From: Novosphingobium sp. SG919
GTDB taxonomy: Bacteria; Pseudomonadota; Alphaproteobacteria; Sphingomonadales; Sphingomonadaceae
Direction: 5' to 3'
Length of the DNA: 64,000 bases
Assembly (NCBI RefSeq): GCF_012932495.1
Contig: NZ_JABCNG010000001.1
Coordinates: 2,232,001-2,296,000 of the forward strand
The translations under genes were made by a program, and so were the position numbers. How positions within the stretch are numbered: the first letter of the stretch is position 1; each line of letters begins with the position of its first letter. Below the pieces are notes generated by a model, which was not told where the DNA came from, did not search any database, and worked only from the letters and a program-made list of their open reading frames with translations. This document shows positions 1-64,000 of this stretch, one piece after another.

Positions 1-8
1 GAAAGGCT

Positions 9-932
9 TCAGGCCTTGACCACCGGATGGCGCAGCGTGCCGATGCCTTCGACCGTGGCGACGATCGTGTCGCCTGGCCAGACCCACTCCTGCGGGTCCA
101 TCCCGGCGCCCACGCCCGCCGGCGTCCCGGTGGCGATGATGTCCCCGGGCTCCAGCGTGATGCCCTGGCTGATGTCGGCCACCAGCTCGTCCACCTTGAA
201 CAGCATGTAGGCGGTGTTGCTGCGCTGCTTTTCCACGCCATTGACGGTCAGCCACAGGTCCAGCGTCTGCGGATCGGGAATCTCGTCGGCCGTCACGATC
301 ACCGGCCCCATCGGCGCATAAGTATCCTGGCCCTTGGAATAGATCCACTGGCCGGCGCGGCGATTGTCGCGCGCGCTCATGTCGATGCACACGGTGTAGC
401 CGAACACGTGGGCCAGCGCGTTCTCGCGCGCCACGCCCTTGGCGCGGGTGCCGATCACGGCGGCCAGTTCCACTTCCCAATCCAGCTGCTGCGTGATGGC
501 GCCATCGTGGCGGATCGGTTCGCCCGGCGCGATGACGGCCGTCGGCGGCTTGGAAAAGATCACCGGCTGGCGCGGCAACTCGGGCGAGGTATCGAGCGAC
601 TTGGCGCTTTCGGCGACGTGCTCGGTATAGTTGAGCCCGATACCAAAGATGTTCTTGCGCGGGCGCGGAATGGGCGCAAGCAGCGTGACGTTGACGAACG
701 GGATGGCCGTGCCCAGTGGAAACAGACCGTCGGCCTCGGCAATCAGCTTGCTCGCCAGGGCCACCGCCTGCGGACCGAGGTCGATGAATTCCAGCATGGT
801 CGCGGGAAAGGGCACGCCCATTTCCGCGCCGAACGCTTCGAGATCGAGGACATGTTCGCCGCCTTGGGCCGAGACGAGCGCGCCGAGGCGGGCTTCGGCT
901 TCGACATGGGCGCGATAGGTTACAAGACGCAT
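9..932 (-). CDS. Fumarylacetoacetate hydrolase (FAH) family protein
   Basis: Probable hydrolase of a beta-diketo acid such as fumarylpyruvate or maleylpyruvate, in the cytoplasm. The C-terminal two thirds carries the FAH fold, with the segments KNIFGIGLNY, DWEVELAAVIG and IDMSARD that in the family hold the metal-binding acidic residues. I start at the ATG at 932, because AGGGAGA lies 7 bases upstream and the reading MRLVTY is the usual FAH N-terminus; the frame stays open to 986 but has no better start. The gene lies 75 bp downstream of the gentisate-dioxygenase-like gene on the same strand, which fits a ring-cleavage then C-C hydrolysis sequence. The exact substrate is inferred from that neighbour only. 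Confidence 0.85.
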   Translation of the reverse strand: MRLVTYRAHVEAEARLGALVSAQGGEHVLDLEAFGAEMGVPFPATMLEFIDLGPQAVALASKLIAEADGLFPLGTAIPFVNVTLLAPIPRPRKNIFGIGLNYTEHVAESAKSLDTSPELPRQPVIFSKPPTAVIAPGEPIRHDGAITQQLDWEVELAAVIGTRAKGVARENALAHVFGYTVCIDMSARDNRRAGQWIYSKGQDTYAPMGPVIVTADEIPDPQTLDLWLTVNGVEKQRSNTAYMLFKVDELVADISQGITLEPGDIIATGTPAGVGAGMDPQEWVWPGDTIVATVEGIGTLRHPVVKA

Positions 933-1007
933 GGGAAATCTCCCTGTTGGATCAGGTGCAAAGGCTGCGAATGGTTTCGGCGCCATCTGCGCCGGCCGGT
1001 TGTGGCG

Positions 1008-2135
1008 TCAGGCCAGTACGGGCTGGTGCCCGCCGTTTTCGGCCAGGGCTTCCTCGCGATAGAGGCCCAGCGCGCGCATCACGGGCAAGTCGTTGAACGT
1101 GAACAGGCAAGCGTCCTCACGGTCGGAAGCATTGGCATGTTCGTGCCAGGCCCAGGCCGGCACCACGAAAATGTCGCGCTCCTGCCAATCGAAGCGCTGG
1201 CCGTTGATGATCGACCAGCCGCGGCCCTTGGCGCATTGGTAGACGAAGCTGCCGGTCTGGCGGTGCGCCTTGGTCCGCTCGCCGGGGCGCAGCATCTGCA
1301 TCGAAGCGCCGATCGTCGGCATCACCGGGCCGCCGGTATGGGGGTTGACGTATTCCATCATCACCCCGTCATAGGGTGAACCGTCGGTCACCCGCGCATA
1401 GTTCGAGAGGGCCTCGTAGGTCGGCGCCCATTCGTATTTCAGCAGCGGCGAATAGGCCTTGGACCAGGCCATGCCCGCCGGGCGCAGGCCGGTGCCGGCC
1501 CAGGTGGCGGTAGAATCATCGACCGGGTGCGAGACGGCCTGCTGCAAGTCCGGATGGACTTCGTAGAAATTGGCTTCCAGCGCGTTCATCAGCGGAATGT
1601 CGAGCCCGTCCTGCCAGATGCACGCGGTGCCGTCCTCGGCCACCCCATGTTCGTGCCAGGTGCCGTTGGGCGTGAGCACGAAGTCATTGGCACCCAGCGT
1701 CATCTTGTGCCCGTCCACATTGGTGAACGCGCCCTTGCCCTCCATGATGAAGCGCAGCGCCGAGGCCGAATGGCGGTGGCTCGAAGCCAGTTCGCCCGGC
1801 CCCATTACCTGTAGACCGGAATAGAGCCAGCCGACCGCCGCCACCACATCGGCCCGCCCCGGATTTTCCAGATAGACCACCCGCCGCCCGGCTTGCTCGG
1901 GTGTGACAAGGTCGAGAGCGCGCATCACGTCGTCACGCAATTCACGATAGCGCCAGATATAGGGGATTGAGGTCGAGACCGGCTGCCACGGCTCGATCTT
2001 GTTGGCCACCGTCCAGAGCGCCCCAGTGCCCAGTTCGCGCAGTCGCCCGTAATAGGCCACCAGTTCGGGCGTATCGGCCACATTGGCGCGACCGATCATG
2101 TCCTCACGGTACTGGTCGTAACTTTCCGTGGCCAT
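1008..2135 (-). CDS. Gentisate 1,2-dioxygenase-like bicupin ring-cleavage enzyme
   Basis: Bicupin protein of 375 residues, the usual size for gentisate 1,2-dioxygenase and 1-hydroxy-2-naphthoate dioxygenase. The first cupin has SSHRHSASALRFIMEG followed by TPNGTWHEHG, which supplies the Fe(II)-binding histidines; the second has KAHRQTGSFVYQC and PAWAWHEHA. It would open the ring of a hydroxybenzoate or hydroxynaphthoate with O2. The ATG at 2135 is preferred over an upstream TTG at 2150, because AGAGGCGG sits just before it. It is divergent from the nitrilase gene and upstream of the FAH hydrolase. Family is clear; the substrate cannot be read from sequence. Confidence 0.85.
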   Translation of the reverse strand: MATESYDQYREDMIGRANVADTPELVAYYGRLRELGTGALWTVANKIEPWQPVSTSIPYIWRYRELRDDVMRALDLVTPEQAGRRVVYLENPGRADVVAAVGWLYSGLQVMGPGELASSHRHSASALRFIMEGKGAFTNVDGHKMTLGANDFVLTPNGTWHEHGVAEDGTACIWQDGLDIPLMNALEANFYEVHPDLQQAVSHPVDDSTATWAGTGLRPAGMAWSKAYSPLLKYEWAPTYEALSNYARVTDGSPYDGVMMEYVNPHTGGPVMPTIGASMQMLRPGERTKAHRQTGSFVYQCAKGRGWSIINGQRFDWQERDIFVVPAWAWHEHANASDREDACLFTFNDLPVMRALGLYREEALAENGGHQPVLA

Positions 2136-2162
2136 GGTCCGCCTCTGCAACTGGTTTCCAGA

Positions 2163-2204
2163 GGCCTAAAAGAATTTGGAGAAACTGTCAAATGCAAGTA
2201 TTAT
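2163..2204. promoter_or_regulatory. Divergent promoter region between dioxygenase and nitrilase genes
   Basis: On the plus strand TTGGAG (2176-2181) and TATTAT (2199-2204) are separated by 17 bp and face the nitrilase gene. On the minus strand a perfect TTGACA (2191-2186) faces the dioxygenase gene, but its -10 is poor. The two promoters would overlap, so the two units could be coregulated. This rests on motif match only. Confidence 0.35.
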
Positions 2205-2252
2205 CGACTGCGAAGAGACCAGATTTCCTGAGTTTTCCAATGCGGAGCGCCA

Positions 2253-3209
2253 ATGAATCAGCCCTCTTGCCACGCGGCCCCATTCAAGGCCGCCGTCGTC
2301 CAGGCCGCCTCGATTCCTACCAATTCCATGGCCTCGGCCGCCAAGGCCGCCGACCTCGCGCGCCAGGCTGCAGCCGGCGGCGCCAGCCTGATCGTGTTTC
2401 CCGAAGCGTTCCTGGGCGGCTATCCCAAGGGCGCTTCGTTCGGCACGCCGGTCGGCATGCGCAAGCCACAGGGCCGTGACGATTTCCGCGCCTATCACGC
2501 CGCCGCCATCGATCTGGACGGACCGGAAGTGGCGCTTTTGGCCGAAGCGACAGCCGAAACCGGCGCTTTCGTGGTGATCGGCGTGATCGAGCGTGATGGC
2601 GGCACGGTCTATTGCACCGCGCTGTTCTTCGACGGCAAGAAGGGCTTGGTGGCCAAGCATCGCAAGCTCATGCCCACCGGGGCCGAACGCCTTATCTGGG
2701 GTTTCGGCGACGGGTCGACCCTGCCGGTCATAGACACGCCGCTGGGCCGCATCGGCGCGGTGATCTGCTGGGAAAATTACATGCCGATGCTGCGCATGGC
2801 GATGTACGATCAGGGCATCACGCTCTATTGCGCGCCAACCGCCGACGATCGCGACAGCTGGGCCGCCACGATGCAGCATGTCGCGCTCGAAGGCCGCTGC
2901 TTCGTGCTCTCTGCCTGCCAGCACATCACGCGCGGCGCCTATCCGGCCGATTACGACTGCGCGCTGGGTGACGATCCCGCCACCGTGCTGATGCGCGGCG
3001 GATCGTTGGTGGTCGATCCGCTGGGCCAGGTGCTGGCCGGCCCGGACTTTTCCGGCGAAACCATTCTCTATGCCGATATCGAGCCCGGCCAGGTCTTGCG
3101 CGGCAAGTATGATTTCGACGTGGTTGGTCACTATGCGCGCCCTGACGTTTTCGAACTCGCAGTCAATGTCGCGCCGCGCCGGGCGGTTTCGCGTATCGGC
3201 GGGGAATAG
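2253..3209 (+). CDS. Nitrilase (carbon-nitrogen hydrolase family)
   Basis: Hydrolyses a nitrile, probably to the carboxylic acid and ammonia. At 318 residues it has nitrilase length, and the Glu-Lys-Cys triad is visible: Glu51 in IVFPEAFLGGYP, Lys138 in AKHRKLMPT and Cys172 in VICWENYMP. The Cys context CWEN and the FPEAF context fit true nitrilases rather than amidases. Three bases separate it from the following flavin-reductase-like gene, so the two are one operon. The pairing with an aromatic ring-cleavage unit suggests an aryl or arylalkyl nitrile, but that is inference. Confidence 0.9.
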   Translation: MNQPSCHAAPFKAAVVQAASIPTNSMASAAKAADLARQAAAGGASLIVFPEAFLGGYPKGASFGTPVGMRKPQGRDDFRAYHAAAIDLDGPEVALLAEATAETGAFVVIGVIERDGGTVYCTALFFDGKKGLVAKHRKLMPTGAERLIWGFGDGSTLPVIDTPLGRIGAVICWENYMPMLRMAMYDQGITLYCAPTADDRDSWAATMQHVALEGRCFVLSACQHITRGAYPADYDCALGDDPATVLMRGGSLVVDPLGQVLAGPDFSGETILYADIEPGQVLRGKYDFDVVGHYARPDVFELAVNVAPRRAVSRIGGE

Positions 3210-3212
3210 GTC

Positions 3213-3875
3213 ATGGAATTCGATTTTGCCAAAGTCAGCGCCGCCGATCGCTACAAGCTCATGGGTTCATCGATCACCCCGCGCCCCATCGCGTGGGTCA
3301 CCACTGTCTCCGGGTCAGGCGTGCGCAATGCCGCTCCATACAGCTTCTTCAACATGATGGGCGCCGATCCGCCGCTGGTCGCACTGGGCATGATGCGCCG
3401 GCCCGACGGCAGCTACAAGGACAGTGCTGCCAATATCCTGGAAACTCGCGAATTCGTGGTACACCTCGTCTCCGAGACCGACAGCGCGGCGATGAACTTT
3501 ACCTGCATCGACGCACCGGCCGAATTCGACGAACTGACAGCAGCCGGTCTGCCCACACTGCCGTCCAGCGCGGTCGCCGTACCACGCATCGCCAGCGCGC
3601 CCGTTGCGATGGAATGCCGTCTCCATGAAGCGGTCGAAGCCGGGTCGACGACCATTGCCATCGGCAAAGTGCTTCGCTTCCATATCGACGATGCCTTCAT
3701 CGACCCCGAGCGGCTGCACGTCGACACATTGGGCATGAACCTCGTGGCCCGCGTTCATGGTGCCGGCTGGTACGCACGTACCACCGACCTGTTTCAGATG
3801 ACCCGCCCCACTTTCGAGCAATGGGCTGCCACGGCGGGGGAAGAGGACCGGGATATGGCGACACCCCCGCGTTAA
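3213..3875 (+). CDS. Flavin reductase-like (DIM6/NTAB) FMN-binding protein
   Basis: A 220-residue protein of the flavin-reductase-like, split-barrel FMN-binding family. The N-terminal ITPRPIAWVTTVSGSG and NAAPYSFFNMMGADPP are the characteristic segments that hold FMN. Members either supply reduced flavin to a monooxygenase or act as NAD(P)H oxidoreductases or decarboxylases. No partner monooxygenase is next to it; its operon mate is the nitrilase 3 bp upstream. The start has a GGGGAATAGG sequence just before the ATG. Role in the pathway is unknown. Confidence 0.85.
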   Translation: MEFDFAKVSAADRYKLMGSSITPRPIAWVTTVSGSGVRNAAPYSFFNMMGADPPLVALGMMRRPDGSYKDSAANILETREFVVHLVSETDSAAMNFTCIDAPAEFDELTAAGLPTLPSSAVAVPRIASAPVAMECRLHEAVEAGSTTIAIGKVLRFHIDDAFIDPERLHVDTLGMNLVARVHGAGWYARTTDLFQMTRPTFEQWAATAGEEDRDMATPPR

Positions 3876-4252
3876 GGCCGCGGCCAATCAATCCAGCCAG
3901 CCAAACGGTCCTTGTCTTTCCACAATGGTCGCTGCGCCAGTGGCCATTACCAAGCGCGCAAGATCGGATACCATTGGACAGGCGTGTTTCACCAATCCGG
4001 TTCTTATCGAAACCGCGTTCTTGATGATTTTTTCTTTTCCGACACCATGATACGATGCGCCCGCGCAACCGTAGGGAGAACAGGCGATGCCACGCCGAAC
4101 TGCTCGCCCGCCGTGATAAGTTCGATCGGGCATAGCAAACGTTTCCTGCAACTGGGCAACACGGCAGTGTGGAACTTTGCCGACAATGCTCCTTTTCAGG
4201 CGATCACGATTGGAGCTTGGGCAGCCGATCCGTGCCATCGCGCGGTCAAGTC
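3876..4252 (+). other. 377-bp non-coding stretch upstream of luxR
   Basis: No gene is supported here. The stretch contains an AT-rich run near 4020-4040 (TGATTTTTTCTTTTCC), which may include the luxR promoter. A nine-codon reading frame at 4087-4116 (MPRRTARPP) follows a good AGGGAGAACAGG ribosome-binding sequence and could be a leader peptide. Such short frames occur by chance, so I do not call it a gene. Confidence 0.3.
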
Positions 4253-5011
4253 ATGCCTTTGCATCTCACCGAGGAATTGTCCCACGACATCACCCAAGCG
4301 TTTGATCTTTCCAATTTGCATAGCGTCGTGCAGCGGGCCAGCAGGCGCATGGGCTTTGACCATTTCGCGCTCAATTTCGATCTTCATCAGCATCACGCAT
4401 CGCCCGATGGCGTGCTGCTGCACGACTATCCCGATACCTGGGCGCAAGTCTATGTGGCGTTCGACCTGGCCGGCCAAGATCCGGTAAGGCGAGCGTGCGA
4501 CAAAAGCCTGACCGGTTTTGCCTGGCGGGACCTGCCCCATCTCATCCCCATGACCAAAGGCGATCGCCAGATGCTGGCCATAGGTCGCGAGCTCGGCCTT
4601 GCCGATGGCTATACCATCGGCCGGCATCTTCCCGGCGAATCAAGCGGCTCCTGCAGTTTCGTCGTGCGCGCCGAGCGCAGCCTGCCACAAGGCATGCTGA
4701 TGGTTGCCGAGCTGCTCGGCGCTCTCGCCCTCGCCGCAGCACGCCGCCTCACCGTCGGACCAGCCACGCCGCCGCCGGTCCGGTTCACGGATCGCCAGCG
4801 CGAGTGCGTGCTGTGGGCAGCGCGCGGCAAGACGGCCTACGAAACCAGCATCATTCTAGGGATCAGCGAGGAAACGGTCATCCAGCACCTCAAGATGGCG
4901 CGTGAACGCAGCGCGCTGCATTCGCGCTCCGAACTGACGTCCTTTGCCCTGCTCTGTGGTTTCATCGGCTACCAGGACATTTTCCCGTGGTGGTGGCGCG
5001 CGGAGCGGTGA
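4253..5011 (+). CDS. LuxR-family quorum-sensing transcriptional regulator
   Basis: AHL-responsive activator or repressor of 252 residues. The N-terminal autoinducer-binding domain keeps the W-x3-Y...D signature (Trp63, Tyr67 in DTWAQVYVAF, Asp76 in GQDPV). The C-terminal LuxR HTH runs from FTDRQRECVLWAARGKTAYE to the recognition helix ISEETVIQHL. The ATG at 4253 gives a normal LuxR length; the frame is open further upstream without a better start. It sits directly upstream of luxI on the same strand, so it is the cognate receptor rather than a solo. The ligand is not readable from sequence. Confidence 0.93.
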   Translation: MPLHLTEELSHDITQAFDLSNLHSVVQRASRRMGFDHFALNFDLHQHHASPDGVLLHDYPDTWAQVYVAFDLAGQDPVRRACDKSLTGFAWRDLPHLIPMTKGDRQMLAIGRELGLADGYTIGRHLPGESSGSCSFVVRAERSLPQGMLMVAELLGALALAAARRLTVGPATPPPVRFTDRQRECVLWAARGKTAYETSIILGISEETVIQHLKMARERSALHSRSELTSFALLCGFIGYQDIFPWWWRAER

Positions 5012-5114
5012 TCCGGCTGACCGAAAAACCGGCCGCAGCATCCCCATTCCTTGGTATGGCACGCTGCGCTACGACATGTTGGGATCTGGTCATGCCACAA
5101 CGGGGATGACCACC

Positions 5115-5765
5115 ATGCTGCCCAACCTGATGCCTTCGCAGACCCGACCAGTGCCGCAAGCCCCGGTGCCCACCGATGTCGAGACAAAAGCGTTGCGTGC
5201 GATGTTTGCCGCCCGCAAGCGCGTCTTCGTCGATCTGCTGGGATGGAACCTGCCGGTTGTGGCCGGTCGGTTCGAGGTCGACCAGTTCGACAACCCTTGC
5301 GCCGAATATCTCGTCCTTGCCGATGCGGAGGGGAACCATTGCGGCTCGGCGCGGCTGCTGCGCAGCGACGGCCCGCACCTGCTGGGAGAGATCTACGCCC
5401 ATCTGTGCCCAGCAGGCGTGCCCTGCGGACCGGACATCCGCGAGATCACCCGCTTCTGTCTCGATCCCGCGCTGGGCGCCGCGGCAAGGCGCAAGACGCG
5501 CAACCAGCTTGTCACGGAGCTGGCCGAACACGCGCTAGCCCACGGCATTGCTGCCTATACCGGTATCGCCACCCGCGTCTGGTTCGAGCAGATTGTCCGA
5601 TTCGGCTGGGTGTGCCGCAAGCTCGGACCTGACGGGGACCTGCGCGGCAGTGATCTCGTCGCGTTGCAGATCACGATCGACGCCCACACGCTACCCGGTC
5701 TGATCGCCGGCGGGGTCTATGATCGGGCGGACCATGTATGCCACCGCGCAGGAGACCTGGCATGA
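5115..5765 (+). CDS. Acyl-homoserine-lactone synthase (LuxI family)
   Basis: Makes an N-acyl-homoserine lactone from SAM and an acyl carrier. The LuxI invariant pattern is present: FAARKRVFVDLLGW, then EVDQFDNP, SARLLRSD and REITRFCLDP. I start at 5115, because GGGG ends 9 bases upstream; the ATG at 5106 is an alternative. The stop overlaps the start of the next gene by 4 bases (ATGA), so luxI is translationally coupled to the PhyH-family dioxygenase. No convincing lux box was found in the 100-bp gap to luxR. Confidence 0.92.
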   Translation: MLPNLMPSQTRPVPQAPVPTDVETKALRAMFAARKRVFVDLLGWNLPVVAGRFEVDQFDNPCAEYLVLADAEGNHCGSARLLRSDGPHLLGEIYAHLCPAGVPCGPDIREITRFCLDPALGAAARRKTRNQLVTELAEHALAHGIAAYTGIATRVWFEQIVRFGWVCRKLGPDGDLRGSDLVALQITIDAHTLPGLIAGGVYDRADHVCHRAGDLA

Positions 5766-6619
5766 CCGACGCGCGACTGGCAGCCGATCTCACCGCGCTT
5801 GATCGGGACGGTTTCGTCATCGTGCCCGATGCCCTGCCGCGCGCAGGAATTCGCGCGCTGGATCGCGAACTGGCGGCGCATTTTGCGGGAACGCCTTTTG
5901 CCACGGGCGACTTCTACGGCCACAAGACCAAGCGTTTCGGGCGCCTGCTGACCCGCGCCAAGCGCGCACAGGACCTGGTGCTCTGTCCGCATATCCTGGC
6001 ACTGGCCGAGGCCGTGCTGGGCACAGCCTGCGAACGCATCCAGCTCAATGTCGCCCAGGCCATCGCGATCCATCCAGGCGAACGCGCGCAATTCCCCCAT
6101 GCCGACCAGGACATGTGGGGCGGGGTCAAAGGAACCCACGAGTTCCTGCTCAATGTCATGTGGCCGCTGACCGCGTTCACCGCCAGTAACGGCGCGACGC
6201 GGCTCTATCCCGGAACCCACCGCACGCCGCCGCAAACGCTGGCCGACCTGCCCGCCCCGGTGATCGCGGCCTGCCAGCCCGGTGCCGCGATCTGCTTCCT
6301 CGGATCGACGGTCCATGGTGGCGGCGCCAACACCGCGACGAAACCGCGTCGGGGGATCGTTGTCGGTTACAGCCTCGGCTGGCTCAAGCCTTATGAAAAC
6401 CCGTTCCTCGCCTACCCACCCGCAGTGGCGCGGCAGTTTTCGCGCCAGCTGACCGACCTCCTCGGCTACGTCCAGCACCGTCCCAATCTTGGCAATTTCG
6501 AAGGGCAATGCCCGTCATTGCTACTCGCAGACACTGTTCCAGAAGCACTTGGCGCGATAGACGCGTTGCGCCCTGACCAGGCGGCCATGCTCGCTGCATT
6601 CGCGAGGAATGGCGCTTGA
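5762..6619 (+). CDS. Phytanoyl-CoA dioxygenase (PhyH) family protein
   Basis: Fe(II)/2-oxoglutarate-dependent oxygenase of 285 residues. The iron facial triad is visible as His113-x-Asp115 in QFPHADQDMW and His185 in GSTVHGGGAN; Arg197 region (KPRRG) probably binds 2-oxoglutarate. The ATG overlaps the luxI stop and its own stop overlaps the next gene. I recall phyH-like genes beside luxI in other sphingomonads, so the linkage is probably selected. It might modify an acyl chain, including that of the AHL, or might be a quorum-controlled target; neither can be decided here. Confidence 0.88.
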   Translation: MTDARLAADLTALDRDGFVIVPDALPRAGIRALDRELAAHFAGTPFATGDFYGHKTKRFGRLLTRAKRAQDLVLCPHILALAEAVLGTACERIQLNVAQAIAIHPGERAQFPHADQDMWGGVKGTHEFLLNVMWPLTAFTASNGATRLYPGTHRTPPQTLADLPAPVIAACQPGAAICFLGSTVHGGGANTATKPRRGIVVGYSLGWLKPYENPFLAYPPAVARQFSRQLTDLLGYVQHRPNLGNFEGQCPSLLLADTVPEALGAIDALRPDQAAMLAAFARNGA

Positions 6620-7239
6620 GCCCGGCCCACGTCTTCGAACCGACCTATCGCACCTTGCGCGAGCGCTTACTGACGGCGACATGGCCAGCAGGCACGCGGC
6701 TGGAGAGCGCCCGCCTGGCCGCCATGCTGATGGTCAGTGCCACGCCGGTCCGCGACAGCCTCAATCGCCTGCTTGGCGAAGGCCTGGTCATGCTTCATCC
6801 TGGCCTCGGCTTTCTCGTACCGCGCCTGCTCGAGCAGGATGTACGCGATCTTCTTGCCTGCCAGCACCGCCTGCTCCTGATTGCTTTGGAAAGCGCCTCT
6901 TTCGCAAGGCAGAGCGACGCCGCAACCCATCGGGACGACGCTGCTGAAGAGCATTCGGCAACGCGCCGGCGCGCGCTGATTGCCAGCATCGCCCTGGCCT
7001 GCAACAACCGGGCCTGGGCCGACCTTGCGCACCAGATCGAGGATCGCCTTGCCCCGGTCCTTCACCGCGAAGCGGACGTGCTGGATGATGTGGCGGCCGA
7101 ACTGGACAGCCTGGAGAACACCTGGTCGCGGGCCCGGAGCGGCGCCACTCCAGCGACCACGATGGTTCCGCTGCTGGACGCCTATGTGCAGCGGCGCAGC
7201 GGTGCGGCAAGCGCCTTGCTCGTCCGCCTTGCCGGCTGA
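6616..7239 (+). CDS. GntR-like transcriptional regulator
   Basis: A 207-residue protein with an N-terminal winged helix of GntR type: YRTLRERLLTATWPAGTRLESARLAAMLMVSATPVRDSLN is the family signature in form, followed by LLGEGLV. The C-terminal helical part (residues 75-200) is poorly conserved, so an FCD-type ligand domain is only possible. Translation would start at TTG 6616, which overlaps the TGA of the dioxygenase gene (TTGA); no better start fits the HTH. It closes the luxI-phyH operon and may tune it. Confidence 0.75.
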   Translation: MSPAHVFEPTYRTLRERLLTATWPAGTRLESARLAAMLMVSATPVRDSLNRLLGEGLVMLHPGLGFLVPRLLEQDVRDLLACQHRLLLIALESASFARQSDAATHRDDAAEEHSATRRRALIASIALACNNRAWADLAHQIEDRLAPVLHREADVLDDVAAELDSLENTWSRARSGATPATTMVPLLDAYVQRRSGAASALLVRLAG

Positions 7240-7464
7240 GCGCTTGTCAGCCCAGGAGCCCTGCGGCATGATGGCGCTGGTTGCCGATCGCTGGCGCGGC
7301 AATCTGGGAATGGCTCCCGTCAGACATCATGCACGCCTGACCAAGCGGTCGGGCGGCTGCCGTGCCACCGGGATTGGCTTCCCTGTGGTGCCTTGGCAGC
7401 ACAGTCCTGAACCGCATGACGCGCCACCCGGCGCGTCGTTGGGTATGCCGGCACGGGAACGACC

Positions 7465-7986
7465 GTGTCTTCATCCTCGGGGCGCCCCGCCCCGACCGAA
7501 ACCCTGCTTGGCCGCGCCTATCGCGCGGAACGGCGCGGTTTACTGCGTTTCCTGCGCCGCAAGGTCGATCCCGAGTTGGCGACCGACCTGCTGCACGATG
7601 TGTTCGTACGCGCCCTCGGCAGTGCCGATGCGGATCGTCTGGCCAATCCCGCAGCATTCCTGCGCAAGGTCGCCGGCAATCTGCTGATCGACCGGGCGCG
7701 CGGCGCGGCGCGCCACCCTGCCCCGCTGGCCTTGGCCGAAACCCAGGAGCCTGCCGTTGCGCCGGAACAGGGACTGGCGCTCGAAGCGGCCGAACTTCTC
7801 GCCTTGTACGAAGCAGCTGTGGAACAGCTTTCACCACGCACCCGCGAAGTCTTCCTGATGCACCGGGTCGATGGCCATACCTATCGCGAAATCCATGAAG
7901 CGCTTGGCATTTCCGTGGCAACGGTCGAATATCACATGATGAAAGCCCTTGCCGCCATTGCCCGGGCCGTGGAGCCGGCACGATGA
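7465..7986 (+). CDS. ECF RNA polymerase sigma factor, FecI-like
   Basis: A 173-residue sigma factor with regions 2 and 4 only. Region 2 is LLRFLRRKVDPELATDLLHDVFVRAL, and region 4 is LSPRTREVFLMHRVDGHTYREIHEALGISVATVEYHM. The start is GTG at 7465, with GGGAA 7 bases upstream. Its stop overlaps the FecR gene (ATGA), and the receptor and isopeptidase follow. By analogy to FecI/FecR, it would be released when the receptor binds its ligand, here probably a lasso peptide, and would transcribe the receptor operon. The family is firm; the ligand is inference. Confidence 0.9.
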   Translation: MSSSSGRPAPTETLLGRAYRAERRGLLRFLRRKVDPELATDLLHDVFVRALGSADADRLANPAAFLRKVAGNLLIDRARGAARHPAPLALAETQEPAVAPEQGLALEAAELLALYEAAVEQLSPRTREVFLMHRVDGHTYREIHEALGISVATVEYHMMKALAAIARAVEPAR

Positions 7987-8993
7987 CCACCGATCCGCCA
8001 ACCAGTCCCGATTTCGACGTGATCGAGGAAGAGGCGATTGCCTGGTTCGTGGTACGCCAGGACGCCGAAGGGTTCACCCGCCAGGAAGAATTCGAACGCT
8101 GGCGCGCGCGCAGCGCAACCCATGCCGCAAGCTACGCCCGTATTGAGCGGCTTTACGGCGATGCCGCCATCCTGCAGGGGTCGGGTCGCTTTGGCAAAGG
8201 CCGCAACGCGCCGACGGTGACTGCTGCCGTAGCGCGCCATTGGCGCGTGCCGCTTGTTGCTGCCCTTGCCGCGCTCGTAGTCGTCGGCCTCGGGTTGCTG
8301 TTGCACATATGGTCGGGAAGAGAGGCGCCTGCCTTGCAATCCTCGCCGGCGCAGGTGCTCGCCAGCGACCGCGGCGCAATCCGCAGCATCCGCCTGGCCG
8401 ACGGCTCGACCATCACTCTCGATGCCGCCAGTCGGGTGGATGTCCGCCTGAGCGAAAGCCAGCGCCGCTTCGCACTGGTGACCGGTCGCGCGCGTCTCGA
8501 TCTGGTAAACGACGGTCGCCCGTTCATCGTTACCGCCGCGCAGGAAGAAATTGCCGGGCAGGCAGCGCTGCTCGATGTCGAGACCACCGGCGAAGCGGGC
8601 CAGGCCGTGCTGTGGCACGGCGCCGCCCAGGCCCGGCCGCTCTGGCATGACGCCACGTTTCGGCCGGATACCGCCGTCCTGCGCCCTGCCACCGCACGCG
8701 CCCTTGGCCCCACCGCCGGTCGCCAGGCGGCGCCGCGCGATGCGGTAGGCAGCCGCGACTGGCCGAGCGGCTGGGCCGAATACCGCGCGCTGCCGCTCAG
8801 CACGCTTGTCGAGGTGGTCAACAGCTATGGCCACATGCCGTTGCAGATCGACGATCCCGCCATAGCCAGCGAGCTTGTCTCCGGTCGCTTTCGCCTGACC
8901 GATCCCGACGCCGTGGCGCAGCGCCTGGCGGAGGTGTTCAACCTCGTGGTCAGCCGACGCGCGGACGGCATTCATCTCGCCGCGCGGAAATAA
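7983..8993 (+). CDS. FecR-like anti-sigma factor / sigma regulator
   Basis: Inner-membrane regulator of 336 residues. The N-terminal 80 residues hold the FecR anti-sigma segment (EEEAIAWFVVRQ, EEFERWRARSATHAASYAR). One membrane helix follows at about 88-107 (VPLVAALAALVVVGLGLLLHI). The periplasmic part has the FecR domain (IRSIRLADGSTITLDAASRV) and a C-terminal STN-like stretch (LPLSTLVEVVNSYG). It overlaps the sigma factor gene by 4 bases. It should carry the receptor signal across the periplasm to the sigma factor. Confidence 0.88.
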   Translation: MTTDPPTSPDFDVIEEEAIAWFVVRQDAEGFTRQEEFERWRARSATHAASYARIERLYGDAAILQGSGRFGKGRNAPTVTAAVARHWRVPLVAALAALVVVGLGLLLHIWSGREAPALQSSPAQVLASDRGAIRSIRLADGSTITLDAASRVDVRLSESQRRFALVTGRARLDLVNDGRPFIVTAAQEEIAGQAALLDVETTGEAGQAVLWHGAAQARPLWHDATFRPDTAVLRPATARALGPTAGRQAAPRDAVGSRDWPSGWAEYRALPLSTLVEVVNSYGHMPLQIDDPAIASELVSGRFRLTDPDAVAQRLAEVFNLVVSRRADGIHLAARK

Positions 8994-8996
8994 TTT

Positions 8997-9024
8997 TGTC
9001 AGCCCCCTAAGGTCCTCCCCGTCT
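8997..9024 (+). promoter_or_regulatory. Possible ECF-type promoter before the TonB receptor gene
   Basis: TGTCA (8997-9001) and CGTCT (9020-9024) are separated by 18 bp in the 92-bp gap between fecR-like and receptor genes. This form resembles promoters used by FecI-type sigma factors as I recall them. No second copy was found before the sigma factor gene, so it rests on one match. Confidence 0.3.
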
Positions 9025-9085
9025 CCGGCGTCGAACCCTGCATCGCACACGCATCAAGCGTGGCCAACGATGAGGGAGTGCAACC

Positions 9086-11644
9086 ATGTCGAGACGTCCC
9101 ATACCCCTGTCCTGCCTGCTGGCAAGCGCAGCCCTGCTGCTGATGCCGCCAGCCGTCGTGCTGGCGGCCCCGGCGCCGCGCTACAGTTTCGATCTGCCGG
9201 CGCAGGATCTGGGCGATGCACTACGTGCGGCCGCCGCGCGCGCCGGCTGGCAGATCTATGCGCCAGCGCAGGCGGTGAATGGCCGTCTGTCGCCGCCGCT
9301 GCACGGGACGATGTCGCTGCCCGAAGCGGTCGAAGCCCTGCTCGTCGGAAGCAGTCTTGTCGCGCACTTTTCCGGCCAGACCGTGACGATCCGGGGCGCG
9401 GCCGTGACGGATGCGGCGGCGCCAGCGGCAGGCGACGCGCCGATCATCGTCACCGGCACCCGCATTCGGGGCGCGGCCGTCGCGGCGCCGGTGATCCAGG
9501 TGTCGCGCGCCGACATCGTGGCCGCAGGCCAGACGGACTTGGGCGAAGCGCTGCGCGCGCTGCCGCAGAACTTCGGCGGAGGCCAGAACCCAGGGGTGGG
9601 TTCCGGCGCCGGCACGGCCAACGAAAATGTCAACATGGCCAGCAGCGTCAACTTGCGCGGCCTCGGCGCCGATGCCACGCTCACGCTCCTCAACGGTCAT
9701 CGCCTGCCGTACGATTCCGCGTTCGGCGGGGTGGACATATCCGCGATTCCGGTGGCCGCGGTCGAGCGGATCGATGTCGTGGCCGACGGTTCCTCGGCTC
9801 TCTACGGCTCGGATGCCGTGGCCGGCGTAGTCAATGTCGTGCTGCGGCCCGACTATGTCGGGATCGCCACGTCGACACAGATCGGCACGAGCACCCAAGG
9901 CGGGGATTTCCAGCAGCAGGCCGATCTGGTGACGGGCGCGCGGTGGGCTGGCGGCGGCGTCATGCTCGCTTACGACTTTGCCCACAATTCGGCGATTCTG
10001 GCCCGCCAGCGCGACTTTGCCGGGGCGTTATCTGCAGACAACACGCTTTATGCCGAACAACGGCGCCACGCCATTACCGCCACGCTGCACCAGGATCTCG
10101 CGCCTGGGCTGACACTGCGCCTCGACGGGTCCTATAGCACGCGCGCGTCGCAGACCGCTGGCGGCACCGATGCCTCGCGCACCCTCTACCGCCCACGGGT
10201 GACAATGGTATCGCTGGCCCCGGAGCTGACCGCCGCGCTGGGTAGCGACTGGACCGCGCATGTCCTGGGCACCTGGGGCCAGGACCACACCCGGCTCAGC
10301 TCGGATTTCGACCTCACCAGCAGCAATCCCTCGATCAACCGCGGGTGCATCTGCAATCGCGCCTGGTCGGCCGAAACCAATGTCGAAGGCCCGCTGTTCC
10401 GCACCCCGGGCGGGATCGCGCGCGTGGCGCTGGGCGGCGGCGTGCGACGCAACGGCTTTGCCTATTCGGTCGTGAGCAATGGCGTGACAACGCAGGATTA
10501 CAACGTCGCCCGATCGAGCCGCTATGCCTTCGGTGAGCTGAACCTGCCGGTCATTGCTCCAGCCAACGATGTGCCCGGTATCCACCGCCTCAACCTTTCG
10601 GCGGCGCTGCGGTACGAGGATTATCCGGGCATGGCGCGGATGACGACACCGCGTCTGGGCCTGATCTATGCGCCAGTCCGCGACATCACGATAAAGGCCT
10701 CGTGGGGACGCTCGTTCAAGGCGCCCACGCTCTACCAGCAATTCATGGGCTACCAGACCTATCTGCTGCCCGGTGCCTGGTACGGCTTGCCCAGCGGCAA
10801 TCTGCTGCTGGTCAGTGGCGGCAATACCCGCCTCACGCCCGAGCGGGCGCGGACCTGGCAGGCCGGGGTAACGGTCGAGCCGGCAGCCCTGCCTGGCCTG
10901 CGCGTCGAAGCCAGCTATTTCGATGTCCAGTACCGCGACCGGGTGGCCGAACCCTTTCCCGGCAGCATTGCCAGCGCGCTGAGCAATCCCGGCAATGCCG
11001 GGCTGGTGACGTATGCGCCGTCAGCAGCAGTGCTGACCACGCTGGTCGCTGGTTCGCGCCCGGCCCTGCTCAACTACACCGGCGCGGCGTTCGATCCGGC
11101 GGGTGTCGCGGTGCTGGTTGACGATCGTTACGTCAATATCGCGCGCCAGGCCATCCGCGGGATCGACTTGCGCGCGACCTGGAAAAAGCCGCTGGACGAT
11201 CGTCGCACGCTGGCCTTCGACCTCGCCGCGGCCTGGCTCGACAGCGACCAGGTCCTGTCGGCCGGCCAGCCGCAAACCCGCCTCGCCGGCGTCATTTTCC
11301 AGCCGGCCAATCTGCGCGCGCGCGGCGGCGTCAGCTATGAAGATGCCCGGCTCAGCGGCGCCTTGCATGTCAATTTCATCGGTGCCCTGCGCGACGAACG
11401 CTTTGCCACGCCGGTCCGGTTGTCGCCCCAGGCCACGGCAGATCTGGCGTTGCGCTACACGATCTTGCCCGCCCGCCGGTCGGCCGATGATCCCGGCCTG
11501 GTGGTGTCGCTGACGGTCAACAACCTGTTCGACGCGCGCCCGCCGGCGATCGGGCAGACCGGGTCGACCGACACGCCGTTTGACTCGACCAATTACTCTG
11601 CCGTCGGTCGCTTCATCGCGCTCGGCCTGGCGAGGCGGTGGTAA
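9086..11644 (+). CDS. TonB-dependent receptor with N-terminal STN signalling domain
   Basis: Outer-membrane receptor of 852 residues. It has a signal peptide (about 1-28, cleaved after VLAAP), an STN domain (about 33-105, FDLPAQDLGDALRAAAARAGWQ), a plug (VNLRGLGADATLTLLNGHRL, RIDVVADGSSALYGSDAVAG) and a 22-strand-type barrel ending in an aromatic-rich strand (VGRFIALGLARRW). The STN domain makes it a transducer for the FecR/sigma pair just upstream. Its stop overlaps the isopeptidase ATG (TAATG). In known AtxE2-type loci the cognate receptor lies beside the isopeptidase, so lasso peptide import is the likely task. Confidence 0.93.
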   Translation: MSRRPIPLSCLLASAALLLMPPAVVLAAPAPRYSFDLPAQDLGDALRAAAARAGWQIYAPAQAVNGRLSPPLHGTMSLPEAVEALLVGSSLVAHFSGQTVTIRGAAVTDAAAPAAGDAPIIVTGTRIRGAAVAAPVIQVSRADIVAAGQTDLGEALRALPQNFGGGQNPGVGSGAGTANENVNMASSVNLRGLGADATLTLLNGHRLPYDSAFGGVDISAIPVAAVERIDVVADGSSALYGSDAVAGVVNVVLRPDYVGIATSTQIGTSTQGGDFQQQADLVTGARWAGGGVMLAYDFAHNSAILARQRDFAGALSADNTLYAEQRRHAITATLHQDLAPGLTLRLDGSYSTRASQTAGGTDASRTLYRPRVTMVSLAPELTAALGSDWTAHVLGTWGQDHTRLSSDFDLTSSNPSINRGCICNRAWSAETNVEGPLFRTPGGIARVALGGGVRRNGFAYSVVSNGVTTQDYNVARSSRYAFGELNLPVIAPANDVPGIHRLNLSAALRYEDYPGMARMTTPRLGLIYAPVRDITIKASWGRSFKAPTLYQQFMGYQTYLLPGAWYGLPSGNLLLVSGGNTRLTPERARTWQAGVTVEPAALPGLRVEASYFDVQYRDRVAEPFPGSIASALSNPGNAGLVTYAPSAAVLTTLVAGSRPALLNYTGAAFDPAGVAVLVDDRYVNIARQAIRGIDLRATWKKPLDDRRTLAFDLAAAWLDSDQVLSAGQPQTRLAGVIFQPANLRARGGVSYEDARLSGALHVNFIGALRDERFATPVRLSPQATADLALRYTILPARRSADDPGLVVSLTVNNLFDARPPAIGQTGSTDTPFDSTNYSAVGRFIALGLARRW

Positions 11645-13800
11645 TGGCGCTCGCGCTCTCACTTCTGCTGGCCGAAGCCACCGTGGCCTGGCCTGTCGTC
11701 CCACCATCGGTAGCCGACCGCTGCGATCCGCCGGCCATCACGACTTCGGCTGCACCGGCGTCGCGCTTGGTCACGGCGCAAGACCTGGCCCGACTGGTCG
11801 ATATCGGGCGATCGGACCCGTATGATACGCCGCCGCCGTTTGGCCTGTCGCCGGACGGCAAGACCATTGCCGTGCTCCTGCGCCAAGCCGATCCGGCCCA
11901 CAACGCCTATTGCCAGCGCCTGGTCCTTATTCCCGCCGTACCGCCGGAAGGTCAGACGGCGGCCCCCCGCGAAATCGACCGTGGCGGCGCTTTCATCCCG
12001 GCGACGTACCCGTTGCGCACGTTTCCGGCGCTGCGGGCGGGCTATGGCCAGGTGATCACCCCGCACTGGTCGCCCGATGGCCGGACGATTGCCTATATCA
12101 AGCAGACCGCCGGGCCGCCCCAGGTCTGGCTGGTGCCCCGTGACGGCGGCGCGGCCCGGGCGCTGACGGCTCTGCCGGACGCCGTGGAGAACCTCGCCTG
12201 GAACGCCGAGGGCACGGCCCTGATCATCGCGACCCGCCCTGCCCTGCGCGCGCAGAGCGAAGCGATCACCGCTACAGCACACGAGGGCTATCTCTACGAC
12301 GATCGCTTTGCCCCGGAACTGGCCGACCATCCCATTCCCTCGGCTCCGATGCCGCTGGTCTACAGCCATGTCGACATCGCTAGCGGAATCGTCCAGCCGG
12401 CAACGTCGGCCGAACAGGCGATACTGGCGCCGCCAGGCGCGCCAGGCCAGCCTCCGCAGGCCAGCAGTGCGACGCGCAGCGCCGACGGTCGCTGGGCCTG
12501 GATCGAGCCGATCCATCCCGCATGGGTGGTCAGTGCGCGCCAGGTGGTGATCGAAGCGCCGGCACGACGGGGGCAACCACGTCGATGGCTGTGTCCCGAA
12601 GCACTTTGCGACGGCACCATGCATCTCTGGTGGTCGCGCAGTGGCACGACGCTCTACCTCCTGCAGCGCACCGGCTGGGGTCGCAGCCAGACCCGCCTGC
12701 TGCGCTGGCGCAGCGGCACGCCGCGCCCCGAACCCGTACTCACCACCGACGATGTGCTGGTCGGGTGCGTCCCAGCTCCCGATGCCCTCTACTGTGCCCG
12801 GGAAAGCAGCGCGCACCCGCGCGTGCTTGTTCGTATCGATTGGCGCAGCGGCGCATCGCGCACGGTGTTCGATCCCAATCCGCAATGGGCGCAGTTCCGG
12901 CTCGGCCCAATCCAGCGGCTCAAGGTCCGCAATGCTTATGGCGTCGAGAACCATGCCGACCTTGTCTTGCCGCCCGGCCATCGCCGCGGCCAGCGCCATC
13001 CCCTGGTCGTCGTACAATATGTCAGCGAAGGCTTCCTGCGCGGCGGCACCGGCGACGAGAACCCGATCCAGCCGCTGGCGGCCCGCGGCTTTGCCGTGCT
13101 CAGCTTTGCCCGTCCCACCTCGGTGCCAAGCGTGCGCGACGCGCCCAATGAAACCGAGCTGATGCGGCGCGAGCACGTCGACTGGCTCGATCGCCGCAGC
13201 GTCCAGTCGGCTCTGGAGGAAGCGCTGCGCCAGGCCGTGGCTACCCGCACGGTCGATCCGGCGCGCATGGGGATCACCGGCATGAGCGAAGGCACGTCGA
13301 TGACGCAGTGGGCGCTGCTGAACAGCAAACTGTTCAAGGCCGCCGAGCTGGGCGTCTGCTGCGAGGGCCCGACGATTTACCCGCTGGTCGCTGGTCCAGT
13401 GTTCGAGAGACTCGGTCGTCAGCTTGGCACGGCCTGGTTCGAGCCGAATTCGGAGCAAGTCTGGAAACCAATGGACCTTGCCGCCAATGCCGAGCGGATC
13501 ACCGCGCCGATCCTGATTCAGTCGGACGACAGCGAATATACCAACGCGCTCGATGTCGTGGCCCGGTTCCGCCTCCTTGGCAAACCGATCGAGATGTGGG
13601 TCATGCCCGGCGAGCCCCATTTCAAGTGGCAGCCGGCGCATCGCCTGGCAATGTACGAACGGACGATGGACTGGTTCAGCTTCTGGTTGCAGCACCAGCG
13701 CGATTGCGACCCGAACAAGGCCACACAGTACCAGCGCTGGCTGGCGATGCCTGGCGCACCCAGCAAAGACGAGGTCACCTGCCTCCCATCACGACCATGA
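11644..13800 (+). CDS. Lasso peptide isopeptidase (AtxE2-type S9 prolyl oligopeptidase)
   Basis: Predicted to open the isopeptide ring of a lasso peptide. The 718-residue protein has a short signal-like N-terminus, an N-terminal beta-propeller (FGLSPDGKTIAVLL, HWSPDGRTIAYIK) and a C-terminal alpha/beta-hydrolase. The nucleophile is Ser548 in GITGMSEGTS, the acid Glu631 in SDDSEYTNAL and the base His659 in GEPHFKW. Ser-Glu and Glu-His spacings of 83 and 28 match those I recall for AtxE2 (Ser527, Glu610, His638). It starts in the receptor stop codon and its last 12 bp overlap the convergent cyclase gene. Family assignment relies on this spacing and context. Confidence 0.9.
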   Translation: MALALSLLLAEATVAWPVVPPSVADRCDPPAITTSAAPASRLVTAQDLARLVDIGRSDPYDTPPPFGLSPDGKTIAVLLRQADPAHNAYCQRLVLIPAVPPEGQTAAPREIDRGGAFIPATYPLRTFPALRAGYGQVITPHWSPDGRTIAYIKQTAGPPQVWLVPRDGGAARALTALPDAVENLAWNAEGTALIIATRPALRAQSEAITATAHEGYLYDDRFAPELADHPIPSAPMPLVYSHVDIASGIVQPATSAEQAILAPPGAPGQPPQASSATRSADGRWAWIEPIHPAWVVSARQVVIEAPARRGQPRRWLCPEALCDGTMHLWWSRSGTTLYLLQRTGWGRSQTRLLRWRSGTPRPEPVLTTDDVLVGCVPAPDALYCARESSAHPRVLVRIDWRSGASRTVFDPNPQWAQFRLGPIQRLKVRNAYGVENHADLVLPPGHRRGQRHPLVVVQYVSEGFLRGGTGDENPIQPLAARGFAVLSFARPTSVPSVRDAPNETELMRREHVDWLDRRSVQSALEEALRQAVATRTVDPARMGITGMSEGTSMTQWALLNSKLFKAAELGVCCEGPTIYPLVAGPVFERLGRQLGTAWFEPNSEQVWKPMDLAANAERITAPILIQSDDSEYTNALDVVARFRLLGKPIEMWVMPGEPHFKWQPAHRLAMYERTMDWFSFWLQHQRDCDPNKATQYQRWLAMPGAPSKDEVTCLPSRP

Positions 13801-15525
13801 ACGCGCCCAGGCCTCGGCTTCGACCAGATCGAGCAAGCGATAGATCCGGTCGTCGTCCGCCTGGGCGTCGAGCGCCAGTGCCGCATCGATGGCGGCAAGG
13901 TCGAGCAGCCCCTGCCCGGCCAGCAGGCCATCGTGCAGCATCGCCCGCAGCCGCACCCGGTCCCGCGCAAAGACCGCGCGCATGACCGTGTCCGGTCCGG
14001 CCTTGGCGACCCGCCCGGTGATCGCAGCCGGCAGCTCAGCGGCGAACGCCGCGCGCGCGGGCGCGCGGTTGATGCCGCCCTGACACCAGACCCAGCTCGG
14101 AATGGCGAGGCAGGTCTCGACGAGCGGCTGGCTGAACAAAGGCGAAAAGCGCAAGGGATCATCCAGGCCATGGACGTGATGCTGCGCCGCCTGGATCAAG
14201 CGCAAGTGCGCCCGCGCCCCTGTCGCCGTCATCGGCACCTGCGCTTCCCAGTCGGTCAGCGGCAACGAGGGCGCAGTCTCGCCCGGGCCTGCCAGAAGAG
14301 CAAGGTTCGGTGCGCGTGTCGCAGAGCGCTGGCGCCGCCACCATTGCCGAACGATGGCGCGGACCAGGGTCGGGGCGTCGGCGCCGGTCAGTCGGCAGAG
14401 GTCGACAAAGATCTGTGCCAACTGGCGCGACGACCCCAGCGCGCGCCACGCATCAAGAAACGGCGCTGCCGAGTGCAAAAAACAGAACACGTTGTCACCG
14501 CCATTGCCATCCAACACGCGGGCCGCGCCGACTGCGGCACAGGCCGCACTGAGCTGACGCCGCAACTCGCCGACGAACATCTTGCCCACCGGCCGCGCGC
14601 TTCGCGCAAAGCTCGCCTCGCCCGAATCGATTGCGGCGAGCGCGTAGTGCGCCGCGCGCCACGGGACGGCCAGCCGCGCCGCAAGGCTGGCGACATAGGC
14701 GGTTTCGTCGCCGCTGGGATCCCGGGTGGACACGGTAGCGCAGGAGAACGGCCGTTGTTCAACTGCCAGGGCCGCGCACACCAGCGAGGAATCGACACCG
14801 CCCGAAGCCGCGACAACCACCCGCCCGAAATGCCCGGACCAGGCGCGGACCACCATGCGGGCACAATCCCGCACGCGCTGCGCTGCGGCCGAAGGCGTGA
14901 TGTCGCCCGACGCCGACAGATGGAGCGCCGGTTGCCAGATCACCTCCTCATGCACTGCCTGCCCCAGACGATGGAGCACGCCGGGCGAAAGTTCATCGAC
15001 ACCCGCCAGGCACGTCGCGCGCTGCCGTCGCTCAGGGTCCTGCAGGAACTGCTGCACGCGGGGCCAGGACACAGGAGTGGCGATCCCCGCCTGCGCGAAC
15101 AATGCCGGTGCCGTCGCCAGCAGCCAGCGGCCAGAGTCGATGCGCCGATAGAGCGGAAGCAGGCCGGAAGGGTCGCGCAGGATTGCCGCTGCGCCGGTCC
15201 GCGGATCAATCAGCACCGCAAACCATGCGCCCCAAGTCTTGCCAACCAACCAGCGCGCCACGGCCGACAGGTCGGCGAGGCCCGGGGCGTCGGCCAGGGG
15301 ATCGGCCAGGACGCTGCCGCCGCGATCGAAACTGCAGCCTACCAGCAAACCCCAGGCCCCAAGCGAACGGACCGACCAGCCCTCTCCCAGCCATATGCCG
15401 CTGTGTGCCGTGCGCAGCTCGCGCAACTGTCGCAGCGGGGAAAGACCTTCGCCAAGCCCGCCGTGCACGGGCAGGGCCAATGCAACCGCCAGCGGCTTTA
15501 CAGGGCCAGGATCGGGATGAAGCAT
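13789..15525 (-). CDS. Lasso peptide cyclase (asparagine synthetase-like C protein)
   Basis: ATP-dependent macrolactam synthetase of 578 residues that would join Gly1 of the core to an Asp or Glu side chain. The C-terminal half holds the PP-loop SGGVDSS (241-247), which adenylates the carboxylate, and DGNGGDNVF further on. The N-terminal part resembles a glutamine amidotransferase domain but does not begin with Met-Cys, as in lasso cyclases. The start at 15525 overlaps the B gene by 28 bp; the frame is open further upstream but lies inside B. Its stop overlaps the convergent isopeptidase stop by 12 bp. Confidence 0.92.
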   Translation of the reverse strand: MLHPDPGPVKPLAVALALPVHGGLGEGLSPLRQLRELRTAHSGIWLGEGWSVRSLGAWGLLVGCSFDRGGSVLADPLADAPGLADLSAVARWLVGKTWGAWFAVLIDPRTGAAAILRDPSGLLPLYRRIDSGRWLLATAPALFAQAGIATPVSWPRVQQFLQDPERRQRATCLAGVDELSPGVLHRLGQAVHEEVIWQPALHLSASGDITPSAAAQRVRDCARMVVRAWSGHFGRVVVAASGGVDSSLVCAALAVEQRPFSCATVSTRDPSGDETAYVASLAARLAVPWRAAHYALAAIDSGEASFARSARPVGKMFVGELRRQLSAACAAVGAARVLDGNGGDNVFCFLHSAAPFLDAWRALGSSRQLAQIFVDLCRLTGADAPTLVRAIVRQWWRRQRSATRAPNLALLAGPGETAPSLPLTDWEAQVPMTATGARAHLRLIQAAQHHVHGLDDPLRFSPLFSQPLVETCLAIPSWVWCQGGINRAPARAAFAAELPAAITGRVAKAGPDTVMRAVFARDRVRLRAMLHDGLLAGQGLLDLAAIDAALALDAQADDDRIYRLLDLVEAEAWARSWS

Positions 15526-16157
15526 GCCACAGCCTCGGGCGTGTCGTTGAGCACCATGCGTCCAGCCTGGGCCCAGCAATGGGCCGCGAAGGGCCCCTGC
15601 CGCACACCCAGCACGGCATGGGCGCGCCAGCCGCACCGGGCGAGCAGGTCGACCAGCGCGAGGGAACGCGGCAGGCAGCGATCGGCGGCCGTCCGCAGAA
15701 AGCAGGCAAACTGAAACCCGCGCACCAGTCGCCCGGCGGCATCATCGCTCCCGATCGGGCGCGATACCGCCTTCGCGGTCAAAGCCGCGAGTTCGTCGCA
15801 GAGCGCAGCGAGACCGCGACGCGCCAGAGCTCGCTCGAAGTGCCGCTGACGGCGCAGCGCCCGGGCGGTCTCCGGCAACGGCAATCCGCCGTCAGCCAAG
15901 GCACCACAGGGCTGATCCGGCAAGGACCAGCGGCAGGGTTCCAACGGCAGTGGATCGCTGGCCGCCCCTGCCAGTTCGCCAAGGCCAGCAGCAAGTAACG
16001 CCGTGCGATCGACAAGGCCGGTCGCAACGAGCGCACAAAATGCCTGGGCCTGCTGGTCGGGAAGACGAAAATAGCGTCCGGTGACGAGATCGAGAAAGAT
16101 CGGGTCGTCGCCGACGAGGCAGAAGTGCAGGCCCGGCCGCAAGAGTGATGGCGCCAT
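15498..16157 (-). CDS. Lasso peptide B protein (leader-binding domain fused to transglutaminase-like protease)
   Basis: A 219-residue protein that binds the leader and cuts it off. The N-terminal 80 residues (VGDDPIFLDLVTGRYFRLP) look like the RRE or B1 domain; residues 140-219 are the papain-like B2 part. The catalytic set is Cys161 in ADRCLPRSLALVDLL, His193 in PFAAHCWAQ and Asp205 in MVLNDTPE. Both domains are fused, as in proteobacterial McjB-type proteins. It overlaps the cyclase gene and lies 66 bp after the precursor, giving the order A-B-C. Confidence 0.92.
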   Translation of the reverse strand: MAPSLLRPGLHFCLVGDDPIFLDLVTGRYFRLPDQQAQAFCALVATGLVDRTALLAAGLGELAGAASDPLPLEPCRWSLPDQPCGALADGGLPLPETARALRRQRHFERALARRGLAALCDELAALTAKAVSRPIGSDDAAGRLVRGFQFACFLRTAADRCLPRSLALVDLLARCGWRAHAVLGVRQGPFAAHCWAQAGRMVLNDTPEAVACFIPILAL

Positions 16158-16223
16158 CGCACGATCCTCCGGGCAAGAGGACGCGAGCCGGTCAGGTTCC
16201 GGCCCGCGCCCAGGACAGGACGG

Positions 16224-16361
16224 TCAGTCTTCGACGATGCCGAGCGCGAAGCTCTGCTGGCCGATGCTGGCATCCTGCCGAGCAACCGCTTGGCCGCGGG
16301 TCACGGTGGCGACATCGCCGAGGTCGATGACGGCGGTGTCGGTCTGGTCACGGTCATTCAT
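16224..16361 (-). CDS. Lasso peptide precursor
   Basis: A 45-codon gene directly upstream of B and C. The leader is residues 1-22 (ending VATVTR) and the predicted core is residues 23-45. Thr21 is at position -2, Gly23 at core position 1 and Asp30 at core position 8, giving an eight-residue ring GQAVARQD. The 15-residue tail is ASIGQQSFALGIVED. Positions 7 and 9 are not acidic, so Asp8 is the only candidate acceptor. The LGDVATVTR|G junction resembles astexin leaders as I recall them. The ATG follows GGAAAGGA at 8 bases. No product of this sequence is known to me. Confidence 0.88.
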   Translation of the reverse strand: MNDRDQTDTAVIDLGDVATVTRGQAVARQDASIGQQSFALGIVED

Positions 16362-16436
16362 AGTTCAGTCCTTTCCGGTTGACGCGACTCCTTGTGTCGC
16401 CCGGACAGGATGTGAGGCCGCTTCCCGCATAACCAT

Positions 16437-16465
16437 TTTATAATGCAGTTATTTTCTGCCTGAAA
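16437..16465 (-). promoter_or_regulatory. Possible promoter of the lasso ABC operon
   Basis: Reading the minus strand, TATAAA (16442-16437) lies 17 bp from TTTCAG (16465-16460), about 75 bp upstream of the precursor ATG, in an AT-rich patch inside GC-rich DNA. The -10 is good and the -35 poor, so it may need an activator or a different sigma factor. Confidence 0.35.
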
Positions 16466-16518
16466 CTTGGGCAGAGCCGGCCTGCTACAGATCATGAGCG
16501 GCTGAAGCGCTGGGCAGA

Positions 16519-16552
16519 CTGCCCCCGGCGTGGCCAGGCGCGCCGGGGGCAG
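16519..16552. terminator. Strong hairpin, probable terminator of the small Cys-motif gene
   Basis: Perfect 12-bp inverted repeat (CTGCCCCCGGCG and its complement) with a 10-base loop, 7 bp after the stop of the small secreted protein gene. It lacks a clear T run on either strand. It separates that gene from the lasso operon promoter. Confidence 0.6.
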
Positions 16553-16559
16553 CGTCACG

Positions 16560-16739
16560 TCAACGCGGGCATTTGATGAACTTGCCCTTGGCATCCTTGC
16601 ACGGCTTCTTGGGTGCCGGTTTGGCGGCCGGGCACTTGATAAAACGGCCTTTGGCGTCCTTGCAGGGTGCAGCATGGACGACGATCGGCGCTGCGGCCAT
16701 GGTCATGGCTGCGGTCAAAGCGATTGCAAGCTTGCGCAT
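16560..16739 (-). CDS. Small secreted protein with duplicated PCKDAKG-FIKCP motif
   Basis: A 59-residue protein. Residues 1-24 are a signal peptide (MRKLAIALTAAMTMAAAPIV, cut near HAA). The mature part is two near-identical units: PCKDAKGRFIKCP (25-37) and PCKDAKGKFIKCP (46-58), joined by a Lys/Pro/Ala linker. Each unit has two Cys ten apart, so one disulphide or metal site per unit is likely. GGAGTG precedes the ATG. It is strongly basic. Similar small exported proteins occur in sphingomonads as far as I recall, without known function. It lies back to back with the lasso operon and is probably independent of it. Confidence 0.7.
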   Translation of the reverse strand: MRKLAIALTAAMTMAAAPIVVHAAPCKDAKGRFIKCPAAKPAPKKPCKDAKGKFIKCPR

Positions 16740-16921
16740 GAAGACACTCCTCGTTGGCGCCCCCCAGTGGGATAGTTACTGCCATTTTGGCAGGATCGCG
16801 AGCCTCGAAACGTCAACAACGGTCAAGATCTCGTCCACTGCTCGGACGAACGCTCCGGATCCGAGCGCGTTTGGTGCTATCGATGCTGGTGGTGTGCATG
16901 ATCCTGAGGCAATCTGCTGAC

Positions 16922-17302
16922 ATGCCCAGCTTCCTTGCCCTCGCCGCCGCTGCAGCCCTCGCCCCCTGCCCGCATCCCGTCGTTCATGATGGCGATACGA
17001 TCCGGTGCGGCGTGGAACGGGTTCGGATCGTCAACATCGATGCTCCGGAACTGGCTGGTTCCGAACGTTGCAGTTCGGCTTCGCGGCGTCGTCTCGCGGG
17101 TAGCCGCAATCCGGCGTGGTGCGATGGGACGCTTGGCATCCGCTCGCGGGATGCACTGGCTGCGCTGCTCGCGCAGGGCACCACACGGATCGTTCCGGTG
17201 GGCCGCGATAGATACGGGCGTCTCCTTGCCCGGGTCGTTGTCGACGGTCGCGATGCCGGCGCTTACCTGATCGGCATTGGCCTTGCACGCCGCTGGCAGT
17301 GA
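16922..17302 (+). CDS. Staphylococcal nuclease (SNase)-like thermonuclease, exported
   Basis: A 126-residue nuclease of the SNase OB-fold family. After a short hydrophobic N-terminus it shows VVHDGDTIRC, VRIVNIDAPEL (the Arg and Glu of the active site) and VGRDRYGRLLARV, which carries the second Arg. GDTI and DAPE are diagnostic. The frame is open to 16754, and another Met lies at 16883, so the true start is uncertain; I chose 16922, which gives a signal-like MPSFLALAAAAALA. A disulphide-rich insertion (CSSASRR to NPAWCDG) is present. Confidence 0.8.
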   Translation: MPSFLALAAAAALAPCPHPVVHDGDTIRCGVERVRIVNIDAPELAGSERCSSASRRRLAGSRNPAWCDGTLGIRSRDALAALLAQGTTRIVPVGRDRYGRLLARVVVDGRDAGAYLIGIGLARRWQ

Positions 17303-17362
17303 ATCTCCGAGACTTCCGGCAATGCCGCGTCCCGACATCCTCCTATCCGGAGGAATTCTGCC

Positions 17363-17653
17363 ATGTGGAAAGGCACTGCCTGCCTGATCGCGGTCATCAT
17401 CGTCGTAGATGGCGCATCGGCACACCCTGGCGGCGTGGATGGGTCAGGCTGCCATACCAACTGCGGGACGGGTCTGCATCCTTGTCACGGCCATGGGATA
17501 ATGGCTTGCGAACAGCACCCGCACCGTTGTCTCGGTCCCACCTGCGGCGCGTGCCGCCGGCGCGGCGCCACTTTGGCGCGGCGATCCCCGCAGCCTGGAG
17601 TCGATCGGGATGGCGGTGGGCGGGGTAACAGTGAGATTGCCTGCGAGCGCTGA
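17363..17653 (+). CDS. Small secreted His/Cys-rich protein, YHYH-like
   Basis: A 96-residue protein with signal peptide (about 1-20, ending GASA). The mature N-terminus HPGGVDGSGCHTNCGTG with HPCHGHG resembles the short His/Cys domain seen in exported SNase-linked and YHYH-type proteins. GGAGG stands 9 bases before the ATG. It lies 60 bp after the nuclease gene on the same strand, so the two may be cotranscribed. The C-terminal half is Arg-rich and not recognisable. Metal binding is plausible from composition only. Confidence 0.6.
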   Translation: MWKGTACLIAVIIVVDGASAHPGGVDGSGCHTNCGTGLHPCHGHGIMACEQHPHRCLGPTCGACRRRGATLARRSPQPGVDRDGGGRGNSEIACER

Positions 17654-17746
17654 GCAACTCCAAGGCACCAGACTTTGCCATCAGGACTCTACGTCGTTCT
17701 TGGCGCTCTGCTGCCCGACAGGGGCAGATTTTAGCCAGGCCAGCTT

Positions 17747-18388
17747 TCAATCGCGTATGTCGGCGTCCTGCGCGGAGGCTTCGGCAGTTGGCTCGGTCGC
17801 CTGTGGGGCGGCTGGCTGAATCGAGCGCACCATTGCCTGCAGATCGCGGAGGCGAAAGTCCACCCTGCCGGGATCCTCGCCGGCGCCTATCGCGGCTTTG
17901 AGGTAGCGACCGGCTGAAGTCTCACTTTCGAACCATTTGGCTTCCGGTCCAGACGTCACCGCCGCCGCATCGGCAAGAACCTGCACCGCAGCTTGGTCAA
18001 AAGCGCCGCAGGCATCCAGCTTGGCCCAGGAAAATTGCCGCGTGAGAGCATCATAGCAATTCTGGCTATAGATCATTTCGCCAGAGAGGCCTTCGGAGTG
18101 GGCTGCCAGAGCAAAGCGCTTGATCGCCAGTTTCACGCTGGCTCGATCAATGGGCATCACCGGCTGCCGGACCTGGGAAGTCACGCCGCTGGCAATGGCC
18201 TCAGGGGCAGCCTCGCTCGTAGCGTCATGAGGTTCGCTGGCACTGCCCGAGCATTGGCCGATCGCCCAGGCGAGCAGGCACAACACCACAAAGCCGACGA
18301 CAAACACGCCATTATCCCGCTTGTTGGGCGGCTGGCTACCCGCTCGGCGGCTGGTGGGCAAGGTGTACTCCCTCTGTCGTGCGGCCAT
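17747..18388 (-). CDS. Membrane-anchored hypothetical protein
   Basis: A 213-residue protein with a short basic cytoplasmic N-terminus, one membrane helix (about 28-46, VFVVGFVVLCLLAWAIGQC) and a periplasmic part of about 165 residues with an Ala/Glu/Pro-rich linker and tail. Residues 82-150 hold a helical region with two Cys (SQNCYDAL, LDACGAFD). No family was recognised. It is divergent from the Hxs cassette, 320 bp away, and could be part of that locus or independent. Confidence 0.6.
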   Translation of the reverse strand: MAARQREYTLPTSRRAGSQPPNKRDNGVFVVGFVVLCLLAWAIGQCSGSASEPHDATSEAAPEAIASGVTSQVRQPVMPIDRASVKLAIKRFALAAHSEGLSGEMIYSQNCYDALTRQFSWAKLDACGAFDQAAVQVLADAAAVTSGPEAKWFESETSAGRYLKAAIGAGEDPGRVDFRLRDLQAMVRSIQPAAPQATEPTAEASAQDADIRD

Positions 18389-18604
18389 GAACGCAAGGCC
18401 GGTTGGGCGTTCGCACCGCTACTGTGCGAGTCACTGCCATGCAACGTAGAAAAATCCATGACCGTTGCCCGAACAGAATCGTAGACAGATTGAGCCTTCG
18501 TGTTGCTGAAAGTGGATTGCTCCCGCATTATACCTTGAACAACGCCGGAAGCTGGTGTGGACTTGCCACCTTCATCGGGTGCCACGAAGTAGAGGATTTA
18601 ACCT

Positions 18605-18709
18605 GTGCTCTTCTCTAGGCAGTTGGGGCTTGGTCGCATGCGTCATGGCGGTAGGCTCGTCGATCCATTGGTCACGGTTGCAGCGACCATCATCGGATTG
18701 CTCGCCTGA
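18605..18709 (+). CDS. Possible 34-codon coupled reading frame before hxsB
   Basis: A short frame that begins at GTG 18605 (or ATG 18638) and ends at TGA 18707-18709, overlapping the hxsB ATG as TGATG. The ATG version reads MRHGGRLVDPLVTVAATIIG and three more residues, so half is hydrophobic. It may be a coupling peptide, the end of a lost gene or chance. I see no match to HxsD, which is expected near here and would be near 100 residues. Confidence 0.3.
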   Translation: MLFSRQLGLGRMRHGGRLVDPLVTVAATIIGLLA

Positions 18710-20112
18710 TGGCCCTGCGACAGTATCAGCTTCCCGCCGGGCGGGCCTTGTTCGTCAACGCTGGTGGCAGTTTCTTCCTGGCATCGCGAGCTGCCTGCAT
18801 GAGACTGTACAACAGCGCTTTGCTCGACGCCGACCACGACTTTCTCCATTTGCACGGGCATGTTCTGGAGCCAGGCGACAAACTAGGACATGTCGCGCGC
18901 GCCTATGCTGAGGCACAGCGTGCAGCGGTATCCCGGCAACTGGACTATCTGATTCTGGTCCCGACATTGCGGTGCGATCTGTCGTGCAGCTATTGCCAGG
19001 TATCGCGCGTAGCAGCAACGCAGCCGGGCTATGACTGGAGCGAAGACACGGCAGAGGCCGTGTTGCACCTGCTCGATACGCTTGCGACGTCGCAGATCAA
19101 AATCGAATTCCAGGGCGGCGAACCGACGCTGAGGCCGGACCTGGTGCGGCGCGTCATCGAGCGCTGCGCCCGGTTCGACCAGCGCGAGTTCGTGATCTGT
19201 ACCAATCTTCAGCGCCTCGACGACGACATTCTTGCGTTGCTTGACCACCCCGATGTGTTCATCAGTACGTCTCTTGACGGAAGCCCAGATGTTCATTCGC
19301 GCAACCGGACCGGCTCCGCTCAAGCGACTGACCGGTTTTTTGACAATCTTGCAACGGTCGTAGCGCGCTATGGACCCAAAAAGATCGCCGCCCTGCCAAC
19401 GATTGATCCGGCGGCACCGCCGGATATCGATGCCTTGATCGACAGCTATAACCGACACGGGCTTGAAAGCATTTTCCTGCGACCGATCAATTACCAGGGA
19501 TTTGCCCGAAAACGGCATCGCGATGCCCGCGAGCAGGGCGACGACTGGCGCGCCTACTACGAGCGGTTCGTCCGCCGCTTGATAGCGCGCAATTGGCAGG
19601 ACCGAAGCCGCGTACTCGAGGAAGCCTATCTGAGCATAGCCCTCCGGCGGATTTTCCGGCCCGGTACGGAACGCCATGTCGATCTGCGCAGCCCCAACCC
19701 GCTGGGGATCGACTACATCGTGGTCGATCACGACGGCGTGGTCTATCCTACCGATGAGGCGCGCATGCTTGCACGGGCCGGCGTGATCGATTTGGCTATC
19801 GGGACTGTCGCGGCGGGCTGGGACAGTCCAGCACGCGACTTGCTGAACAAGCACTCCAGCAATTCCGATGATCCTGCATGCCAGACGTGCGCGTTTCAGC
19901 CATTCTGTGGGCGGGATCTCGTCGATGACATAGCGCGCTATGGTCGCATCGACCTGCCTCGGCACGAAACGGAATTCTGTCGACGGCACACGCATCTCTT
20001 CAGCTTCATTTTCCGATTGCTGTATGAAGAGGATGAAGCCGTGCGCTATTCCTTGGCGCGCTGGCTGCGCCTTCCCGGCACGTTGGCACCTGCGATGGAT
20101 TATCTGGCATGA
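18709..20112 (+). CDS. hxsB: His-Xaa-Ser system radical SAM maturase HxsB
   Basis: Radical SAM enzyme of 467 residues that should modify the His-Xaa-Ser protein HxsA. The [4Fe-4S] motif is CDLSCSYC (Cys89, Cys93, Cys96), preceded by LDYLILVPTLR. The SAM GGE motif is FQGGEPTLRP near 128. C-terminal cysteines (ACQTCAFQPFCG) suggest a SPASM-like auxiliary cluster. The name rests on length, the N-terminal layout, the C-terminal cysteines and its place before a second radical SAM gene and a His-Xaa-Ser repeat protein. It overlaps hxsC by 4 bases. Confidence 0.88.
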   Translation: MALRQYQLPAGRALFVNAGGSFFLASRAACMRLYNSALLDADHDFLHLHGHVLEPGDKLGHVARAYAEAQRAAVSRQLDYLILVPTLRCDLSCSYCQVSRVAATQPGYDWSEDTAEAVLHLLDTLATSQIKIEFQGGEPTLRPDLVRRVIERCARFDQREFVICTNLQRLDDDILALLDHPDVFISTSLDGSPDVHSRNRTGSAQATDRFFDNLATVVARYGPKKIAALPTIDPAAPPDIDALIDSYNRHGLESIFLRPINYQGFARKRHRDAREQGDDWRAYYERFVRRLIARNWQDRSRVLEEAYLSIALRRIFRPGTERHVDLRSPNPLGIDYIVVDHDGVVYPTDEARMLARAGVIDLAIGTVAAGWDSPARDLLNKHSSNSDDPACQTCAFQPFCGRDLVDDIARYGRIDLPRHETEFCRRHTHLFSFIFRLLYEEDEAVRYSLARWLRLPGTLAPAMDYLA

Positions 20113-21194
20113 TTCCGCTCAGCCTGCGCGGCCTCGCCGAAGCCAAGGCGCCCTATGTCGTCCGCTTGAGAACAGCAGCGTGCGGAGAGCCAGGCCCGGA
20201 CGATGCCCGGTCGGTAGGCCAGGACGACGAGGGCGTCGCATTCTCGGGGAGCAACGGGCTTCTGGCCATCGATGGCGCGAGTGCAGCGATGCTCGATGGC
20301 GATGTCGTGCTGGTCGATCCACGCCGACAACGGGTCGAACGCTTGCTGCGTGCCGGATCACAGCACAACACGCTGGTTGTCACGGAGCGCTGCGATCAGC
20401 TTTGCGTGATGTGCTCCCAACCTCCCAAGAAGACCCATGTCGATCGCTTTGCGTTGCTCGAGAAAGCATGCCTGTTGGCCGCGCCCGATCTGCTGATCGG
20501 TATATCGGGGGGCGAACCGACGCTGTTCAAGGAGGAACTCCTGGGGATGGTCGAGCGGGTTATCAGCGCGCGGCCCGACCTCTCGTTCCACATCCTCAGC
20601 AACGGACAGCACTTCACGGAACAGGATATTCCTCGGTTGGCAGCACCTGTGTACCGCCGCGTGAGTTGGGGCATTCCGATCTACGCGGCGACGGCGGGCC
20701 TGCACGACGCGATCGTCGCCAAGGACGGCGCATTTGTTGCCTTGCAGAATGGTCTTGCAGTTTTGATTATGGCCGGGGCACGGGTCGAACTGCGCACCGT
20801 GCTGGTGAAGGACAACCTGAATGCATTGCCGGAACTGGCTAGGTTCGTGGCGGCCCGCTTGCAGTTTGTCGAAGCATGGTCACTAATGCAATTGGAGCAC
20901 GTTGGATTTGCAAAAGGACGCTGGGCCAATCTGTTCGCAGACCATCGAGAGGCCTTCGCGCCGTTGGCCGAGGCGATCGATTATGCGACCTTGCACGGCG
21001 TGCGCGCACAGTTGTTCAACTTTCCGCGATGCACCGTCCCCGCGGCATATCGTCGGCTGGCCAGGGCTTCGATATCCGACTGGAAGCGCAAATTTCCGGA
21101 CCGTTGCGCGCCGTGCCGGGAGCAGGTGGAATGCGGCGGGTTTTTCGCATGGCATCCCGATGACCACGCCAACCAAATGGTGCAGCCATTATGA
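20109..21194 (+). CDS. hxsC: His-Xaa-Ser system radical SAM maturase HxsC
   Basis: A second, distinct radical SAM enzyme, 361 residues. The cluster motif is CDQLCVMC (Cys95, Cys99, Cys102) with VVTERC before it; GISGGEPTLFKEEL is the SAM-binding segment. A C-terminal Cys set (DRCAPCREQVECGGFF) may bind a further cluster. The 90-residue N-terminal part before the cluster is typical of HxsC as I recall it. ATGA overlaps join it to both hxsB and hxsA, so the three proteins are coupled in translation. Chemistry on the substrate is not established. Confidence 0.88.
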   Translation: MIPLSLRGLAEAKAPYVVRLRTAACGEPGPDDARSVGQDDEGVAFSGSNGLLAIDGASAAMLDGDVVLVDPRRQRVERLLRAGSQHNTLVVTERCDQLCVMCSQPPKKTHVDRFALLEKACLLAAPDLLIGISGGEPTLFKEELLGMVERVISARPDLSFHILSNGQHFTEQDIPRLAAPVYRRVSWGIPIYAATAGLHDAIVAKDGAFVALQNGLAVLIMAGARVELRTVLVKDNLNALPELARFVAARLQFVEAWSLMQLEHVGFAKGRWANLFADHREAFAPLAEAIDYATLHGVRAQLFNFPRCTVPAAYRRLARASISDWKRKFPDRCAPCREQVECGGFFAWHPDDHANQMVQPL

Positions 21195-21820
21195 AACGTC
21201 GGCGCTTTCTCATTCCCAGCCTCTTAGCGGCGGGGCTCGGCGCGCACGATCCAGCGCGCGCCGCTGGCGATGAACCCGGGGTGGTTCCGCCGCCAACCGA
21301 TCCCGATGGCGCGAGCCTAGCGCGCCTGTATAGCCAGGACCATCTGTTCACGCTGGCAAGCCATCGCAGCCACAGCAGCCATTCAAGCCACAGTTCGGGC
21401 AGCGGCGGTGGCGGCCACTATAGCCACACCAGCCACCGCTCGAGCACGAGTGGTTACGATGGGGGAAGCTTCAGCTACGATCCACCAGCGATGCCAAGCT
21501 TGCCCAGGACGCCTTCCTCGTCCCCGTCCCCGCCGAACCAGACCGCGCCCCTGCCACTATTTGCACCATCCGAGCGAGCGTCGCCGCCAACCAGCGATGG
21601 CCTGGCCCCTCTCTCGGGTCGTACGCGACGCTTTGCCGCAATTGTCCGAAGAGTGGAACTCGCCCTGCTTGCTCAGGATTTCTACAAAGGGCCGATTGAC
21701 GGCACTGTGACCCCTGAACTGCGCGCAGCGCTACGGGCGTTTCAGGGCAAGCGGGGTCTTGACGTCACGGGGACGATCACCCCCGCGACGCTGGACGCAC
21801 TAATGGTTGCCAGCCAGTAA
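21191..21820 (+). CDS. hxsA: His-Xaa-Ser repeat protein HxsA, predicted modified substrate
   Basis: A 209-residue exported protein. The start MKRRRFLIPSLLAAGLGAHD has a double-Arg, Tat-like or Sec signal. Seven His-Xaa-Ser triplets follow in two runs: His58, 61, 64 and 67, then His76, 79 and 82, the runs split by a Gly spacer. A Pro/Ser linker (about 95-130) leads to a C-terminal peptidoglycan-binding-like domain (145-206, FYKGPIDGTVTPELRAAL). It ends the operon. The design suggests a radical-modified His/Ser segment tethered to the cell wall; the modification is unknown. Confidence 0.9.
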   Translation: MKRRRFLIPSLLAAGLGAHDPARAAGDEPGVVPPPTDPDGASLARLYSQDHLFTLASHRSHSSHSSHSSGSGGGGHYSHTSHRSSTSGYDGGSFSYDPPAMPSLPRTPSSSPSPPNQTAPLPLFAPSERASPPTSDGLAPLSGRTRRFAAIVRRVELALLAQDFYKGPIDGTVTPELRAALRAFQGKRGLDVTGTITPATLDALMVASQ

Positions 21821-22167
21821 GGTCGCGGGTGGTGCAGATGCCCCGCATGGACTTGGCGCGAGAATGTCTGTGAGCGGCGCGAGCGCCGCACGTTGATATG
21901 GCCGCCCAATGCTGAACGTTGCAGCGCACCGCGTCGTGCGGCGCCTTGGTTTCCGGCACGACGAGACCGATGTCGCGGCACGCCTGTTTTTTAAAGAAAG
22001 TTGAGATCTCGGGCCCCGACCGCGATTTGCCGGGGACGGGCGCGCCGTTCTGCTCGAGGCCATAGCCTAGGTGGTGGCATGGGCGAGCGTCCACCGGATC
22101 GGTCGCTCCGATCGACGGAAATGGAAGTCGATACGCTGCTCGTGGCGAAAGCACCCGCACAGGCCCG
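21821..22167. other. Non-coding stretch with a degraded frame
   Basis: No gene is supported. A weak 6-bp hairpin (21874-21889, GCGGCG/CGCCGC) follows hxsA and might end its transcript, though it has no T run. A minus-strand frame at 21777-22160 has a protein-like composition (for example GPEISTFFKKQACRDIG) and may be a remnant, but I recognise no family. Confidence 0.4.
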
Positions 22168-22275
22168 CTAGATCATCCCGCGTGATTTGGGACTCACACA
22201 GGATGATCTAGGCTTCTGTTGTCGCATCGCTTTTGCGAAAATCCGGTTCCCACTTCTTCGCACGATGCTCTAGAG
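22168..22275. repeat. Alphaproteobacterial palindromic intergenic repeat
   Basis: Two parts. First an 11-bp inverted repeat CTAGATCATCC (22168-22178) and its complement (22201-22211). Then GCATCGCTTTTGCGAAAATC and CGGTTCCCACTTCTTCGCAC, ending GATGCTCTAGAG. This second string is familiar from many alphaproteobacterial intergenic repeats (RIME-like), from memory. It separates the Hxs cassette from the conjugation block. Confidence 0.6.
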
Positions 22276-22600
22276 CGCGCAACGCGACAGCGTGGGGCAA
22301 ACAAGCCGGGCGGTGGAAGAGCGTGCTTGGGACGCCTTGTCGACACCTTTAGCATCACGCCTGGACATACGCGCCGACCACCCGGCCGGCTGCCGACTAT
22401 ACTGCGGGCCGACGCGTGCGAGACCCGCCCCCTGCGATTTTGCCGCGCGAATTGAACGGTTTGTCTTTTCGCTAACCAGCAACAGCCATGCAGCGCGCCC
22501 TGTCGATACCAAGAACAGGGAAGGCCCCTTCCTTCCCTGGGGAATGGCTGAGACCGATAACCATGACCATGCTGCGCCTTCCGTGACAAGGAGCGCCAAG

Positions 22601-23354
22601 ATGGTCGTGCCCGATCCAACCCGTGACTTTGCCGGCTATGCCCAGGAATTCCTGCGCCGGAACGAAGCCTATCGCGCGGCCTGGCAGGGCTTGCGGCGGC
22701 AACCACTCGCCCGCAGAAAGGAGCAGGCCCGGGCATGGGGCCTGGCGTTTTCCATTCGATCCCGATGCCACCGTGGCCGCCACGCCCGCATTGTGGCTGC
22801 CGGCGTGCCATCCTGCCACGCTGATTCTGGTTGCAGCGCCTGCCGACACGCCGGGGCTGTCGCGCGCGGCGCTCAGCGCCAACCTTCATGCGTCATCACA
22901 AGCGCCGACCAGTTCGGGCCAGCATATTGCCGTGCGCGCCGGGAATACCTGGTTGCGCTTGCTGCTGCCGGAAAGACACGTTGCGCCGCAGCTGACCTGC
23001 CTGGCCACGCCCGATCGCCATTGGCGGCTGCGCAGTTGCGCACTGGGTCGGCTGCATAGCGTGCTCAATGGTGGACGGATTGCCGTGCGAGAGGCGATCG
23101 ACCAACCCAGCCCCTATCAGCACCATCGCCTCGACCTTTTACTGCGCCTGCTCGATGCGCGTCGCGCGGCGCCCGGCGCCAGCAAGCGCGATCTGGCCGA
23201 AACCGTGGTATTCCCCGGCCGGCATTTCGACCGTGCCATTGCCTGGACCTCGAGCCCGGAGCGTCGTCAGGTCCATCGCCTGCTGCGCGCCGCCGAAGCC
23301 CTGGTCGCCGGAGGCTATCGGCAGTTGTTGCAAGCCACCTCCGACAAGGGCTGA
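22601..23354 (+). pseudogene. DUF6499/DUF2285-type protein gene, frameshifted
   Basis: The N-terminal part starts at ATG 22601 after AAGGAG and reads MVVPDPTRDFAGYAQEFLRR and on to ARAWGL. The rest lies in another frame from about 22743: RFPFDPDATVAATPALWLP through a DUF2285-like tail ending AAEALVAGGYRQLLQA. Dropping one G from CTGGCGT (about 22742-22744) would restore WGLRFPFDPDA. Such genes are typical passengers of Trb-type ICEs. It is either inactivated or carries a sequencing error; the rest of the frame is intact. Confidence 0.75.
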
Positions 23355-23565
23355 TGGCGCAACGGCACCACCGGCTGGGACAGCGATCCGCAGCAAAATG
23401 CAATAAGACATGGCAGGTACGAGCGGGGCCGCCTAAGGCACGCCTTGCACACCGCGAGAGATGCTTGCCTGGGGCGGGTCTGGGTCGCGCACAGCCGGCG
23501 TTGCGTAGGCACCAGGCGCAGACGCCGCCATTATCCGCTAGCAATAGCAGCCAGAACCAGGCGCC

Positions 23566-24918
23566 TCAGGGCGTATCGCCGCTGACATCGAACACGAGAT
23601 CACGCGTCACCAGGACGCGCACCGGATAGCCGGGGCGGATCGTCAATGTGGGAGGCACGTCGAGCGCGCGCGCCACGATCTGCGTGCCGGCGCGGTTGAC
23701 GCTATCCTGCCCACCCTGGCGCAGAGCGCGGACCAGCGCATCGTTGCTATCGCTGCCCCATTCCGCCCCGACCGCGAGCAGCGTCGAGACCGCGGCCGCG
23801 CGCATGATCCCGCCCCAGTGAAAATCGGTGCGATCCTCAAGCCCCGCCTGGCCGGCCGGATCCGTGCCAGGCAACCGATCGAGGTCCAGCGAGCGGCCAT
23901 CGGGCAGGATGAGCCGCGTCCAGACGAGCAAGGCGCGGCGCTGCCCGGCGGCAATGGCGGCGTCGTATTCGCCGATCAGACGTGCGCCTTGCGGTACGAG
24001 TACCTGCGCGCCGGACAGGCTGTCATAGACGTTCTGGGTCACTTGCGCGGTGATCTGGCCAGGCAGGTCGGACCGCAGCCCAGTGATCAGCGCCGCCGGG
24101 ATGACACTGCCGGCCTGTAGCACCGCCGGTCCACCTGGCGGCATGAGGCGCGCTGTCGAGATGGTCGGCGCGTTGGCCGGGCGATCGAGGAAGGCCTGGC
24201 GCGCGTCCGTCACCGACGAGGCGGAAGAATGCGGCTGGGCGCCAGGGGGCATCGCCCCGGCAGCTGGTTTCCCGCTAGCGGCACCGTTGTCCGCAGAGCG
24301 CTCGGCGTGGGTGACCGCCTCGCCTGCGAACAGGCGGCTCTGGCGCGCGGCATCACGCTCGGCCTGGCGCCGCTGCCGCATGGCGGCGACGCCATTGTCC
24401 CCGTTTCCGGCCGGCGGCGCGGCGGGCCGGAATCCGATCTGCTCCGCCATGGACCGCTCGTCGGACTTCGCCGGGCCGTTGCGCTCCGCCACCTTGAGTC
24501 CAGCCTGCCCCACATCACCGGGCAATACTGGGGCGAGCCGGGGAACCTGGGTGTAATCGCGCGGTGCCTTGGCCAACAGGTCGCCAGGCTGGGCCGGCGC
24601 AACCGGTTGCGGGTCGGCCCCCGAGGATGAGCGTCCGCCCTGCAGCCCAAAGGCAATTGCCAAGGCAACCAGAGCCACGCTCGTGGCCGTCAGGGTGAGG
24701 ACAGCCTTGCGCGACAGGCGCTCGACGCTTGGCCAAGCGGGACGCAGGCGGACCACCGATGCGGCCGCCGCTCGCGCCCAACCAAGCCAATCATGCGGCT
24801 CGGCCACATTGGGCGCTTGATCGTTCTCCATGGGTGGGCATGCGCCGTCGAGCTCGCCATGGCGCGCGTTGGCGACATGCGCCGGATCAGAGCGCTGCGA
24901 TCGCTCCCGACCGGTCAT
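23566..24918 (-). CDS. trbI: Conjugal transfer protein TrbI (VirB10-like)
   Basis: Inner/outer-membrane spanning channel component of 450 residues. One membrane helix near 75-95 (LTATSVALVALAIAFGL), a Pro/Ala-rich linker, and a C-terminal VirB10 domain: IPAALITGLRSDLPGQITAQ, VYDSLSGAQVLVPQGARLIG and RALLVWTRLILPDGRSLDL. It starts inside the trbG stop (ATGA). It is the last gene of the block, converging with the DUF2285 pseudogene. Confidence 0.93.
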   Translation of the reverse strand: MTGRERSQRSDPAHVANARHGELDGACPPMENDQAPNVAEPHDWLGWARAAAASVVRLRPAWPSVERLSRKAVLTLTATSVALVALAIAFGLQGGRSSSGADPQPVAPAQPGDLLAKAPRDYTQVPRLAPVLPGDVGQAGLKVAERNGPAKSDERSMAEQIGFRPAAPPAGNGDNGVAAMRQRRQAERDAARQSRLFAGEAVTHAERSADNGAASGKPAAGAMPPGAQPHSSASSVTDARQAFLDRPANAPTISTARLMPPGGPAVLQAGSVIPAALITGLRSDLPGQITAQVTQNVYDSLSGAQVLVPQGARLIGEYDAAIAAGQRRALLVWTRLILPDGRSLDLDRLPGTDPAGQAGLEDRTDFHWGGIMRAAAVSTLLAVGAEWGSDSNDALVRALRQGGQDSVNRAGTQIVARALDVPPTLTIRPGYPVRVLVTRDLVFDVSGDTP

Positions 24919-25838
24919 GGCCGTGCCTTCCTGGCCAGCGCCATGATTGTCACGCGTTGCGCCGATTTGCGATCGCCCAGCCGCAATTCGGCGCGGTCGA
25001 ACAGGCGATCGACGACCAGGAAGCGACCGGCCACGCGGTAGTTGACGAGTTCGAGCTGCCCCCCTGTGCCGGTGACGAACAGCGGCGGCAGGGTGCTCGC
25101 CGCAATGTCATCGGGGAACCCGATGTAGACCCGCTGGCCGTCGTCGAAGACACGAGCGGGTCGCCAACGCGGCCGGTCCCCACCGATGCTGTAGCGGAAA
25201 TCGAGTGCGCTCGGATCGATGCCCGCCGCGACCGGCGCGGCTCGCTGCGCGGCCTCGGCGCGGACGCGCAGGGCCACGAGCTCATCCTCGGGATAAGTCC
25301 ACGACACCGCAGCGAGCCAGGTCGACGGTGTCGCGCGCAACTCGAGATAATAGGTGCGCCGATCGGTGTTGATCACCAGGTTGGTGGCAATGTCGTTGCG
25401 GATCGGCTTGACCAGAATGTGCACCCGCTGGGCCGACCCAGTGCCGCTGTTGGTATCGCCGATCAGCCAGCGCACGGTGTCGCCGGCCGCGACCGGACCA
25501 GTACCCACCAGACGCTCGCCGTCCTGCAGAGCAATATCGGTCACGTGACCGGGACTGGCGTAGACCTGGTAAAGCGCGCCTGCAGCAAACGCATAGCGCT
25601 GGATGGCATTGGCAAAGCCCTGTGGGTCGGGCTCGACGCGCGCCGCGCCGTTGGCTTGGGCGACGCGCGCGGCTGCAACTGGGCGCGACGCAACGCCATG
25701 ATCCGCCGCGGCCACGCTCGCCGCCAGGCTCGCAGCGCCGAGCGGGGCGATCGCCAGCAGCAGCAGCAATGGCGCGATCAGGCACCTGCGCAAACGCATG
25801 GAACAGGCAGGCCAGACAACGACATTCGGACAGTTCAT
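24915..25838 (-). CDS. trbG: Conjugal transfer protein TrbG (VirB9-like)
   Basis: Outer-membrane-complex protein of 307 residues. A signal region includes LRRCLIAPLLLLLAIAPLGA. The VirB9-type domain shows HVTDIALQDGERLVGTGPVA, DTVRWLIGD, RVHILVKP and TNLVINTDRRTYYLELR. The start at 25838 overlaps the trbF stop by 4 bases; an internal ATG 13 codons on is an alternative. Confidence 0.92.
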   Translation of the reverse strand: MNCPNVVVWPACSMRLRRCLIAPLLLLLAIAPLGAASLAASVAAADHGVASRPVAAARVAQANGAARVEPDPQGFANAIQRYAFAAGALYQVYASPGHVTDIALQDGERLVGTGPVAAGDTVRWLIGDTNSGTGSAQRVHILVKPIRNDIATNLVINTDRRTYYLELRATPSTWLAAVSWTYPEDELVALRVRAEAAQRAAPVAAGIDPSALDFRYSIGGDRPRWRPARVFDDGQRVYIGFPDDIAASTLPPLFVTGTGGQLELVNYRVAGRFLVVDRLFDRAELRLGDRKSAQRVTIMALARKARP

Positions 25839-26518
25839 GGCGTTAGCTCCCTCGACCAGTTGATAGCGGTGATGAATATCCCCAGCGGGTTCTTGAGCAG
25901 CCTGTCGGCCGTCCGCGGCGCCTGGACCGTGACGGTCAGGATCGCGCTCCACTGCTCGGTCTGCGCAAGCGTACCATCGCGGTAATGGCGCTCGCGCCAG
26001 GCGATGCGGAAGCTGTCGGGGGATGCCCGCACCACGCTGGTCACGTCGACCGCGACCTGCTCCTGGCCGATCCGCGCAAAGGGATCGTTGCTGCGCGCGT
26101 CGGCACCGAGCGCCTGGCCGCCGCTGTCGCTCACGAAATCATAGGCGCGCAACCAGTTCTGTCGCACCACCACCGGATCGGCCGAAAGGCTGCGCACATC
26201 CTCGATGAAGCGGGCGAGCTGGTAGGCGATCTGCGGATCGGTCGGCCGGTAGCCGGCCGCGGCGGGTGCCACCGCACGGACCTCGCCGAGCCGGTCCACT
26301 TCGACGACCCATGGCACGATCGTGCCGCGTGCGCCCTGCCAGATCAGGCCACCTGCGAGCAAGCCGGACAGGCCGAGCGCGGCAAGGCAGGCGCAGCGCC
26401 AGTTGCGGGCCTGGACACGGGCTGCGCCAATCCGCTCGTCCCAGACCTGGGCGGCGCGCTGGTAGGGCGTTACCGGTTCGGGGGTCGTCGCGTAGCGGAT
26501 CGAGGAACGCCGGAACAT
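25835..26518 (-). CDS. trbF: Conjugal transfer protein TrbF (VirB8-like)
   Basis: Inner-membrane assembly factor of 227 residues. The N-terminus has TPYQRAAQVWDERIGAARVQ, a membrane helix at about 42-62 and a VirB8/TrbF periplasmic domain (PWVVEVDRLGEVRAV, ALGADARSNDPFARIGQEQV, RIAWRERHY). It ends in the characteristic NPLGIFITAINWSRELTP, which is near-invariant in TrbF. Confidence 0.94.
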   Translation of the reverse strand: MFRRSSIRYATTPEPVTPYQRAAQVWDERIGAARVQARNWRCACLAALGLSGLLAGGLIWQGARGTIVPWVVEVDRLGEVRAVAPAAAGYRPTDPQIAYQLARFIEDVRSLSADPVVVRQNWLRAYDFVSDSGGQALGADARSNDPFARIGQEQVAVDVTSVVRASPDSFRIAWRERHYRDGTLAQTEQWSAILTVTVQAPRTADRLLKNPLGIFITAINWSRELTP

Positions 26519-26521
26519 GGA

Positions 26522-27787
26522 TCAATCGTCCTTCTGCGAAGTGTCGATACTGGTGCCAGCGCCCTGGCTGTCGCCACTGCGCAGCGTGTGGGCGGCCATC
26601 ATCGCGCCCTGGCCGAGTGCCTGGCGTCGGCGCAGCGCGCGGGCCCAGGCAGGCGGGCTGCCTGGCGCGGCGGAGTCGACAGCGGCGTGGCCAGCGGAAG
26701 AGGCGCTACGGCCGCCTTCGCTCGACCCGACGCCGGTCTTGCGCAGCGGCGCCGTGGCGGCGCGGGCTGCCGTGCTGCCAACCTGGCCAAGCCCATGCAC
26801 GATGCCCGCCAAGCCGGCGTGCCCGGCGGCGCCCTCCCGGTAGGCGGCGCCGGCGGCGCTCGCGCCGCGCAGCGCGCCCCCGGCTGCGGCTGCCGCCGCG
26901 CTGCCGGCAAGTCCCACCGCGGCGGCACCGCCCGCAGCAAGGCCGCCGGCTCCGAGCACGGTGGCCGCTGTCGCGCCGGCGCCGAGCTGGGGGCCGCCCG
27001 ACACCAGCCCACTGGCGATGCCTGGGCCGAAGATTGCCAGCGCCAGGAGAGTCAGGCTGGCCAGCACCAGTGTCATGGCATCCTCGAGCGTCGGCGTGCC
27101 TTGGATCGCGGCGGTAAACTCGCCGAAGATGGTCGAGCCGATCCCGACGATGACCGCCAGGACCAGCACCTTGATGCCGGCAGCCGCGACATTGCCGAGC
27201 ACGCGTTCGGCCAGGAACGCGGTCTTGCCGAACAGCCCGAACGGCACGAGCACGAAACCGGCCAGCGTGCTGAGCTTGAATTCGACGAGCGTCACGAACA
27301 GCTGGATCGCCAGAACGAAGAAGGCGAGCACCACCAGGACCCAGCAACCGAGCAGGATGACGATCTGCACGAAGTTCTCGAAGAAGCTGACATAGCCCAT
27401 GAGGTCGGCAATCGCCTGGAGCAGCGGGCGGCCGGCGTCCAGCCCGACCTGGGCGATGCGGCCAGGCTGGAGCAGTTGCGCCGTGGTCGTGGCCGTGCCG
27501 CTGGCCTTGAGGCCCAGTCCGGCGAAACTTTCGAAGACCACGCGCGCGAGCATGTTCCAGTTGCCGATGAGCCAGGCAAACACACCGACAAACAGGGTCT
27601 TGCGGAACAGGCGGGCGAGAATGTCCTCGTGCTCGCCCCAGGCCCAGAACAGCGCGGCAAGCGTGACGTCGATCGCCACCAAGGTACTGGCGATGAATGC
27701 GACATCGCCATGGAGCAGGCCAAAGCCACTATCGATATAACGCGAGAAAACCGCCAGAAAGCGATCGATAACGCCGGTGCCGTTCAT
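26522..27787 (-). CDS. trbL: Conjugal transfer protein TrbL (VirB6-like)
   Basis: Polytopic inner-membrane protein of 421 residues. Several hydrophobic helices fill residues 1-250 (from NGTGVIDRFLAVFSRYIDSG onward). The C-terminal 170 residues are Ala/Gly-rich and low in complexity, as is common in TrbL. It starts 1 bp after trbK ends and precedes trbF. Confidence 0.9.
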   Translation of the reverse strand: MNGTGVIDRFLAVFSRYIDSGFGLLHGDVAFIASTLVAIDVTLAALFWAWGEHEDILARLFRKTLFVGVFAWLIGNWNMLARVVFESFAGLGLKASGTATTTAQLLQPGRIAQVGLDAGRPLLQAIADLMGYVSFFENFVQIVILLGCWVLVVLAFFVLAIQLFVTLVEFKLSTLAGFVLVPFGLFGKTAFLAERVLGNVAAAGIKVLVLAVIVGIGSTIFGEFTAAIQGTPTLEDAMTLVLASLTLLALAIFGPGIASGLVSGGPQLGAGATAATVLGAGGLAAGGAAAVGLAGSAAAAAAGGALRGASAAGAAYREGAAGHAGLAGIVHGLGQVGSTAARAATAPLRKTGVGSSEGGRSASSAGHAAVDSAAPGSPPAWARALRRRQALGQGAMMAAHTLRSGDSQGAGTSIDTSQKDD

Positions 27788-27788
27788 C

Positions 27789-28118
27789 TCACCAGTCCTC
27801 CTTCACCGGCAACGGGTCGGCGGCCGGCCCTGCCCCGGCGACCTGCCGCGTCGGCAGGCCAAAGAAGCGACGACGCCGTGCGTCCCACCGGGCCGCGCAC
27901 GACGCCATGGCCGGATCGTTGACCGCAATCGTCGCGCAGCGCCGAGCAAGCGTATCGCCGGCCAGCGGCGCAGCGACTGCGGGCCGCGTGTCCAGCAGGG
28001 TCACAGCATCGTCCCTGTGCGGTGCCGGCAAGAGCAGCGCAAGCAGCGCCACTAACCCGGCCAGGCCGAGAAAGGCGAGCAGCAGGACGCGTGGCGTGCG
28101 GGTGCGACGCATGACCAT
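27789..28118 (-). CDS. Putative entry-exclusion protein TrbK-alt
   Basis: A 109-residue protein with an N-terminal membrane helix (TPRVLLLAFLGLAGLVALLALLLP) and a short periplasmic part with two Cys (RRCATIAVNDPAMASCAARW) and RRRFFGL. This matches the TrbK-alt type found between trbJ and trbL, which is thought to block redundant transfer. ATG 28118 follows the trbJ stop directly; ATG 28112 is an alternative start. Confidence 0.85.
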   Translation of the reverse strand: MVMRRTRTPRVLLLAFLGLAGLVALLALLLPAPHRDDAVTLLDTRPAVAAPLAGDTLARRCATIAVNDPAMASCAARWDARRRRFFGLPTRQVAGAGPAADPLPVKEDW

Positions 28119-28874
28119 TTACTCGTGAAACAGCGTCACCGGGTCGGCGACATAGCCGCTCCCCGGAGAAAGGAAGCGACGCAGCTGCTCGCGCGCCTGG
28201 GTCTTGGCCGCTGCGGCCCCAGCCGCGTCAAGCGTCTGCGCCCGCCCCTGGGCAGCGATCGTCGCCGCAAGATCGGCGAGCTGCTGCGACTGAACCGCGA
28301 GGATCTGGTTGCCGGCCTCGATCGCCTGGAGCGCTCCTGTGGCGTCCTGGCTTGCCTGCATCAGGCTGGTGAGCGACTGGCGCGTCGTGTCGAGATGGCC
28401 GACCGTCAAGGCCTGGATCTTGAGCGCATCCTCGAATGCCGCGACACTGTCCTGCCAGCGGCTCTGGGCACCGGCAACCAGCGCCTGGTCGGACGCTGAC
28501 AGGTCGATCGCGCGATAGCGGGCGGCAAAACCCGACTGGACCGTATCGACATTGTAGCTCAGGCGCTGCGCCTGCCGCAGCAACTGCCGCGTCTGATCGA
28601 GTTGCTGCTCAATCGGCGCGACCAGCGAGAGCGGCAGGCTGGCAAGGTTGCGCGCCTCGTTGAGCAGCGACTGGGTCTGGTTCTCGATCTGGCGCAGCTG
28701 GTTGTTGACCTGCTGCAAGGCGCGTGCGGCCGTCAGGACGTTCTGCGCGTAGTTTGACGGGTCGTAGACGATGCCGCCGAACTGGGCCTTAGCCGGCGCG
28801 GGCAGGACGGCCAGCAGGCTGGCTCCCAGCAAAGCGGCGATCGCGCGCGGTGCGCGCAAGGGGCTAACGCTCAT
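28119..28874 (-). CDS. trbJ: Conjugal transfer protein TrbJ (VirB5-like)
   Basis: Periplasmic or pilus-tip protein of 251 residues with signal peptide (cut after APAKA). The TrbJ signature GGIVYDPSNYAQNVLTAARA is followed by long coiled-coil helices (QQVNNQLRQIENQTQSLLNE). The start overlaps the trbE stop by 4 bases; the longer open frame upstream lies within trbE. Confidence 0.93.
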   Translation of the reverse strand: MSVSPLRAPRAIAALLGASLLAVLPAPAKAQFGGIVYDPSNYAQNVLTAARALQQVNNQLRQIENQTQSLLNEARNLASLPLSLVAPIEQQLDQTRQLLRQAQRLSYNVDTVQSGFAARYRAIDLSASDQALVAGAQSRWQDSVAAFEDALKIQALTVGHLDTTRQSLTSLMQASQDATGALQAIEAGNQILAVQSQQLADLAATIAAQGRAQTLDAAGAAAAKTQAREQLRRFLSPGSGYVADPVTLFHE

Positions 28875-31351
28875 GGCCGCACGTCCTCCGCGTCGAGTGG
28901 CAGGGTTTCGGGGAGCAGATCGGCGGCCCAGTCGAGACCGCGGGCGCGCAGCCAGGCGAGCGCGAAAGGCGTGCCCGCCCCGCCCGCGGCCAGCATGGTG
29001 ATCGCCTGCTGATCGCGCGGCCCACCGGCTGCGGCAAAAGCCAGGGCAATCTCGCCCAGGCCGAGTTCGAACAGGCGGTTGCCGCTGCGGGACTGGCAGT
29101 AGTAGTCGCGCTTCGGGGTGGCTTCGCCCAGGATCGCGATCTGGCGATCGTTGAGACCGAAGCGGCGGTAGAGCCCCAGGATCTGCGGCTCGCGGGCGCG
29201 GGCATTGGGCAGGAACAACCGCGTCGGGCAACTTTCGATGATCGGCGGCGCAATCGCCGATCTGGCGATATCGGCGAGGCTCTGCGTGGCGAAGACCACG
29301 CAGGCGTTCTTCTTGCGCAGAGTCTTGAGCCAGGTGCGCAGCTGGGTGGCAAAGGCAGGACTGTCGAGCGCCAGCCAGCCTTCATCGATCAGGATCAGCG
29401 TGGGCGCGCCGTCGAGACGGCGGTCGATGCAGTGGAAGAGGTAGGCAAGGACCGCCGGGGCCGCAGGCGATCCGGCGAGACCCTCGGTTTCGAAAGACTG
29501 GAACGTGGCCGCGCCCAGGTCCTCGTACTCGGCATCGAGCAGGGTGCCGAACGCGCCGCCCAGGCACCAGGGCGCGAGCGCCTGCTTGAGGTCCTGGCGC
29601 TGGAGCAGGATGGCCAGCCCGGTGAGCGTGCGTTCGACAAGCGGAGCGGAAGCGAGCGAGACCAGCGCGCTCCAGACATGGGCCTTGATCACAGGATCGA
29701 CGACAATCCCCTCGCCCGTCAGGATGGCCAGCAACCAATCGAGCGCCCAGGCGCGCTCTGCAGCATCGTCGACCCGCGCCAGTGGCTGCAGCGCAAGCCC
29801 GGGTCGCTGGGCGGGCCTCGTGCCGTCGGCGCCAGTCAGGGCATTGCCCGCTACGGTCTGGCCCAGATCCTGCCAGGTCCCGCCGCAGGCCAGGGTCGTC
29901 GCGCGGATCGCTCCGCCAAAATCGAACGCGAAGATCCGCGCGTCAGGATAGCGGCGAAACTGCATGGCCATGAACGCCAGCAGCACCGACTTGCCCGCGC
30001 CGGTCGGTCCGATGACCAGGCAATGGCCGACATCGCCGACATGCAGCGCAAAGCGGAATGGTGTCGTGCCATCGGTGCGGGCATGGAACAGCGGCGCGGC
30101 ATGCCAGTGTGGATCTTCATCGGGCCCGGCCCAGACGGCCGACAGCGGGATCATGTGGGCGAGGTTGAGCGTCGAGACCGGCGGCTGGCGGACATTCGCA
30201 TAGACATGGCCGGGCAGCGTGCCGAGCCAGGCCTCGAGCGCGTTCATCGTCTCGCTGATCACGGTGAAATCGCGGCCCTGCAGCACTTTCTCGACCTGCC
30301 GCAGCTTTTCTGTGGCAAGCGCGGGATCCTCGTCCCAGACCACGACGGTGGCCGTGACATAGGCGGTGCCAGCATGATCGGCACCGAGTTCCTGCAACGC
30401 CAGGTCGGCATCCTGCGCCTTGTTGGCGGCATCGTTGTCGACCAGGACAGCCGCCTCGTTGGTCATGATTTCCTTGACGATTGCGGCCAGCGACTTGCGC
30501 TTGGCAAACCACTGGCGGCGAATGCGGGAGAGCAGGCGCGTGGCGTCGGTCTTGTCGAGCATGATCGCACGGGTCACCCAGCGATAGGCGAAGGCCAGGC
30601 GATTGAGCTCGTCGAGAATGCCGGGAAAGGTCGCCGACGGAAATCCGATCACCGTCAGCGTGCGCAAGTGCGCTGCGCCGAGGCGCGGCGCGAGGCCGCC
30701 AACCAGCGGCTCGTCGGCGAGCAGCGCATCGAGATAGGTCGGGGTTTCCGGGACGCGCACGCCGTGGCGTCGGGTCGAGACGCAGGCATGGAGGTAGCGC
30801 AGCGTGGCCGCATCGTCGAGCCAGGCCACTTCGGGCAGGAAGCCCTCGACCAGGCGCAGCAGGCGCTCAGACCGATCGGCAAAACCACGCAGCCAGTCGC
30901 GGGCATCGCTGCGCTGCCGCGCGCGGCCTTCGAACAGCCAGTTCTCGGCCCGCGCGGTGTCCTCGGCCGGCGGCAGCCAGGTCAGCGTCAGGTAATAGCG
31001 GCTTTCGAAGTGGGCGCCGTCCTCGGCAAACTGGGCCGCACGCTCGCGCTCGACCAGGGCCGAGACGGGATCGGGAAAGGCATCTTCGGGATAGCCGCGC
31101 GCCGGATCGCGGGCGGCCTCGACGAAAATCGCCCAGCCCGAACCCAGGCGGCGCAGCGCGGCATTGAGCCGGGCGGTGACCGCGACGAGTTCGCCCGGCG
31201 TGGCGGAATCGAGATCCGGCCCGCGGAAGCGCGCCGTGCGCTGGAAACTGCCGTCCTTGTTGAGCACGATGCCCGGTGCGACCAGCGCGGCCCACGGCAG
31301 GAAGTCGGCAAGGCGGCTGGCACCCGGGCGATATTCACGCAGCGACATCAT
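28871..31351 (-). CDS. trbE: Conjugal transfer ATPase TrbE (VirB4-like)
   Basis: The 826-residue ATPase powering the mating-pair apparatus. The N-terminus MMSLREYRPGASRLADFLPW is typical. Walker A is GPTGAGKS in CLVIGPTGAGKSVLLAF and Walker B is LILIDEGWLAL. Start at ATG 31351 or 31348, after GAGG. Confidence 0.95.
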   Translation of the reverse strand: MMSLREYRPGASRLADFLPWAALVAPGIVLNKDGSFQRTARFRGPDLDSATPGELVAVTARLNAALRRLGSGWAIFVEAARDPARGYPEDAFPDPVSALVERERAAQFAEDGAHFESRYYLTLTWLPPAEDTARAENWLFEGRARQRSDARDWLRGFADRSERLLRLVEGFLPEVAWLDDAATLRYLHACVSTRRHGVRVPETPTYLDALLADEPLVGGLAPRLGAAHLRTLTVIGFPSATFPGILDELNRLAFAYRWVTRAIMLDKTDATRLLSRIRRQWFAKRKSLAAIVKEIMTNEAAVLVDNDAANKAQDADLALQELGADHAGTAYVTATVVVWDEDPALATEKLRQVEKVLQGRDFTVISETMNALEAWLGTLPGHVYANVRQPPVSTLNLAHMIPLSAVWAGPDEDPHWHAAPLFHARTDGTTPFRFALHVGDVGHCLVIGPTGAGKSVLLAFMAMQFRRYPDARIFAFDFGGAIRATTLACGGTWQDLGQTVAGNALTGADGTRPAQRPGLALQPLARVDDAAERAWALDWLLAILTGEGIVVDPVIKAHVWSALVSLASAPLVERTLTGLAILLQRQDLKQALAPWCLGGAFGTLLDAEYEDLGAATFQSFETEGLAGSPAAPAVLAYLFHCIDRRLDGAPTLILIDEGWLALDSPAFATQLRTWLKTLRKKNACVVFATQSLADIARSAIAPPIIESCPTRLFLPNARAREPQILGLYRRFGLNDRQIAILGEATPKRDYYCQSRSGNRLFELGLGEIALAFAAAGGPRDQQAITMLAAGGAGTPFALAWLRARGLDWAADLLPETLPLDAEDVRP

Positions 31352-31358
31352 GACGGCC

Positions 31359-31640
31359 TCACACCGCAAAATAGGCTGGAAAGCGAAGATGCCGGCGCGC
31401 CACTTCGACGAACTGGGGATCGCGGCGCCCGGCCCAGACGCCAAGTCCATGGCCCACGCCGAGCAGGGCGAGGCCGACCAGCCACAGCCGCAAGCCCAGC
31501 CCCACTGCGCCGGCCAGCGTAGCGTTGATGATTGCCAGGCCGCGCGGCGCGCCGGCCAGCAGGATCGGCTCCACCAGGGCGCGATGCACCGGCACGGCAA
31601 AGCCTGGCACGATCGTCGGATCGGAAGTGTCCTCGCTCAC
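31359..31640 (-). CDS. trbD: Conjugal transfer protein TrbD (VirB3-like)
   Basis: A 93-residue membrane protein. It begins VSEDTSDPTIVPGFAVPVHR from a GTG that overlaps the trbC stop (GTGA). ALVEPILLAGAPRGLAIINA is the TrbD signature; two hydrophobic helices follow. It is normally required with TrbE. Confidence 0.9.
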   Translation of the reverse strand: MSEDTSDPTIVPGFAVPVHRALVEPILLAGAPRGLAIINATLAGAVGLGLRLWLVGLALLGVGHGLGVWAGRRDPQFVEVARRHLRFPAYFAV

Positions 31641-31969
31641 AGCACGGCCCCGCCGCCGAACGAAAAGAACGAGAGGAAGAAGGACGAAGCCGCAAAGGCG
31701 ATCGAAAGGCCGAAGACGATCTGGATCAGGCGCCGGAAGCCGCCCGAGGTATCGCCGAACGCCAGCGACAGCCCGGCAGCAATGATGATAATCACCGCGA
31801 TGATCTTGGCGACCGGCCCCTGGATCGATTCCAGGATCGACTGCAGGGGCGCCTCCCACGGCATCGAAGCACCCGAGGCATGGGCCGTGCCCGCCGAGAC
31901 CATCAGAGCGGCAGGGAAAGCCGGCGACACGAGGCAGCGCCGGGGAGAAAAGCGGCAACGGACATTCAT
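31637..31969 (-). CDS. trbC: Conjugal transfer pilin TrbC (VirB2-like)
   Basis: A 110-residue prepilin. A signal sequence ends near GTAHASG; the mature part has two hydrophobic helices (IIAVIIIIAAGLSLAFGDTSGG and LIQIVFGLSIAFAASSFFL). The LAFGDTSGGFRRL turn is typical of TrbC. It overlaps trbB and trbD. Confidence 0.92.
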   Translation of the reverse strand: MNVRCRFSPRRCLVSPAFPAALMVSAGTAHASGASMPWEAPLQSILESIQGPVAKIIAVIIIIAAGLSLAFGDTSGGFRRLIQIVFGLSIAFAASSFFLSFFSFGGGAVL

Positions 31970-32997
31970 GGCAAAGTTCCTTCAGGCGGGATGGAAGCGG
32001 GACGCGCCGCAGTCGCAGCCAGCGGGGTGAGCTCGTAATCGCCGTTTGCCGCCTGGCCGCTGACCGCGACCAGTTCGGCCAGGCGACGGGCCGGCCCGTC
32101 GCGGACCAGCACCGCGATGACATCGATGGTTTGCGCAATCAGCGCGCGGGGCACGGCCACGACGCGTTCCTGGATGAGCTGCTCGAGGCGGCGCAGCGCC
32201 CCCAGCGCGGATCCTGCATGGATCGTACCGATGCCGCCAGGATGACCCGTGCCCCAGGCCTTGACGAGATCAAGCGCTTCGCCGCCGCGCACTTCGCCGA
32301 TGGGGATGCGATCGGGCCGCAGGCGCAGGGCCGATCGGACGAGATCGGACAGCGTGGCGATGCCATCGCCGGTGCGCAGCGCAACGAGATTGGGCGCGGC
32401 GCATTGCAGTTCGCGGGTGTCCTCGATCAGCACGACGCGGTCGGGCAGGCGCGCCACTTCGGCGAGCAGGGCATTGACCAGCGTGGTCTTGCCGCTGGAC
32501 GTGCCACCCGCAACGAGAATATTGGCGCGCGACGCAACCGCAGCACGCAGCGCCTCGGCCTGTTCGGCCTGGCAGATGCCGGCAGCGACATAATCGCCCA
32601 GCGTATAGACCGCGCTGGCCGGTTTGCGGATGGCAAAGCTCGGCGCGGTCACCACCGGCGGGAGCAGGCCTTCGAAGCGCGCGCCACTATCGGGCAGTTC
32701 CGCCGAAACCCGCGGCGCCCGGCCATGGACTTCGGCGCCGACATGATGGGCGACCAGCCGGACAATACGCTCGGCATCTGCGGCCGACAGGCTGTCGGTG
32801 GTCGCGCAGAGCCCCCCGCCAAGCCGATCGAGCCACAGCCGGCCATCGGGATTGAGCATGACTTCGATGACGGCCGGATCGTCGAGCCAGGCACAGATGC
32901 ACGGACCGAGCGCCGTGCGCAGCATGCGCGCGCCGCGCGCTTCACCCAAAGCACGGTCGGGAGAGAGGCCGCATGACAGAAGCGATGGACTGGACAT
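31966..32997 (-). CDS. trbB: Conjugal transfer ATPase TrbB (VirB11-like)
   Basis: Hexameric secretion ATPase of 343 residues. Walker A is GGTSSGKTT (164-172), the Asp box [11 protein letters not shown] follows, then the Walker B region [19 protein letters not shown] and the His box [21 protein letters not shown]. It is the first gene of the block. traG, relaxase or integrase genes that often precede it are not here; the next gene upstream is unrelated. Confidence 0.95.
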
Positions 32998-33223
32998 CAG
33001 GAGCCTTGCTCAACCCGCGCAGCAGGATGCCGGCGCGGCAAGGCCTCTCAACAAGACCGCAAATCCGCCAAACTCAATAACTACTTGATCTCGGCGCAGG
33101 CTGGCGTGCAATCGGCCAACTTTGCGCATTTCCCTGCCGCACGCCGTGACGCCGAGGCGGAACCACAGGGCAGGAGCCGCGCCGGCGACCTCATCGCAAT
33201 CCATGGACGAGCAACCAAGCACG

Positions 33224-33249
33224 CAGCGCTGCGTGCTATCGCAGCGCTG
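33224..33249. repeat. 10-bp inverted repeat upstream of the S1/P1 nuclease gene
   Basis: CAGCGCTGCG and its perfect complement, spaced 6 bp. Each arm contains the palindrome CAGCGCTG, so the site is also a repeated palindrome. It lies 63 bp upstream of the nuclease ATG in the otherwise featureless gap 32998-33311. It could be an operator or a stem of a decayed terminator. Confidence 0.4.
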
Positions 33250-33311
33250 TTGTCGCGAGCCCGGCGCCGGGCTATCGGCGCGCGATCGCAATCTCCTTGG
33301 AGAACAGACGC

Positions 33312-34097
33312 ATGCGCCGATCCCTGATCGTTGTCCTCTCGCTGTTACTGGCGTCACCCGCCCACGCCTGGGGGCCTGAAGGCCATCGCATCACCGGCGC
33401 GATCGCCGATGCCAACCTGAGCGGCCTGGCGCGCGCGCAAGTCCACCTCTTGCTCGGCTCGGAAGACCTGGCCCAGGCGGCAACCTGGCCCGACGAGATG
33501 AAATCCGATCCCGATCCGTTCTGGCAGAAGCAGGCCAGCCCGTGGCACTATGTCACGGTCAAGGGGGACGACTATGTCGCCAGCGACGCCCCGCCCGAAG
33601 GCGATGCGATGACCGCTCTCACTCGCTTTACCGCGACGCTGCGCGACCCGAAAGCGCCGCTTGAGCAGCGACGACTGGCCCTGCGCTTCATTGTCCATAT
33701 CATCGGCGACCTGCATCAACCACTGCACGCCGGTGCCGGTACCGACCGCGGCGGCAATACCGTCCAGGTCACCTGGTTCGGCAAGCCGACCAACCTCCAC
33801 AGCGTGTGGGACTCGGCATTGATCGAGCAGCAGGGCCTGTCCTATTCCGAATATGCTGGCTGGCTCGCCCGCGCGATCACCCCGGCCCAGATCGTCGCCT
33901 GGAACCAGCGCGATCCGCACGTCTGGATCCGCGAGAGCGTGGCCCTGCGCAAGACCATCTACCCCACGGACCCGGCGCTGTCGTGGAGCTACGCCTACCA
34001 GCACCGCGCCGATGTCGAAAACCGTCTCAAGCAGGCGGGCGTACGCATTGCCGCCTATCTCAATACCGTACTCGATCCAGTGGCCACGGAACCCTGA
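33312..34097 (+). CDS. S1/P1 family nuclease, exported
   Basis: Zinc-dependent single-strand nuclease of 261 residues. A signal peptide is cut at AHA|W, leaving Trp as first mature residue, which is a zinc ligand in this family. AWGPEGHRITGAIAD, ATWPDEMK, SPWHYV, HIIGDLHQPLHAG and HSVWDSALIE supply the rest of the tri-zinc site. GGAG precedes the ATG at 33312. It acts in periplasm or medium, probably to scavenge nucleotides. Confidence 0.92.
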   Translation: MRRSLIVVLSLLLASPAHAWGPEGHRITGAIADANLSGLARAQVHLLLGSEDLAQAATWPDEMKSDPDPFWQKQASPWHYVTVKGDDYVASDAPPEGDAMTALTRFTATLRDPKAPLEQRRLALRFIVHIIGDLHQPLHAGAGTDRGGNTVQVTWFGKPTNLHSVWDSALIEQQGLSYSEYAGWLARAITPAQIVAWNQRDPHVWIRESVALRKTIYPTDPALSWSYAYQHRADVENRLKQAGVRIAAYLNTVLDPVATEP

Positions 34098-34210
34098 AGG
34101 AACAGCAGGTTCCAGCCGGTGGCCCGATGGATTTTTTGCACCATCGCGTGAAGCCAAAGCATGGCTTGCGCGTTCGGGCACAGGACAGCAGCCAACAGCA
34201 GGAACAGCCT

Positions 34211-35920
34211 ATGACCACCGTCGCCGATGTGATCGTGAAAACACTCGAAGCGGCGGGCGTCGAACGCTGCTACGGCATTCCGGGCGACACGCTCAACCAC
34301 ATCACCGATGCCATCCGCACGAGCGGAATCCGCTGGGTCCACGTCCGACACGAGGAAGCCGGCGGCTTTGCCGCCGGGGCCGATGCGATGCTGACCGGCA
34401 AGCTTGCCGCCTGCGCCGGATCGTGCGGCCCGGGCAGCCTGCATTTTATCAATGGCCTGTTCGAATCCCACCGCAATCGCGCCCCGGTCGTGCTGATTGC
34501 CAGCCAGATCGTGCGGGACGAACTGGGCTTCGACTTTCCGCAGGAGGTCGATTTCAAGGCGGTCTATGCATCCTGCAGTGTGTTCTGCGAGGAAATTCGC
34601 ACACCAGGACAGGCCCGGCGGATGACCGCGATGGCAGCGCAAGCCGCACTGGCCAAGCGCGGTGTGGCGGTGCTGATCGTGCCTGCCGACGTGTCGAGCG
34701 CGAATGCCGCAGACGAACCGGACTTTGCCGTGCATCACGCCACTCCCGTCGTTCGCCCTGCGGACGCGGAACTGGATCGCCTTGCAGCGGCCCTCAACAG
34801 CGGCCGGCGGATCGCGATCTACGGCGGGTCGGGGTGCGAGCAGGCACATGATGCCGTCGTGGCGCTGGCCGACCGGCTGCGAGCGCCGGTGGTGCGGACA
34901 TCGCGCGCCAAGGACTTTCTCGAGCACGACAATCCCTTCGATGTCGGCATGACCGGCATCTTCGGCAGTGAGTCCGGCTATCACACGCTGGTCTCCTGCG
35001 ACGTGCTGCTGCTCCTGGGCTGCGACTTTGCCTGGCGGCAGTTCTATCCCGAAAAAGCCACGATCCTGCAGGTCGACCTGGATGGCACGCACCTCGGACG
35101 ACGGCATCCGGTCGACATCGGCGTTGTCGGCGACATCGCGCCGACACTCGAGGCCCTGCTGCTGCGGATCGCGCCACGCGACGACAATGCCTTTCTCGAC
35201 GAATGCCTCGAACACCACCGCAAGGCACAGGCGGCACAGGCGAAGCACGCCACGGTCGGCAAGGGCGGCGCGATCCACCCGCAATATCTGACTGAGACCA
35301 TTTCGCGCCATGCCGCGCCCGACGCGGTGTTCACCGCCGACGGCGGCTCACCCATGGTCTGGTCGCTGCGCCACATTGCCGCAACCGGCCGGAACCGCAC
35401 GGTGGTCAGCCTGACCCACGGCACGATGGCCAATGCCATGCCGCAGGCGCTGGGTGCCAAGGCGGCCTTTCCCGATCGGCAGGTCATTGCCCTGTCCGGC
35501 GATGGCGGCCTTGCCATGTTGCTCGGAGACCTGCTGACCGCCGTGCAGGAAAAGCTGCCGATCAAGGTCGTGGTCTTCAACAATGGCGCACTCGATTTCG
35601 TGGAAATCGAGCAGAAAGTCGAAGGCTTGCTCGACGCCTATACGGAACTGGTCAATCCCGACTTCGCGCGCGTTGCCGAAGCGATCGGCTTTCGCGGGCG
35701 GCGCGTGGAACATGCCGAAGACCTTGACGCTGCTGTACAGGCCTGGTTGCAGGAACCGGGTCCGGCGCTGCTCGACGTGGTCACCGACCGTTATGAACTG
35801 GTGATGCCACCGGCGGTCAAGCCCGGGCAAGTCGCGGGTATGGCGCTCTATTCCGCCAAGGCCGTGCTGGGCGGACGTGGCCGCGATGTGGTCGGGATCA
35901 TCCGGAACCTGATCGCGTGA
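34211..35920 (+). CDS. Thiamine-diphosphate enzyme, pyruvate dehydrogenase (quinone)/pyruvate oxidase-like
   Basis: A 569-residue TPP enzyme of the PoxB/acetolactate-synthase family. It has N-terminal pyrimidine (ERCYGIPGDTLNHITDAI with the Glu in HVRHEEAGGFAA), central and C-terminal pyrophosphate domains (ALSGDGGLAMLLGDLLTA...FNN for Mg-TPP). ADGGSPMVWSLRHI and LTHGTMANAMPQALGA fit the PoxB branch. AGGA lies 9 bases before ATG 34211. It is coupled by GTGA overlap to the FMN enzyme. Pyruvate to acetate plus CO2 with electrons to quinone is the likely reaction. Confidence 0.85.
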   Translation: MTTVADVIVKTLEAAGVERCYGIPGDTLNHITDAIRTSGIRWVHVRHEEAGGFAAGADAMLTGKLAACAGSCGPGSLHFINGLFESHRNRAPVVLIASQIVRDELGFDFPQEVDFKAVYASCSVFCEEIRTPGQARRMTAMAAQAALAKRGVAVLIVPADVSSANAADEPDFAVHHATPVVRPADAELDRLAAALNSGRRIAIYGGSGCEQAHDAVVALADRLRAPVVRTSRAKDFLEHDNPFDVGMTGIFGSESGYHTLVSCDVLLLLGCDFAWRQFYPEKATILQVDLDGTHLGRRHPVDIGVVGDIAPTLEALLLRIAPRDDNAFLDECLEHHRKAQAAQAKHATVGKGGAIHPQYLTETISRHAAPDAVFTADGGSPMVWSLRHIAATGRNRTVVSLTHGTMANAMPQALGAKAAFPDRQVIALSGDGGLAMLLGDLLTAVQEKLPIKVVVFNNGALDFVEIEQKVEGLLDAYTELVNPDFARVAEAIGFRGRRVEHAEDLDAAVQAWLQEPGPALLDVVTDRYELVMPPAVKPGQVAGMALYSAKAVLGGRGRDVVGIIRNLIA

Positions 35921-37554
35921 GCGGGCGCCCTACCCTCACCCAAGCGCTGTGGCGCGATCATGCGCTGTCGCGCAACGTGTTGTTGTTCGTGGCGCTGGCC
36001 GGAACCATCGGGTCCATTGCGGCAGGCCTGGACCATCCCCGCGCGTGGTGGTTGCTGTTGCTGTTCGTGCCCTTGTTGCTGATCACGGTGATCGACCTGG
36101 CGCAGACCCACCATTCGCTGCGCCGCAACTATCCCGGTTCCGCGCGCCTGCGTTGGTTCTTCGAATGGCTGCGCCCGTTCCTGCGCTCCTACATCGTCGA
36201 AAGCGATCTCGATGGGCGGCCGTTCAGCCACGACGAGCGCGCCCTGGTCTATGCCAGAGCCAAAGGCGACGTCTCGACCCATCCGTTCGGCACCGAACTC
36301 GACGTCTATTCCGAGGAGTACGAGTGGCTGCCCCACTCGATGGCGCCGACCCGCCAGGCCGAACGCTACACCCGCGTCACTGTCGGAACCGATCAGTGCA
36401 GCAAGCCATACCGGGCAGCGCGGCTGAACATTTCCGCGATGAGTTTCGGCGCGCTCAGCGCCAATGCCATCGAAGCGCTCAACCTGGGGGCAAAGATCGG
36501 CGGCTTCTATCACGACACCGGTGAAGGCGGCCTGTCCCCCTACCATCTCAAGCATGGCGGCGACATCGTATGGGAAATCGGTTCGGGCTATTTCGGCTGC
36601 CGCGACGCCAAGGGCCATTTCCACCCCGAGCATTTTCGCGAACGCGCGAGGCACGATGCGGTCGCGATGACCGAGATCAAGCTCAGCCAGGGGGCCAAGC
36701 CCGGGCATGGCGGATTGCTGCCCGGTGCCAAGGTCACTGCTGAAATCGCGAAAATCCGTGATGTTCCCCAAGGCGAGGATTGTCTCTCGCCAGCCTATCA
36801 CACCGCCTTTTCGACCCCGCGGGGCCTGCTCGAATTCGCTGCCCGGATGCGGGAGCTGTCGGGCGGCAAGCCGGTCGGCATCAAGCTTTGCGTCGGCTAT
36901 CCGCACGAACTGTTCGCGGTCGTCAAGGCCATGGTCGAGACGGGGATACTGCTCGATTTCATCGTCATCGACGGGGCCGAAGGAGGCACCGGCGCTGCCC
37001 CGACCGAACTTTCCGACCGCGTGGGCATGCCGCTGCGCGAAGGGCTGATGCTGGCCCGCAATGCACTTGTCGGCACCAACCTGAAGGGCCGGGTCAAGCT
37101 GGCCGCATCGGGCAAGGTCAATTCCGGCGCTGCGATCGCGATGAACGCGGCGCTGGGCGCCGACTGGTGCAACGCCGCCCGGCCGTTCATGTTCTCGCTC
37201 GGTTGCGTGCAATCGCTGCGGTGCCACACCGATACGTGCCCGACGGGCATCGCCAACCAGTCCCTGGCGCGCCAGCGCGGGTTGGTCGTGCCGGAAAAGG
37301 CCGAACGCGTCGCCCGGTTCCAGAAGGCAACCCTCGACGCCTTGCATGACATCGTGGTTGCAGCCGGTCTGAACACGCCGGACGAATTTACCCCCGACAG
37401 CCTGCGCCAGAGGATCAATGCATCGGAGATGCGCTCGTTCGACGAGCTCTATCCCTTCGTGGCTCCGGGTGAATTGCTCGACGGCGCGCGCGATCCCCGC
37501 CTTGCCGCATGGTGGCGCCAGGCCGACCCGGAAAGCTTTGCCAGGCGGGCATGA
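35917..37554 (+). CDS. FMN-binding glutamate synthase family protein
   Basis: A 545-residue protein with two N-terminal membrane helices (about 20-62) and the central FMN-binding domain of glutamate synthase. AMSFGALSANAIEALNLGA, HDTGEGGLSPYH, LSQGAKPGHGGLLPG, IDGAEGGTGAAPTE and RCHTDTCPTGIA (the 3Fe-4S-type Cys loop) are all visible. It lacks the amidotransferase domain, so it is not a full GOGAT. GTG 35917 overlaps the stop of the TPP enzyme. It may accept electrons at the membrane; the substrate is unknown. Confidence 0.85.
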   Translation: MSGRPTLTQALWRDHALSRNVLLFVALAGTIGSIAAGLDHPRAWWLLLLFVPLLLITVIDLAQTHHSLRRNYPGSARLRWFFEWLRPFLRSYIVESDLDGRPFSHDERALVYARAKGDVSTHPFGTELDVYSEEYEWLPHSMAPTRQAERYTRVTVGTDQCSKPYRAARLNISAMSFGALSANAIEALNLGAKIGGFYHDTGEGGLSPYHLKHGGDIVWEIGSGYFGCRDAKGHFHPEHFRERARHDAVAMTEIKLSQGAKPGHGGLLPGAKVTAEIAKIRDVPQGEDCLSPAYHTAFSTPRGLLEFAARMRELSGGKPVGIKLCVGYPHELFAVVKAMVETGILLDFIVIDGAEGGTGAAPTELSDRVGMPLREGLMLARNALVGTNLKGRVKLAASGKVNSGAAIAMNAALGADWCNAARPFMFSLGCVQSLRCHTDTCPTGIANQSLARQRGLVVPEKAERVARFQKATLDALHDIVVAAGLNTPDEFTPDSLRQRINASEMRSFDELYPFVAPGELLDGARDPRLAAWWRQADPESFARRA

Positions 37555-37645
37555 CGCTATGCCGACAGCTTGGCCCAGAACTTCCTGGCCTTGATCCAAT
37601 GAGGCGCAATGCGGCTGTGGGTCGGTGTTTATCAATCTGCGGCCT
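37555..37645 (+). pseudogene. IS5-family transposase C-terminal remnant
   Basis: Immediately after the stop of the FMN enzyme gene the frame reads RYADSLAQNFLALIQ, a stop, then GAMRLWVGVYQSAAF. This matches the typical IS5 transposase end and the intact copy at 55057-55822 (RYDKLAENFLAMVQLASMRL, then WLRVYETTA). The remnant has an in-frame stop and small changes. The rest of the gap to 37894 holds nothing I recognise. Confidence 0.6.
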
Positions 37646-37894
37646 TTAGCCGACCCTGCTCGATCAATCGCGCTTCGCCAGATAGATCGATAGCCTACAT
37701 GCATTCGCTGATGCTGCTCCTTCAGGCGCTGCCACGACGCACACGCGCATCATACGATGCCCGATGAAAGGAGACATCCAGCGCATCATTTGGCATCAGC
37801 TCGCCCGCTGATTGCCCATTGCCAACCGAAGGCGCGCCGCAATCGCCGAGTTCCCGAACTCTTGGGCATGCACTTTCGAACTGCGTGATCAGCC

Positions 37895-37936
37895 TTGAAA
37901 GAGAGGTGGCAAAATGCTACCTCTACGTGCAGAGGT
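37895..37936 (+). promoter_or_regulatory. Promoter and operator of the ParD-like/zeta pair
   Basis: TTGAAA (37895-37900) and TACCTC (37918-37923) with a 17-bp spacer form a likely promoter. Alternating hexamers lie on top of it: AGAGGT (37902-37907), ACCTCT (37919-37924) and AGAGGT (37931-37936). They give two nested inverted repeats (spacers 11 and 6). This is the expected layout for antitoxin autorepression. Confidence 0.6.
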
Positions 37937-37941
37937 GAGGT

Positions 37942-38298
37942 ATGGCCCAATCGATCAAACTTGCCGATGACATCATGAAGATCGTACGCCGGGAATCCGA
38001 ACTGCAAAGCCGGTCGGTCGCTGGCCAGGTCACGCATTGGGTGCGCATTGGTCGCGCGATCGAGCTGTCCGGTCATTTCGATCATGCCAGAATCACCGCG
38101 GCCCTTGCAGGGCAAATCGAGACCACGGCACTCACCAGTGAGGAAAAGGACGTCTGGCTCGACAGCTTCGTCGAAAAGATGGGACAGCCCGGGCCTGACG
38201 AAAAATCCTATTTCGCTGGTCGGCGACAGCTTGGTTTCGGCGTCGGCCTCGATGCCGCTGGCAATCTCGTACGCGGGAAGACTGCAAGCGAGGAATGA
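37942..38298 (+). CDS. ParD-like antitoxin
   Basis: A 118-residue protein with an N-terminal ParD-like ribbon-helix-helix domain: QSIKLADDIMKIVRRESELQ, SRSVAGQVTHWVRIGRAIE. The C-terminal part (DEKSYFAGRRQLGFGVGLDA) would bind and neutralise the toxin. The ATG at 37942 is 5 bases after an AGAGGTGAGG that is both operator and ribosome-binding site. Its stop overlaps the zeta-like toxin start (ATGA). It should repress its own promoter through the hexamers upstream. Confidence 0.85.
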   Translation: MAQSIKLADDIMKIVRRESELQSRSVAGQVTHWVRIGRAIELSGHFDHARITAALAGQIETTALTSEEKDVWLDSFVEKMGQPGPDEKSYFAGRRQLGFGVGLDAAGNLVRGKTASEE

Positions 38299-38882
38299 AA
38301 CCGACACTGATCGTACTTGCCGGGCCGAATGGCTCCGGGAAGTCCACGCTCTATCAGGCTCGTGTTGCCCCCAGCTTCGCCGGCCCGTTCATCAACGCTG
38401 ACATCATCCAGCGTGAGGAACTCCGTAATCCTTCACCACAGGCATCCTATGAGGCAGCACAGATCGCCACCGCGCGCCGAGCCGAATATCTCGCGCAGGG
38501 TCGGGATTTCGTAACCGAGACGGTCTTCTCCCATCCATCCAAGCTCGCGCTCATAGACGAGGCTCGCGCCAGCGGCTTCACTGTCATCGTGATGCATGTC
38601 GGCGTCAATACGCCCGAGCTGTCCGTAGCGCGTGTCGCCGCGCGCGTGGAGGAAGGCGGGCATATTGTACCGGAAGACAAGATCCGCGCCCGCTACACGC
38701 GCGGCGCGCCTCTCATTCGAGCAGCGATCCTCAAGGCTGACCGCGGCATGGTTTTCGACAATTCCCCCCTCAACCAGCCGCTCACCCACTGCCTCACTTT
38801 CTCGGATGGGCGGCTGGTCTTCGCTTTGCCTCATCTTCCAAGGTGGATCAGGTCGGTCTATGCGTCGGACCTGGTCATCTAG
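38295..38882 (+). CDS. Zeta toxin family protein
   Basis: A 195-residue P-loop kinase of the zeta-toxin family. Walker A is GPNGSGKST (10-18) in VLAGPNGSGKSTLYQ. PFINADIIQREE and FVTETVFSHPSKL (the substrate-binding Glu-Thr) follow, then ARVEEGGHIVPEDKIRARY, the second conserved stretch. Such toxins phosphorylate UDP-activated sugars of peptidoglycan precursors. It is coupled to the ParD-like antitoxin, not to an epsilon antitoxin, a pairing seen in proteobacteria. Confidence 0.88.
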   Translation: MKPTLIVLAGPNGSGKSTLYQARVAPSFAGPFINADIIQREELRNPSPQASYEAAQIATARRAEYLAQGRDFVTETVFSHPSKLALIDEARASGFTVIVMHVGVNTPELSVARVAARVEEGGHIVPEDKIRARYTRGAPLIRAAILKADRGMVFDNSPLNQPLTHCLTFSDGRLVFALPHLPRWIRSVYASDLVI

Positions 38883-39009
38883 GACTGCCTCGGTTCCGGA
38901 CATTCCCGGCGTCCTATCGGGGCATCGAAATTCGCCTTACATTTCCGTTGCCCGCTGCTTTGCAGCAAGCCTGGGCCTACGGTCACCTGGAATTCCTGTG
39001 CGTGGGATA

Positions 39010-39455
39010 AAGTGGCACGCTCGCCGCCGTCTTCGCCGGTGCCGACGAGGTGATCGAAGTGCCCGTCCGGCTCCCGCAAGCGATGACAATCAGTCAGGCC
39101 GGGCTCGCGCAATTGCTGATCCGGGCCTCCCCCGGCCATGTCTTTCCACTCTCGCACGCAACAACCAAGAACGCGGTGATCGGACAGCTCCAGATCGCTC
39201 GGGAGAACCTGGAGCCGGTGGGCGCCGTAACCGGGCGTATACAGGTTTGCGGGATCGGAGCTGCCGCCAGTGGTGTGGCCAGAGCGCTCGTTCGCCCCGG
39301 CGTGCTCGCCACCTGCACTCGATACGAACTGGCGGCCCCTACCAGCAACGGCAGATCGCCTTCGCGGATCTCGTCAAGCTGTTCGGCACCGCTCTTGTTG
39401 CCGATCTGGTGCTCCTCCTCGCCATCTACCGGCGCTTCTGGTTACCTATCATGAT
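39010..39455 (+). pseudogene. Fragment of a CzcA/CusA-type heavy-metal RND efflux pump
   Basis: One frame reads FAGADEVIEVPVRLPQAMTI, QAGLAQLLIRASPGH and IGQLQIARENLEPVGAVTGR, matching the porter domain of heavy-metal RND permeases as I recall them. At about 39330 the match moves to another frame: TGGPYQQRQIAFADLVKLFG and LLLAIYRRFWLPIMM, so one base was lost near TACGAACTGGCGG. Both ends are missing (full proteins exceed 1000 residues). The cytochrome b561 gene overlaps its end. Confidence 0.65.
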
Positions 39456-40221
39456 GATCGGCTGCGCGCTCCTTTCGAGGAGATCGCACACGCTTACCGA
39501 TACCCATGCGTGCCAATTCAGGCTGCTTGTCGAGCACTTGATGCTTCAGCGCTCCCAAAATGTGGAGGATTAGCAATCCAATGAGAATGTAGCCGCCGGT
39601 ACCATGCCAATGCACAAATTTCTCGTGCAATTCTTGCTGTGCTGCGAGTCCGCCGGGGTGCTCGCCGATGGCTTCGATCGGTGCGATCACCGGAACTGGC
39701 AGCACGTACCAGATTTTCATCACGAACTTTCGTGGCGGTGCGCCTGCTCCCGGAGATCCTTTTGCGGACGCTGTCATCGCCATTGGTGGCATGGGATGAC
39801 GCATTGCTTCGGCAATCGCACCCGGCGATCCAGGGCGCGGATGCGACGAAATGATCGCCCATCCGGTGAGCGGCATCAAAACCATCGCCGCGTACAGCAT
39901 GAAATGGGCGTAATGCGCGGCGTGCCGCTCCCAAGAGGTCATGCTATCCGGATAGGGTGGCGGTGCGTGCGACAGGCGCCAAACAACGCGAACCAAGGTC
40001 AGCGCAAGCACCGTCAAACCCGCTGAGATGTGGAGGCCTACGACGATCAAACGGAAGGGCATCGCGAACCCTTCCATGAAATATCCGAGGGAGAGGTTGA
40101 AAACGATGAACAGTGCGATGGACCAGTGCAAAATCATCGCGACGCGCGAATAGCGCGCATTTGATATGCCGCCTTGTGGACCAATGTAATCTAGAGACGG
40201 AACGCCATTTTGATTGCTCAT
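39442..40221 (-). CDS. Cytochrome b561 family protein (cytochrome b/b6 domain)
   Basis: A 259-residue membrane b-type cytochrome with four predicted helices. Candidate haem ligands are His in ILHWSIALFIVF, VGLHISAGLTVLAL, HYAHFMLYAAMVL and HWHGTGGYILIGLLILHILG. A 60-residue Pro/Ala/Met-rich periplasmic loop (PMPPMAMTASAKGSPGAGAP) separates helices 3 and 4 and is longer than usual. The C-terminus runs into the RND fragment. It probably shuttles electrons in the membrane; the partner is not in view. Confidence 0.85.
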   Translation of the reverse strand: MSNQNGVPSLDYIGPQGGISNARYSRVAMILHWSIALFIVFNLSLGYFMEGFAMPFRLIVVGLHISAGLTVLALTLVRVVWRLSHAPPPYPDSMTSWERHAAHYAHFMLYAAMVLMPLTGWAIISSHPRPGSPGAIAEAMRHPMPPMAMTASAKGSPGAGAPPRKFVMKIWYVLPVPVIAPIEAIGEHPGGLAAQQELHEKFVHWHGTGGYILIGLLILHILGALKHQVLDKQPELARMGIGKRVRSPRKERAADHHDR

Positions 40222-40377
40222 GTGAAGATCCTTAGATTTTGCACATCAAATTGTGCCAGCGACTTCAGCATGCGCACTCCACCCGGACCACTCGCCTATC
40301 ATTTATCCGAAAGGAGCCAGGTTATTTGTTTCCGCAAAGCCATCCGGCTACAAATTAATTTTCAACTTATGTGAAAA

Positions 40378-40797
40378 TTATGCCTTATCAGCGTAAATGG
40401 TCCGAAACATGAGAACGATTTTGCTGATTTCTTTTAAGCTGCATTTCCCTATACCAGGTATTTTTCCAATAGATTTATTGTTTTCCCTGGATAACAAAAT
40501 AAGATCGTAAAAATTACTAAATCCGGCATCTTGCAAAGCTCGACACGTACGCCGCCTCAGAGGCAATTGCGAAATCGGACAATTAATTCCAATACTATCC
40601 ACGCTTGCTGATTTATAGTGCTTCTCTATATTTTCGGCACTTCGATAAATCTGAGATGCGCGGCAAGTTGATATCCCCAAATTCTTACCAATATCCCCAA
40701 AGCTTATGCCACTTTCGCGCATTTTAACTACAATATCGCGTCGATAATTTGCAGCGGAAATCAGTTGATTTTGGTAAAATGAATCCGGCAATGACAT
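40378..40797 (-). CDS. Small HTH protein with RNA-polymerase alpha-CTD-like C-terminus
   Basis: A 139-residue protein in an AT-rich patch (about 40240-41000) unlike its neighbours. Residues 15-55 resemble a helix-turn-helix (VKMRESGISFGDIGKNLGIS, then CRASQIYR). Residues 75-135 (PISQLPLRRRTCRALQDAGF, DLILLSRENNKSIGKIPGIG, KCSLKEI) have the helix-hairpin-helix form of the alpha subunit C-terminal domain, which binds UP-element DNA or activators. GGGAGA precedes ATG 40797. Rare codons and AT bias suggest transfer. The function is unknown. Confidence 0.6.
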   Translation of the reverse strand: MSLPDSFYQNQLISAANYRRDIVVKMRESGISFGDIGKNLGISTCRASQIYRSAENIEKHYKSASVDSIGINCPISQLPLRRRTCRALQDAGFSNFYDLILLSRENNKSIGKIPGIGKCSLKEISKIVLMFRTIYADKA

Positions 40798-41071
40798 GAG
40801 AAATTCTCCCGCCAAGCGAAATATCTTGCCAAATTAAACCACTCGCAACATGAGCGCGGAAATGAATGCGCTGGGCCTTTTGACGGCAAACTTCTGCCGC
40901 AACCATGTAAACACCGATTCTCATGAACATCGCTGACGCAACGCAAAAGTACATGGTGAGGCGCTGGAGGCGTCTCCCATGTACGTGCGGTCAGCATCAT
41001 ATTGGGCAAGTCAAATTTCAGGTGACCGAGAACGGCGCTATGTCATGATGGTTGTCAGGCTCGATCGTCCA

Positions 41072-41473
41072 TCACTTGCCCGGAGAAGGCGCAGCTCGTT
41101 GAGCCTCGCTGTCAGAGAAAACACGCCCGCCCGGGATCGTCAGGCTTGCCAGCGCGCCACCTGGTGAATTGTTGATATTGGGGTGGAAAGTCACCGAAAT
41201 CTTGTCACCACGCTTAAAATCACGTGGCGTAAATCCTTGCCTCGAGAACATCAATGGGCTACCCGAGACTATTGCCACCTCGCTAATATTACCCTTTTTG
41301 TCTTTTAATACGATGACAAGCGATGAATGCGGCGCACCCCATCGAAATTCTTTCAAAGTGCCCGACGCAGACTCGGTTACATTCATATTGTAGGCACCAA
41401 AAGAATGGTGCGCCAAGGCGGGTGCCGCGATCACAGCCAGTCCCACTGCCGCTATCAGATTAACCGACTTCAT
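41072..41473 (-). CDS. DUF6152-type exported protein
   Basis: A 133-residue secreted protein. A signal peptide (MKSVNLIAAVGLAVIAAPAL) ends at ALA and the mature part begins HHSFGAYNM, which is typical of the DUF6152 family as I recall it. GTLKEFRWGAPHSSLVIVLK and GFTPRDFKRGDKISVTFHP are the core beta-strand segments. GGAGAAGA lies before ATG 41473. It sits at the end of the TonB receptor locus on the same strand. Role unknown, probably envelope. Confidence 0.75.
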   Translation of the reverse strand: MKSVNLIAAVGLAVIAAPALAHHSFGAYNMNVTESASGTLKEFRWGAPHSSLVIVLKDKKGNISEVAIVSGSPLMFSRQGFTPRDFKRGDKISVTFHPNINNSPGGALASLTIPGGRVFSDSEAQRAAPSPGK

Positions 41474-41667
41474 ATTCTTCTCCATTCCGAACCTGCGAAA
41501 CACCGGTAACCAGGCCCAGTACGAAAACAACAAGACCATTAGCGCGTAGCGTTTGCTGACGCGCCATTGCTCGAGGAGCTTTACCGCGCGTCGAGAGCGA
41601 GAACTAGCTGCAACATTTATGCTGATTTCAATGCCTTCGACCAAGAGCGATCAGCAATAAAATATAC

Positions 41668-41679
41668 CAATCTAGATTG
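41668..41679. promoter_or_regulatory. 12-bp palindrome CAATCTAGATTG
   Basis: Perfect palindrome in the 237-bp AT-rich gap between the FadR-type regulator and the DUF6152 gene. It lies about 195 bp before the DUF6152 start and could be a binding site for the regulator encoded next to it. Position and symmetry are the only support. Confidence 0.3.
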
Positions 41680-41710
41680 ATCTAATGGCAGTATCTGAAA
41701 ATTATACGCC

Positions 41711-43093
41711 CTATCGAGGAAAGAATCTTTGCAGCATCAACGCGTAACGTTTTTTCGCAGCCATTTCAGCTTCAACGCGATTTGAAGATTCTACGCCACG
41801 AAGTATATCCTGCGAGAGCTGGAACATCTGTTCAAGCGGGACGTGTTCAGAGGAATATGGAGGGGATATGACGCAAGAATAAAGCAGCAGACCACGTTCA
41901 AGACTTGCCAGGAGCGGATTTTGAGCGTATCCTTGAATACGTCGATCAATTAGGATCATCTTCCACGCATCGTCGACCTCAGGCGGAATCTTCTGAATTT
42001 TATCTTCAGATCGCACCTTTGCTTTCGATGCTGCCAGTCGCGCAATCTCAACGCTCAGCATTCCGGCCACTTCGTAGCAATCCGATACCGTTAAATGATG
42101 TCTTCCCAGAACATGTGGCAGCAGCGAGGAAATCGATACGGTATCAGGCTTTCGCAGCAAGATGCCGCCCCTTCGTCCGCGCTGGGGAGCAACCACCTCC
42201 AGATCCTCAAGCAATCGCACCGCTTGCCGGACCATCTCGCCATTGGCGTCGAAGCGCATCCCGATCTCTGCTTCTGACCCGAGGGAAACTTCGGAATCTT
42301 GGGGATTCTCGACAATCGTTCGCAGCATCTGCAACGCAAGACGATAGCCGACCTTTCCGGCGCCCGAGTGCCGTGGCGACAAAGCCGAAACGTCATCGGG
42401 GCGATTGAGCAAAGGCCGATTGCACGGCAGCAAGAATCTGCAAAGCGCTGCATGCGCGGACGCGACATCCCGACGATCTATCGCCACCAAAAGCTCTCTA
42501 CCCGCGTCTGGACCGCGATCCTCACGGCGCTCTTCAGGGTAAGAGCAAGCCTCCCGAACCAGTTCAATATATTCAACGATCAGTTCGAAGGCAGGGTTGC
42601 CTGTACGATAGGCCAAAGCTCTGGGAACGGAAACCTGCTTCTCGAGCTCGCTCAGTTTCCTGGCCCTTGGCGGTATCGAAGGGTCGGCGAGGATCTTATC
42701 GACCATAGCTGCGAGCAGGGCGGCTTCTGCCTCGATCAACTCGTGAATACCGTCCGGCGCAATGTAGATATACAGTAGCGAAAGCTCGACGATATTGCCG
42801 AAATCGGGCTCCGCCACCACCACGCCCCCGCCAGGACCGGGCCTAAGACGAGCTACGCCGCGCTGTTCGAGAATCGCCAGCGCCTCCCGGAAAGCCCATC
42901 GCCCGAGATTGAAGCGCGACCGAATTTCTGCGGCGGTCCCCATCAAATGACCACTTTCGAGGCCACCGAAGATGATCTCTTGCTGGATGAGCATCGCAGC
43001 GCGCTGCGCGAGCTTGACGCTTTCATTTGTGCGCCCGGCCACCATAGCGTGGTCGATGTGTGGCGGCTCGCGCGGAGTTTCGTTCAGCGCCAT
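41711..43093 (-). CDS. Tandem FadR/GntR-type transcriptional regulator (two fused units)
   Basis: A 460-residue protein, about twice the usual length. It has two GntR-like halves. The first winged helix is ESGHLMGTAAEIRSRFNLGR, WAFREALAILEQRGVARLRP; the second, from about residue 250, reads YRLALQMLRTIVENPQDSEV, MRFDANGEMVRQAVRLLEDL, VVAPQRGRRGGILLRKP. Each is followed by a helical ligand-like domain. An internal duplication or fusion is therefore clear. It is the only regulator in the receptor locus and may bind a small acid imported by that receptor. Confidence 0.8.
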   Translation of the reverse strand: MALNETPREPPHIDHAMVAGRTNESVKLAQRAAMLIQQEIIFGGLESGHLMGTAAEIRSRFNLGRWAFREALAILEQRGVARLRPGPGGGVVVAEPDFGNIVELSLLYIYIAPDGIHELIEAEAALLAAMVDKILADPSIPPRARKLSELEKQVSVPRALAYRTGNPAFELIVEYIELVREACSYPEERREDRGPDAGRELLVAIDRRDVASAHAALCRFLLPCNRPLLNRPDDVSALSPRHSGAGKVGYRLALQMLRTIVENPQDSEVSLGSEAEIGMRFDANGEMVRQAVRLLEDLEVVAPQRGRRGGILLRKPDTVSISSLLPHVLGRHHLTVSDCYEVAGMLSVEIARLAASKAKVRSEDKIQKIPPEVDDAWKMILIDRRIQGYAQNPLLASLERGLLLYSCVISPPYSSEHVPLEQMFQLSQDILRGVESSNRVEAEMAAKKRYALMLQRFFPR

Positions 43094-43338
43094 GCGATTG
43101 CATCCTTTTCCCCGGACTTTCTTACGCCCGATCGCACGTGAGGACTAGACCAAGCTGCGACCGGCCACGCCGGAACCCGACGGAGGGAATGCGACGACAC
43201 TCTGAGGCATAAGCATTTATGATTTCTGGCCACACCGCGCCCTGTGCGGCCGAACCGGGATGCGAACCGTCGGGACCAGCCGCACAAATGTCGTCGGGCA
43301 GCCATTCCAAACCTCATATTTGAGCCTGTACCATTGCG

Positions 43339-44466
43339 TCAGGGAGTTTCGGACGGCTCGGGAACCAATCCCGCGTCGCTATTCACATTCGGATCGCCAA
43401 GTTGCAGTTCGCAATTGTATTCATCAAATAAAGGCATGTTGGGCTGCCAGCGAAACGTGCGGACAAGCGTCCACGGATCGGTATAGTATTTCGGATCGAC
43501 GATAGTGGTTTCTATTTCAAGCAAGGGCTTGTGATCACCGTTGTCGATCTTGCGAACACGGTTGATGAGGCGCGCGTCCTTGGAGACGGGCGTGCCGGCG
43601 ATATCAAGCCATAGACCCTGCTTGAAACCGCTCGTTTCCGCAACCAGGGTATCGCCGTCCCAATGGGCCAGCGCAGTGCCCATATAGCTCTTGCCCGACG
43701 GTTGCAGTTTGTCGTCGAGGACAAAATTGAGCCGCCCGCGATAGTCCTGGAAAACGAACTCAACGGCGCCCTTGCTCTGGAAAACCATGAAGGGCATGTG
43801 GACGTCAGCTTGCCAAACGATGCCCGGCGGTCGACAGAGAGCAGCGCCGTTCTGATAAGGCCGGCCAGCCTTGTCGGCTTTGAAGCGGCGCTCCAGCACG
43901 CGGGCGCCCTCCATGGTGAACGGGATGAGCTTGCCGTGCATGTCGCGCAGGATGCGGCCGTGCAGGCTCAGATCGTGAAACCAGACGCCGCTGAAGTCCC
44001 GAGGATCGGGCGAAGAGCGTGCAGCGTCGGATCTCAGCGGAGGTGGTTCCGCCATCGCAGCCATCGGCGAGACCGGCAGCGCGGCAGCAACCTTTTGCGC
44101 TTCGGTCAGCGGCGGATCTTCGCTCAACCGCAGTTCCAGCGCAGCCGCATCGGCATAGACCGCCTTTTCCGGGATCGTGTCCGGATCGACATGGGGTCGC
44201 GCCGGCGGAAGCGGGGGGCCACCCTGGGGAAATCCTCCGAGTGGAGGCCCGCCCTGTGGAAACCCGCTCGGCGGCATCGCGCCCGGCGGGGGAGCCCCCT
44301 GAGGGATCGCGCCCGAAGGGGGCACGCCCTGCGTGGGGGCGCCCGACGGCAGATTTTGTGCAACGGCTCCGTGGGCCATCGCCAGCGGCAGGGCGGCGCT
44401 CAGCAGGCGAAGGGATCGCACTATGCCGTAGGCGGATTTACGCGACACACTGGTGTAGGACATCAC
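43339..44466 (-). CDS. Exported hypothetical protein with Pro/Gly-rich N-terminus
   Basis: A 375-residue secreted protein. A signal peptide (to about residue 36, GAVAQ) is followed by Pro/Gly-rich repeats (PQGGPPLGGFPQGGPPLPPA). The globular part starts with SPDPRDFSGVWFHDLS and has GKSYMGTALAHWDGDTLVAE, TSGFKQGLWLDIAG and DPKYYTDPWTLVRTFRWQPN. It shares segments with the next gene, so the two are paralogues: DGDTLVAETSG matches VGDTLVAETTD, and the PKYYTDPW segment matches PEYYKRPW. Start and stop overlap by 4 bases. Function unknown. Confidence 0.7.
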   Translation of the reverse strand: MMSYTSVSRKSAYGIVRSLRLLSAALPLAMAHGAVAQNLPSGAPTQGVPPSGAIPQGAPPPGAMPPSGFPQGGPPLGGFPQGGPPLPPARPHVDPDTIPEKAVYADAAALELRLSEDPPLTEAQKVAAALPVSPMAAMAEPPPLRSDAARSSPDPRDFSGVWFHDLSLHGRILRDMHGKLIPFTMEGARVLERRFKADKAGRPYQNGAALCRPPGIVWQADVHMPFMVFQSKGAVEFVFQDYRGRLNFVLDDKLQPSGKSYMGTALAHWDGDTLVAETSGFKQGLWLDIAGTPVSKDARLINRVRKIDNGDHKPLLEIETTIVDPKYYTDPWTLVRTFRWQPNMPLFDEYNCELQLGDPNVNSDAGLVPEPSETP

Positions 44467-45158
44467 TTGCCTCCCTTATGCGGCAGCCGATCAAGGCACA
44501 CATCCTCGGCAAAGACGGCGAAGGGCTGGCGCTTATAGATCAACACCGCGTCCCATGGGCGCTTGTAATATTCAGGATCGGTGATCGTGATCCGATCCTC
44601 CAGCGTATCGGGATCAACGAGGCGATAATGCTCTGTCACTTTCATGTCCCAGGAATGCGGCAGAGATTCGTCGATGAGAGCCTCGGGCGGGACGTCCGTT
44701 GTTTCCGCTACAAGCGTATCGCCGACCCACCGCCCTCTTGAAACGCCGGTGAACCGCGTTCCCAACGGCTTTTCGAGCGGGAGTCCCCGCAAATCGATCT
44801 GCCGGATGAGACGGTTCCACTCGAACGTGAACGTCAGGACGTTGAACAACTCTCGTAACTTGAACCGTTTTGCCGTCAACATCATGCGTGGCATCCCGGG
44901 ATTGGCGCAGCGGGAGGTCATGACGTCATAATCGTCGAAGTCACCTTTCTTCCTCATGCGCAGATTGGCATTAAACGCGTCCCGTCCTTTCTTGGTGAAC
45001 GGCACGACCCCATCGACAGGGCGCAGTTGAACTGTCGGCTTCGTGATCTGCCAGACTCCCAAAATGCCTTCGGTTTGTGGAGAGGCCATAGCGGGCGCGG
45101 CGACGATCAAGGCGCCAAGCGCAATCATGGCCGCGCGAAGATGTACTGATGTCTTCAA
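44463..45158 (-). CDS. Exported hypothetical protein, paralogue of the neighbouring gene
   Basis: A 231-residue exported protein with signal peptide (cut after MAS near residue 26). It lacks the Pro-rich insert of its neighbour. LGVWQITKPTVQLRPVDGVV, PFTKKGRDAFNANLRMRKKG, GRWVGDTLVAETTDVPPEAL and TDPEYYKRPWDAVLIYKRQP are the shared blocks. It carries two Cys-containing segments (SRCANPGMPRMML, DVCLDRLPH). It lies between the SnoaL-like protein and the longer paralogue on one strand, probably one transcript. Confidence 0.7.
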   Translation of the reverse strand: MKTSVHLRAAMIALGALIVAAPAMASPQTEGILGVWQITKPTVQLRPVDGVVPFTKKGRDAFNANLRMRKKGDFDDYDVMTSRCANPGMPRMMLTAKRFKLRELFNVLTFTFEWNRLIRQIDLRGLPLEKPLGTRFTGVSRGRWVGDTLVAETTDVPPEALIDESLPHSWDMKVTEHYRLVDPDTLEDRITITDPEYYKRPWDAVLIYKRQPFAVFAEDVCLDRLPHKGGK

Positions 45159-45220
45159 GTGCGCCTATCCTTCCAGAACATGTTTCACGCTACGGCCCCG
45201 CGAGGCCACCGTCTCAAACA

Positions 45221-45688
45221 TCACTTTCCCCAATGTTCTGCGATCTTGCCGTCTTGGATGCGCATCATGTTGAACATGAATTCCGGCTTGTCCTTACCTG
45301 GCAACTGTACTGATGAAACCCAGACCACCTTGTCGCCGTCGGCCACCCAGTACAGATCCTTGGGACTTGGCATGGGGCCCACTAGCGGTCCTCCGCCCTG
45401 CGCCAACCCGACCATGCTGCCGATGTAGCCTTCGCGGCCGGGTTTGATGCCCTCGCTGTGCTGAATATAGTCGGGACGCAAATAGCGTTCGCCAATTTCC
45501 CGAATTTCCTTCGGGTCATGGTGCTGAAACGTTGCAGTCCTGATCTTCTCCAGGAATGTCTGGATGAATTTTATATTGGCGTCCGTCTGCGGCGTTCCGG
45601 CCGCAGCCGGCAACGGCGCCGACGCGGCGACGATCAACGCGAGGCACGATGCGAAGGTTTTGCTTCGGACACTGCTGAGAAATTTCAT
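45221..45688 (-). CDS. Exported SnoaL/NTF2-like protein
   Basis: A 155-residue protein. A signal peptide ends at PAAAG; the rest is a single NTF2-like cone fold of SnoaL type (IREIGERYLRPDYIQHSEGI, KPGREGYIGSM, WVADGDKVVWVSSVQLPG and MRIQDGKIAEHWGK). These usually bind or isomerise small hydrophobic molecules. ATG 45688 gives the signal peptide; the open frame before it does not. It follows the TonB receptor gene by 67 bp. Confidence 0.85.
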   Translation of the reverse strand: MKFLSSVRSKTFASCLALIVAASAPLPAAAGTPQTDANIKFIQTFLEKIRTATFQHHDPKEIREIGERYLRPDYIQHSEGIKPGREGYIGSMVGLAQGGGPLVGPMPSPKDLYWVADGDKVVWVSSVQLPGKDKPEFMFNMMRIQDGKIAEHWGK

Positions 45689-45755
45689 GATTATCGGTCC
45701 TTGACGGCAAACGATTGAGCAGACACGTGACCGTACGCCCCGGGCAGGTTGGTCA

Positions 45756-47972
45756 TTAGAAGCGGGTCTGAAGAATGACGCCGAACGTCCGCGGGTCCGT
45801 GCGAGTCCCGGTGATGGCGAGCGGAGCGATCGACAATACTGAAAGTGTAGCCGCCGTGCGTTGATTGGTGACATTCCTGACAAATCCGCCGATCGAAAAA
45901 CGCTTTCCGGGCAAGTTCCAGTTGATGTTCGCGTTGCCGACCAATTGTCCCTTGGCACGGATCAAGGCTGCACCGCCCGCCGCGGCATCCGCAGCGGAAA
46001 GCGGTGAAAGGTCGGAGGCAGAACGATAGACTCCTTCACCGCGTACGGTGACAAAGGAGCCGCCGGGCAGCGCGATGTCATGTTCCCAAAACGCACTCGC
46101 GGTAGTTGAGGGAATGTAGGGAATCTTGTCCTTCGACAAGACCGCCCGGATCGCAGACGTCTGATTGACGAAGCGCGCATCGACATAGCCCGCGTTTATC
46201 CCGAGGCGATCATGCCTAGTCGGCCGGACCAGAATCTCTATCTCAAAGCCAGTCATGCGCGCGGGCGCGGTGACCTGGACAAACGACGGAGCGAACGCAT
46301 TGCCGATGTTGACCGCTGTCTGATAGCCACCGTAGACGTAATGGAAGACCGCGCCGTTCATCTGGAGCAGGTTGTTGAAAAACCGGTTCTTGGTGCCGAT
46401 CTCGTATGAAGTGAGCGTTTCTTCCTTGTAGGATAGCGCGAGTGGCTGATTGTTGGCGCCACTCACTACTTGAACGTCTCCGGGCAAGAAACCAGTCGAT
46501 ATCGAACCATAAAGAAGATTTTCGGGGCTCAGGTCGTATTCCAACCGTGCCTTGTAGGTTACGTTGTTGAACCGGCTGGTTGCGTCTTCGCCAGACACGG
46601 ACTTGGTGACCAGGATCTCGGGCTTGGAAAAGTCCGGTGTTCCGGGAATGCCCGAGACACCAAAATTGAGATTGGCTGTATAGTCTTGATCGCTGCGAAC
46701 ATAGGTATTGTCGTACCGCAAGCCACCGCTTACCCGAAGACCATTGGTGATCGGATAGCTTACCTCGGCATAGACACCAAGGTCGCGCGTCGTCTTGCGC
46801 GTGATTGACGAATAAGCGAGCGCGCCATTCGACTTCAGCTCCGAAGAGTTCCGGCTTTCCAGATCATTATCATAATAATAGACTCCGGCCTGCCAGATAA
46901 GCTTGGAACCCGTCGGTGATGCGATACGAAATTCCTGGGTGAGAAAATTGTCCTTGGGCACGTATTGCTTTTGCGACAACACTAGACCCGCGGGACCAAG
47001 CACCAGGATGTTGGCGTCCTGATGCCAAGTTCGATAGGCGGGTACATAAGTCAATGTCGCGAAACCCAGATCATAATTGATCACTGCAGAAAATTGCCGG
47101 AACCGGTTGCGCCCTTCGGCCGTACCAATTGGAACCTTGACGAAGGTATCGGGTGCCGTGAGCTGTAAAGCCTGCTCCCCAGTATGGGTTACATTGTCTT
47201 GAAACGCGGCCGCGATCATCGCCGAAAGATTGCTCGTCGGCTTGAGCAACAACTTCAATCGACCTTCATTGGTGCGCAGGGCGCCACCAGCGGGAGCATC
47301 GTAGCCGTCGCGTTGATAGTGGTTACCCGAGGCGCGGATCGCAACATCGTCGCCGATCGGCACATTGAGCGCTCCGCTGAAATGCCTCAGGTCGTAATTG
47401 CCGATTTCCGCCAAGCCTGACCCGCTGAATTCTTTCAGCTTTGGGTCGATCGAATGGATCGCCACCAGACCCGCTGTGGCACTGCGCCCGTACAAGGTTC
47501 CCTGCGGGCCACGCAGCACCTCCAACCGTTCGATATCGTAGTTACCGCCGATACCGCCATAGACTTCGTCGACATACACCGCAGTGGTTGGAACACTGGA
47601 AATAATCGATCCGGCCGCGCTGGCATTTGCCGGCACGCCACGAATGGCGATGCCAGTTTCCGGAGAATCGGAACCACCTCCGCTGGTTCCGGTGGACGCT
47701 GTACCCGAAACACCCGGGACGTTGTCGAGCATCTGCGACAAGGTACTTCTTCCTTGACCACGCAAATCCTCGCCCGAGCGAACACTGACTGACACCGGGA
47801 CATGCTGAATACCAACGGTGCGACGTTCCGCCGTCACGATGATATCTTTGACCGCAGATTCAGCGGATTCCTCTTTCCCCATAGACTGGTTACTCTGCGC
47901 AAGTACCGTCCCACTCGCGGATGCCGCTAGCGTTCCGAGGGTTACTCTCATTGCAAAACGGCGAAAGTGCAT
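45756..47972 (-). CDS. TonB-dependent receptor
   Basis: Outer-membrane receptor of 738 residues, without an STN domain. Signal peptide about 1-25 (cut after VLA), then TonB-box-like IIVTAERR, plug (TLSQMLDNVPGVSG, YDIERLEVLRGPQGTLYGRS) and barrel ending VILQTRF. It is the first gene of the minus-strand locus with the SnoaL-like, two paralogous exported proteins, FadR-type regulator and DUF6152 protein. Uptake of a hydrophobic compound is a fair guess from the SnoaL neighbour, no more. Confidence 0.93.
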   Translation of the reverse strand: MHFRRFAMRVTLGTLAASASGTVLAQSNQSMGKEESAESAVKDIIVTAERRTVGIQHVPVSVSVRSGEDLRGQGRSTLSQMLDNVPGVSGTASTGTSGGGSDSPETGIAIRGVPANASAAGSIISSVPTTAVYVDEVYGGIGGNYDIERLEVLRGPQGTLYGRSATAGLVAIHSIDPKLKEFSGSGLAEIGNYDLRHFSGALNVPIGDDVAIRASGNHYQRDGYDAPAGGALRTNEGRLKLLLKPTSNLSAMIAAAFQDNVTHTGEQALQLTAPDTFVKVPIGTAEGRNRFRQFSAVINYDLGFATLTYVPAYRTWHQDANILVLGPAGLVLSQKQYVPKDNFLTQEFRIASPTGSKLIWQAGVYYYDNDLESRNSSELKSNGALAYSSITRKTTRDLGVYAEVSYPITNGLRVSGGLRYDNTYVRSDQDYTANLNFGVSGIPGTPDFSKPEILVTKSVSGEDATSRFNNVTYKARLEYDLSPENLLYGSISTGFLPGDVQVVSGANNQPLALSYKEETLTSYEIGTKNRFFNNLLQMNGAVFHYVYGGYQTAVNIGNAFAPSFVQVTAPARMTGFEIEILVRPTRHDRLGINAGYVDARFVNQTSAIRAVLSKDKIPYIPSTTASAFWEHDIALPGGSFVTVRGEGVYRSASDLSPLSAADAAAGGAALIRAKGQLVGNANINWNLPGKRFSIGGFVRNVTNQRTAATLSVLSIAPLAITGTRTDPRTFGVILQTRF

Positions 47973-48056
47973 GGCCTTCCCCTCTCCAATTTTCTTTTTA
48001 TGCGCAGCCGTTCGCGCAAGGTATCGCTACCCAGCATAAGCTTGGACTACTCTGTA

Positions 48057-48077
48057 TAGACTTGACCGTTTCGTCTA
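48057..48077. promoter_or_regulatory. Inverted repeat TAGAC-N11-GTCTA before the TonB receptor gene
   Basis: A 5-bp inverted repeat with 11-bp spacer about 85 bp upstream of the receptor ATG; it extends to a 6 of 7 match (TATAGAC/GTCTAAT). It lies in an AT-rich stretch likely to hold the promoter. It is a candidate operator for the FadR-type regulator. Confidence 0.3.
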
Positions 48078-48646
48078 ATAATGGGTCTGGGATCGTTATA
48101 ATAGCTGCCTCGTTTAAGGCCGCCGGAAACTGCCGAACCGGAGTGCGTGAAGGCAATGCTGCGCGACGACAGAACCAGATGGTCAGCGCGCCCGTCACTA
48201 AGCCAATGCTTTTCGCAAAGGGGCATGAGGGGTACCGAACTTGCCGCTCTGGCAATCAGGGCGCATTCCTATGCCAGCCTCTTGACTGCGTCTCATGGCC
48301 GGCACGATCGCTGACGCTGGGCCCGACCTTGCTGGCCATGCCTGTCGGCCCGCCTCCGGGTCCCCTCCGATTGTCGCCGCGCTTTGGTTGCGCGGCGGCG
48401 TCTGCCTCGACGCCGAGGTGACGGGGGGCGTCACGGCCCTGTAGCCCCGCTGCAACGGGGTAAACCGGCCCGCTGCGCGGCTCCGGGTGCTCCACGCTGT
48501 TGCGCTCCTAAGGCCCACCCCATTGCGCAGGCGCAACGGGGACCTCGGGGGATGCACCCCGCCGCCTGATGCGGAGCTGTCGGTCCGCTCCTGCCGCCCC
48601 CTGCCACCCGGGCGCGGACCAAGGCGGTTTAAGGAGCTTGAAGATC
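48078..48646 (+). other. GC-rich untranslated stretch before the ardC remnant
   Basis: No gene is supported. It contains several short hairpins: an imperfect 11-bp stem at about 48520-48545 (CCCCATTGCGC/GCGCAACGGGG) and an earlier CCCCGCTGCAACGGGG. I recall similar structured leaders before ardC-type genes on sphingomonad elements. AAGGAG at its end serves the remnant gene. Confidence 0.4.
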
Positions 48647-49470
48647 ATGAGCACCGTGAATGTGACCGAACGCCAGTCCCTCCATGCCGAGGTGACCTCC
48701 CGCATCATTGCCGAACTCGAGGCCGGGCGCCCGCCCTGGGTGCAGCCGTGGGACGCCAGCCGCTGTCCCTGCACGCTGCCGCACAATGCCGGTTCTGGCC
48801 GGACTTATTCAGGGATAAATGTTCTCATTCTCTGGACCTCTGCCATCGAGCAGGGCTTTTCCTCGCAGCGCTGGCTGACCCGTCGCCAGGTCGAAGCGGC
48901 CGGGGGCCATGTCCGGCGCGGCGAGAAGGGCACGGTGGTCTGCTATGCTGATCGCTTCACCCCGCGTGAGGAAGCGGCCAAGGCCAGGGACGAAGACCGC
49001 GAAGCGCGCACCATGTCCTCCTCAAACGCTTTACCGTGTTCAATCTCGACCAGTGCGAGGGCCTGCCGGAGGACATGACGATCCCCGTCGCGCCGATTGC
49101 GCCCGAGCTGGCGATTGCCGGCGCCGATCGCGTGATCCAGGGCAGCGGGGTGACGTTCCGCATCGGTGGCGGGGAAGCCTTCTATTCCCCCAGCCATGAC
49201 GTGGTGCAGGTGCCGCCCCGAGTCGGCTGGACCGGGACCAGTCCGGCAAGTTCGGTTCTGCGTCCTATGCAAAAGAGGAAATGGTAGCGGAAATGGCCAG
49301 TTGCCTTTGCCTGTGCGGCGCTGGGCATTGTCCCGACCGTGCGGCATTCCGATTACATCGGCGCCTGGCTCGAGGAACTGCGCGCCGATGAGAAGGCGAT
49401 CTTCCGCGCGGCCAGTGCGGCCAGCAAGGCGGCCGACTTCCTCTTGGCATACGGGGAGGACCGGCCATGA
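48647..49470 (+). pseudogene. ArdC-family (DUF1738) antirestriction protein, decayed
   Basis: The N-terminus is intact (SLHAEVTSRIIAELEAGRPP WVQPWD; SGRTYSGINVLILW; RGEKGTVVCYADRF). At about 49020 the frame shifts to KRFTVFNLDQCEGLPEDMTI and FYSPSHDVVQVPPR. After that the sequence jumps to DQSGKFGSASYAKEEMVAEM, then, in another frame, AFACAALGIVPTVRHSDYIG to the stop at 49470. The jump at about 49225 removes the segment that carries the HExxH zinc site in intact relatives. It is dead. A short frame with no assignment follows to 49590. Confidence 0.8.
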
Positions 49471-49612
49471 GCACGCCAACACACAACGCTCAGTCTCGGC
49501 GGCCTTTATCGCTCCCGCGCGTTGCCGCGAGGATATCGGAGTCGCGGCACACTGCAAACCGTGCGGAACGGATGGCGAAGACGGCTCGATGATCGGCGTT
49601 CTAAAACCAATC

Positions 49613-52363
49613 TCACCTGCTGTGCTTTGCGGTCTCCTTCGATAACCTCGCATCGAGCATCTTCCATGCTCTAGCCTGGTATGGCTCCGCGTTCGCGGCT
49701 GAAAACGCAGGTTTCGCCGCGTCAAGATAGCGACGGGCGTCTGACGCATGGACTTGCGCCGCCGCAATCTGGGCAAGCGCCAAATCGACATTCGCACCCC
49801 AATGGGGATCGGCGGCAAGCTGGGCCACTGCCGCACGGTCGATGCCCTGCAGATTGCTCAGCGCCTGTGCATAGCGTCCTGCCGCAATCTGGCATGCGGC
49901 CAAAGTATAGGCGGTGCCGTCGGTAAGAGCGGCTTTGCCAAAGCCCTCGAGGGAAAGACGATGGGCCGTTTCGGCGTTGATAAGGCCCTGGGTCAATTGC
50001 CCGCCGCGGCATTGCGCCGTGGCCGCGTCCGACAGCGTCGCGATGGCGAAGAATGATTTCGGCCCCTGCTTGCCCACCGCGATTTCGTGGACGCGCAGAT
50101 CGTCGCGGATCGCGTCATCCCAATGTTCCAGCACCCCTTCCGATTGGGCCCGCGTCGTGAGCAGTTGCAAGGTCATTTCGTGATCCGGGCCAAGACGCGT
50201 CAGAATCCGCGGATAGACCGCATTGGCCTGCGCCACCGCGTCCGCATGCTTGCCTTCGACCATCAGGGCCTGGGCGAGGTTCATGCTTACCATCAGCACG
50301 TTGGGCCCATCGGGCCCTTCGATCGCAGCAAAATCGCGCACCAGCGCGCGGAACAGTTGTTCTGCACCGGCGCCATCCCCCAGCCTGAACTTTGCAAAGG
50401 CGAAGCGCTGCCGCAGCGTCAGGCGCGCGGTGGGATCGAAATCGGGCAGCGCATCGGCGGCGCGCGAAGCCTTGTCGAACTCGGCCTCGGCCGTGGCGCC
50501 GTCGTTGTCGATCAACGCGACCACCCCCCTGGCCGATGCCCGCCAGACAGCGAGGTCCGGCCGGGTAAGGTGCTGCCGTTCGATGTCCTTTTCGGCGGCG
50601 GCGATCATCGCCTTTGCGCGTGGCAGGCTGCCCGCCTCGTACGACCGCGCCTCCATCATCGCGTGCTGCAAACCCGTGGCCACGGCATCGGGCGAAGACG
50701 GGCCCTGCGCTTGCCTCCACAACAGCGCTGCCCGGTCATATTCCGGCCGGGCGCCGGCCCAGTCGCTGCGCTTGTCGAGCGCATTTGCAATCGTCTGGTG
50801 AAGGCGAGCCGCGACGGCGGGCTCGTCCTTGAAGCGAATGTCGATCAGAGGCGATGCCTGCTTAACTGCACCCACCAAGCTTTCATCGGGCGAAGCGCCG
50901 CGAAACGGGCTGCTGCGGGCCAGAATATCGGTCGCGAGGAAACGATTGACACGTTCCGCGATCGCCGTCTGATGCTCGGCGATATCGCGCTCGCGCAGTG
51001 TGCGAGCATATAGGAGCGACGATGCGATGGCACCGGCCGTCAAGGCGAGCGTTGCGGCAATCAGCCAAGGCCGGCGTGCGCGGACCCGAACAAGCCGCGC
51101 TTCTGCCAGGCGCGCGCGTTGTATCGCCTCCGCCGTTGCTGCCTGCTCGGTGCGACGGGCCTCGATGGAGCGCAAGCGGCGTGCGAGTTCCGTCGCGCCG
51201 TCCATGCGAAGCGCAGGATCGCCAGCGGCCGCCAGTGCAATATCCTCGCGCAGCAGTGGATCGGCAATGTCCAACTCCCACCCCGGCGCAAGCGGCTTGC
51301 GCAGATCCCCGATCACGACCTGATACAGCAGAACGCCCAGAGCAAAGACATCCGAGGCAACGCTGGGCGCGGCGCCGCCAAGCAGTTCCGGCGCCATCCA
51401 GATCGGCGTTCCGGTGACATCGCCCCCTTCGCCTCCGGTCGGGCCGAAACCACTCTGGGTGATGTCCATCACCGCGAGCCTGTCCGGGTTGGAGACGACG
51501 GCGCTTCCGAAGTCAACCACCTTGGGCTGCCAGTGCCCGTTGCGATCGACCGAGACAAGAATGTTACCGGGCTTGATGTCCTTGTGCAGAATGCCAAGAC
51601 CGTGGGCAGCCGCGATGGTCGAAGCCACGCTGGCGACAATATCGAGCCTGATCGCCAGGGGAATCGCCGCCAGGCCGCCCTGCTCGTCCGCCCATTGCGC
51701 GAGATCAGGCCCGCCATAGGCGCTTTCGAGCGAATAGGGCGCGGTCGTGAAGTTCCAGTCGAGCACCGCAACGAAGTCCGGCCGCTCGCCAAGAGACTGG
51801 ACCAGCAGTAGCGATATCGCGCTCTCGCGCTTGAGCGCGCGCAGGCGGTCCGCGTCGGTCGCAAATTTGAGGACGTGCGTTTCGCTGGTCTTGCCGTGCT
51901 CGATCCGCCAGACTTCGCTGCCCGCAGAGAGATCGAGGCGCTCGACAAAGTGCCAGTTGGGGCGGTTGGGCACCGATGAGCCCGGCTCGATCGGAAGCGC
52001 CCTGGGCGTCCCGGATCGGATCAATTGCACGGAGACCGGGCCAGCCAGCCGATAGCCGATCCGCGGCACCGTCTCGATCAACCGCCCTTCATCTCCCATG
52101 GCCTTGCGCAGCTTCGAGATCGCCGTGGTCAAAGACCCCTCGACGACGGTCAAACCGGGCCAGACGGTGTCGAGCAGTTCGTCCTTGGTCACGACCTCGC
52201 CAGCGTGACGCAGAAGCTCCAGAAGAATTTCGAGCGGCTTCGCTTCTATCTCAATCGGTGTGCCTGCCATGGTAAAGGCCCACTGCGCTTCGTTGAAAGC
52301 ACACTTTCCGAACGTCCACAGACGCCGGGCAGTCGATTCGGCAGTTTCCGGATCAGGCGCCAT
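49613..52363 (-). CDS. Winged-helix DNA-binding / Ser-Thr protein kinase / TPR membrane protein
   Basis: A 916-residue multi-domain protein. An OmpR/CadC-type winged helix occupies about 15-108 (IEAKPLEILLELLRHAGEVV). A Hanks-type kinase follows (135-405): Lys166 in HVLKFA, Glu180, HKDIKPGNIL (260-269), DFG (284-286), APE (324-326); the Gly loop is poor. One membrane helix (433-452) leads to an outside TPR part (470-916). ATG 52363 is chosen, because the frame before it is not protein-like. It is divergent from the operon at 52511. A transcription factor fused to a kinase is unusual. Confidence 0.85.
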   Translation of the reverse strand: MAPDPETAESTARRLWTFGKCAFNEAQWAFTMAGTPIEIEAKPLEILLELLRHAGEVVTKDELLDTVWPGLTVVEGSLTTAISKLRKAMGDEGRLIETVPRIGYRLAGPVSVQLIRSGTPRALPIEPGSSVPNRPNWHFVERLDLSAGSEVWRIEHGKTSETHVLKFATDADRLRALKRESAISLLLVQSLGERPDFVAVLDWNFTTAPYSLESAYGGPDLAQWADEQGGLAAIPLAIRLDIVASVASTIAAAHGLGILHKDIKPGNILVSVDRNGHWQPKVVDFGSAVVSNPDRLAVMDITQSGFGPTGGEGGDVTGTPIWMAPELLGGAAPSVASDVFALGVLLYQVVIGDLRKPLAPGWELDIADPLLREDIALAAAGDPALRMDGATELARRLRSIEARRTEQAATAEAIQRARLAEARLVRVRARRPWLIAATLALTAGAIASSLLYARTLRERDIAEHQTAIAERVNRFLATDILARSSPFRGASPDESLVGAVKQASPLIDIRFKDEPAVAARLHQTIANALDKRSDWAGARPEYDRAALLWRQAQGPSSPDAVATGLQHAMMEARSYEAGSLPRAKAMIAAAEKDIERQHLTRPDLAVWRASARGVVALIDNDGATAEAEFDKASRAADALPDFDPTARLTLRQRFAFAKFRLGDGAGAEQLFRALVRDFAAIEGPDGPNVLMVSMNLAQALMVEGKHADAVAQANAVYPRILTRLGPDHEMTLQLLTTRAQSEGVLEHWDDAIRDDLRVHEIAVGKQGPKSFFAIATLSDAATAQCRGGQLTQGLINAETAHRLSLEGFGKAALTDGTAYTLAACQIAAGRYAQALSNLQGIDRAAVAQLAADPHWGANVDLALAQIAAAQVHASDARRYLDAAKPAFSAANAEPYQARAWKMLDARLSKETAKHSR

Positions 52364-52510
52364 GAAGGTTTTTCGCTGTCCTTGAGAAATCCTTGAGATG
52401 TTCTTGAGGACAATTCTTATGCCACCGATCCAGATTGCCGCAAGGCAACAATCGGCGGGGTCATGGTGTCTTTGCCGCCGGATTTCGCGCCGACAGTGCG
52501 GAGGCAGCAA

Positions 52511-53380
52511 ATGAAGGGCAGGATATTGGGTTTCACGACCTCTTCGGGCACAGGCACCATCGCCGGCGAAGATGGCAACCGCTACGGCTTCAGCCAAGCA
52601 GAATGGCGAAGCGACCAGACGATCGCGAGCGGCGTGGCGGTGGATTTCGAGCGGCGCGGCAGCGAGGCTGTCGGCGTCTATCCGGTCACCGACTTCGGCA
52701 CCGGCATGGCAGCGCTCGCCGCGTCTCCGGCACTGGTAAAGGCCCGCGCCCTCGCCACGACCACATTGACATTTCCCCTCGCCATCGTGCTGCTGCTGGC
52801 CTCGCTCATGCCGGCGATCAACAGCATCGCGCTGGGTGGGCAGAGCCTCTCGCTCCTCAGCCTGGGTCCGGTCGTTACCGAACTGGCAGACGAAGCGAAG
52901 GCGGAGCGCGCGGCGGCCGCAAGCGATGCCAAGGACTTCAGCGAACGCGAGCAGCAGTTGCAGAAAGTGATCGCGACAAGTGGGCCTGCAACACCGATTG
53001 GAATGTTCGGTAGCGGCGGAACGGCGGGCGACGCGCTCAAGGAACTGCAGGACGAGCGAGAAAAAGTCGCCGCCAGCCACCCCGGCCATTGGGGCACGTT
53101 CCTGCTGAATTTCATGTGGCTGGTCTTTGCCGTGCCGCTTCTCGCCCTGGCCCTGATGGTCATCAGTTGGACCGGGCGCCCGTCGCGCGCCATAGCGCTG
53201 CTGGCCGGAATCTCCACCTTGATCGCCTTTGGCCTGCTATGGAATCTCACCGCGCTGGCCGCGGTCGGCGATAGCGCTACCCTCACGCTCGGGTTTGGGG
53301 CGTGGATCGTGCTGCTGACCGGCATCGCCCTGATCCTGGCGGCGCGCGGCAAGATCGCAAATCCGCTCGCCACGGCCTGA
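52511..53380 (+). CDS. Membrane protein with N-terminal cold-shock-like (OB) domain
   Basis: A 289-residue protein. Residues 1-55 resemble an OB-fold cold-shock domain (MKGRILGFTTSSGTGTIAGE, GNRYGFSQAEWRSD), known from bacterial CSD-membrane proteins. Helices lie near 78-105 and, in the C-terminal half, four more (LLNFMWLVFAVPLLALALMV onward). A charged coiled coil (EAKAERAAAASDAKDFSERE) lies between. GGAGG stands 6 bases before the ATG. The first gene of a three-gene operon, divergent from the kinase gene. Function unknown. Confidence 0.75.
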   Translation: MKGRILGFTTSSGTGTIAGEDGNRYGFSQAEWRSDQTIASGVAVDFERRGSEAVGVYPVTDFGTGMAALAASPALVKARALATTTLTFPLAIVLLLASLMPAINSIALGGQSLSLLSLGPVVTELADEAKAERAAAASDAKDFSEREQQLQKVIATSGPATPIGMFGSGGTAGDALKELQDEREKVAASHPGHWGTFLLNFMWLVFAVPLLALALMVISWTGRPSRAIALLAGISTLIAFGLLWNLTALAAVGDSATLTLGFGAWIVLLTGIALILAARGKIANPLATA

Positions 53381-53399
53381 GCAAGTAGGGCCAGATCCG

Positions 53400-54047
53400 A
53401 TGAACGACCACCACAATCCCTTCCAACACGACGTCGAAATCGACATGTTCACCGGCGAAGTTCGCCACCGGAACAATGGCGGCGGGGCGATCATCCTGCT
53501 CCTCGTGCTCGCGCCGATCATTATGGCGAGCACAGTTTTCCTGGCCGTGATCTTTCCGGTCGCGGGCTGCGGCGCGCTCGTCGTCGGGTATCTTGTGCAG
53601 TCGATCGCCGGCTATTTCGCGCAGTGGCCCACCGACGATCCGCTCGGGGGATGGACGACCGACGACCTCGCCCGGCTCACTGTGATGATCCTGGCAAGCA
53701 TGGTGGCGCTGTTCTGCCTGCTGCCCGTCGAAGGCTGGGTCAGCCGGCGTTTCGCGCGCTATGTCCAGTTGCGCCACTGGATCAGGGTCTTCGGCCTGGC
53801 GCTTATGCTCAACGAGATCGGTGTCGATTACTACTTCTCGCTGATCGGCCAGCCCTGGAACGCGGGCGGCCATGGCCTGCTGGCCGGCGTCACGGCAGAC
53901 AAGTTGCAGCGGATCGCGGTGTTCGCGGTTGGCATCCATGTTATTTTCCGGCTGATCGACACACGCGGCACGAACAGCAATCTGCTGCAGCGCCTCGGCT
54001 TGCCCGGTCGCCGGGCTCGCATCGCAAGAAAGGAAACACGCCGATGA
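53400..54047 (+). CDS. Hypothetical polytopic membrane protein
   Basis: A 215-residue protein with about five hydrophobic helices (AIILLLVLAPIIMASTVFLA, LTVMILASMVALFCLLPVEG, IRVFGLALMLNEIGVDYYFS and others). The N-terminus is polar and the C-terminus basic (GRRARIARKETRR). No family was recognised. It lies 19 bp after the CSD membrane gene and overlaps the next gene by 4 bases, so the three probably act together. Confidence 0.7.
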   Translation: MNDHHNPFQHDVEIDMFTGEVRHRNNGGGAIILLLVLAPIIMASTVFLAVIFPVAGCGALVVGYLVQSIAGYFAQWPTDDPLGGWTTDDLARLTVMILASMVALFCLLPVEGWVSRRFARYVQLRHWIRVFGLALMLNEIGVDYYFSLIGQPWNAGGHGLLAGVTADKLQRIAVFAVGIHVIFRLIDTRGTNSNLLQRLGLPGRRARIARKETRR

Positions 54048-55060
54048 AACGCTCTCTCCGCGCTTTCGCCGTTTTCGCGACATCCACACTTGCCACCTCC
54101 GCCACCGGCTGGGCACAAACGCCACCGCGGCCGGGAAATACCGGCTTTCCCGCAACAATGTCCGTCGCGGATCGCAGGCAAATTCTGCAAGTCGCCAATT
54201 TCGATCTCAGCGCCGATCTGCGCAACGCGACACGCTATTGCGATGACAAGAAGGTAATCGCGAAAGTCGGGATCGGCCGGCGCGATATCAACAACGACAG
54301 CAGGGAGGAGTTCTTCGTCCTCAGCCAGAACGAATGTCCCGGCGACAATGGCAAAATTCATGCCGCCATCGTCTTTTTCGATTCCAATACCAGGCTCTAT
54401 CAGAACATGCTCGATGTCGACGGGCAGCCCAAGATCGGTGCGCAGAGCGGCACGGACTGGCCGCAGATCGACGTGACCGATGGCGACAAGACAACGAGCT
54501 ACGCCTTCGTCGCCCGCGACAGCCGCTACCTGCCGCTCTCCACGATCGCCTACCGCAAGAACCTGGCCCTCGCCCGCCAACCCGAAAGGACGCCGCCGAG
54601 CCAGCTCCCCACCGCCAGCTGGACGAGGCCCTGGAACCGAGGCGATCTGACGCCGGGACAGCTCGCACAGATCTTTCTGGCGGCGGGCTATAAGCAGACC
54701 CCTGATGGCTGGAAGGGCTGCGACGGGACCAGCGACGCCGAGATACCCGATGCCGAGAACGCGATCGTCGATCTCAACGGCGATGGCAATCCCGAAGTCA
54801 TCGTCCGCGATGACAGCGCAGAATGCTATGGCAACAGCGGCGGGCGGTTTACGGTCTTGTCCCCGGTGCCGGGCGGCTGGAAGAAGGTCGGCGAGGGCCA
54901 GGACATCCCCTTCATCCTCGAGAACCGCAGCCGCGCCGGCTGGCTTGATTACGAAGAGGGAGGCCCCGGCTTCTGCCATGCGCGCGATCGCAACGATGGC
55001 CAAGGCTACAGAAGCGTCGGGCAAATAGCAGACAGCCCGAATGGCTGCTCCGGTTCCTAG
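54044..55060 (+). CDS. Exported protein with Ca-binding FG-GAP-like segments, 3' end reshaped by IS
   Basis: A 338-residue secreted or periplasmic protein. The signal peptide ends at TGWAQ. Two DxNxDG-type loops are present (GRRDINNDSREEFFVLSQNE and IVDLNGDGNPEVIVRDD), typical of FG-GAP or dockerin-like calcium loops. Several Cys (CDDKK, NECPGD, GCDG, ECYGNSG, GFCHARD) suggest disulphides. The last seven residues before the stop at 55060 lie within the predicted IS end (55039), so the natural C-terminus has probably been replaced. Confidence 0.7.
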   Translation: MKRSLRAFAVFATSTLATSATGWAQTPPRPGNTGFPATMSVADRRQILQVANFDLSADLRNATRYCDDKKVIAKVGIGRRDINNDSREEFFVLSQNECPGDNGKIHAAIVFFDSNTRLYQNMLDVDGQPKIGAQSGTDWPQIDVTDGDKTTSYAFVARDSRYLPLSTIAYRKNLALARQPERTPPSQLPTASWTRPWNRGDLTPGQLAQIFLAAGYKQTPDGWKGCDGTSDAEIPDAENAIVDLNGDGNPEVIVRDDSAECYGNSGGRFTVLSPVPGGWKKVGEGQDIPFILENRSRAGWLDYEEGGPGFCHARDRNDGQGYRSVGQIADSPNGCSGS

Positions 55061-55844
55061 GCGGTAGTCTCGTAAACGCGGAGCCATAGGCGCATTGATG
55101 CGAGTTGGACCATGGCAAGGAAGTTCTCGGCCAGCTTGTCGTAGCGCGTGGCGACCCGGCGGAAGTGCTTCAACTTGGAGAAAAAGCGCTCGATCAGGTT
55201 CCGCTCGCGGTAAAGCCAAGTGCTGAAGTAGGGCTTTGACCTTCGGTTCGCCTTTGGCGGGATATTGGCAAACGCTCCCTTTTCACGAAGTGACGCTCGG
55301 ATGCGATCGGTACCGTAGGCCTTGTCCGCAAGGACGATTGTTCCTGCTCCGACGTGATCGAGTAAGTCGTCAACAGCTTGCCCGTCATGACTTTGCCCGG
55401 CGGTCAGGCTAACCGGATCGGGAGCCCTTGCCCGTCAACGACCGCGTGGATTTTGGTCGTGAGCCCGCCTCGGGAGCGACCGAGACAACGATCTCGATCC
55501 CCCTTTTCGCCGTCGCGGCCTGTTGGTGCGCCCGGATGGACGTGCTATCGATCATCTGGGTGTCGCCATCATGGGCCGCGGTAATGGCGTCCATCATCCG
55601 ATCCCACACACCAGCTTTTCGCCATCGCACAAAGCGGTTGTAGCAGGTGGTGCGCGAGCCATAACGCTCCGGCAGGTCTCGCCACGGCGCACCGGATCGC
55701 AGCACCCAGAAGATGCCATTCAGCACGCGGCGGTCGTCAACACGCGGCACGCCTCTTGGTTTGTTGGGTAGTAGCGGTTCGATCACACGCCATTCGAAGT
55801 CGGTCAGGTCATATCGGCTCATATGGAGCCTGAATCAGAAATGC
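55039..55844 (-). mobile_element. IS5-family insertion sequence (IS427-type)
   Basis: About 806 bp, the usual size for this group. Imperfect ends: GAATGGCTGCTCCGGTTCC (55039-55057) against the complement of GGAGCCTGAATCAGAAATGC (55825-55844), about 12 of 19 matching. No clear target duplication was seen, so the exact limits are uncertain by a few bases. It carries one transposase gene in two frames. Confidence 0.6.
55057..55822 (-). CDS. IS5-family transposase, two overlapping frames with -1 frameshift
   Basis: The first frame (55822-55409) reads MSRYDLTDFEWRVIEPLLPN and has the DDE first Asp in QMIDSTSIRAH. At AAAAGGGGG (55507-55499) a -1 shift leads to RDRCLGRSRGGLTTKIHAVV, then IVLADKAYG (second Asp) and the YREXXX-type segment YRERNLIERFFSKLKHFRRV, ending RLWLRVYETTA at 55057. 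A programmed -1 shift is normal for this group, so the element could be active. Confidence 0.85.
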
Positions 55845-55863
55845 CTGTGGTCAGCAAGGCACA

Positions 55864-56133
55864 TCAGCCAAGCTCCACGATGATACCGTCCGACTGCATT
55901 GTGCGACGGTGGTTTGGCATTATTTCCGGCCAAGTTTCGTTATAAATGCGCCGAAATTGCTTGGCTTGATCCCAATCGACAAAACAGCGGCGATGCATCG
56001 CTGAGTCAGAGAACCTCCATAGGGGATGGGCCTCATCCCAGATGAAATGCGGAAACATCACGATGTCATCCGATCCTGCGATGACATCACCGCACACGGA
56101 ACATTCTGTCTTTCCCCGAACGACGATCGCCAT
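55864..56133 (-). CDS. Small hypothetical protein with Cys pair
   Basis: An 89-residue protein beginning MAIVVRGKTECSVCGDVIAG. A CxxC knuckle near residue 10 plus His/Cys in MHRRCFVDW suggests one zinc site. It is rich in Trp and Phe (FPHFIWDEAHPLWRFSDS). GGGAGG precedes ATG 56133; the open frame extends upstream to 56178 without a better start. It stands alone beside the IS. No function assigned. Confidence 0.65.
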   Translation of the reverse strand: MAIVVRGKTECSVCGDVIAGSDDIVMFPHFIWDEAHPLWRFSDSAMHRRCFVDWDQAKQFRRIYNETWPEIMPNHRRTMQSDGIIVELG

Positions 56134-56466
56134 GTGATCCTCCCAATAGATCAGGTCACACGATCGACAACAGGGCACAAGCCCGCATCGACATCCGCCT
56201 CAATATATGAGTTCACGGCCTAGTGAAGCGGCCGTGGAGCGGGATCGACCGCTTTTCGCAGTTTGGGCAGATTGCCTCGGCCGCCGCCAACCCGCTCGAT
56301 TTCTTGGCTTAGCCCCCGATCACCGCCGCAACCAACAGCAACGTCGAAAGGCCATGATCGCCACAAAGTAAAGAAAGAGTTGGTGACAGCAGCGACGGTT
56401 CCTTCAATCATGCGTTTGGGAGGAATAATTTACCCCAGTTTAACGTGTTTCAAGCATTCTCTATGA

Positions 56467-58701
56467 ATGGCAAATTTTGGCGCTGCACTCGGGAAGGTAT
56501 GCCGCGTTGCGCTGCACGTTTCGCGAGCCGGTTGCACGTCTCACGCGGCTTTGCTGACCGTGCTAACAAGTCTTTCCGTGTTGACTTCGGTGCTCATTGT
56601 CAATTTCCTTGTCTGGAACGCCGACGAGCATGCCGACCGGCTGGCTGCCGTATCGATTTCTGGGGCAATCGATCGCGAACGTTCGCGCATCAGCAACGAA
56701 ACGTACATCAATGCGCATTGGAACGATGCCTTCGCCCACGCTTACGGGTCTCTGGATGACCCATGGATCGTGTCCCAATGGGGAACGCCGATAGGCTTGG
56801 GTTATGTGATCGACGCAAACGGACGGACGTTGTTCGCGCATCTCCCATCCGGGCGTGAGCCACCTCTTGCCGACCTGATCGGACCAAGCACCCTGAAAGC
56901 TTTGCTTGCCCGAGTTCCGGCAAACGAGGCGGCAGTACGGCGGCGGGGCGACGCGATGGTGCTGATCGGAAAGGCCGGCACTACTCCGGCTCTGATAGCG
57001 TTCTCGCCGATCGTCCGGGAAAATGGTCCGGCAACGCTCGACAAGTCGTCCTATCGCATTTTTGTCGATATCCGCTTGCTCGACGACAAACTGCTCGAAG
57101 AATGGGGAAAAGGCTTTGGTTTGCGGCATCTTCGGTGGTCGCGGGATGGCGTCTCCGCAGGGGACGAAGCCTCCACCAAGGTGCGCGATTGGTCGGGCGC
57201 GCTGATTGGCACGATTGCCTGGCAACGCCTTGCTCCTGGTTCTTTAGCGGTTCGCGAATTGCTGCCAGTAATCTGCTTGTGCGTAGTTCTGTTTCTGGCA
57301 GTTGCTGCCGTTATCGTGCGCCGCGTGCACAGTCTCAATCGAGAGTTGGCAATACAGTCAAACAGCGCGATCGAAGCCGGCCGCCTGGAGCGCGACGCGC
57401 GCCTGCTTGCCGACAGCGACGAACTCACAGGGCTGTACAACCGTCGACGTTTCTATGCCGATCTGGAAAATGTCGCCATCCCGGCCAATCTCAACGCCTT
57501 GACGGTGGGATTGATCGACCTCGATCGGTTCAAGCCAATCAACGATACGTTCGGACACTTGGTTGGAGACCGCGTGCTGGTGGAGGTTGCCAGATTACTT
57601 CGCGACACGGCGGGGCCCATAGCCACGCTTTATCGTTTGGGCGGAGACGAGTTCGCGATGATCCTGAGCCTTGATGGAAAGGCCGCGATGCGGCTTGCGG
57701 AGCGGATATGCACGGTCGTGGCGGCTCCGATGAGAATTTCCGACCGACAGGTGAGTCTGGGTGTCTCGATCGGGCTTGGTGCGTTTGTCGATGCTGGCCT
57801 CAGTCCGGTCGAGCTTGCCAAGCGCGCGGACCACGCGCTCTATCACGCAAAGCGGGAGAAGCCTGGGCAAGCCGTTCTATTCAACGTCGAATTGGAACGC
57901 CGTCTGCTGGACGACCACGTAATTGAAGCGGAACTGCACGCGAGCGAATTCGAAAACGAATTGCATTTCGACGTGCAGCCAATCGTTTCCATGACATCAG
58001 GAGCGGTGGTGGGCGGCGAACTCCTGGCACGTTGGACCAGCGCGCGACTGGGGGTGGTCGAACCCCAGCGCTTCATCGGAATTGCGGAGCGCAGTACAGT
58101 GATCCATGCGATAACGCGCAACGCCATGCATTGCGCTTTGGAACTGCTGGAAGTTCTGCCGCCAGACAAGACACTCTCCGTCAACGTATCGGCCTGTGAT
58201 CTGCATTGCGCCGATACGGTGGATGCGATTCTTGACATGGTCCGCAATTCGCGGGCTGATCCGTGCCGCCTTTGTATCGAGGTGACCGAGACGGCAGTGA
58301 TGCGAAACCTTGATGTTGCCGTCAATGCGCTCCATCGATTTCGCGCAATTGGCATGCAGGTTGCACTGGACGATTTTGGCACAGGCTACTCCAGCCTTAG
58401 CAATCTTTATCGCCTGCCGCTTGACAAGGTAAAGATCGATCGGAGCTTCGCCTTGAATTTCGATAATATTTACAGCGTGTCGATCGTTGACGCGATCGTC
58501 AACCTTTGTCATTCTCTTGGCCTGGTCTGTATTGTGGAGGGAGTTGAGACCACCTCGCAGGCCGTCAAGTTGCAAAACATCGGCTGCGATCTCATGCAGG
58601 GCTATCTCTTCGGCTATCCGCTGAATGCGAAAGTCTTTGCCACCCTTGCCTCGCATTGGTTTGCACAAAAGGAAGATGACCGCCCGCGCATTGCGGGCTG
58701 A
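56467..58701 (+). CDS. CHASE4-GGDEF-EAL cyclic-di-GMP signalling protein
   Basis: A 744-residue inner-membrane protein. Two helices (about 27-50 and 264-285) frame a periplasmic CHASE4-like sensor (NAHWNDAFAHAYG at 82-94). GGDEF is 392-396 (RLGGDEFAM), so the cyclase is likely active; the RxxD inhibitory site is replaced. In the EAL domain the EAL triad reads ELL (518-520), but NVSA, EVTETA, DDFGTGYSSL, KIDRSF and EGVET are kept, so phosphodiesterase activity is plausible. It may have both activities. No ribosome-binding site is strong; the ATG at 56463 is out of frame. Confidence 0.92.
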   Translation: MANFGAALGKVCRVALHVSRAGCTSHAALLTVLTSLSVLTSVLIVNFLVWNADEHADRLAAVSISGAIDRERSRISNETYINAHWNDAFAHAYGSLDDPWIVSQWGTPIGLGYVIDANGRTLFAHLPSGREPPLADLIGPSTLKALLARVPANEAAVRRRGDAMVLIGKAGTTPALIAFSPIVRENGPATLDKSSYRIFVDIRLLDDKLLEEWGKGFGLRHLRWSRDGVSAGDEASTKVRDWSGALIGTIAWQRLAPGSLAVRELLPVICLCVVLFLAVAAVIVRRVHSLNRELAIQSNSAIEAGRLERDARLLADSDELTGLYNRRRFYADLENVAIPANLNALTVGLIDLDRFKPINDTFGHLVGDRVLVEVARLLRDTAGPIATLYRLGGDEFAMILSLDGKAAMRLAERICTVVAAPMRISDRQVSLGVSIGLGAFVDAGLSPVELAKRADHALYHAKREKPGQAVLFNVELERRLLDDHVIEAELHASEFENELHFDVQPIVSMTSGAVVGGELLARWTSARLGVVEPQRFIGIAERSTVIHAITRNAMHCALELLEVLPPDKTLSVNVSACDLHCADTVDAILDMVRNSRADPCRLCIEVTETAVMRNLDVAVNALHRFRAIGMQVALDDFGTGYSSLSNLYRLPLDKVKIDRSFALNFDNIYSVSIVDAIVNLCHSLGLVCIVEGVETTSQAVKLQNIGCDLMQGYLFGYPLNAKVFATLASHWFAQKEDDRPRIAG

Positions 58702-58903
58702 TACGAGTTTTCGGCCCCCCTTTATGTTGAAGCGCTGCATCACGATCAGTGTGCTGCCAGGCACCGCACGCACGGAAACATTGTGACCGATTGGCGGCGG
58801 AGTGCCGACTACCCAGCGTGCGCGGCTAAGCGCAATGACAACAGTGCAAATCATGGAGGGTTTAAGTAACCCCGATGACGCGCGGTGACTCCAATTTACC
58901 CGC

Positions 58904-60373
58904 TTAGTTTTGCGGAACGGTGTTCCATTGATTGCGCTGCCCGCGTGCTCGCCCGTAATCGAGCAGGCAGGACATATAGCTGGCAAAGAACTGCACCGGG
59001 TGATGTTCTTCATCGTCCTGTTTGTGCCAGGCGTCGCAACTCTTGCCTTGGTAGAGATGGTCGCCGGGCAGTTCGGCGGGACGGCCGTTATCCATCAGAT
59101 TTTCGTTGCTGATATAGGCCATACGCAAACTGTCCGCCTGCGCTTCGACCATGCCGACCGACAACTGATAGACCTGATTTTCCAGGATATCGACAGTCCG
59201 CAGGCCCAGCGTGGTCAACAGCCAGCCGTCTTGCGGATTTTTCAGGTCGCCATCGTGCCAGGGACTGATAGACAGGCGCGTATTCGTCAGCAGCGTGACA
59301 TTGGCCCTGCCCGATCGCTGCGCCATGGCCTGCGCGTCCTTGATCTCGTGCAGGAAGACGCCAAAGCGTGCCCCTCCATCGACGAACAAGTTGCGGCGAT
59401 GCTCCTCCGGGTCGCTGCCGACAAGGCGAATGCGCAGTTGTACGGGCTTGGCGCCGACGGGGACGGAGGAGGACGCGATCAAGCTTTCGACATAGGCCTG
59501 GCGCACCTGCAGCATGCGTGTGGCGGTCGCATTGCCGTCGAAAGCGGACAGCGCGAGCGCGGTCAGGTCGAGCGCATAGCCATAGCCATCGTCGACATCG
59601 GTCACGCCGACGTAGAGCTTCCGGCCGCGACATGCTTGCTGTGCTACGGCGCGGATCGTGCCGGGGCTGATGAGGGCAAGCAGACGCTTGCGCAGCGGAT
59701 CGAGGCTGCCCTTCGCCCCATGCGCCAGCATGCCGATGCCGCCAAAGGGATATGGCCGCAGGATGTCCGTCTCTTTGCGGATGCTATACGCTAGAGCGAG
59801 ATCCTCGATGTCGCTATGTCCAGGCTTGGGCGCCGTCGCATTGTCCGCGCCGGGCAGCGTCTCGGCCGCCATGCCGCCGACCCATTTGTAATCGCGGTCG
59901 TTGGCATCGGGTCCAGCCCCCGCCCTGTCGAGGTCGGTTCGGCGCAGAAAGAGAAACGTGGATTGGAGCGACCCGGTGCTCACGCCCGTCACCACGTCGG
60001 CCAAGGGCGGCAGCAGGTTTTTGTCCTGCAAACCCAGAAACATGCCGGCGCCGAAGGCACCGTTCAGACTACCGCCCGACAGTACCAGATATTGCGCGCC
60101 CTCGCTATTGGACGTCATGGGCATGACAACGCCCAGCTGGACGCAATTGCCGGCGCCGCCGCCAAGGGCCCGCATGTCCTTGCGCGAGGCGGCATAGGCT
60201 TCACGCGCGAAGGTCGTCAGATCGTCCGGCGTGGCTTTAGGCGCATTGCCGTGAGCGGTGGCGACGATGCGCGTTGCCCGAATGGCGATGGGACTGATTT
60301 GTCCGGGACGCTGGTGCGCGCATCCGGACAGAACAAGAACTGCGGCCATTACTCGCAGCGTGTGTCGCAACAT
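58904..60373 (-). CDS. Patatin-like phospholipase lipoprotein
   Basis: A 489-residue lipoprotein; the lipobox is LSGC (residues 15-18). The patatin core shows the oxyanion segment LSGGSLNGAFGAG, the nucleophile Ser in GVSTGSLQS, and the catalytic Asp in FVDGGARFG. The start at 60373 has GGGGG 7 bases before it. The C-terminal 100 residues are not typical of patatins. It is membrane-attached, so a lipid acyl hydrolase acting on the envelope or on imported lipids. Confidence 0.88.
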   Translation of the reverse strand: MLRHTLRVMAAVLVLSGCAHQRPGQISPIAIRATRIVATAHGNAPKATPDDLTTFAREAYAASRKDMRALGGGAGNCVQLGVVMPMTSNSEGAQYLVLSGGSLNGAFGAGMFLGLQDKNLLPPLADVVTGVSTGSLQSTFLFLRRTDLDRAGAGPDANDRDYKWVGGMAAETLPGADNATAPKPGHSDIEDLALAYSIRKETDILRPYPFGGIGMLAHGAKGSLDPLRKRLLALISPGTIRAVAQQACRGRKLYVGVTDVDDGYGYALDLTALALSAFDGNATATRMLQVRQAYVESLIASSSVPVGAKPVQLRIRLVGSDPEEHRRNLFVDGGARFGVFLHEIKDAQAMAQRSGRANVTLLTNTRLSISPWHDGDLKNPQDGWLLTTLGLRTVDILENQVYQLSVGMVEAQADSLRMAYISNENLMDNGRPAELPGDHLYQGKSCDAWHKQDDEEHHPVQFFASYMSCLLDYGRARGQRNQWNTVPQN

Positions 60374-60740
60374 CTCATTCCCCCCAAAGAAATGTGGTGT
60401 ACAGCGAGTTTTTATGTTGGCGACTCGTATTGAATAAACCGACTTTTGCAAAAAGTCACGACGCAGGAGGAGCAAGAAGGAAATTAAATTTTGTCGATGT
60501 TGCGCTACTGCTTGGTTTGAGGATATCCTACTCGAGGTACGGCTGTAGACTATCTGCACTCCTTCAACTTTGCTGACCAATGCACCAAGTGGCGCGCCCT
60601 GAAGCTTGCCGTTCGTTGCCGGTTTCGGCCACCAGAACCGATGACCGGTTCCGACGTCCCGATCTGGGATCGGCAATGACCGCTGTCGCGGCGTGAACGA
60701 CTGTACCTCGCTGGCCAATCAGCGCAGAATCAATCTGGAG
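60374..60740. other. 367-bp gap without a recognised gene
   Basis: Between the patatin gene (start at 60373) and the end of the winged-helix/TPR gene (stop near 60741). It has some AT-rich sequence near 60480-60540, likely the patatin promoter, and short GC-rich repeats (GGTTTCGGCCACCAGAACC and similar). I see no gene in it. Confidence 0.4.
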
Positions 60741-62066
60741 TTAGTCGCCAATGACTTTTCGAACCCGGCCGAGCTTGGCCAAAACCGCCCGAAAGCGAGG
60801 CTCCTGGCGGAGATGCTTGAATGCAGGATCGACCGCCAGAGCGCAGATTGGCTGGGCGCGTTCGACTAAAGCAGTCTCGAGCCAGTCCAGCGCCGCACTC
60901 ACATCGTTCTGAGCGGCATAGACCGTGGCGATATCGAACGCAGAGACATAGCGATGGCCCCGCGCGGCGAGGAGCTCGTCCAGAAGCCCTTTGGATTCCG
61001 AATGCCTTCCCGCGAGTGCCAGGGCGGCCGGCACATCGGCAGCGCTGCCGATTGTCACGCCGGCGCGCGAGCGAAATATTTCGAGGGCGCGCTCGACATC
61101 GCCCAGGCGCAGCCAACTGCGTGCCCGTATGGATTTGGCATGCGCGAACTGGGGGGCAAGCTCGAGCGTGGCTTCGGCCTGCGCGATCGCCTGATCATAT
61201 TGCCCGGCATAATAGAGGCCCATCGCAATGTTGGCGTTGATATTGGGCGCTAGCGGCTCGATAGCCTGGGCGCGACGAAGGTGGAAAAAGGCCGCTTCGA
61301 AGTTCTGAGCGCACATCGCCTGCAGTCCCATATAATGGAACGCCGCGAGGCAGTCGGGATTGAGGCCGAGGGCGCGTCGGTAGCAGACGTCGGCTGCAGC
61401 AAAGTCGAACTCGAACATCGTGTTGATATGGCCCAATTGCGCATGGGCATCGGCAAGGGTTGGGTCCGCCTCCAAGGCCGCAAGGGCGGCACCGTGCGCC
61501 TTTGGAAAGACATCCCTTGGCGGGGCGAGTCCAAAGACGCCCAGAAGGGCATAGCCAGACGCAACGCAGGCGTGTGCCAGCGCAAACTGCGGATCGATCT
61601 CGACTGCCTGTTCGAGCTGCTCCAGACCACGCTGCAGCGTGTCGCCGCCCGGTCTGGTCAGCGCGGACCAACCAGAGACGAAGAGTTGGCTTGCCTGCGG
61701 GTTGGCGCTCATGCGGCGGGACAAAGCGCCTGGTTCTTTTTTCTCGGTTCCGGCAATTTCAGCCACGAATCGGTAGCCTCGCCTCGGCTCTGTGACGATG
61801 AAACGCTTGTCGTTTGGCCTCTCGCCGAGCGACCTGCGGATCGCGGAAATGCATTTTGCGAGGCTGTTGTCCTCGACAGTGACGTCCTTCCAGATCACTG
61901 CCATCAAATCCCCCTTGGGCACCAGGACACCGGGGTGGGAAGCAAGGTAGAGCAACGCGTCCAGAGGACGACCGGTCAGATCGATCGGGTTGCCGGTCGC
62001 CCGGGCGACAAGTCGTCGTCGCTGGGGATCGAGCAGGAAGTCGCCGAATGCCAGGATCTCGGTCAA
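60741..62066 (-). CDS. Winged-helix regulator with TPR repeats
   Basis: A 441-residue protein. The first 105 residues form a CadC/OmpR-type winged helix (FGDFLLDPQRRRLVARATGN, DLTGRPLDALLYLASHPGVL and TEPRRGYRFVAEI). From about 130 on it is TPR-like (LEQLEQAVEIDPQFALAHAC, ALAALEADPTLADAHAQLGH, CYRRALGLNPDCLAAFHYMG). No membrane helix is evident, unlike the kinase fusion at 49613. It is divergent from the small membrane proteins at 62194, which may be its target. Confidence 0.8.
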   Translation of the reverse strand: MTEILAFGDFLLDPQRRRLVARATGNPIDLTGRPLDALLYLASHPGVLVPKGDLMAVIWKDVTVEDNSLAKCISAIRRSLGERPNDKRFIVTEPRRGYRFVAEIAGTEKKEPGALSRRMSANPQASQLFVSGWSALTRPGGDTLQRGLEQLEQAVEIDPQFALAHACVASGYALLGVFGLAPPRDVFPKAHGAALAALEADPTLADAHAQLGHINTMFEFDFAAADVCYRRALGLNPDCLAAFHYMGLQAMCAQNFEAAFFHLRRAQAIEPLAPNINANIAMGLYYAGQYDQAIAQAEATLELAPQFAHAKSIRARSWLRLGDVERALEIFRSRAGVTIGSAADVPAALALAGRHSESKGLLDELLAARGHRYVSAFDIATVYAAQNDVSAALDWLETALVERAQPICALAVDPAFKHLRQEPRFRAVLAKLGRVRKVIGD

Positions 62067-62193
62067 AGCGGTTTGCTTCCCAAATTTCAGGGTTTTTCAC
62101 ACCCTTTGGTCGCGAAGAAGGTTTAAGCATGGGCTTTGCGGCTTGTCGAGCGGTGCAGTCGACGCCCGGATCGCTAAAATTAGGGGTAGTTCA

Positions 62194-62841
62194 ATGGTCG
62201 AAGGCTTGCCGTCGAGACATGCGCTGCTAACACCGGCGGCGGCAGCGATGGGCTTCTTCGTCTATTTTGTGCTTGCTCTCCTGCTCATGCACGCCATCCG
62301 ACCCGACTATACGATCCTAGATCACATGATCAGCGACTATGCAGTGGGTCCTACAGGCTGGATCATGACTACCGCCTTCATATCGCTTGCCCTTGGCTGT
62401 CTGGCACTGGCGATCGGGCTGTTTCGGGACGGTCCGAAATCGTGGCTCTGCTGGATCGGCGCCTCTCTTCTGATCGTTGCCTTCATAGGGCTAGTCGTGA
62501 CCGCATTGTTCCCGACCGACCTTGAGACCGCACCGACGACGCAAACTGGCAATATCCACACCATCAGCTTTCTGGTGAACGTCGTGAGCGTCCTTGTTTC
62601 GACCCTGTGCCTCGCGTTCAGTTATGATGGCAGCCCGGACTGGCGGGACCGTCGAGCGCCAGCCCTGATCTTCGCCGGCCTACTTGCCATCGCCTTCGTC
62701 GGACAGTTTCTAACGCTGCATCGTGGCGCGCCCTATGGCATCGCGAACCGGGTCTTCATCGCGATCCTGATGGCATGGCTCATTTTGAATAGTGTCTGGC
62801 TCAGGCAGGTTGCCGACAAGGCGCGTCAACTTGAGAGCTGA
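62194..62841 (+). CDS. DUF998-like membrane protein
   Basis: A 215-residue protein with about six helices (AAAAMGFFVYFVLALLLMHA, ITTAFISLALGCLALAIG region and others). DYTILDHMISDYAVGPTGWI and NIHTISFLVNVVSV are the conserved DUF998-type motifs. The ATG at 62194 is preferred, because the upstream frame is not protein-like. It lies 128 bp from the divergent regulator and is followed by a second membrane gene. Confidence 0.75.
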   Translation: MVEGLPSRHALLTPAAAAMGFFVYFVLALLLMHAIRPDYTILDHMISDYAVGPTGWIMTTAFISLALGCLALAIGLFRDGPKSWLCWIGASLLIVAFIGLVVTALFPTDLETAPTTQTGNIHTISFLVNVVSVLVSTLCLAFSYDGSPDWRDRRAPALIFAGLLAIAFVGQFLTLHRGAPYGIANRVFIAILMAWLILNSVWLRQVADKARQLES

Positions 62842-62875
62842 CCGGGGCGCCGCACGCTTCCTATTAGGATTTGTC

Positions 62876-63475
62876 ATGGCTAGAGAACAGGCAACAAAGG
62901 CGTTCCTCTGGTTGGCGGTGCTCGCTGGCGGCCCACTCCTCGGCGCAAAGCTGTTCGATCTTCTGGTCCTCGCAGGCGCGTGGAGTGCCAATCCGCCGCA
63001 ATCTCTCGCGATGATGCCCTATGGGAAGGCATGGCCAGTCGATACCGGTGTGTTTTTTATCCCGTTTTCGGCCGCAATGCTGGTTGCGGGTTTTGGAGCG
63101 CTAGCTGCGGGTTGGAAGACGCCGTGGCGATACAGATGGCTGCTCTGCCTCCCATCTGTTGGTATTCTTTCGTTGCTCATCCTCACGGTGGCAGCCTTCT
63201 GGCCGATGAACGCCGCCCTATTCTATCACGGCGCCGGCTCGCCAAAGGACAGCATCACCGACGCACAATCCATCGCCATGGCGCGACTTTGGGTGCAGCT
63301 CGATTGGGTGCGTATCGCGGGCGCCGCTGCGGCCTTTGTCGCAGCCATCAGCGCGCTGACCTTGCCTTGGCCACAAGAGGTTGCCGCAAAGGATCCGCCC
63401 GTCGTGCACGCGCTTCTGATCCTTGCGCTCTTGGGTGTCACAGCCTTCGCGATCTGGTTTGTGTCGAATGTCTAG
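62876..63475 (+). CDS. DUF1772-like (anthrone-oxygenase-type) membrane protein
   Basis: A 199-residue protein with four or five helices. GAKLFDLLVLAGAWSANPPQ and FWPMNAALFYHGAG with ARLWVQLDWVRIAGAAAAFV are in the style of small DUF1772 proteins. AGGA stands 6 bases before ATG 62876. It lies 34 bp after the DUF998-like gene and is probably cotranscribed. Family call is moderate. Confidence 0.65.
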   Translation: MAREQATKAFLWLAVLAGGPLLGAKLFDLLVLAGAWSANPPQSLAMMPYGKAWPVDTGVFFIPFSAAMLVAGFGALAAGWKTPWRYRWLLCLPSVGILSLLILTVAAFWPMNAALFYHGAGSPKDSITDAQSIAMARLWVQLDWVRIAGAAAAFVAAISALTLPWPQEVAAKDPPVVHALLILALLGVTAFAIWFVSNV

Positions 63476-63880
63476 CCTGCCTCAAAGCGGCCATCCCACC
63501 GCGGCAACGACATTGACGGACGGTCGCTTTCAGGAAGATGGCGTTTCATGCCGAAGTACGGCAATCGCGGCGGTCTTGGCGAAGGCCAGGGCGATGGTCC
63601 ATTCGGAAGTTCACGCCTCAAAGTTGCCGTTTCAGACATAATGCCGTCTCAATCATACCGAGGATTTGACCTCGCATAATCACGGGATAACGAAGCCATT
63701 CAATAACGGTACGCCGCCGCTTGGTGATGTCGAAAGTCCGCAAGCATGGCACGATCTGAGGAGGAGAAGGCTTTGCCCGATCACTTCTCAACTCACACAG
63801 ACAGTTCATGCTTGAGACCCGGTTATCCCGAGGCAGGCGCGAAAGGCTGCTCGGGACGCGAGTAGCCTCAGTGTTCGTGC
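63476..63880. other. 405-bp gap without a recognised gene
   Basis: Between the DUF1772-like gene and the probable dehydrogenase end. A minus-strand frame (63618-63902) has a protein-like run (TVIEWLRYPVIMRGQILG), perhaps a remnant, but I recognise no family. Nothing else is seen. Confidence 0.35.
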
Positions 63881-64000
63881 TCAGCTGGCCTCGGCCAACC
63901 ACTGCACGGCATCGTCGCCCGCCGCGATCTCAAGCGGCGCGGTCGGGTCGGTTGCGGCCCGCCACACCGCTTCGGCCACGTCGATCGCGTGGGTAACCGG
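63881..64000 (-). CDS. C-terminus of a probable short-chain dehydrogenase (partial)
   Basis: The 5' part is outside the window. The visible 39 residues read PVTHAIDVAEAVWRAATDPT then APLEIAAGDDAVQWLAEAS, ending at TGA 63881. The DVAEAVWRAATDP-L-I-AGDDA layout is common at the C-terminus of SDR-family NAD(P)-dependent oxidoreductases. Too little is seen to say more. Confidence 0.6.
   Translation of the reverse strand, partial: PVTHAIDVAEAVWRAATDPTAPLEIAAGDDAVQWLAEAS

Follow-up and report, generated by a model that had tools for sequence, protein, structure and literature searches.

The window analyzed here, a stretch of 64,000 nucleotides from Novosphingobium sp. SG919, carries an Hxs cassette without HxsD, in which two radical SAM enzymes (HxsB and HxsC) are encoded directly ahead of HxsA, a protein with tandem His-Xaa-Ser (HxS) triplets. 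The Hxs system with its MauG-like partner is already known in NCBIfam, where HxsA, HxsB, HxsC, HxsD, TIGR03981 and TIGR03982 are curated families. The original prediction of an undescribed cassette was thus too strong as regards the genes, although it stands for the product and its role. Three observations are new. HxsD is not found in the window genome and has been lost repeatedly among sphingomonads, with the invariant residues of the window enzymes still intact. A divergent gene of no known family, here called mem213, is linked to sphingomonad Hxs loci. Finally, Ser is placed almost without exception two residues after each His of the HxsA repeat zone. The missing HxsD, the conserved mem213 gene and the agreement of the H(i)-S(i+2) spacing with three-residue cyclophane chemistry all go beyond what had been predicted. 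We propose, at about even chances, that before export HxsB together with HxsC crosslinks His(i) to Ser(i+2) into three-residue cyclophanes, and that the modified HxsA is held at the wall with mem213 acting alongside it.

Organization of the cassette

Three open reading frames follow one another on the forward strand in the order hxsB (18709..20112; 467 aa), hxsC (20109..21194; 361 aa) and hxsA (21191..21820; 209 aa), with successive 4-bp ATGA overlaps. The cassette proper begins at 18709, and not at 18605 where its start had been placed. HxsB passes the cut-off of its NCBIfam model TIGR03978 (391.1 bits against 370) and also matches PF04055; HxsC passes that of TIGR03977 (309.2 against 267.9 bits). 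These matches and the overlaps bear out the idea of two distinct radical SAM enzymes coupled to HxsA. The latter remains just short of the TIGR03979 cut-off (116.6 against 121.65 bits) but, as expected of an Hxs system, is encoded by a tandem HxS gene beside HxsB and HxsC. Compared with the system curated in NCBIfam (TIGR03976-TIGR03979, TIGR03981 and TIGR03982), the window shares the B-C-A order, an HxsB and an HxsC above their cut-offs, and the combination of tandem HxS and a PG-binding domain in HxsA. It differs in that neither HxsD nor a MauG-like partner was found, in an HxsA slightly below its cut-off, in an extra conserved neighbor at 17747-18388 and in a second, sphingomonad-only HxS run (among 89 HxsA).

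The peptidoglycan-binding-like end ascribed to HxsA corresponds to a PG_binding_1 domain at residues 152-204 (E 1.5e-11), and its export is probable, given an N-terminus that resembles a signal peptide when judged by eye. Twin-arginine export was considered as a family rule and discarded, as only 19 of the 77 distinct divergent-clade HxsA have an RR start of the type searched for. A start of hxsA at a 4-bp overlap with hxsC is possible in 85 of 89 loci, a count that is favored by the choice of the start nearest to the hxsC stop.

The HxS repeat

The number of triplets in HxsA is exactly the seven that had been predicted, arranged in two runs: HRS HSS HSS HSS (21362..21397, forward strand; residues 58-69, with triplets starting at 58, 61, 64 and 67) and HYS HTS HRS (21416..21442, forward strand; residues 76-84, with starts at 76, 79 and 82). 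Seven HxS were reached in just 1 of 100,000 shuffles of the window HxsA, and the varied synonymous codons of the triplets indicate that the repeat is not a DNA satellite. The motif itself is credited to Haft and Basu in PMC9062424.

Throughout the family, the spacing is nearly absolute. In the 84 distinct HxsA considered (5 loci without a found HxsA and 5 duplicate sequences were left out), Ser occupies the +2 position of 504 out of 505 His within the repeat zone, taken from the start of the first HxS run to +60. The middle residue is variable (R 213, S 209, G 23, T 21, A 19, Y 17, M 1 and V 1). Of 100 runs, only 4 have a Ser immediately before them, so HxS rather than SHx is the repeating unit. 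Since Cys is absent from the window HxsA, a thioether to Cys can be excluded on this protein.

The two radical SAM enzymes

The radical SAM cysteines were correctly assigned in the original prediction to residues 89/93/96 of HxsB and 95/99/102 of HxsC, and they are invariant in 42 of 42 aligned sequences, including the window. HxsB bears in addition a C-terminal four-Cys motif (Cys391/394/400/424), which can be read as an auxiliary cluster, and HxsC contains Cys308/333/336/342; all seven cysteines of either enzyme are invariant in the corresponding 42 sequences. Moreover, the window keeps each position that is invariant in the 41 other sequences (41/41 in HxsB and 34/34 in HxsC) and differs at none of the nearly invariant ones (0/31 and 0/25, respectively).

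When a single HxsB sequence was searched against solved structures, ChlB was the best of 4 matches (E 1e-7). ChlB is a multiple cyclophane synthase according to the title of a reference in PMC12636437. With a 42-row HxsB profile, 5wgg came first (E 9.5e-22), followed by ChlB (2.2e-17) and an anaerobic sulfatase maturase (6.1e-17); the sequence therefore does not single out cyclophane chemistry. Among curated families, the best for HxsB after its own model is PapB, a ranthipeptide (thioether) maturase, with 81.8 bits. The anaerobic sulfatase maturase model gives 48.1 bits, and the models of the cyclophane enzymes YhhB, AmcB and FxsB give 47.9, 38.5 and 31.3 bits, all far under their cut-offs (445, 425 and 370). 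The matches of HxsC to solved structures are weak and diverse, comprising cytosylglucuronate decarboxylase, viperins and SkfB.

Predicted chemistry of HxsA modification

Crosslinks between residues i and i+2 made by SPASM radical SAM enzymes are described in PMC11002830, namely C4(Phe)-Cbeta(Ser) for MscB, C2(His)-Cbeta(Ala) for HaaB and C2(His)-Cbeta(Arg) for YhhB. By analogy, the coincidence of the HxS spacing with the known Phe-Ser and His-Ala crosslinks, together with the ChlB match, would point to a cyclophane. The precursors of these triceptides/3-CyFE (MscB, HaaB, YhhB and ChlB) are alike in their aromatic(i)-x-partner(i+2) motif, here HxS at 504/505, with HxsB as a distant radical SAM relative that scores far under the curated models of those families. 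The Hxs system differs from them by its wall-binding substrate of about 200 aa and by the use of two enzymes instead of one.

According to this model, HxsA would be the ribosomally made substrate protein. Its core would be the tandem His-x-Ser triplets, while its conserved N-terminus, together with the stretch immediately ahead of them, would serve for recognition and export. HxsB would remove a hydrogen atom at Cbeta of Ser(i+2) and link this carbon to one of the imidazole carbons of His(i), with repeated three-residue cyclophanes as the outcome, while HxsC may catalyze a second reaction on this core or support that of HxsB. Several points tell against the model: PapB is the nearest curated family after that of HxsB itself and the cyclophane models score lower, one crosslink does not explain the role of HxsC, and Cys is present somewhere in 9 of the 84 HxsA. 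The i/i+2 spacing makes a definite chemical prediction of -2 Da per crosslinked triplet, and a natural three-gene Hxs without HxsD offers a small target for co-expression.

A mass shift alone cannot tell a crosslink from Ser oxidation, as conversion of Ser to an aldehyde is also -2 Da. HxsB and HxsC might oxidize the Ser of each triplet in a formylglycine- or aminomalonate-like manner, leaving His a role in recognition or metal binding only. This is improbable but has some basis in anaerobic sulfatase maturase, which is one of the nearest relatives of HxsB both in solved structures and in curated families, and in a Ser that is as constant at its position as His. Nevertheless, simple oxidation needs no His strictly two residues before every Ser. 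Nor was a motif resembling CxPSR or SxPSR seen in HxsA.

A different His-Ser bond, from nitrogen to the beta carbon (histidinoalanine-like) and formed by a radical route, fits the same i/i+2 logic. Precedents for related bonds are the radical SAM enzyme DynE, named for a C-N crosslink in a figure legend of PMC11002830, and the His-to-butyrine crosslinks mentioned for another peptide class in PMC10206099. We consider this bond distinctly doubtful, since the His cyclophanes named for HaaB and YhhB in the former source are C2-Cbeta and family searches recognised no dehydratase gene in the cassette. No better placed is epimerisation to D-amino acids, or another radical change without crosslinks, that would turn the HxS core into a rigid metal-binding rod. 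The action of two radical SAM enzymes on one repetitive core and the diversity of the solved HxsC matches are consistent with it, but it leaves the exact His/Ser spacing unexplained.

Absence of HxsD

In 70 of 93 related loci hxsD lies directly 5' of hxsB. Excluded from this tally were 4 loci whose 5' ends are truncated or unclear (L071, L093, L095 and L097), as well as the 10 canonical ones (L099-L108). Some loci, going by contigs of equal length, are probably redundant: L109 would represent the contig of L046, L118, L120 and L121 those of L028, L019 and L036, and the contig of G055 that of L058. In the window, the equivalent position is a 320-bp gap (18389..18708, forward strand) with no HxsD reading frame and no recognisable remnant. 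Local alignments of the gap with the hxsD of 11 relatives scored no higher than the top one of 50 shuffles in each case. This test is weak: in its control, which set the hxsD of L019 against the other ten, four comparisons likewise failed to rise above shuffle level.

At the genome level, a 65-row HxsD profile, widened from seeds of 11 sphingomonad and 1 rhizobial sequences, gave a best E of 1.13 over the whole window genome. The same profile found HxsD in 4/4 control genomes (6.5e-18 to 7.3e-28), these proteins being rows of the profile, and a fairer control, the earlier search with the seed profile, recovered four non-seed sphingomonad HxsD at 4.1e-10 to 1.3e-22. TIGR03976 had no match in the window genome and was equally silent on its control. 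Two further sphingomonad groups are without HxsD and yet keep HxsB, HxsC and HxsA; HxsD has been lost repeatedly in these bacteria. An HxsD-less copy could in principle be failing, but that the window cassette is decaying, with a system that no longer works and an unmodified HxsA, is very unlikely in view of these other groups and of the intact invariant and nearly invariant positions of both enzymes, even with HxsD found neither in the genome nor in the gap.

RREs of the PqqD type have a winged-helix fold. The HxsD of a relative is modeled as beta-alpha-beta-beta-alpha (pLDDT 93.1), and Foldseek linked it to no known fold at a threshold of 0.001 (the best match had E 0.069). In a comparison with known folds (VIA), the best Z was a middling 7.8, to Rpb11/RpoL-like subunits, with PqqD absent among the matches listed. 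A term search of the RRE-Finder paper (PMC7470986) gives no mention of Hxs.

A conserved membrane-protein neighbor and the envelope

The divergent mem213 gene (17747..18388, reverse strand) encodes a membrane protein of 213 aa. Counting the window, it occurs at 20 of the 26 sphingomonad Hxs loci; among 298 genomes of the family, its strong matches are limited to HxsB carriers. We propose that it is an Hxs partner. One membrane helix is predicted at the N-terminus of the protein, in addition to a helical domain whose Cys111 and Cys127 do not vary among 19 aligned sequences. The model reaches a pLDDT of at least 94 in each ten-residue block over 71-190, except for 141-150 (81). Searches of family collections gave no match to any known family, and a common family with the TIGR03982 protein was discarded (hhalign probability 0.2%). 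The fold had no Foldseek match at 0.001 and a best Z of 6.2, to a designed binder.

In the cyclophane model, HxsA would cross the inner membrane once modified, and its PG_binding_1 domain would anchor it at the wall; there the Cys-containing mem213 may work with it. The conserved mem213 is a first handle on the role of Hxs in the envelope. Other lineages may additionally place a di-haem MauG-like enzyme at the wall. The MauG-like partner of Hxs is curated as TIGR03981, and a MauG-like di-haem gene lies 3' of hxsA in related loci, which resembles the protein maturation assisted by MauG or MbnH (the MbnH/MbnP pair is described in PMC3621798). The window genome departs from this scheme, as no PF03150 gene was found there in a search whose control matched in 2 of 14 genomes. 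A bolder and unlikely extension is that two radical SAM enzymes, without HxsD, would assemble His-Ser cyclophanes on HxsA, fused or adjacent, into a polymer-like chain. This wall-fixed rigid imidazole rod would be a new periplasmic protein-derived redox or metal site, served by mem213 here and by a MauG-like di-haem enzyme elsewhere.

Distribution

An experimental Hxs product was not found in the searchable literature. Hxs cassettes are widespread and mobile, with relatives of HxsB occurring on 409 out of 72,556 plasmid records. A role as phage cargo was discarded because a search of 50,697 phage records gave no HxsB match at E 1e-20, even though there are PHROGs that match HxsB (one of them its C-terminal half) and HxsC. 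A defense function was discarded too, only weak viperin-like matches over the radical SAM core being seen.

The HxsBCA cassette and its enzymes

The coupling of HxsB, HxsC and HxsA put forward in the original prediction is borne out by the ATGA overlaps that connect hxsB (18709-20112) to hxsC (20109-21194) and hxsC to hxsA (21191-21820). The NCBIfam scores lie above the curated cut-off for the first two products and just under it for HxsA. The peptidoglycan-binding-like end claimed for HxsA likewise corresponds to a C-terminal PG_binding_1 domain. The radical SAM cysteines named at the outset, Cys89/93/96 of HxsB and Cys95/99/102 of HxsC, are kept across alignments of 42 sequences each (the window plus 41 selected out of 93 related loci), together with the C-terminal cysteines 391/394/400/424 of HxsB and 308/333/336/342 of HxsC, groups of four that would each hold one auxiliary cluster. 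The window departs at none of the positions invariant among the 41 other sequences (41 in HxsB, 34 in HxsC) and at none of those at least 90% constant (31 and 25, respectively); judged by sequence, both enzymes are intact.

The related loci comprise the best 80 of 108 confirmed by a profile-guided scan and 13 further regions, giving 93 besides the window, among which L109 duplicates L046. HxsB and HxsC were detected in all 93 and HxsA in 88, always in the order B-C-A where all three were detected, and an hxsA start with a 4-bp hxsC overlap is possible in 85 of 89 loci including the window, when the start closest to the hxsC stop is picked. On TIGR03978, HxsB of the window's divergent branch scores 360-404 bits (5 genomes) and that of the canonical branch 549-607 (10 genomes). 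HxsB was found at E 1e-60 or better in 15 of 398 genomes of a phylum sample; its occurrence in the family of the window is scattered (5/298 genomes), and none was found in the five further genomes of the genus that this search listed. In a plasmid collection, HxsB relatives occur at E 1e-30 on 409 of 72,556 plasmids (316 from Klebsiella, 325 predicted conjugative), with query coverage of at least 80% in only 74.

The HxsA repeat and its possible modification

The seven His-Xaa-Ser triplets in two runs described for the window's HxsA were confirmed by counting, and a shuffled protein reaches seven in 1 of 100,000 cases. Among 84 distinct HxsA, 505 His lie between the start of the first run and +60, and 504 of these are followed by Ser at +2. 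The middle residue varies, and Ser precedes the run in only 4 of 100 runs; read from these sequences, the repeat unit is H-x-S. Two motifs are shared by most divergent-branch HxsA: F.[IV][PSA][ST][LF] at the start (72 of 77) and H...[LFM]A.H.SH.S ahead of the run (75 of 77). Neither occurs in the 7 canonical HxsA found; the motifs resemble both recognition elements and a signal peptide. A second run occurs in 16 of 89 HxsA, every one from a sphingomonad.

According to PMC11002830, radical SAM cyclophane enzymes bond an aromatic residue i to the Cbeta of residue i+2, including Phe-Ser, His-Ala and His-Arg pairs. HxS repeats suit this geometry, His supplying the ring and Ser being the acceptor. 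The best solved-structure match of HxsB in a single-sequence search is ChlB; 5wgg ranks first in the profile search, and PapB first among curated models other than its own. Formation of a His-Ser crosslink on the repeats is therefore given about even chances; the rival modifications are Ser oxidation, N-linked crosslinks and epimerisation. At least two papers in the searched literature name the system: PMC9062424, where maturation by HxsB and HxsC is called putative, and PMC8446631, where it appears in a gene list; its TIGR family numbers gave no match in the searched literature, which leaves out most subscription papers.

Absence of HxsD

Directly 5' of hxsB, 70 of the 93 loci carry an HxsD-like frame (own profiles, E <1e-3; 12 seed loci included). 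With the same profiles, which do not reach 10 canonical loci, none was found upstream of hxsB in nine loci and the window, and four further loci are unclear. TIGR03976 has no match in the window's genome, which says little since this model also misses all four divergent HxsD tested; of two canonical HxsD tested, it matches one above and one below cut-off. A 65-row HxsD profile reached a best E of 1.13 in the window's genome, and across six canonical genomes its lowest E was 0.027. Its values of 6.5e-18 to 7.3e-28 in all four genomes with divergent-branch HxsB test the procedure only, because their HxsD are rows of the profile; a better control is the recovery of four non-seed sphingomonad HxsD at E 4.1e-10 to 1.3e-22.

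On the HxsB tree, by a quick method with canonical rows scored as having HxsD and four unclear rows omitted, HxsD presence changes three times, which in our reading would be losses inside the sphingomonads, in the window, in L029 with L040, and in the L031-L037 group. If the unclear rows are instead treated as a separate category, the starred branches force at least two changes for the HxsD-less label. These repeated HxsD-less loci, including G476, a further locus with a MauG-like gene, argue that catalysis itself probably does not require HxsD. L029 and L040 (Sphingomonadales UBA2369) are two Hxs copies in one genome bin, HxsD being detected in neither. HxsD of a relative was modelled as beta-alpha-beta-beta-alpha (pLDDT 93.1); the structural matches of this model to Pcc1 and Rpb11-like subunits are too weak for a fold to be named.

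Neighbouring genes

A new partner of the system is proposed in mem213, a divergent 213-aa membrane-protein gene at 17747-18388 (minus strand) whose homologues are present at 20 of the 26 Hxs loci of sphingomonads, the window among them; of the six others, L033 and L071 end too early to tell. It is mostly placed upstream, but in L031, L036 and L054 it lies downstream, beyond the MauG-like gene; 15 of the 16 HxsA with a second run have it as neighbour. The mem213 and HxsB searches are taken as covering the same 298 family genomes because the listed handles agree. Strong matches (E <1e-45) occur in four genomes, all among the five HxsB carriers and at most 4 kb from HxsB, and four genomes without HxsB have longer frames that match weakly (E 3.2e-9 to 2.6e-12). 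The one-sided Fisher p of 1.6e-8 (1.1e-6 with weak matches) measures absence elsewhere and no independent gain, because all four strong genomes supplied profile rows. The protein has a predicted membrane helix, a confidently modelled helical domain and, in 19 sequences, invariant Cys111 and Cys127; at the thresholds used it matched nothing in NCBIfam, Pfam, PHROGs or PADLOC.

A MauG-like di-haem gene begins 306-360 bp 3' of hxsA in 21 of 93 loci (frame shortened in L095). The match lies 2.6 kb further on in L093, and elsewhere in L033, where the examined stretch stops just past hxsA. A small protein occupies the intervening space, the one tested (L031) matching TIGR03982. All four MauG-like proteins tested exceed the TIGR03981 cut-off, a link already known, as that model is named "His-Xaa-Ser system-associated". 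PF03150 has no match in the window's genome.

Beyond the cassette, trb-type conjugation genes (23566-32997, minus strand) include TrbL, TrbC, CagE/TrbE-type and T2SSE ATPases by Pfam and TrbI/G/F recognised by eye; an integrated mobile element may therefore carry the cassette as cargo. On the other side, 7983-16361 holds a probable lasso peptide cluster, with FecR (7983-8993), a TonB receptor (9086-11644), an S9 peptidase (11638-13800), Asn synthase (13789-15636, minus), Transglut_core3 (15498-16157, minus) and a 45-aa frame (16224-16361, minus) as candidate precursor. A 59-aa protein (16560-16739, minus), whose start is signal-like and in which the motif CKDAKGxFIKCP recurs, has homologues close to Hxs in L032 and L035. 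The SNase-like nuclease (PF00565; 16754-17302, plus) belongs to a similarity cluster holding 11 Hxs loci including the window; an Endonuclease_NS protein near hxs in L023 (Pfam) belongs to one that covers 8 loci. Matches to VWA, PP2C and, weakly, protein kinase lie near hxs in L031, assigned by Pfam, and in L051, L054, L072, L079 and L080, assigned by similarity cluster.
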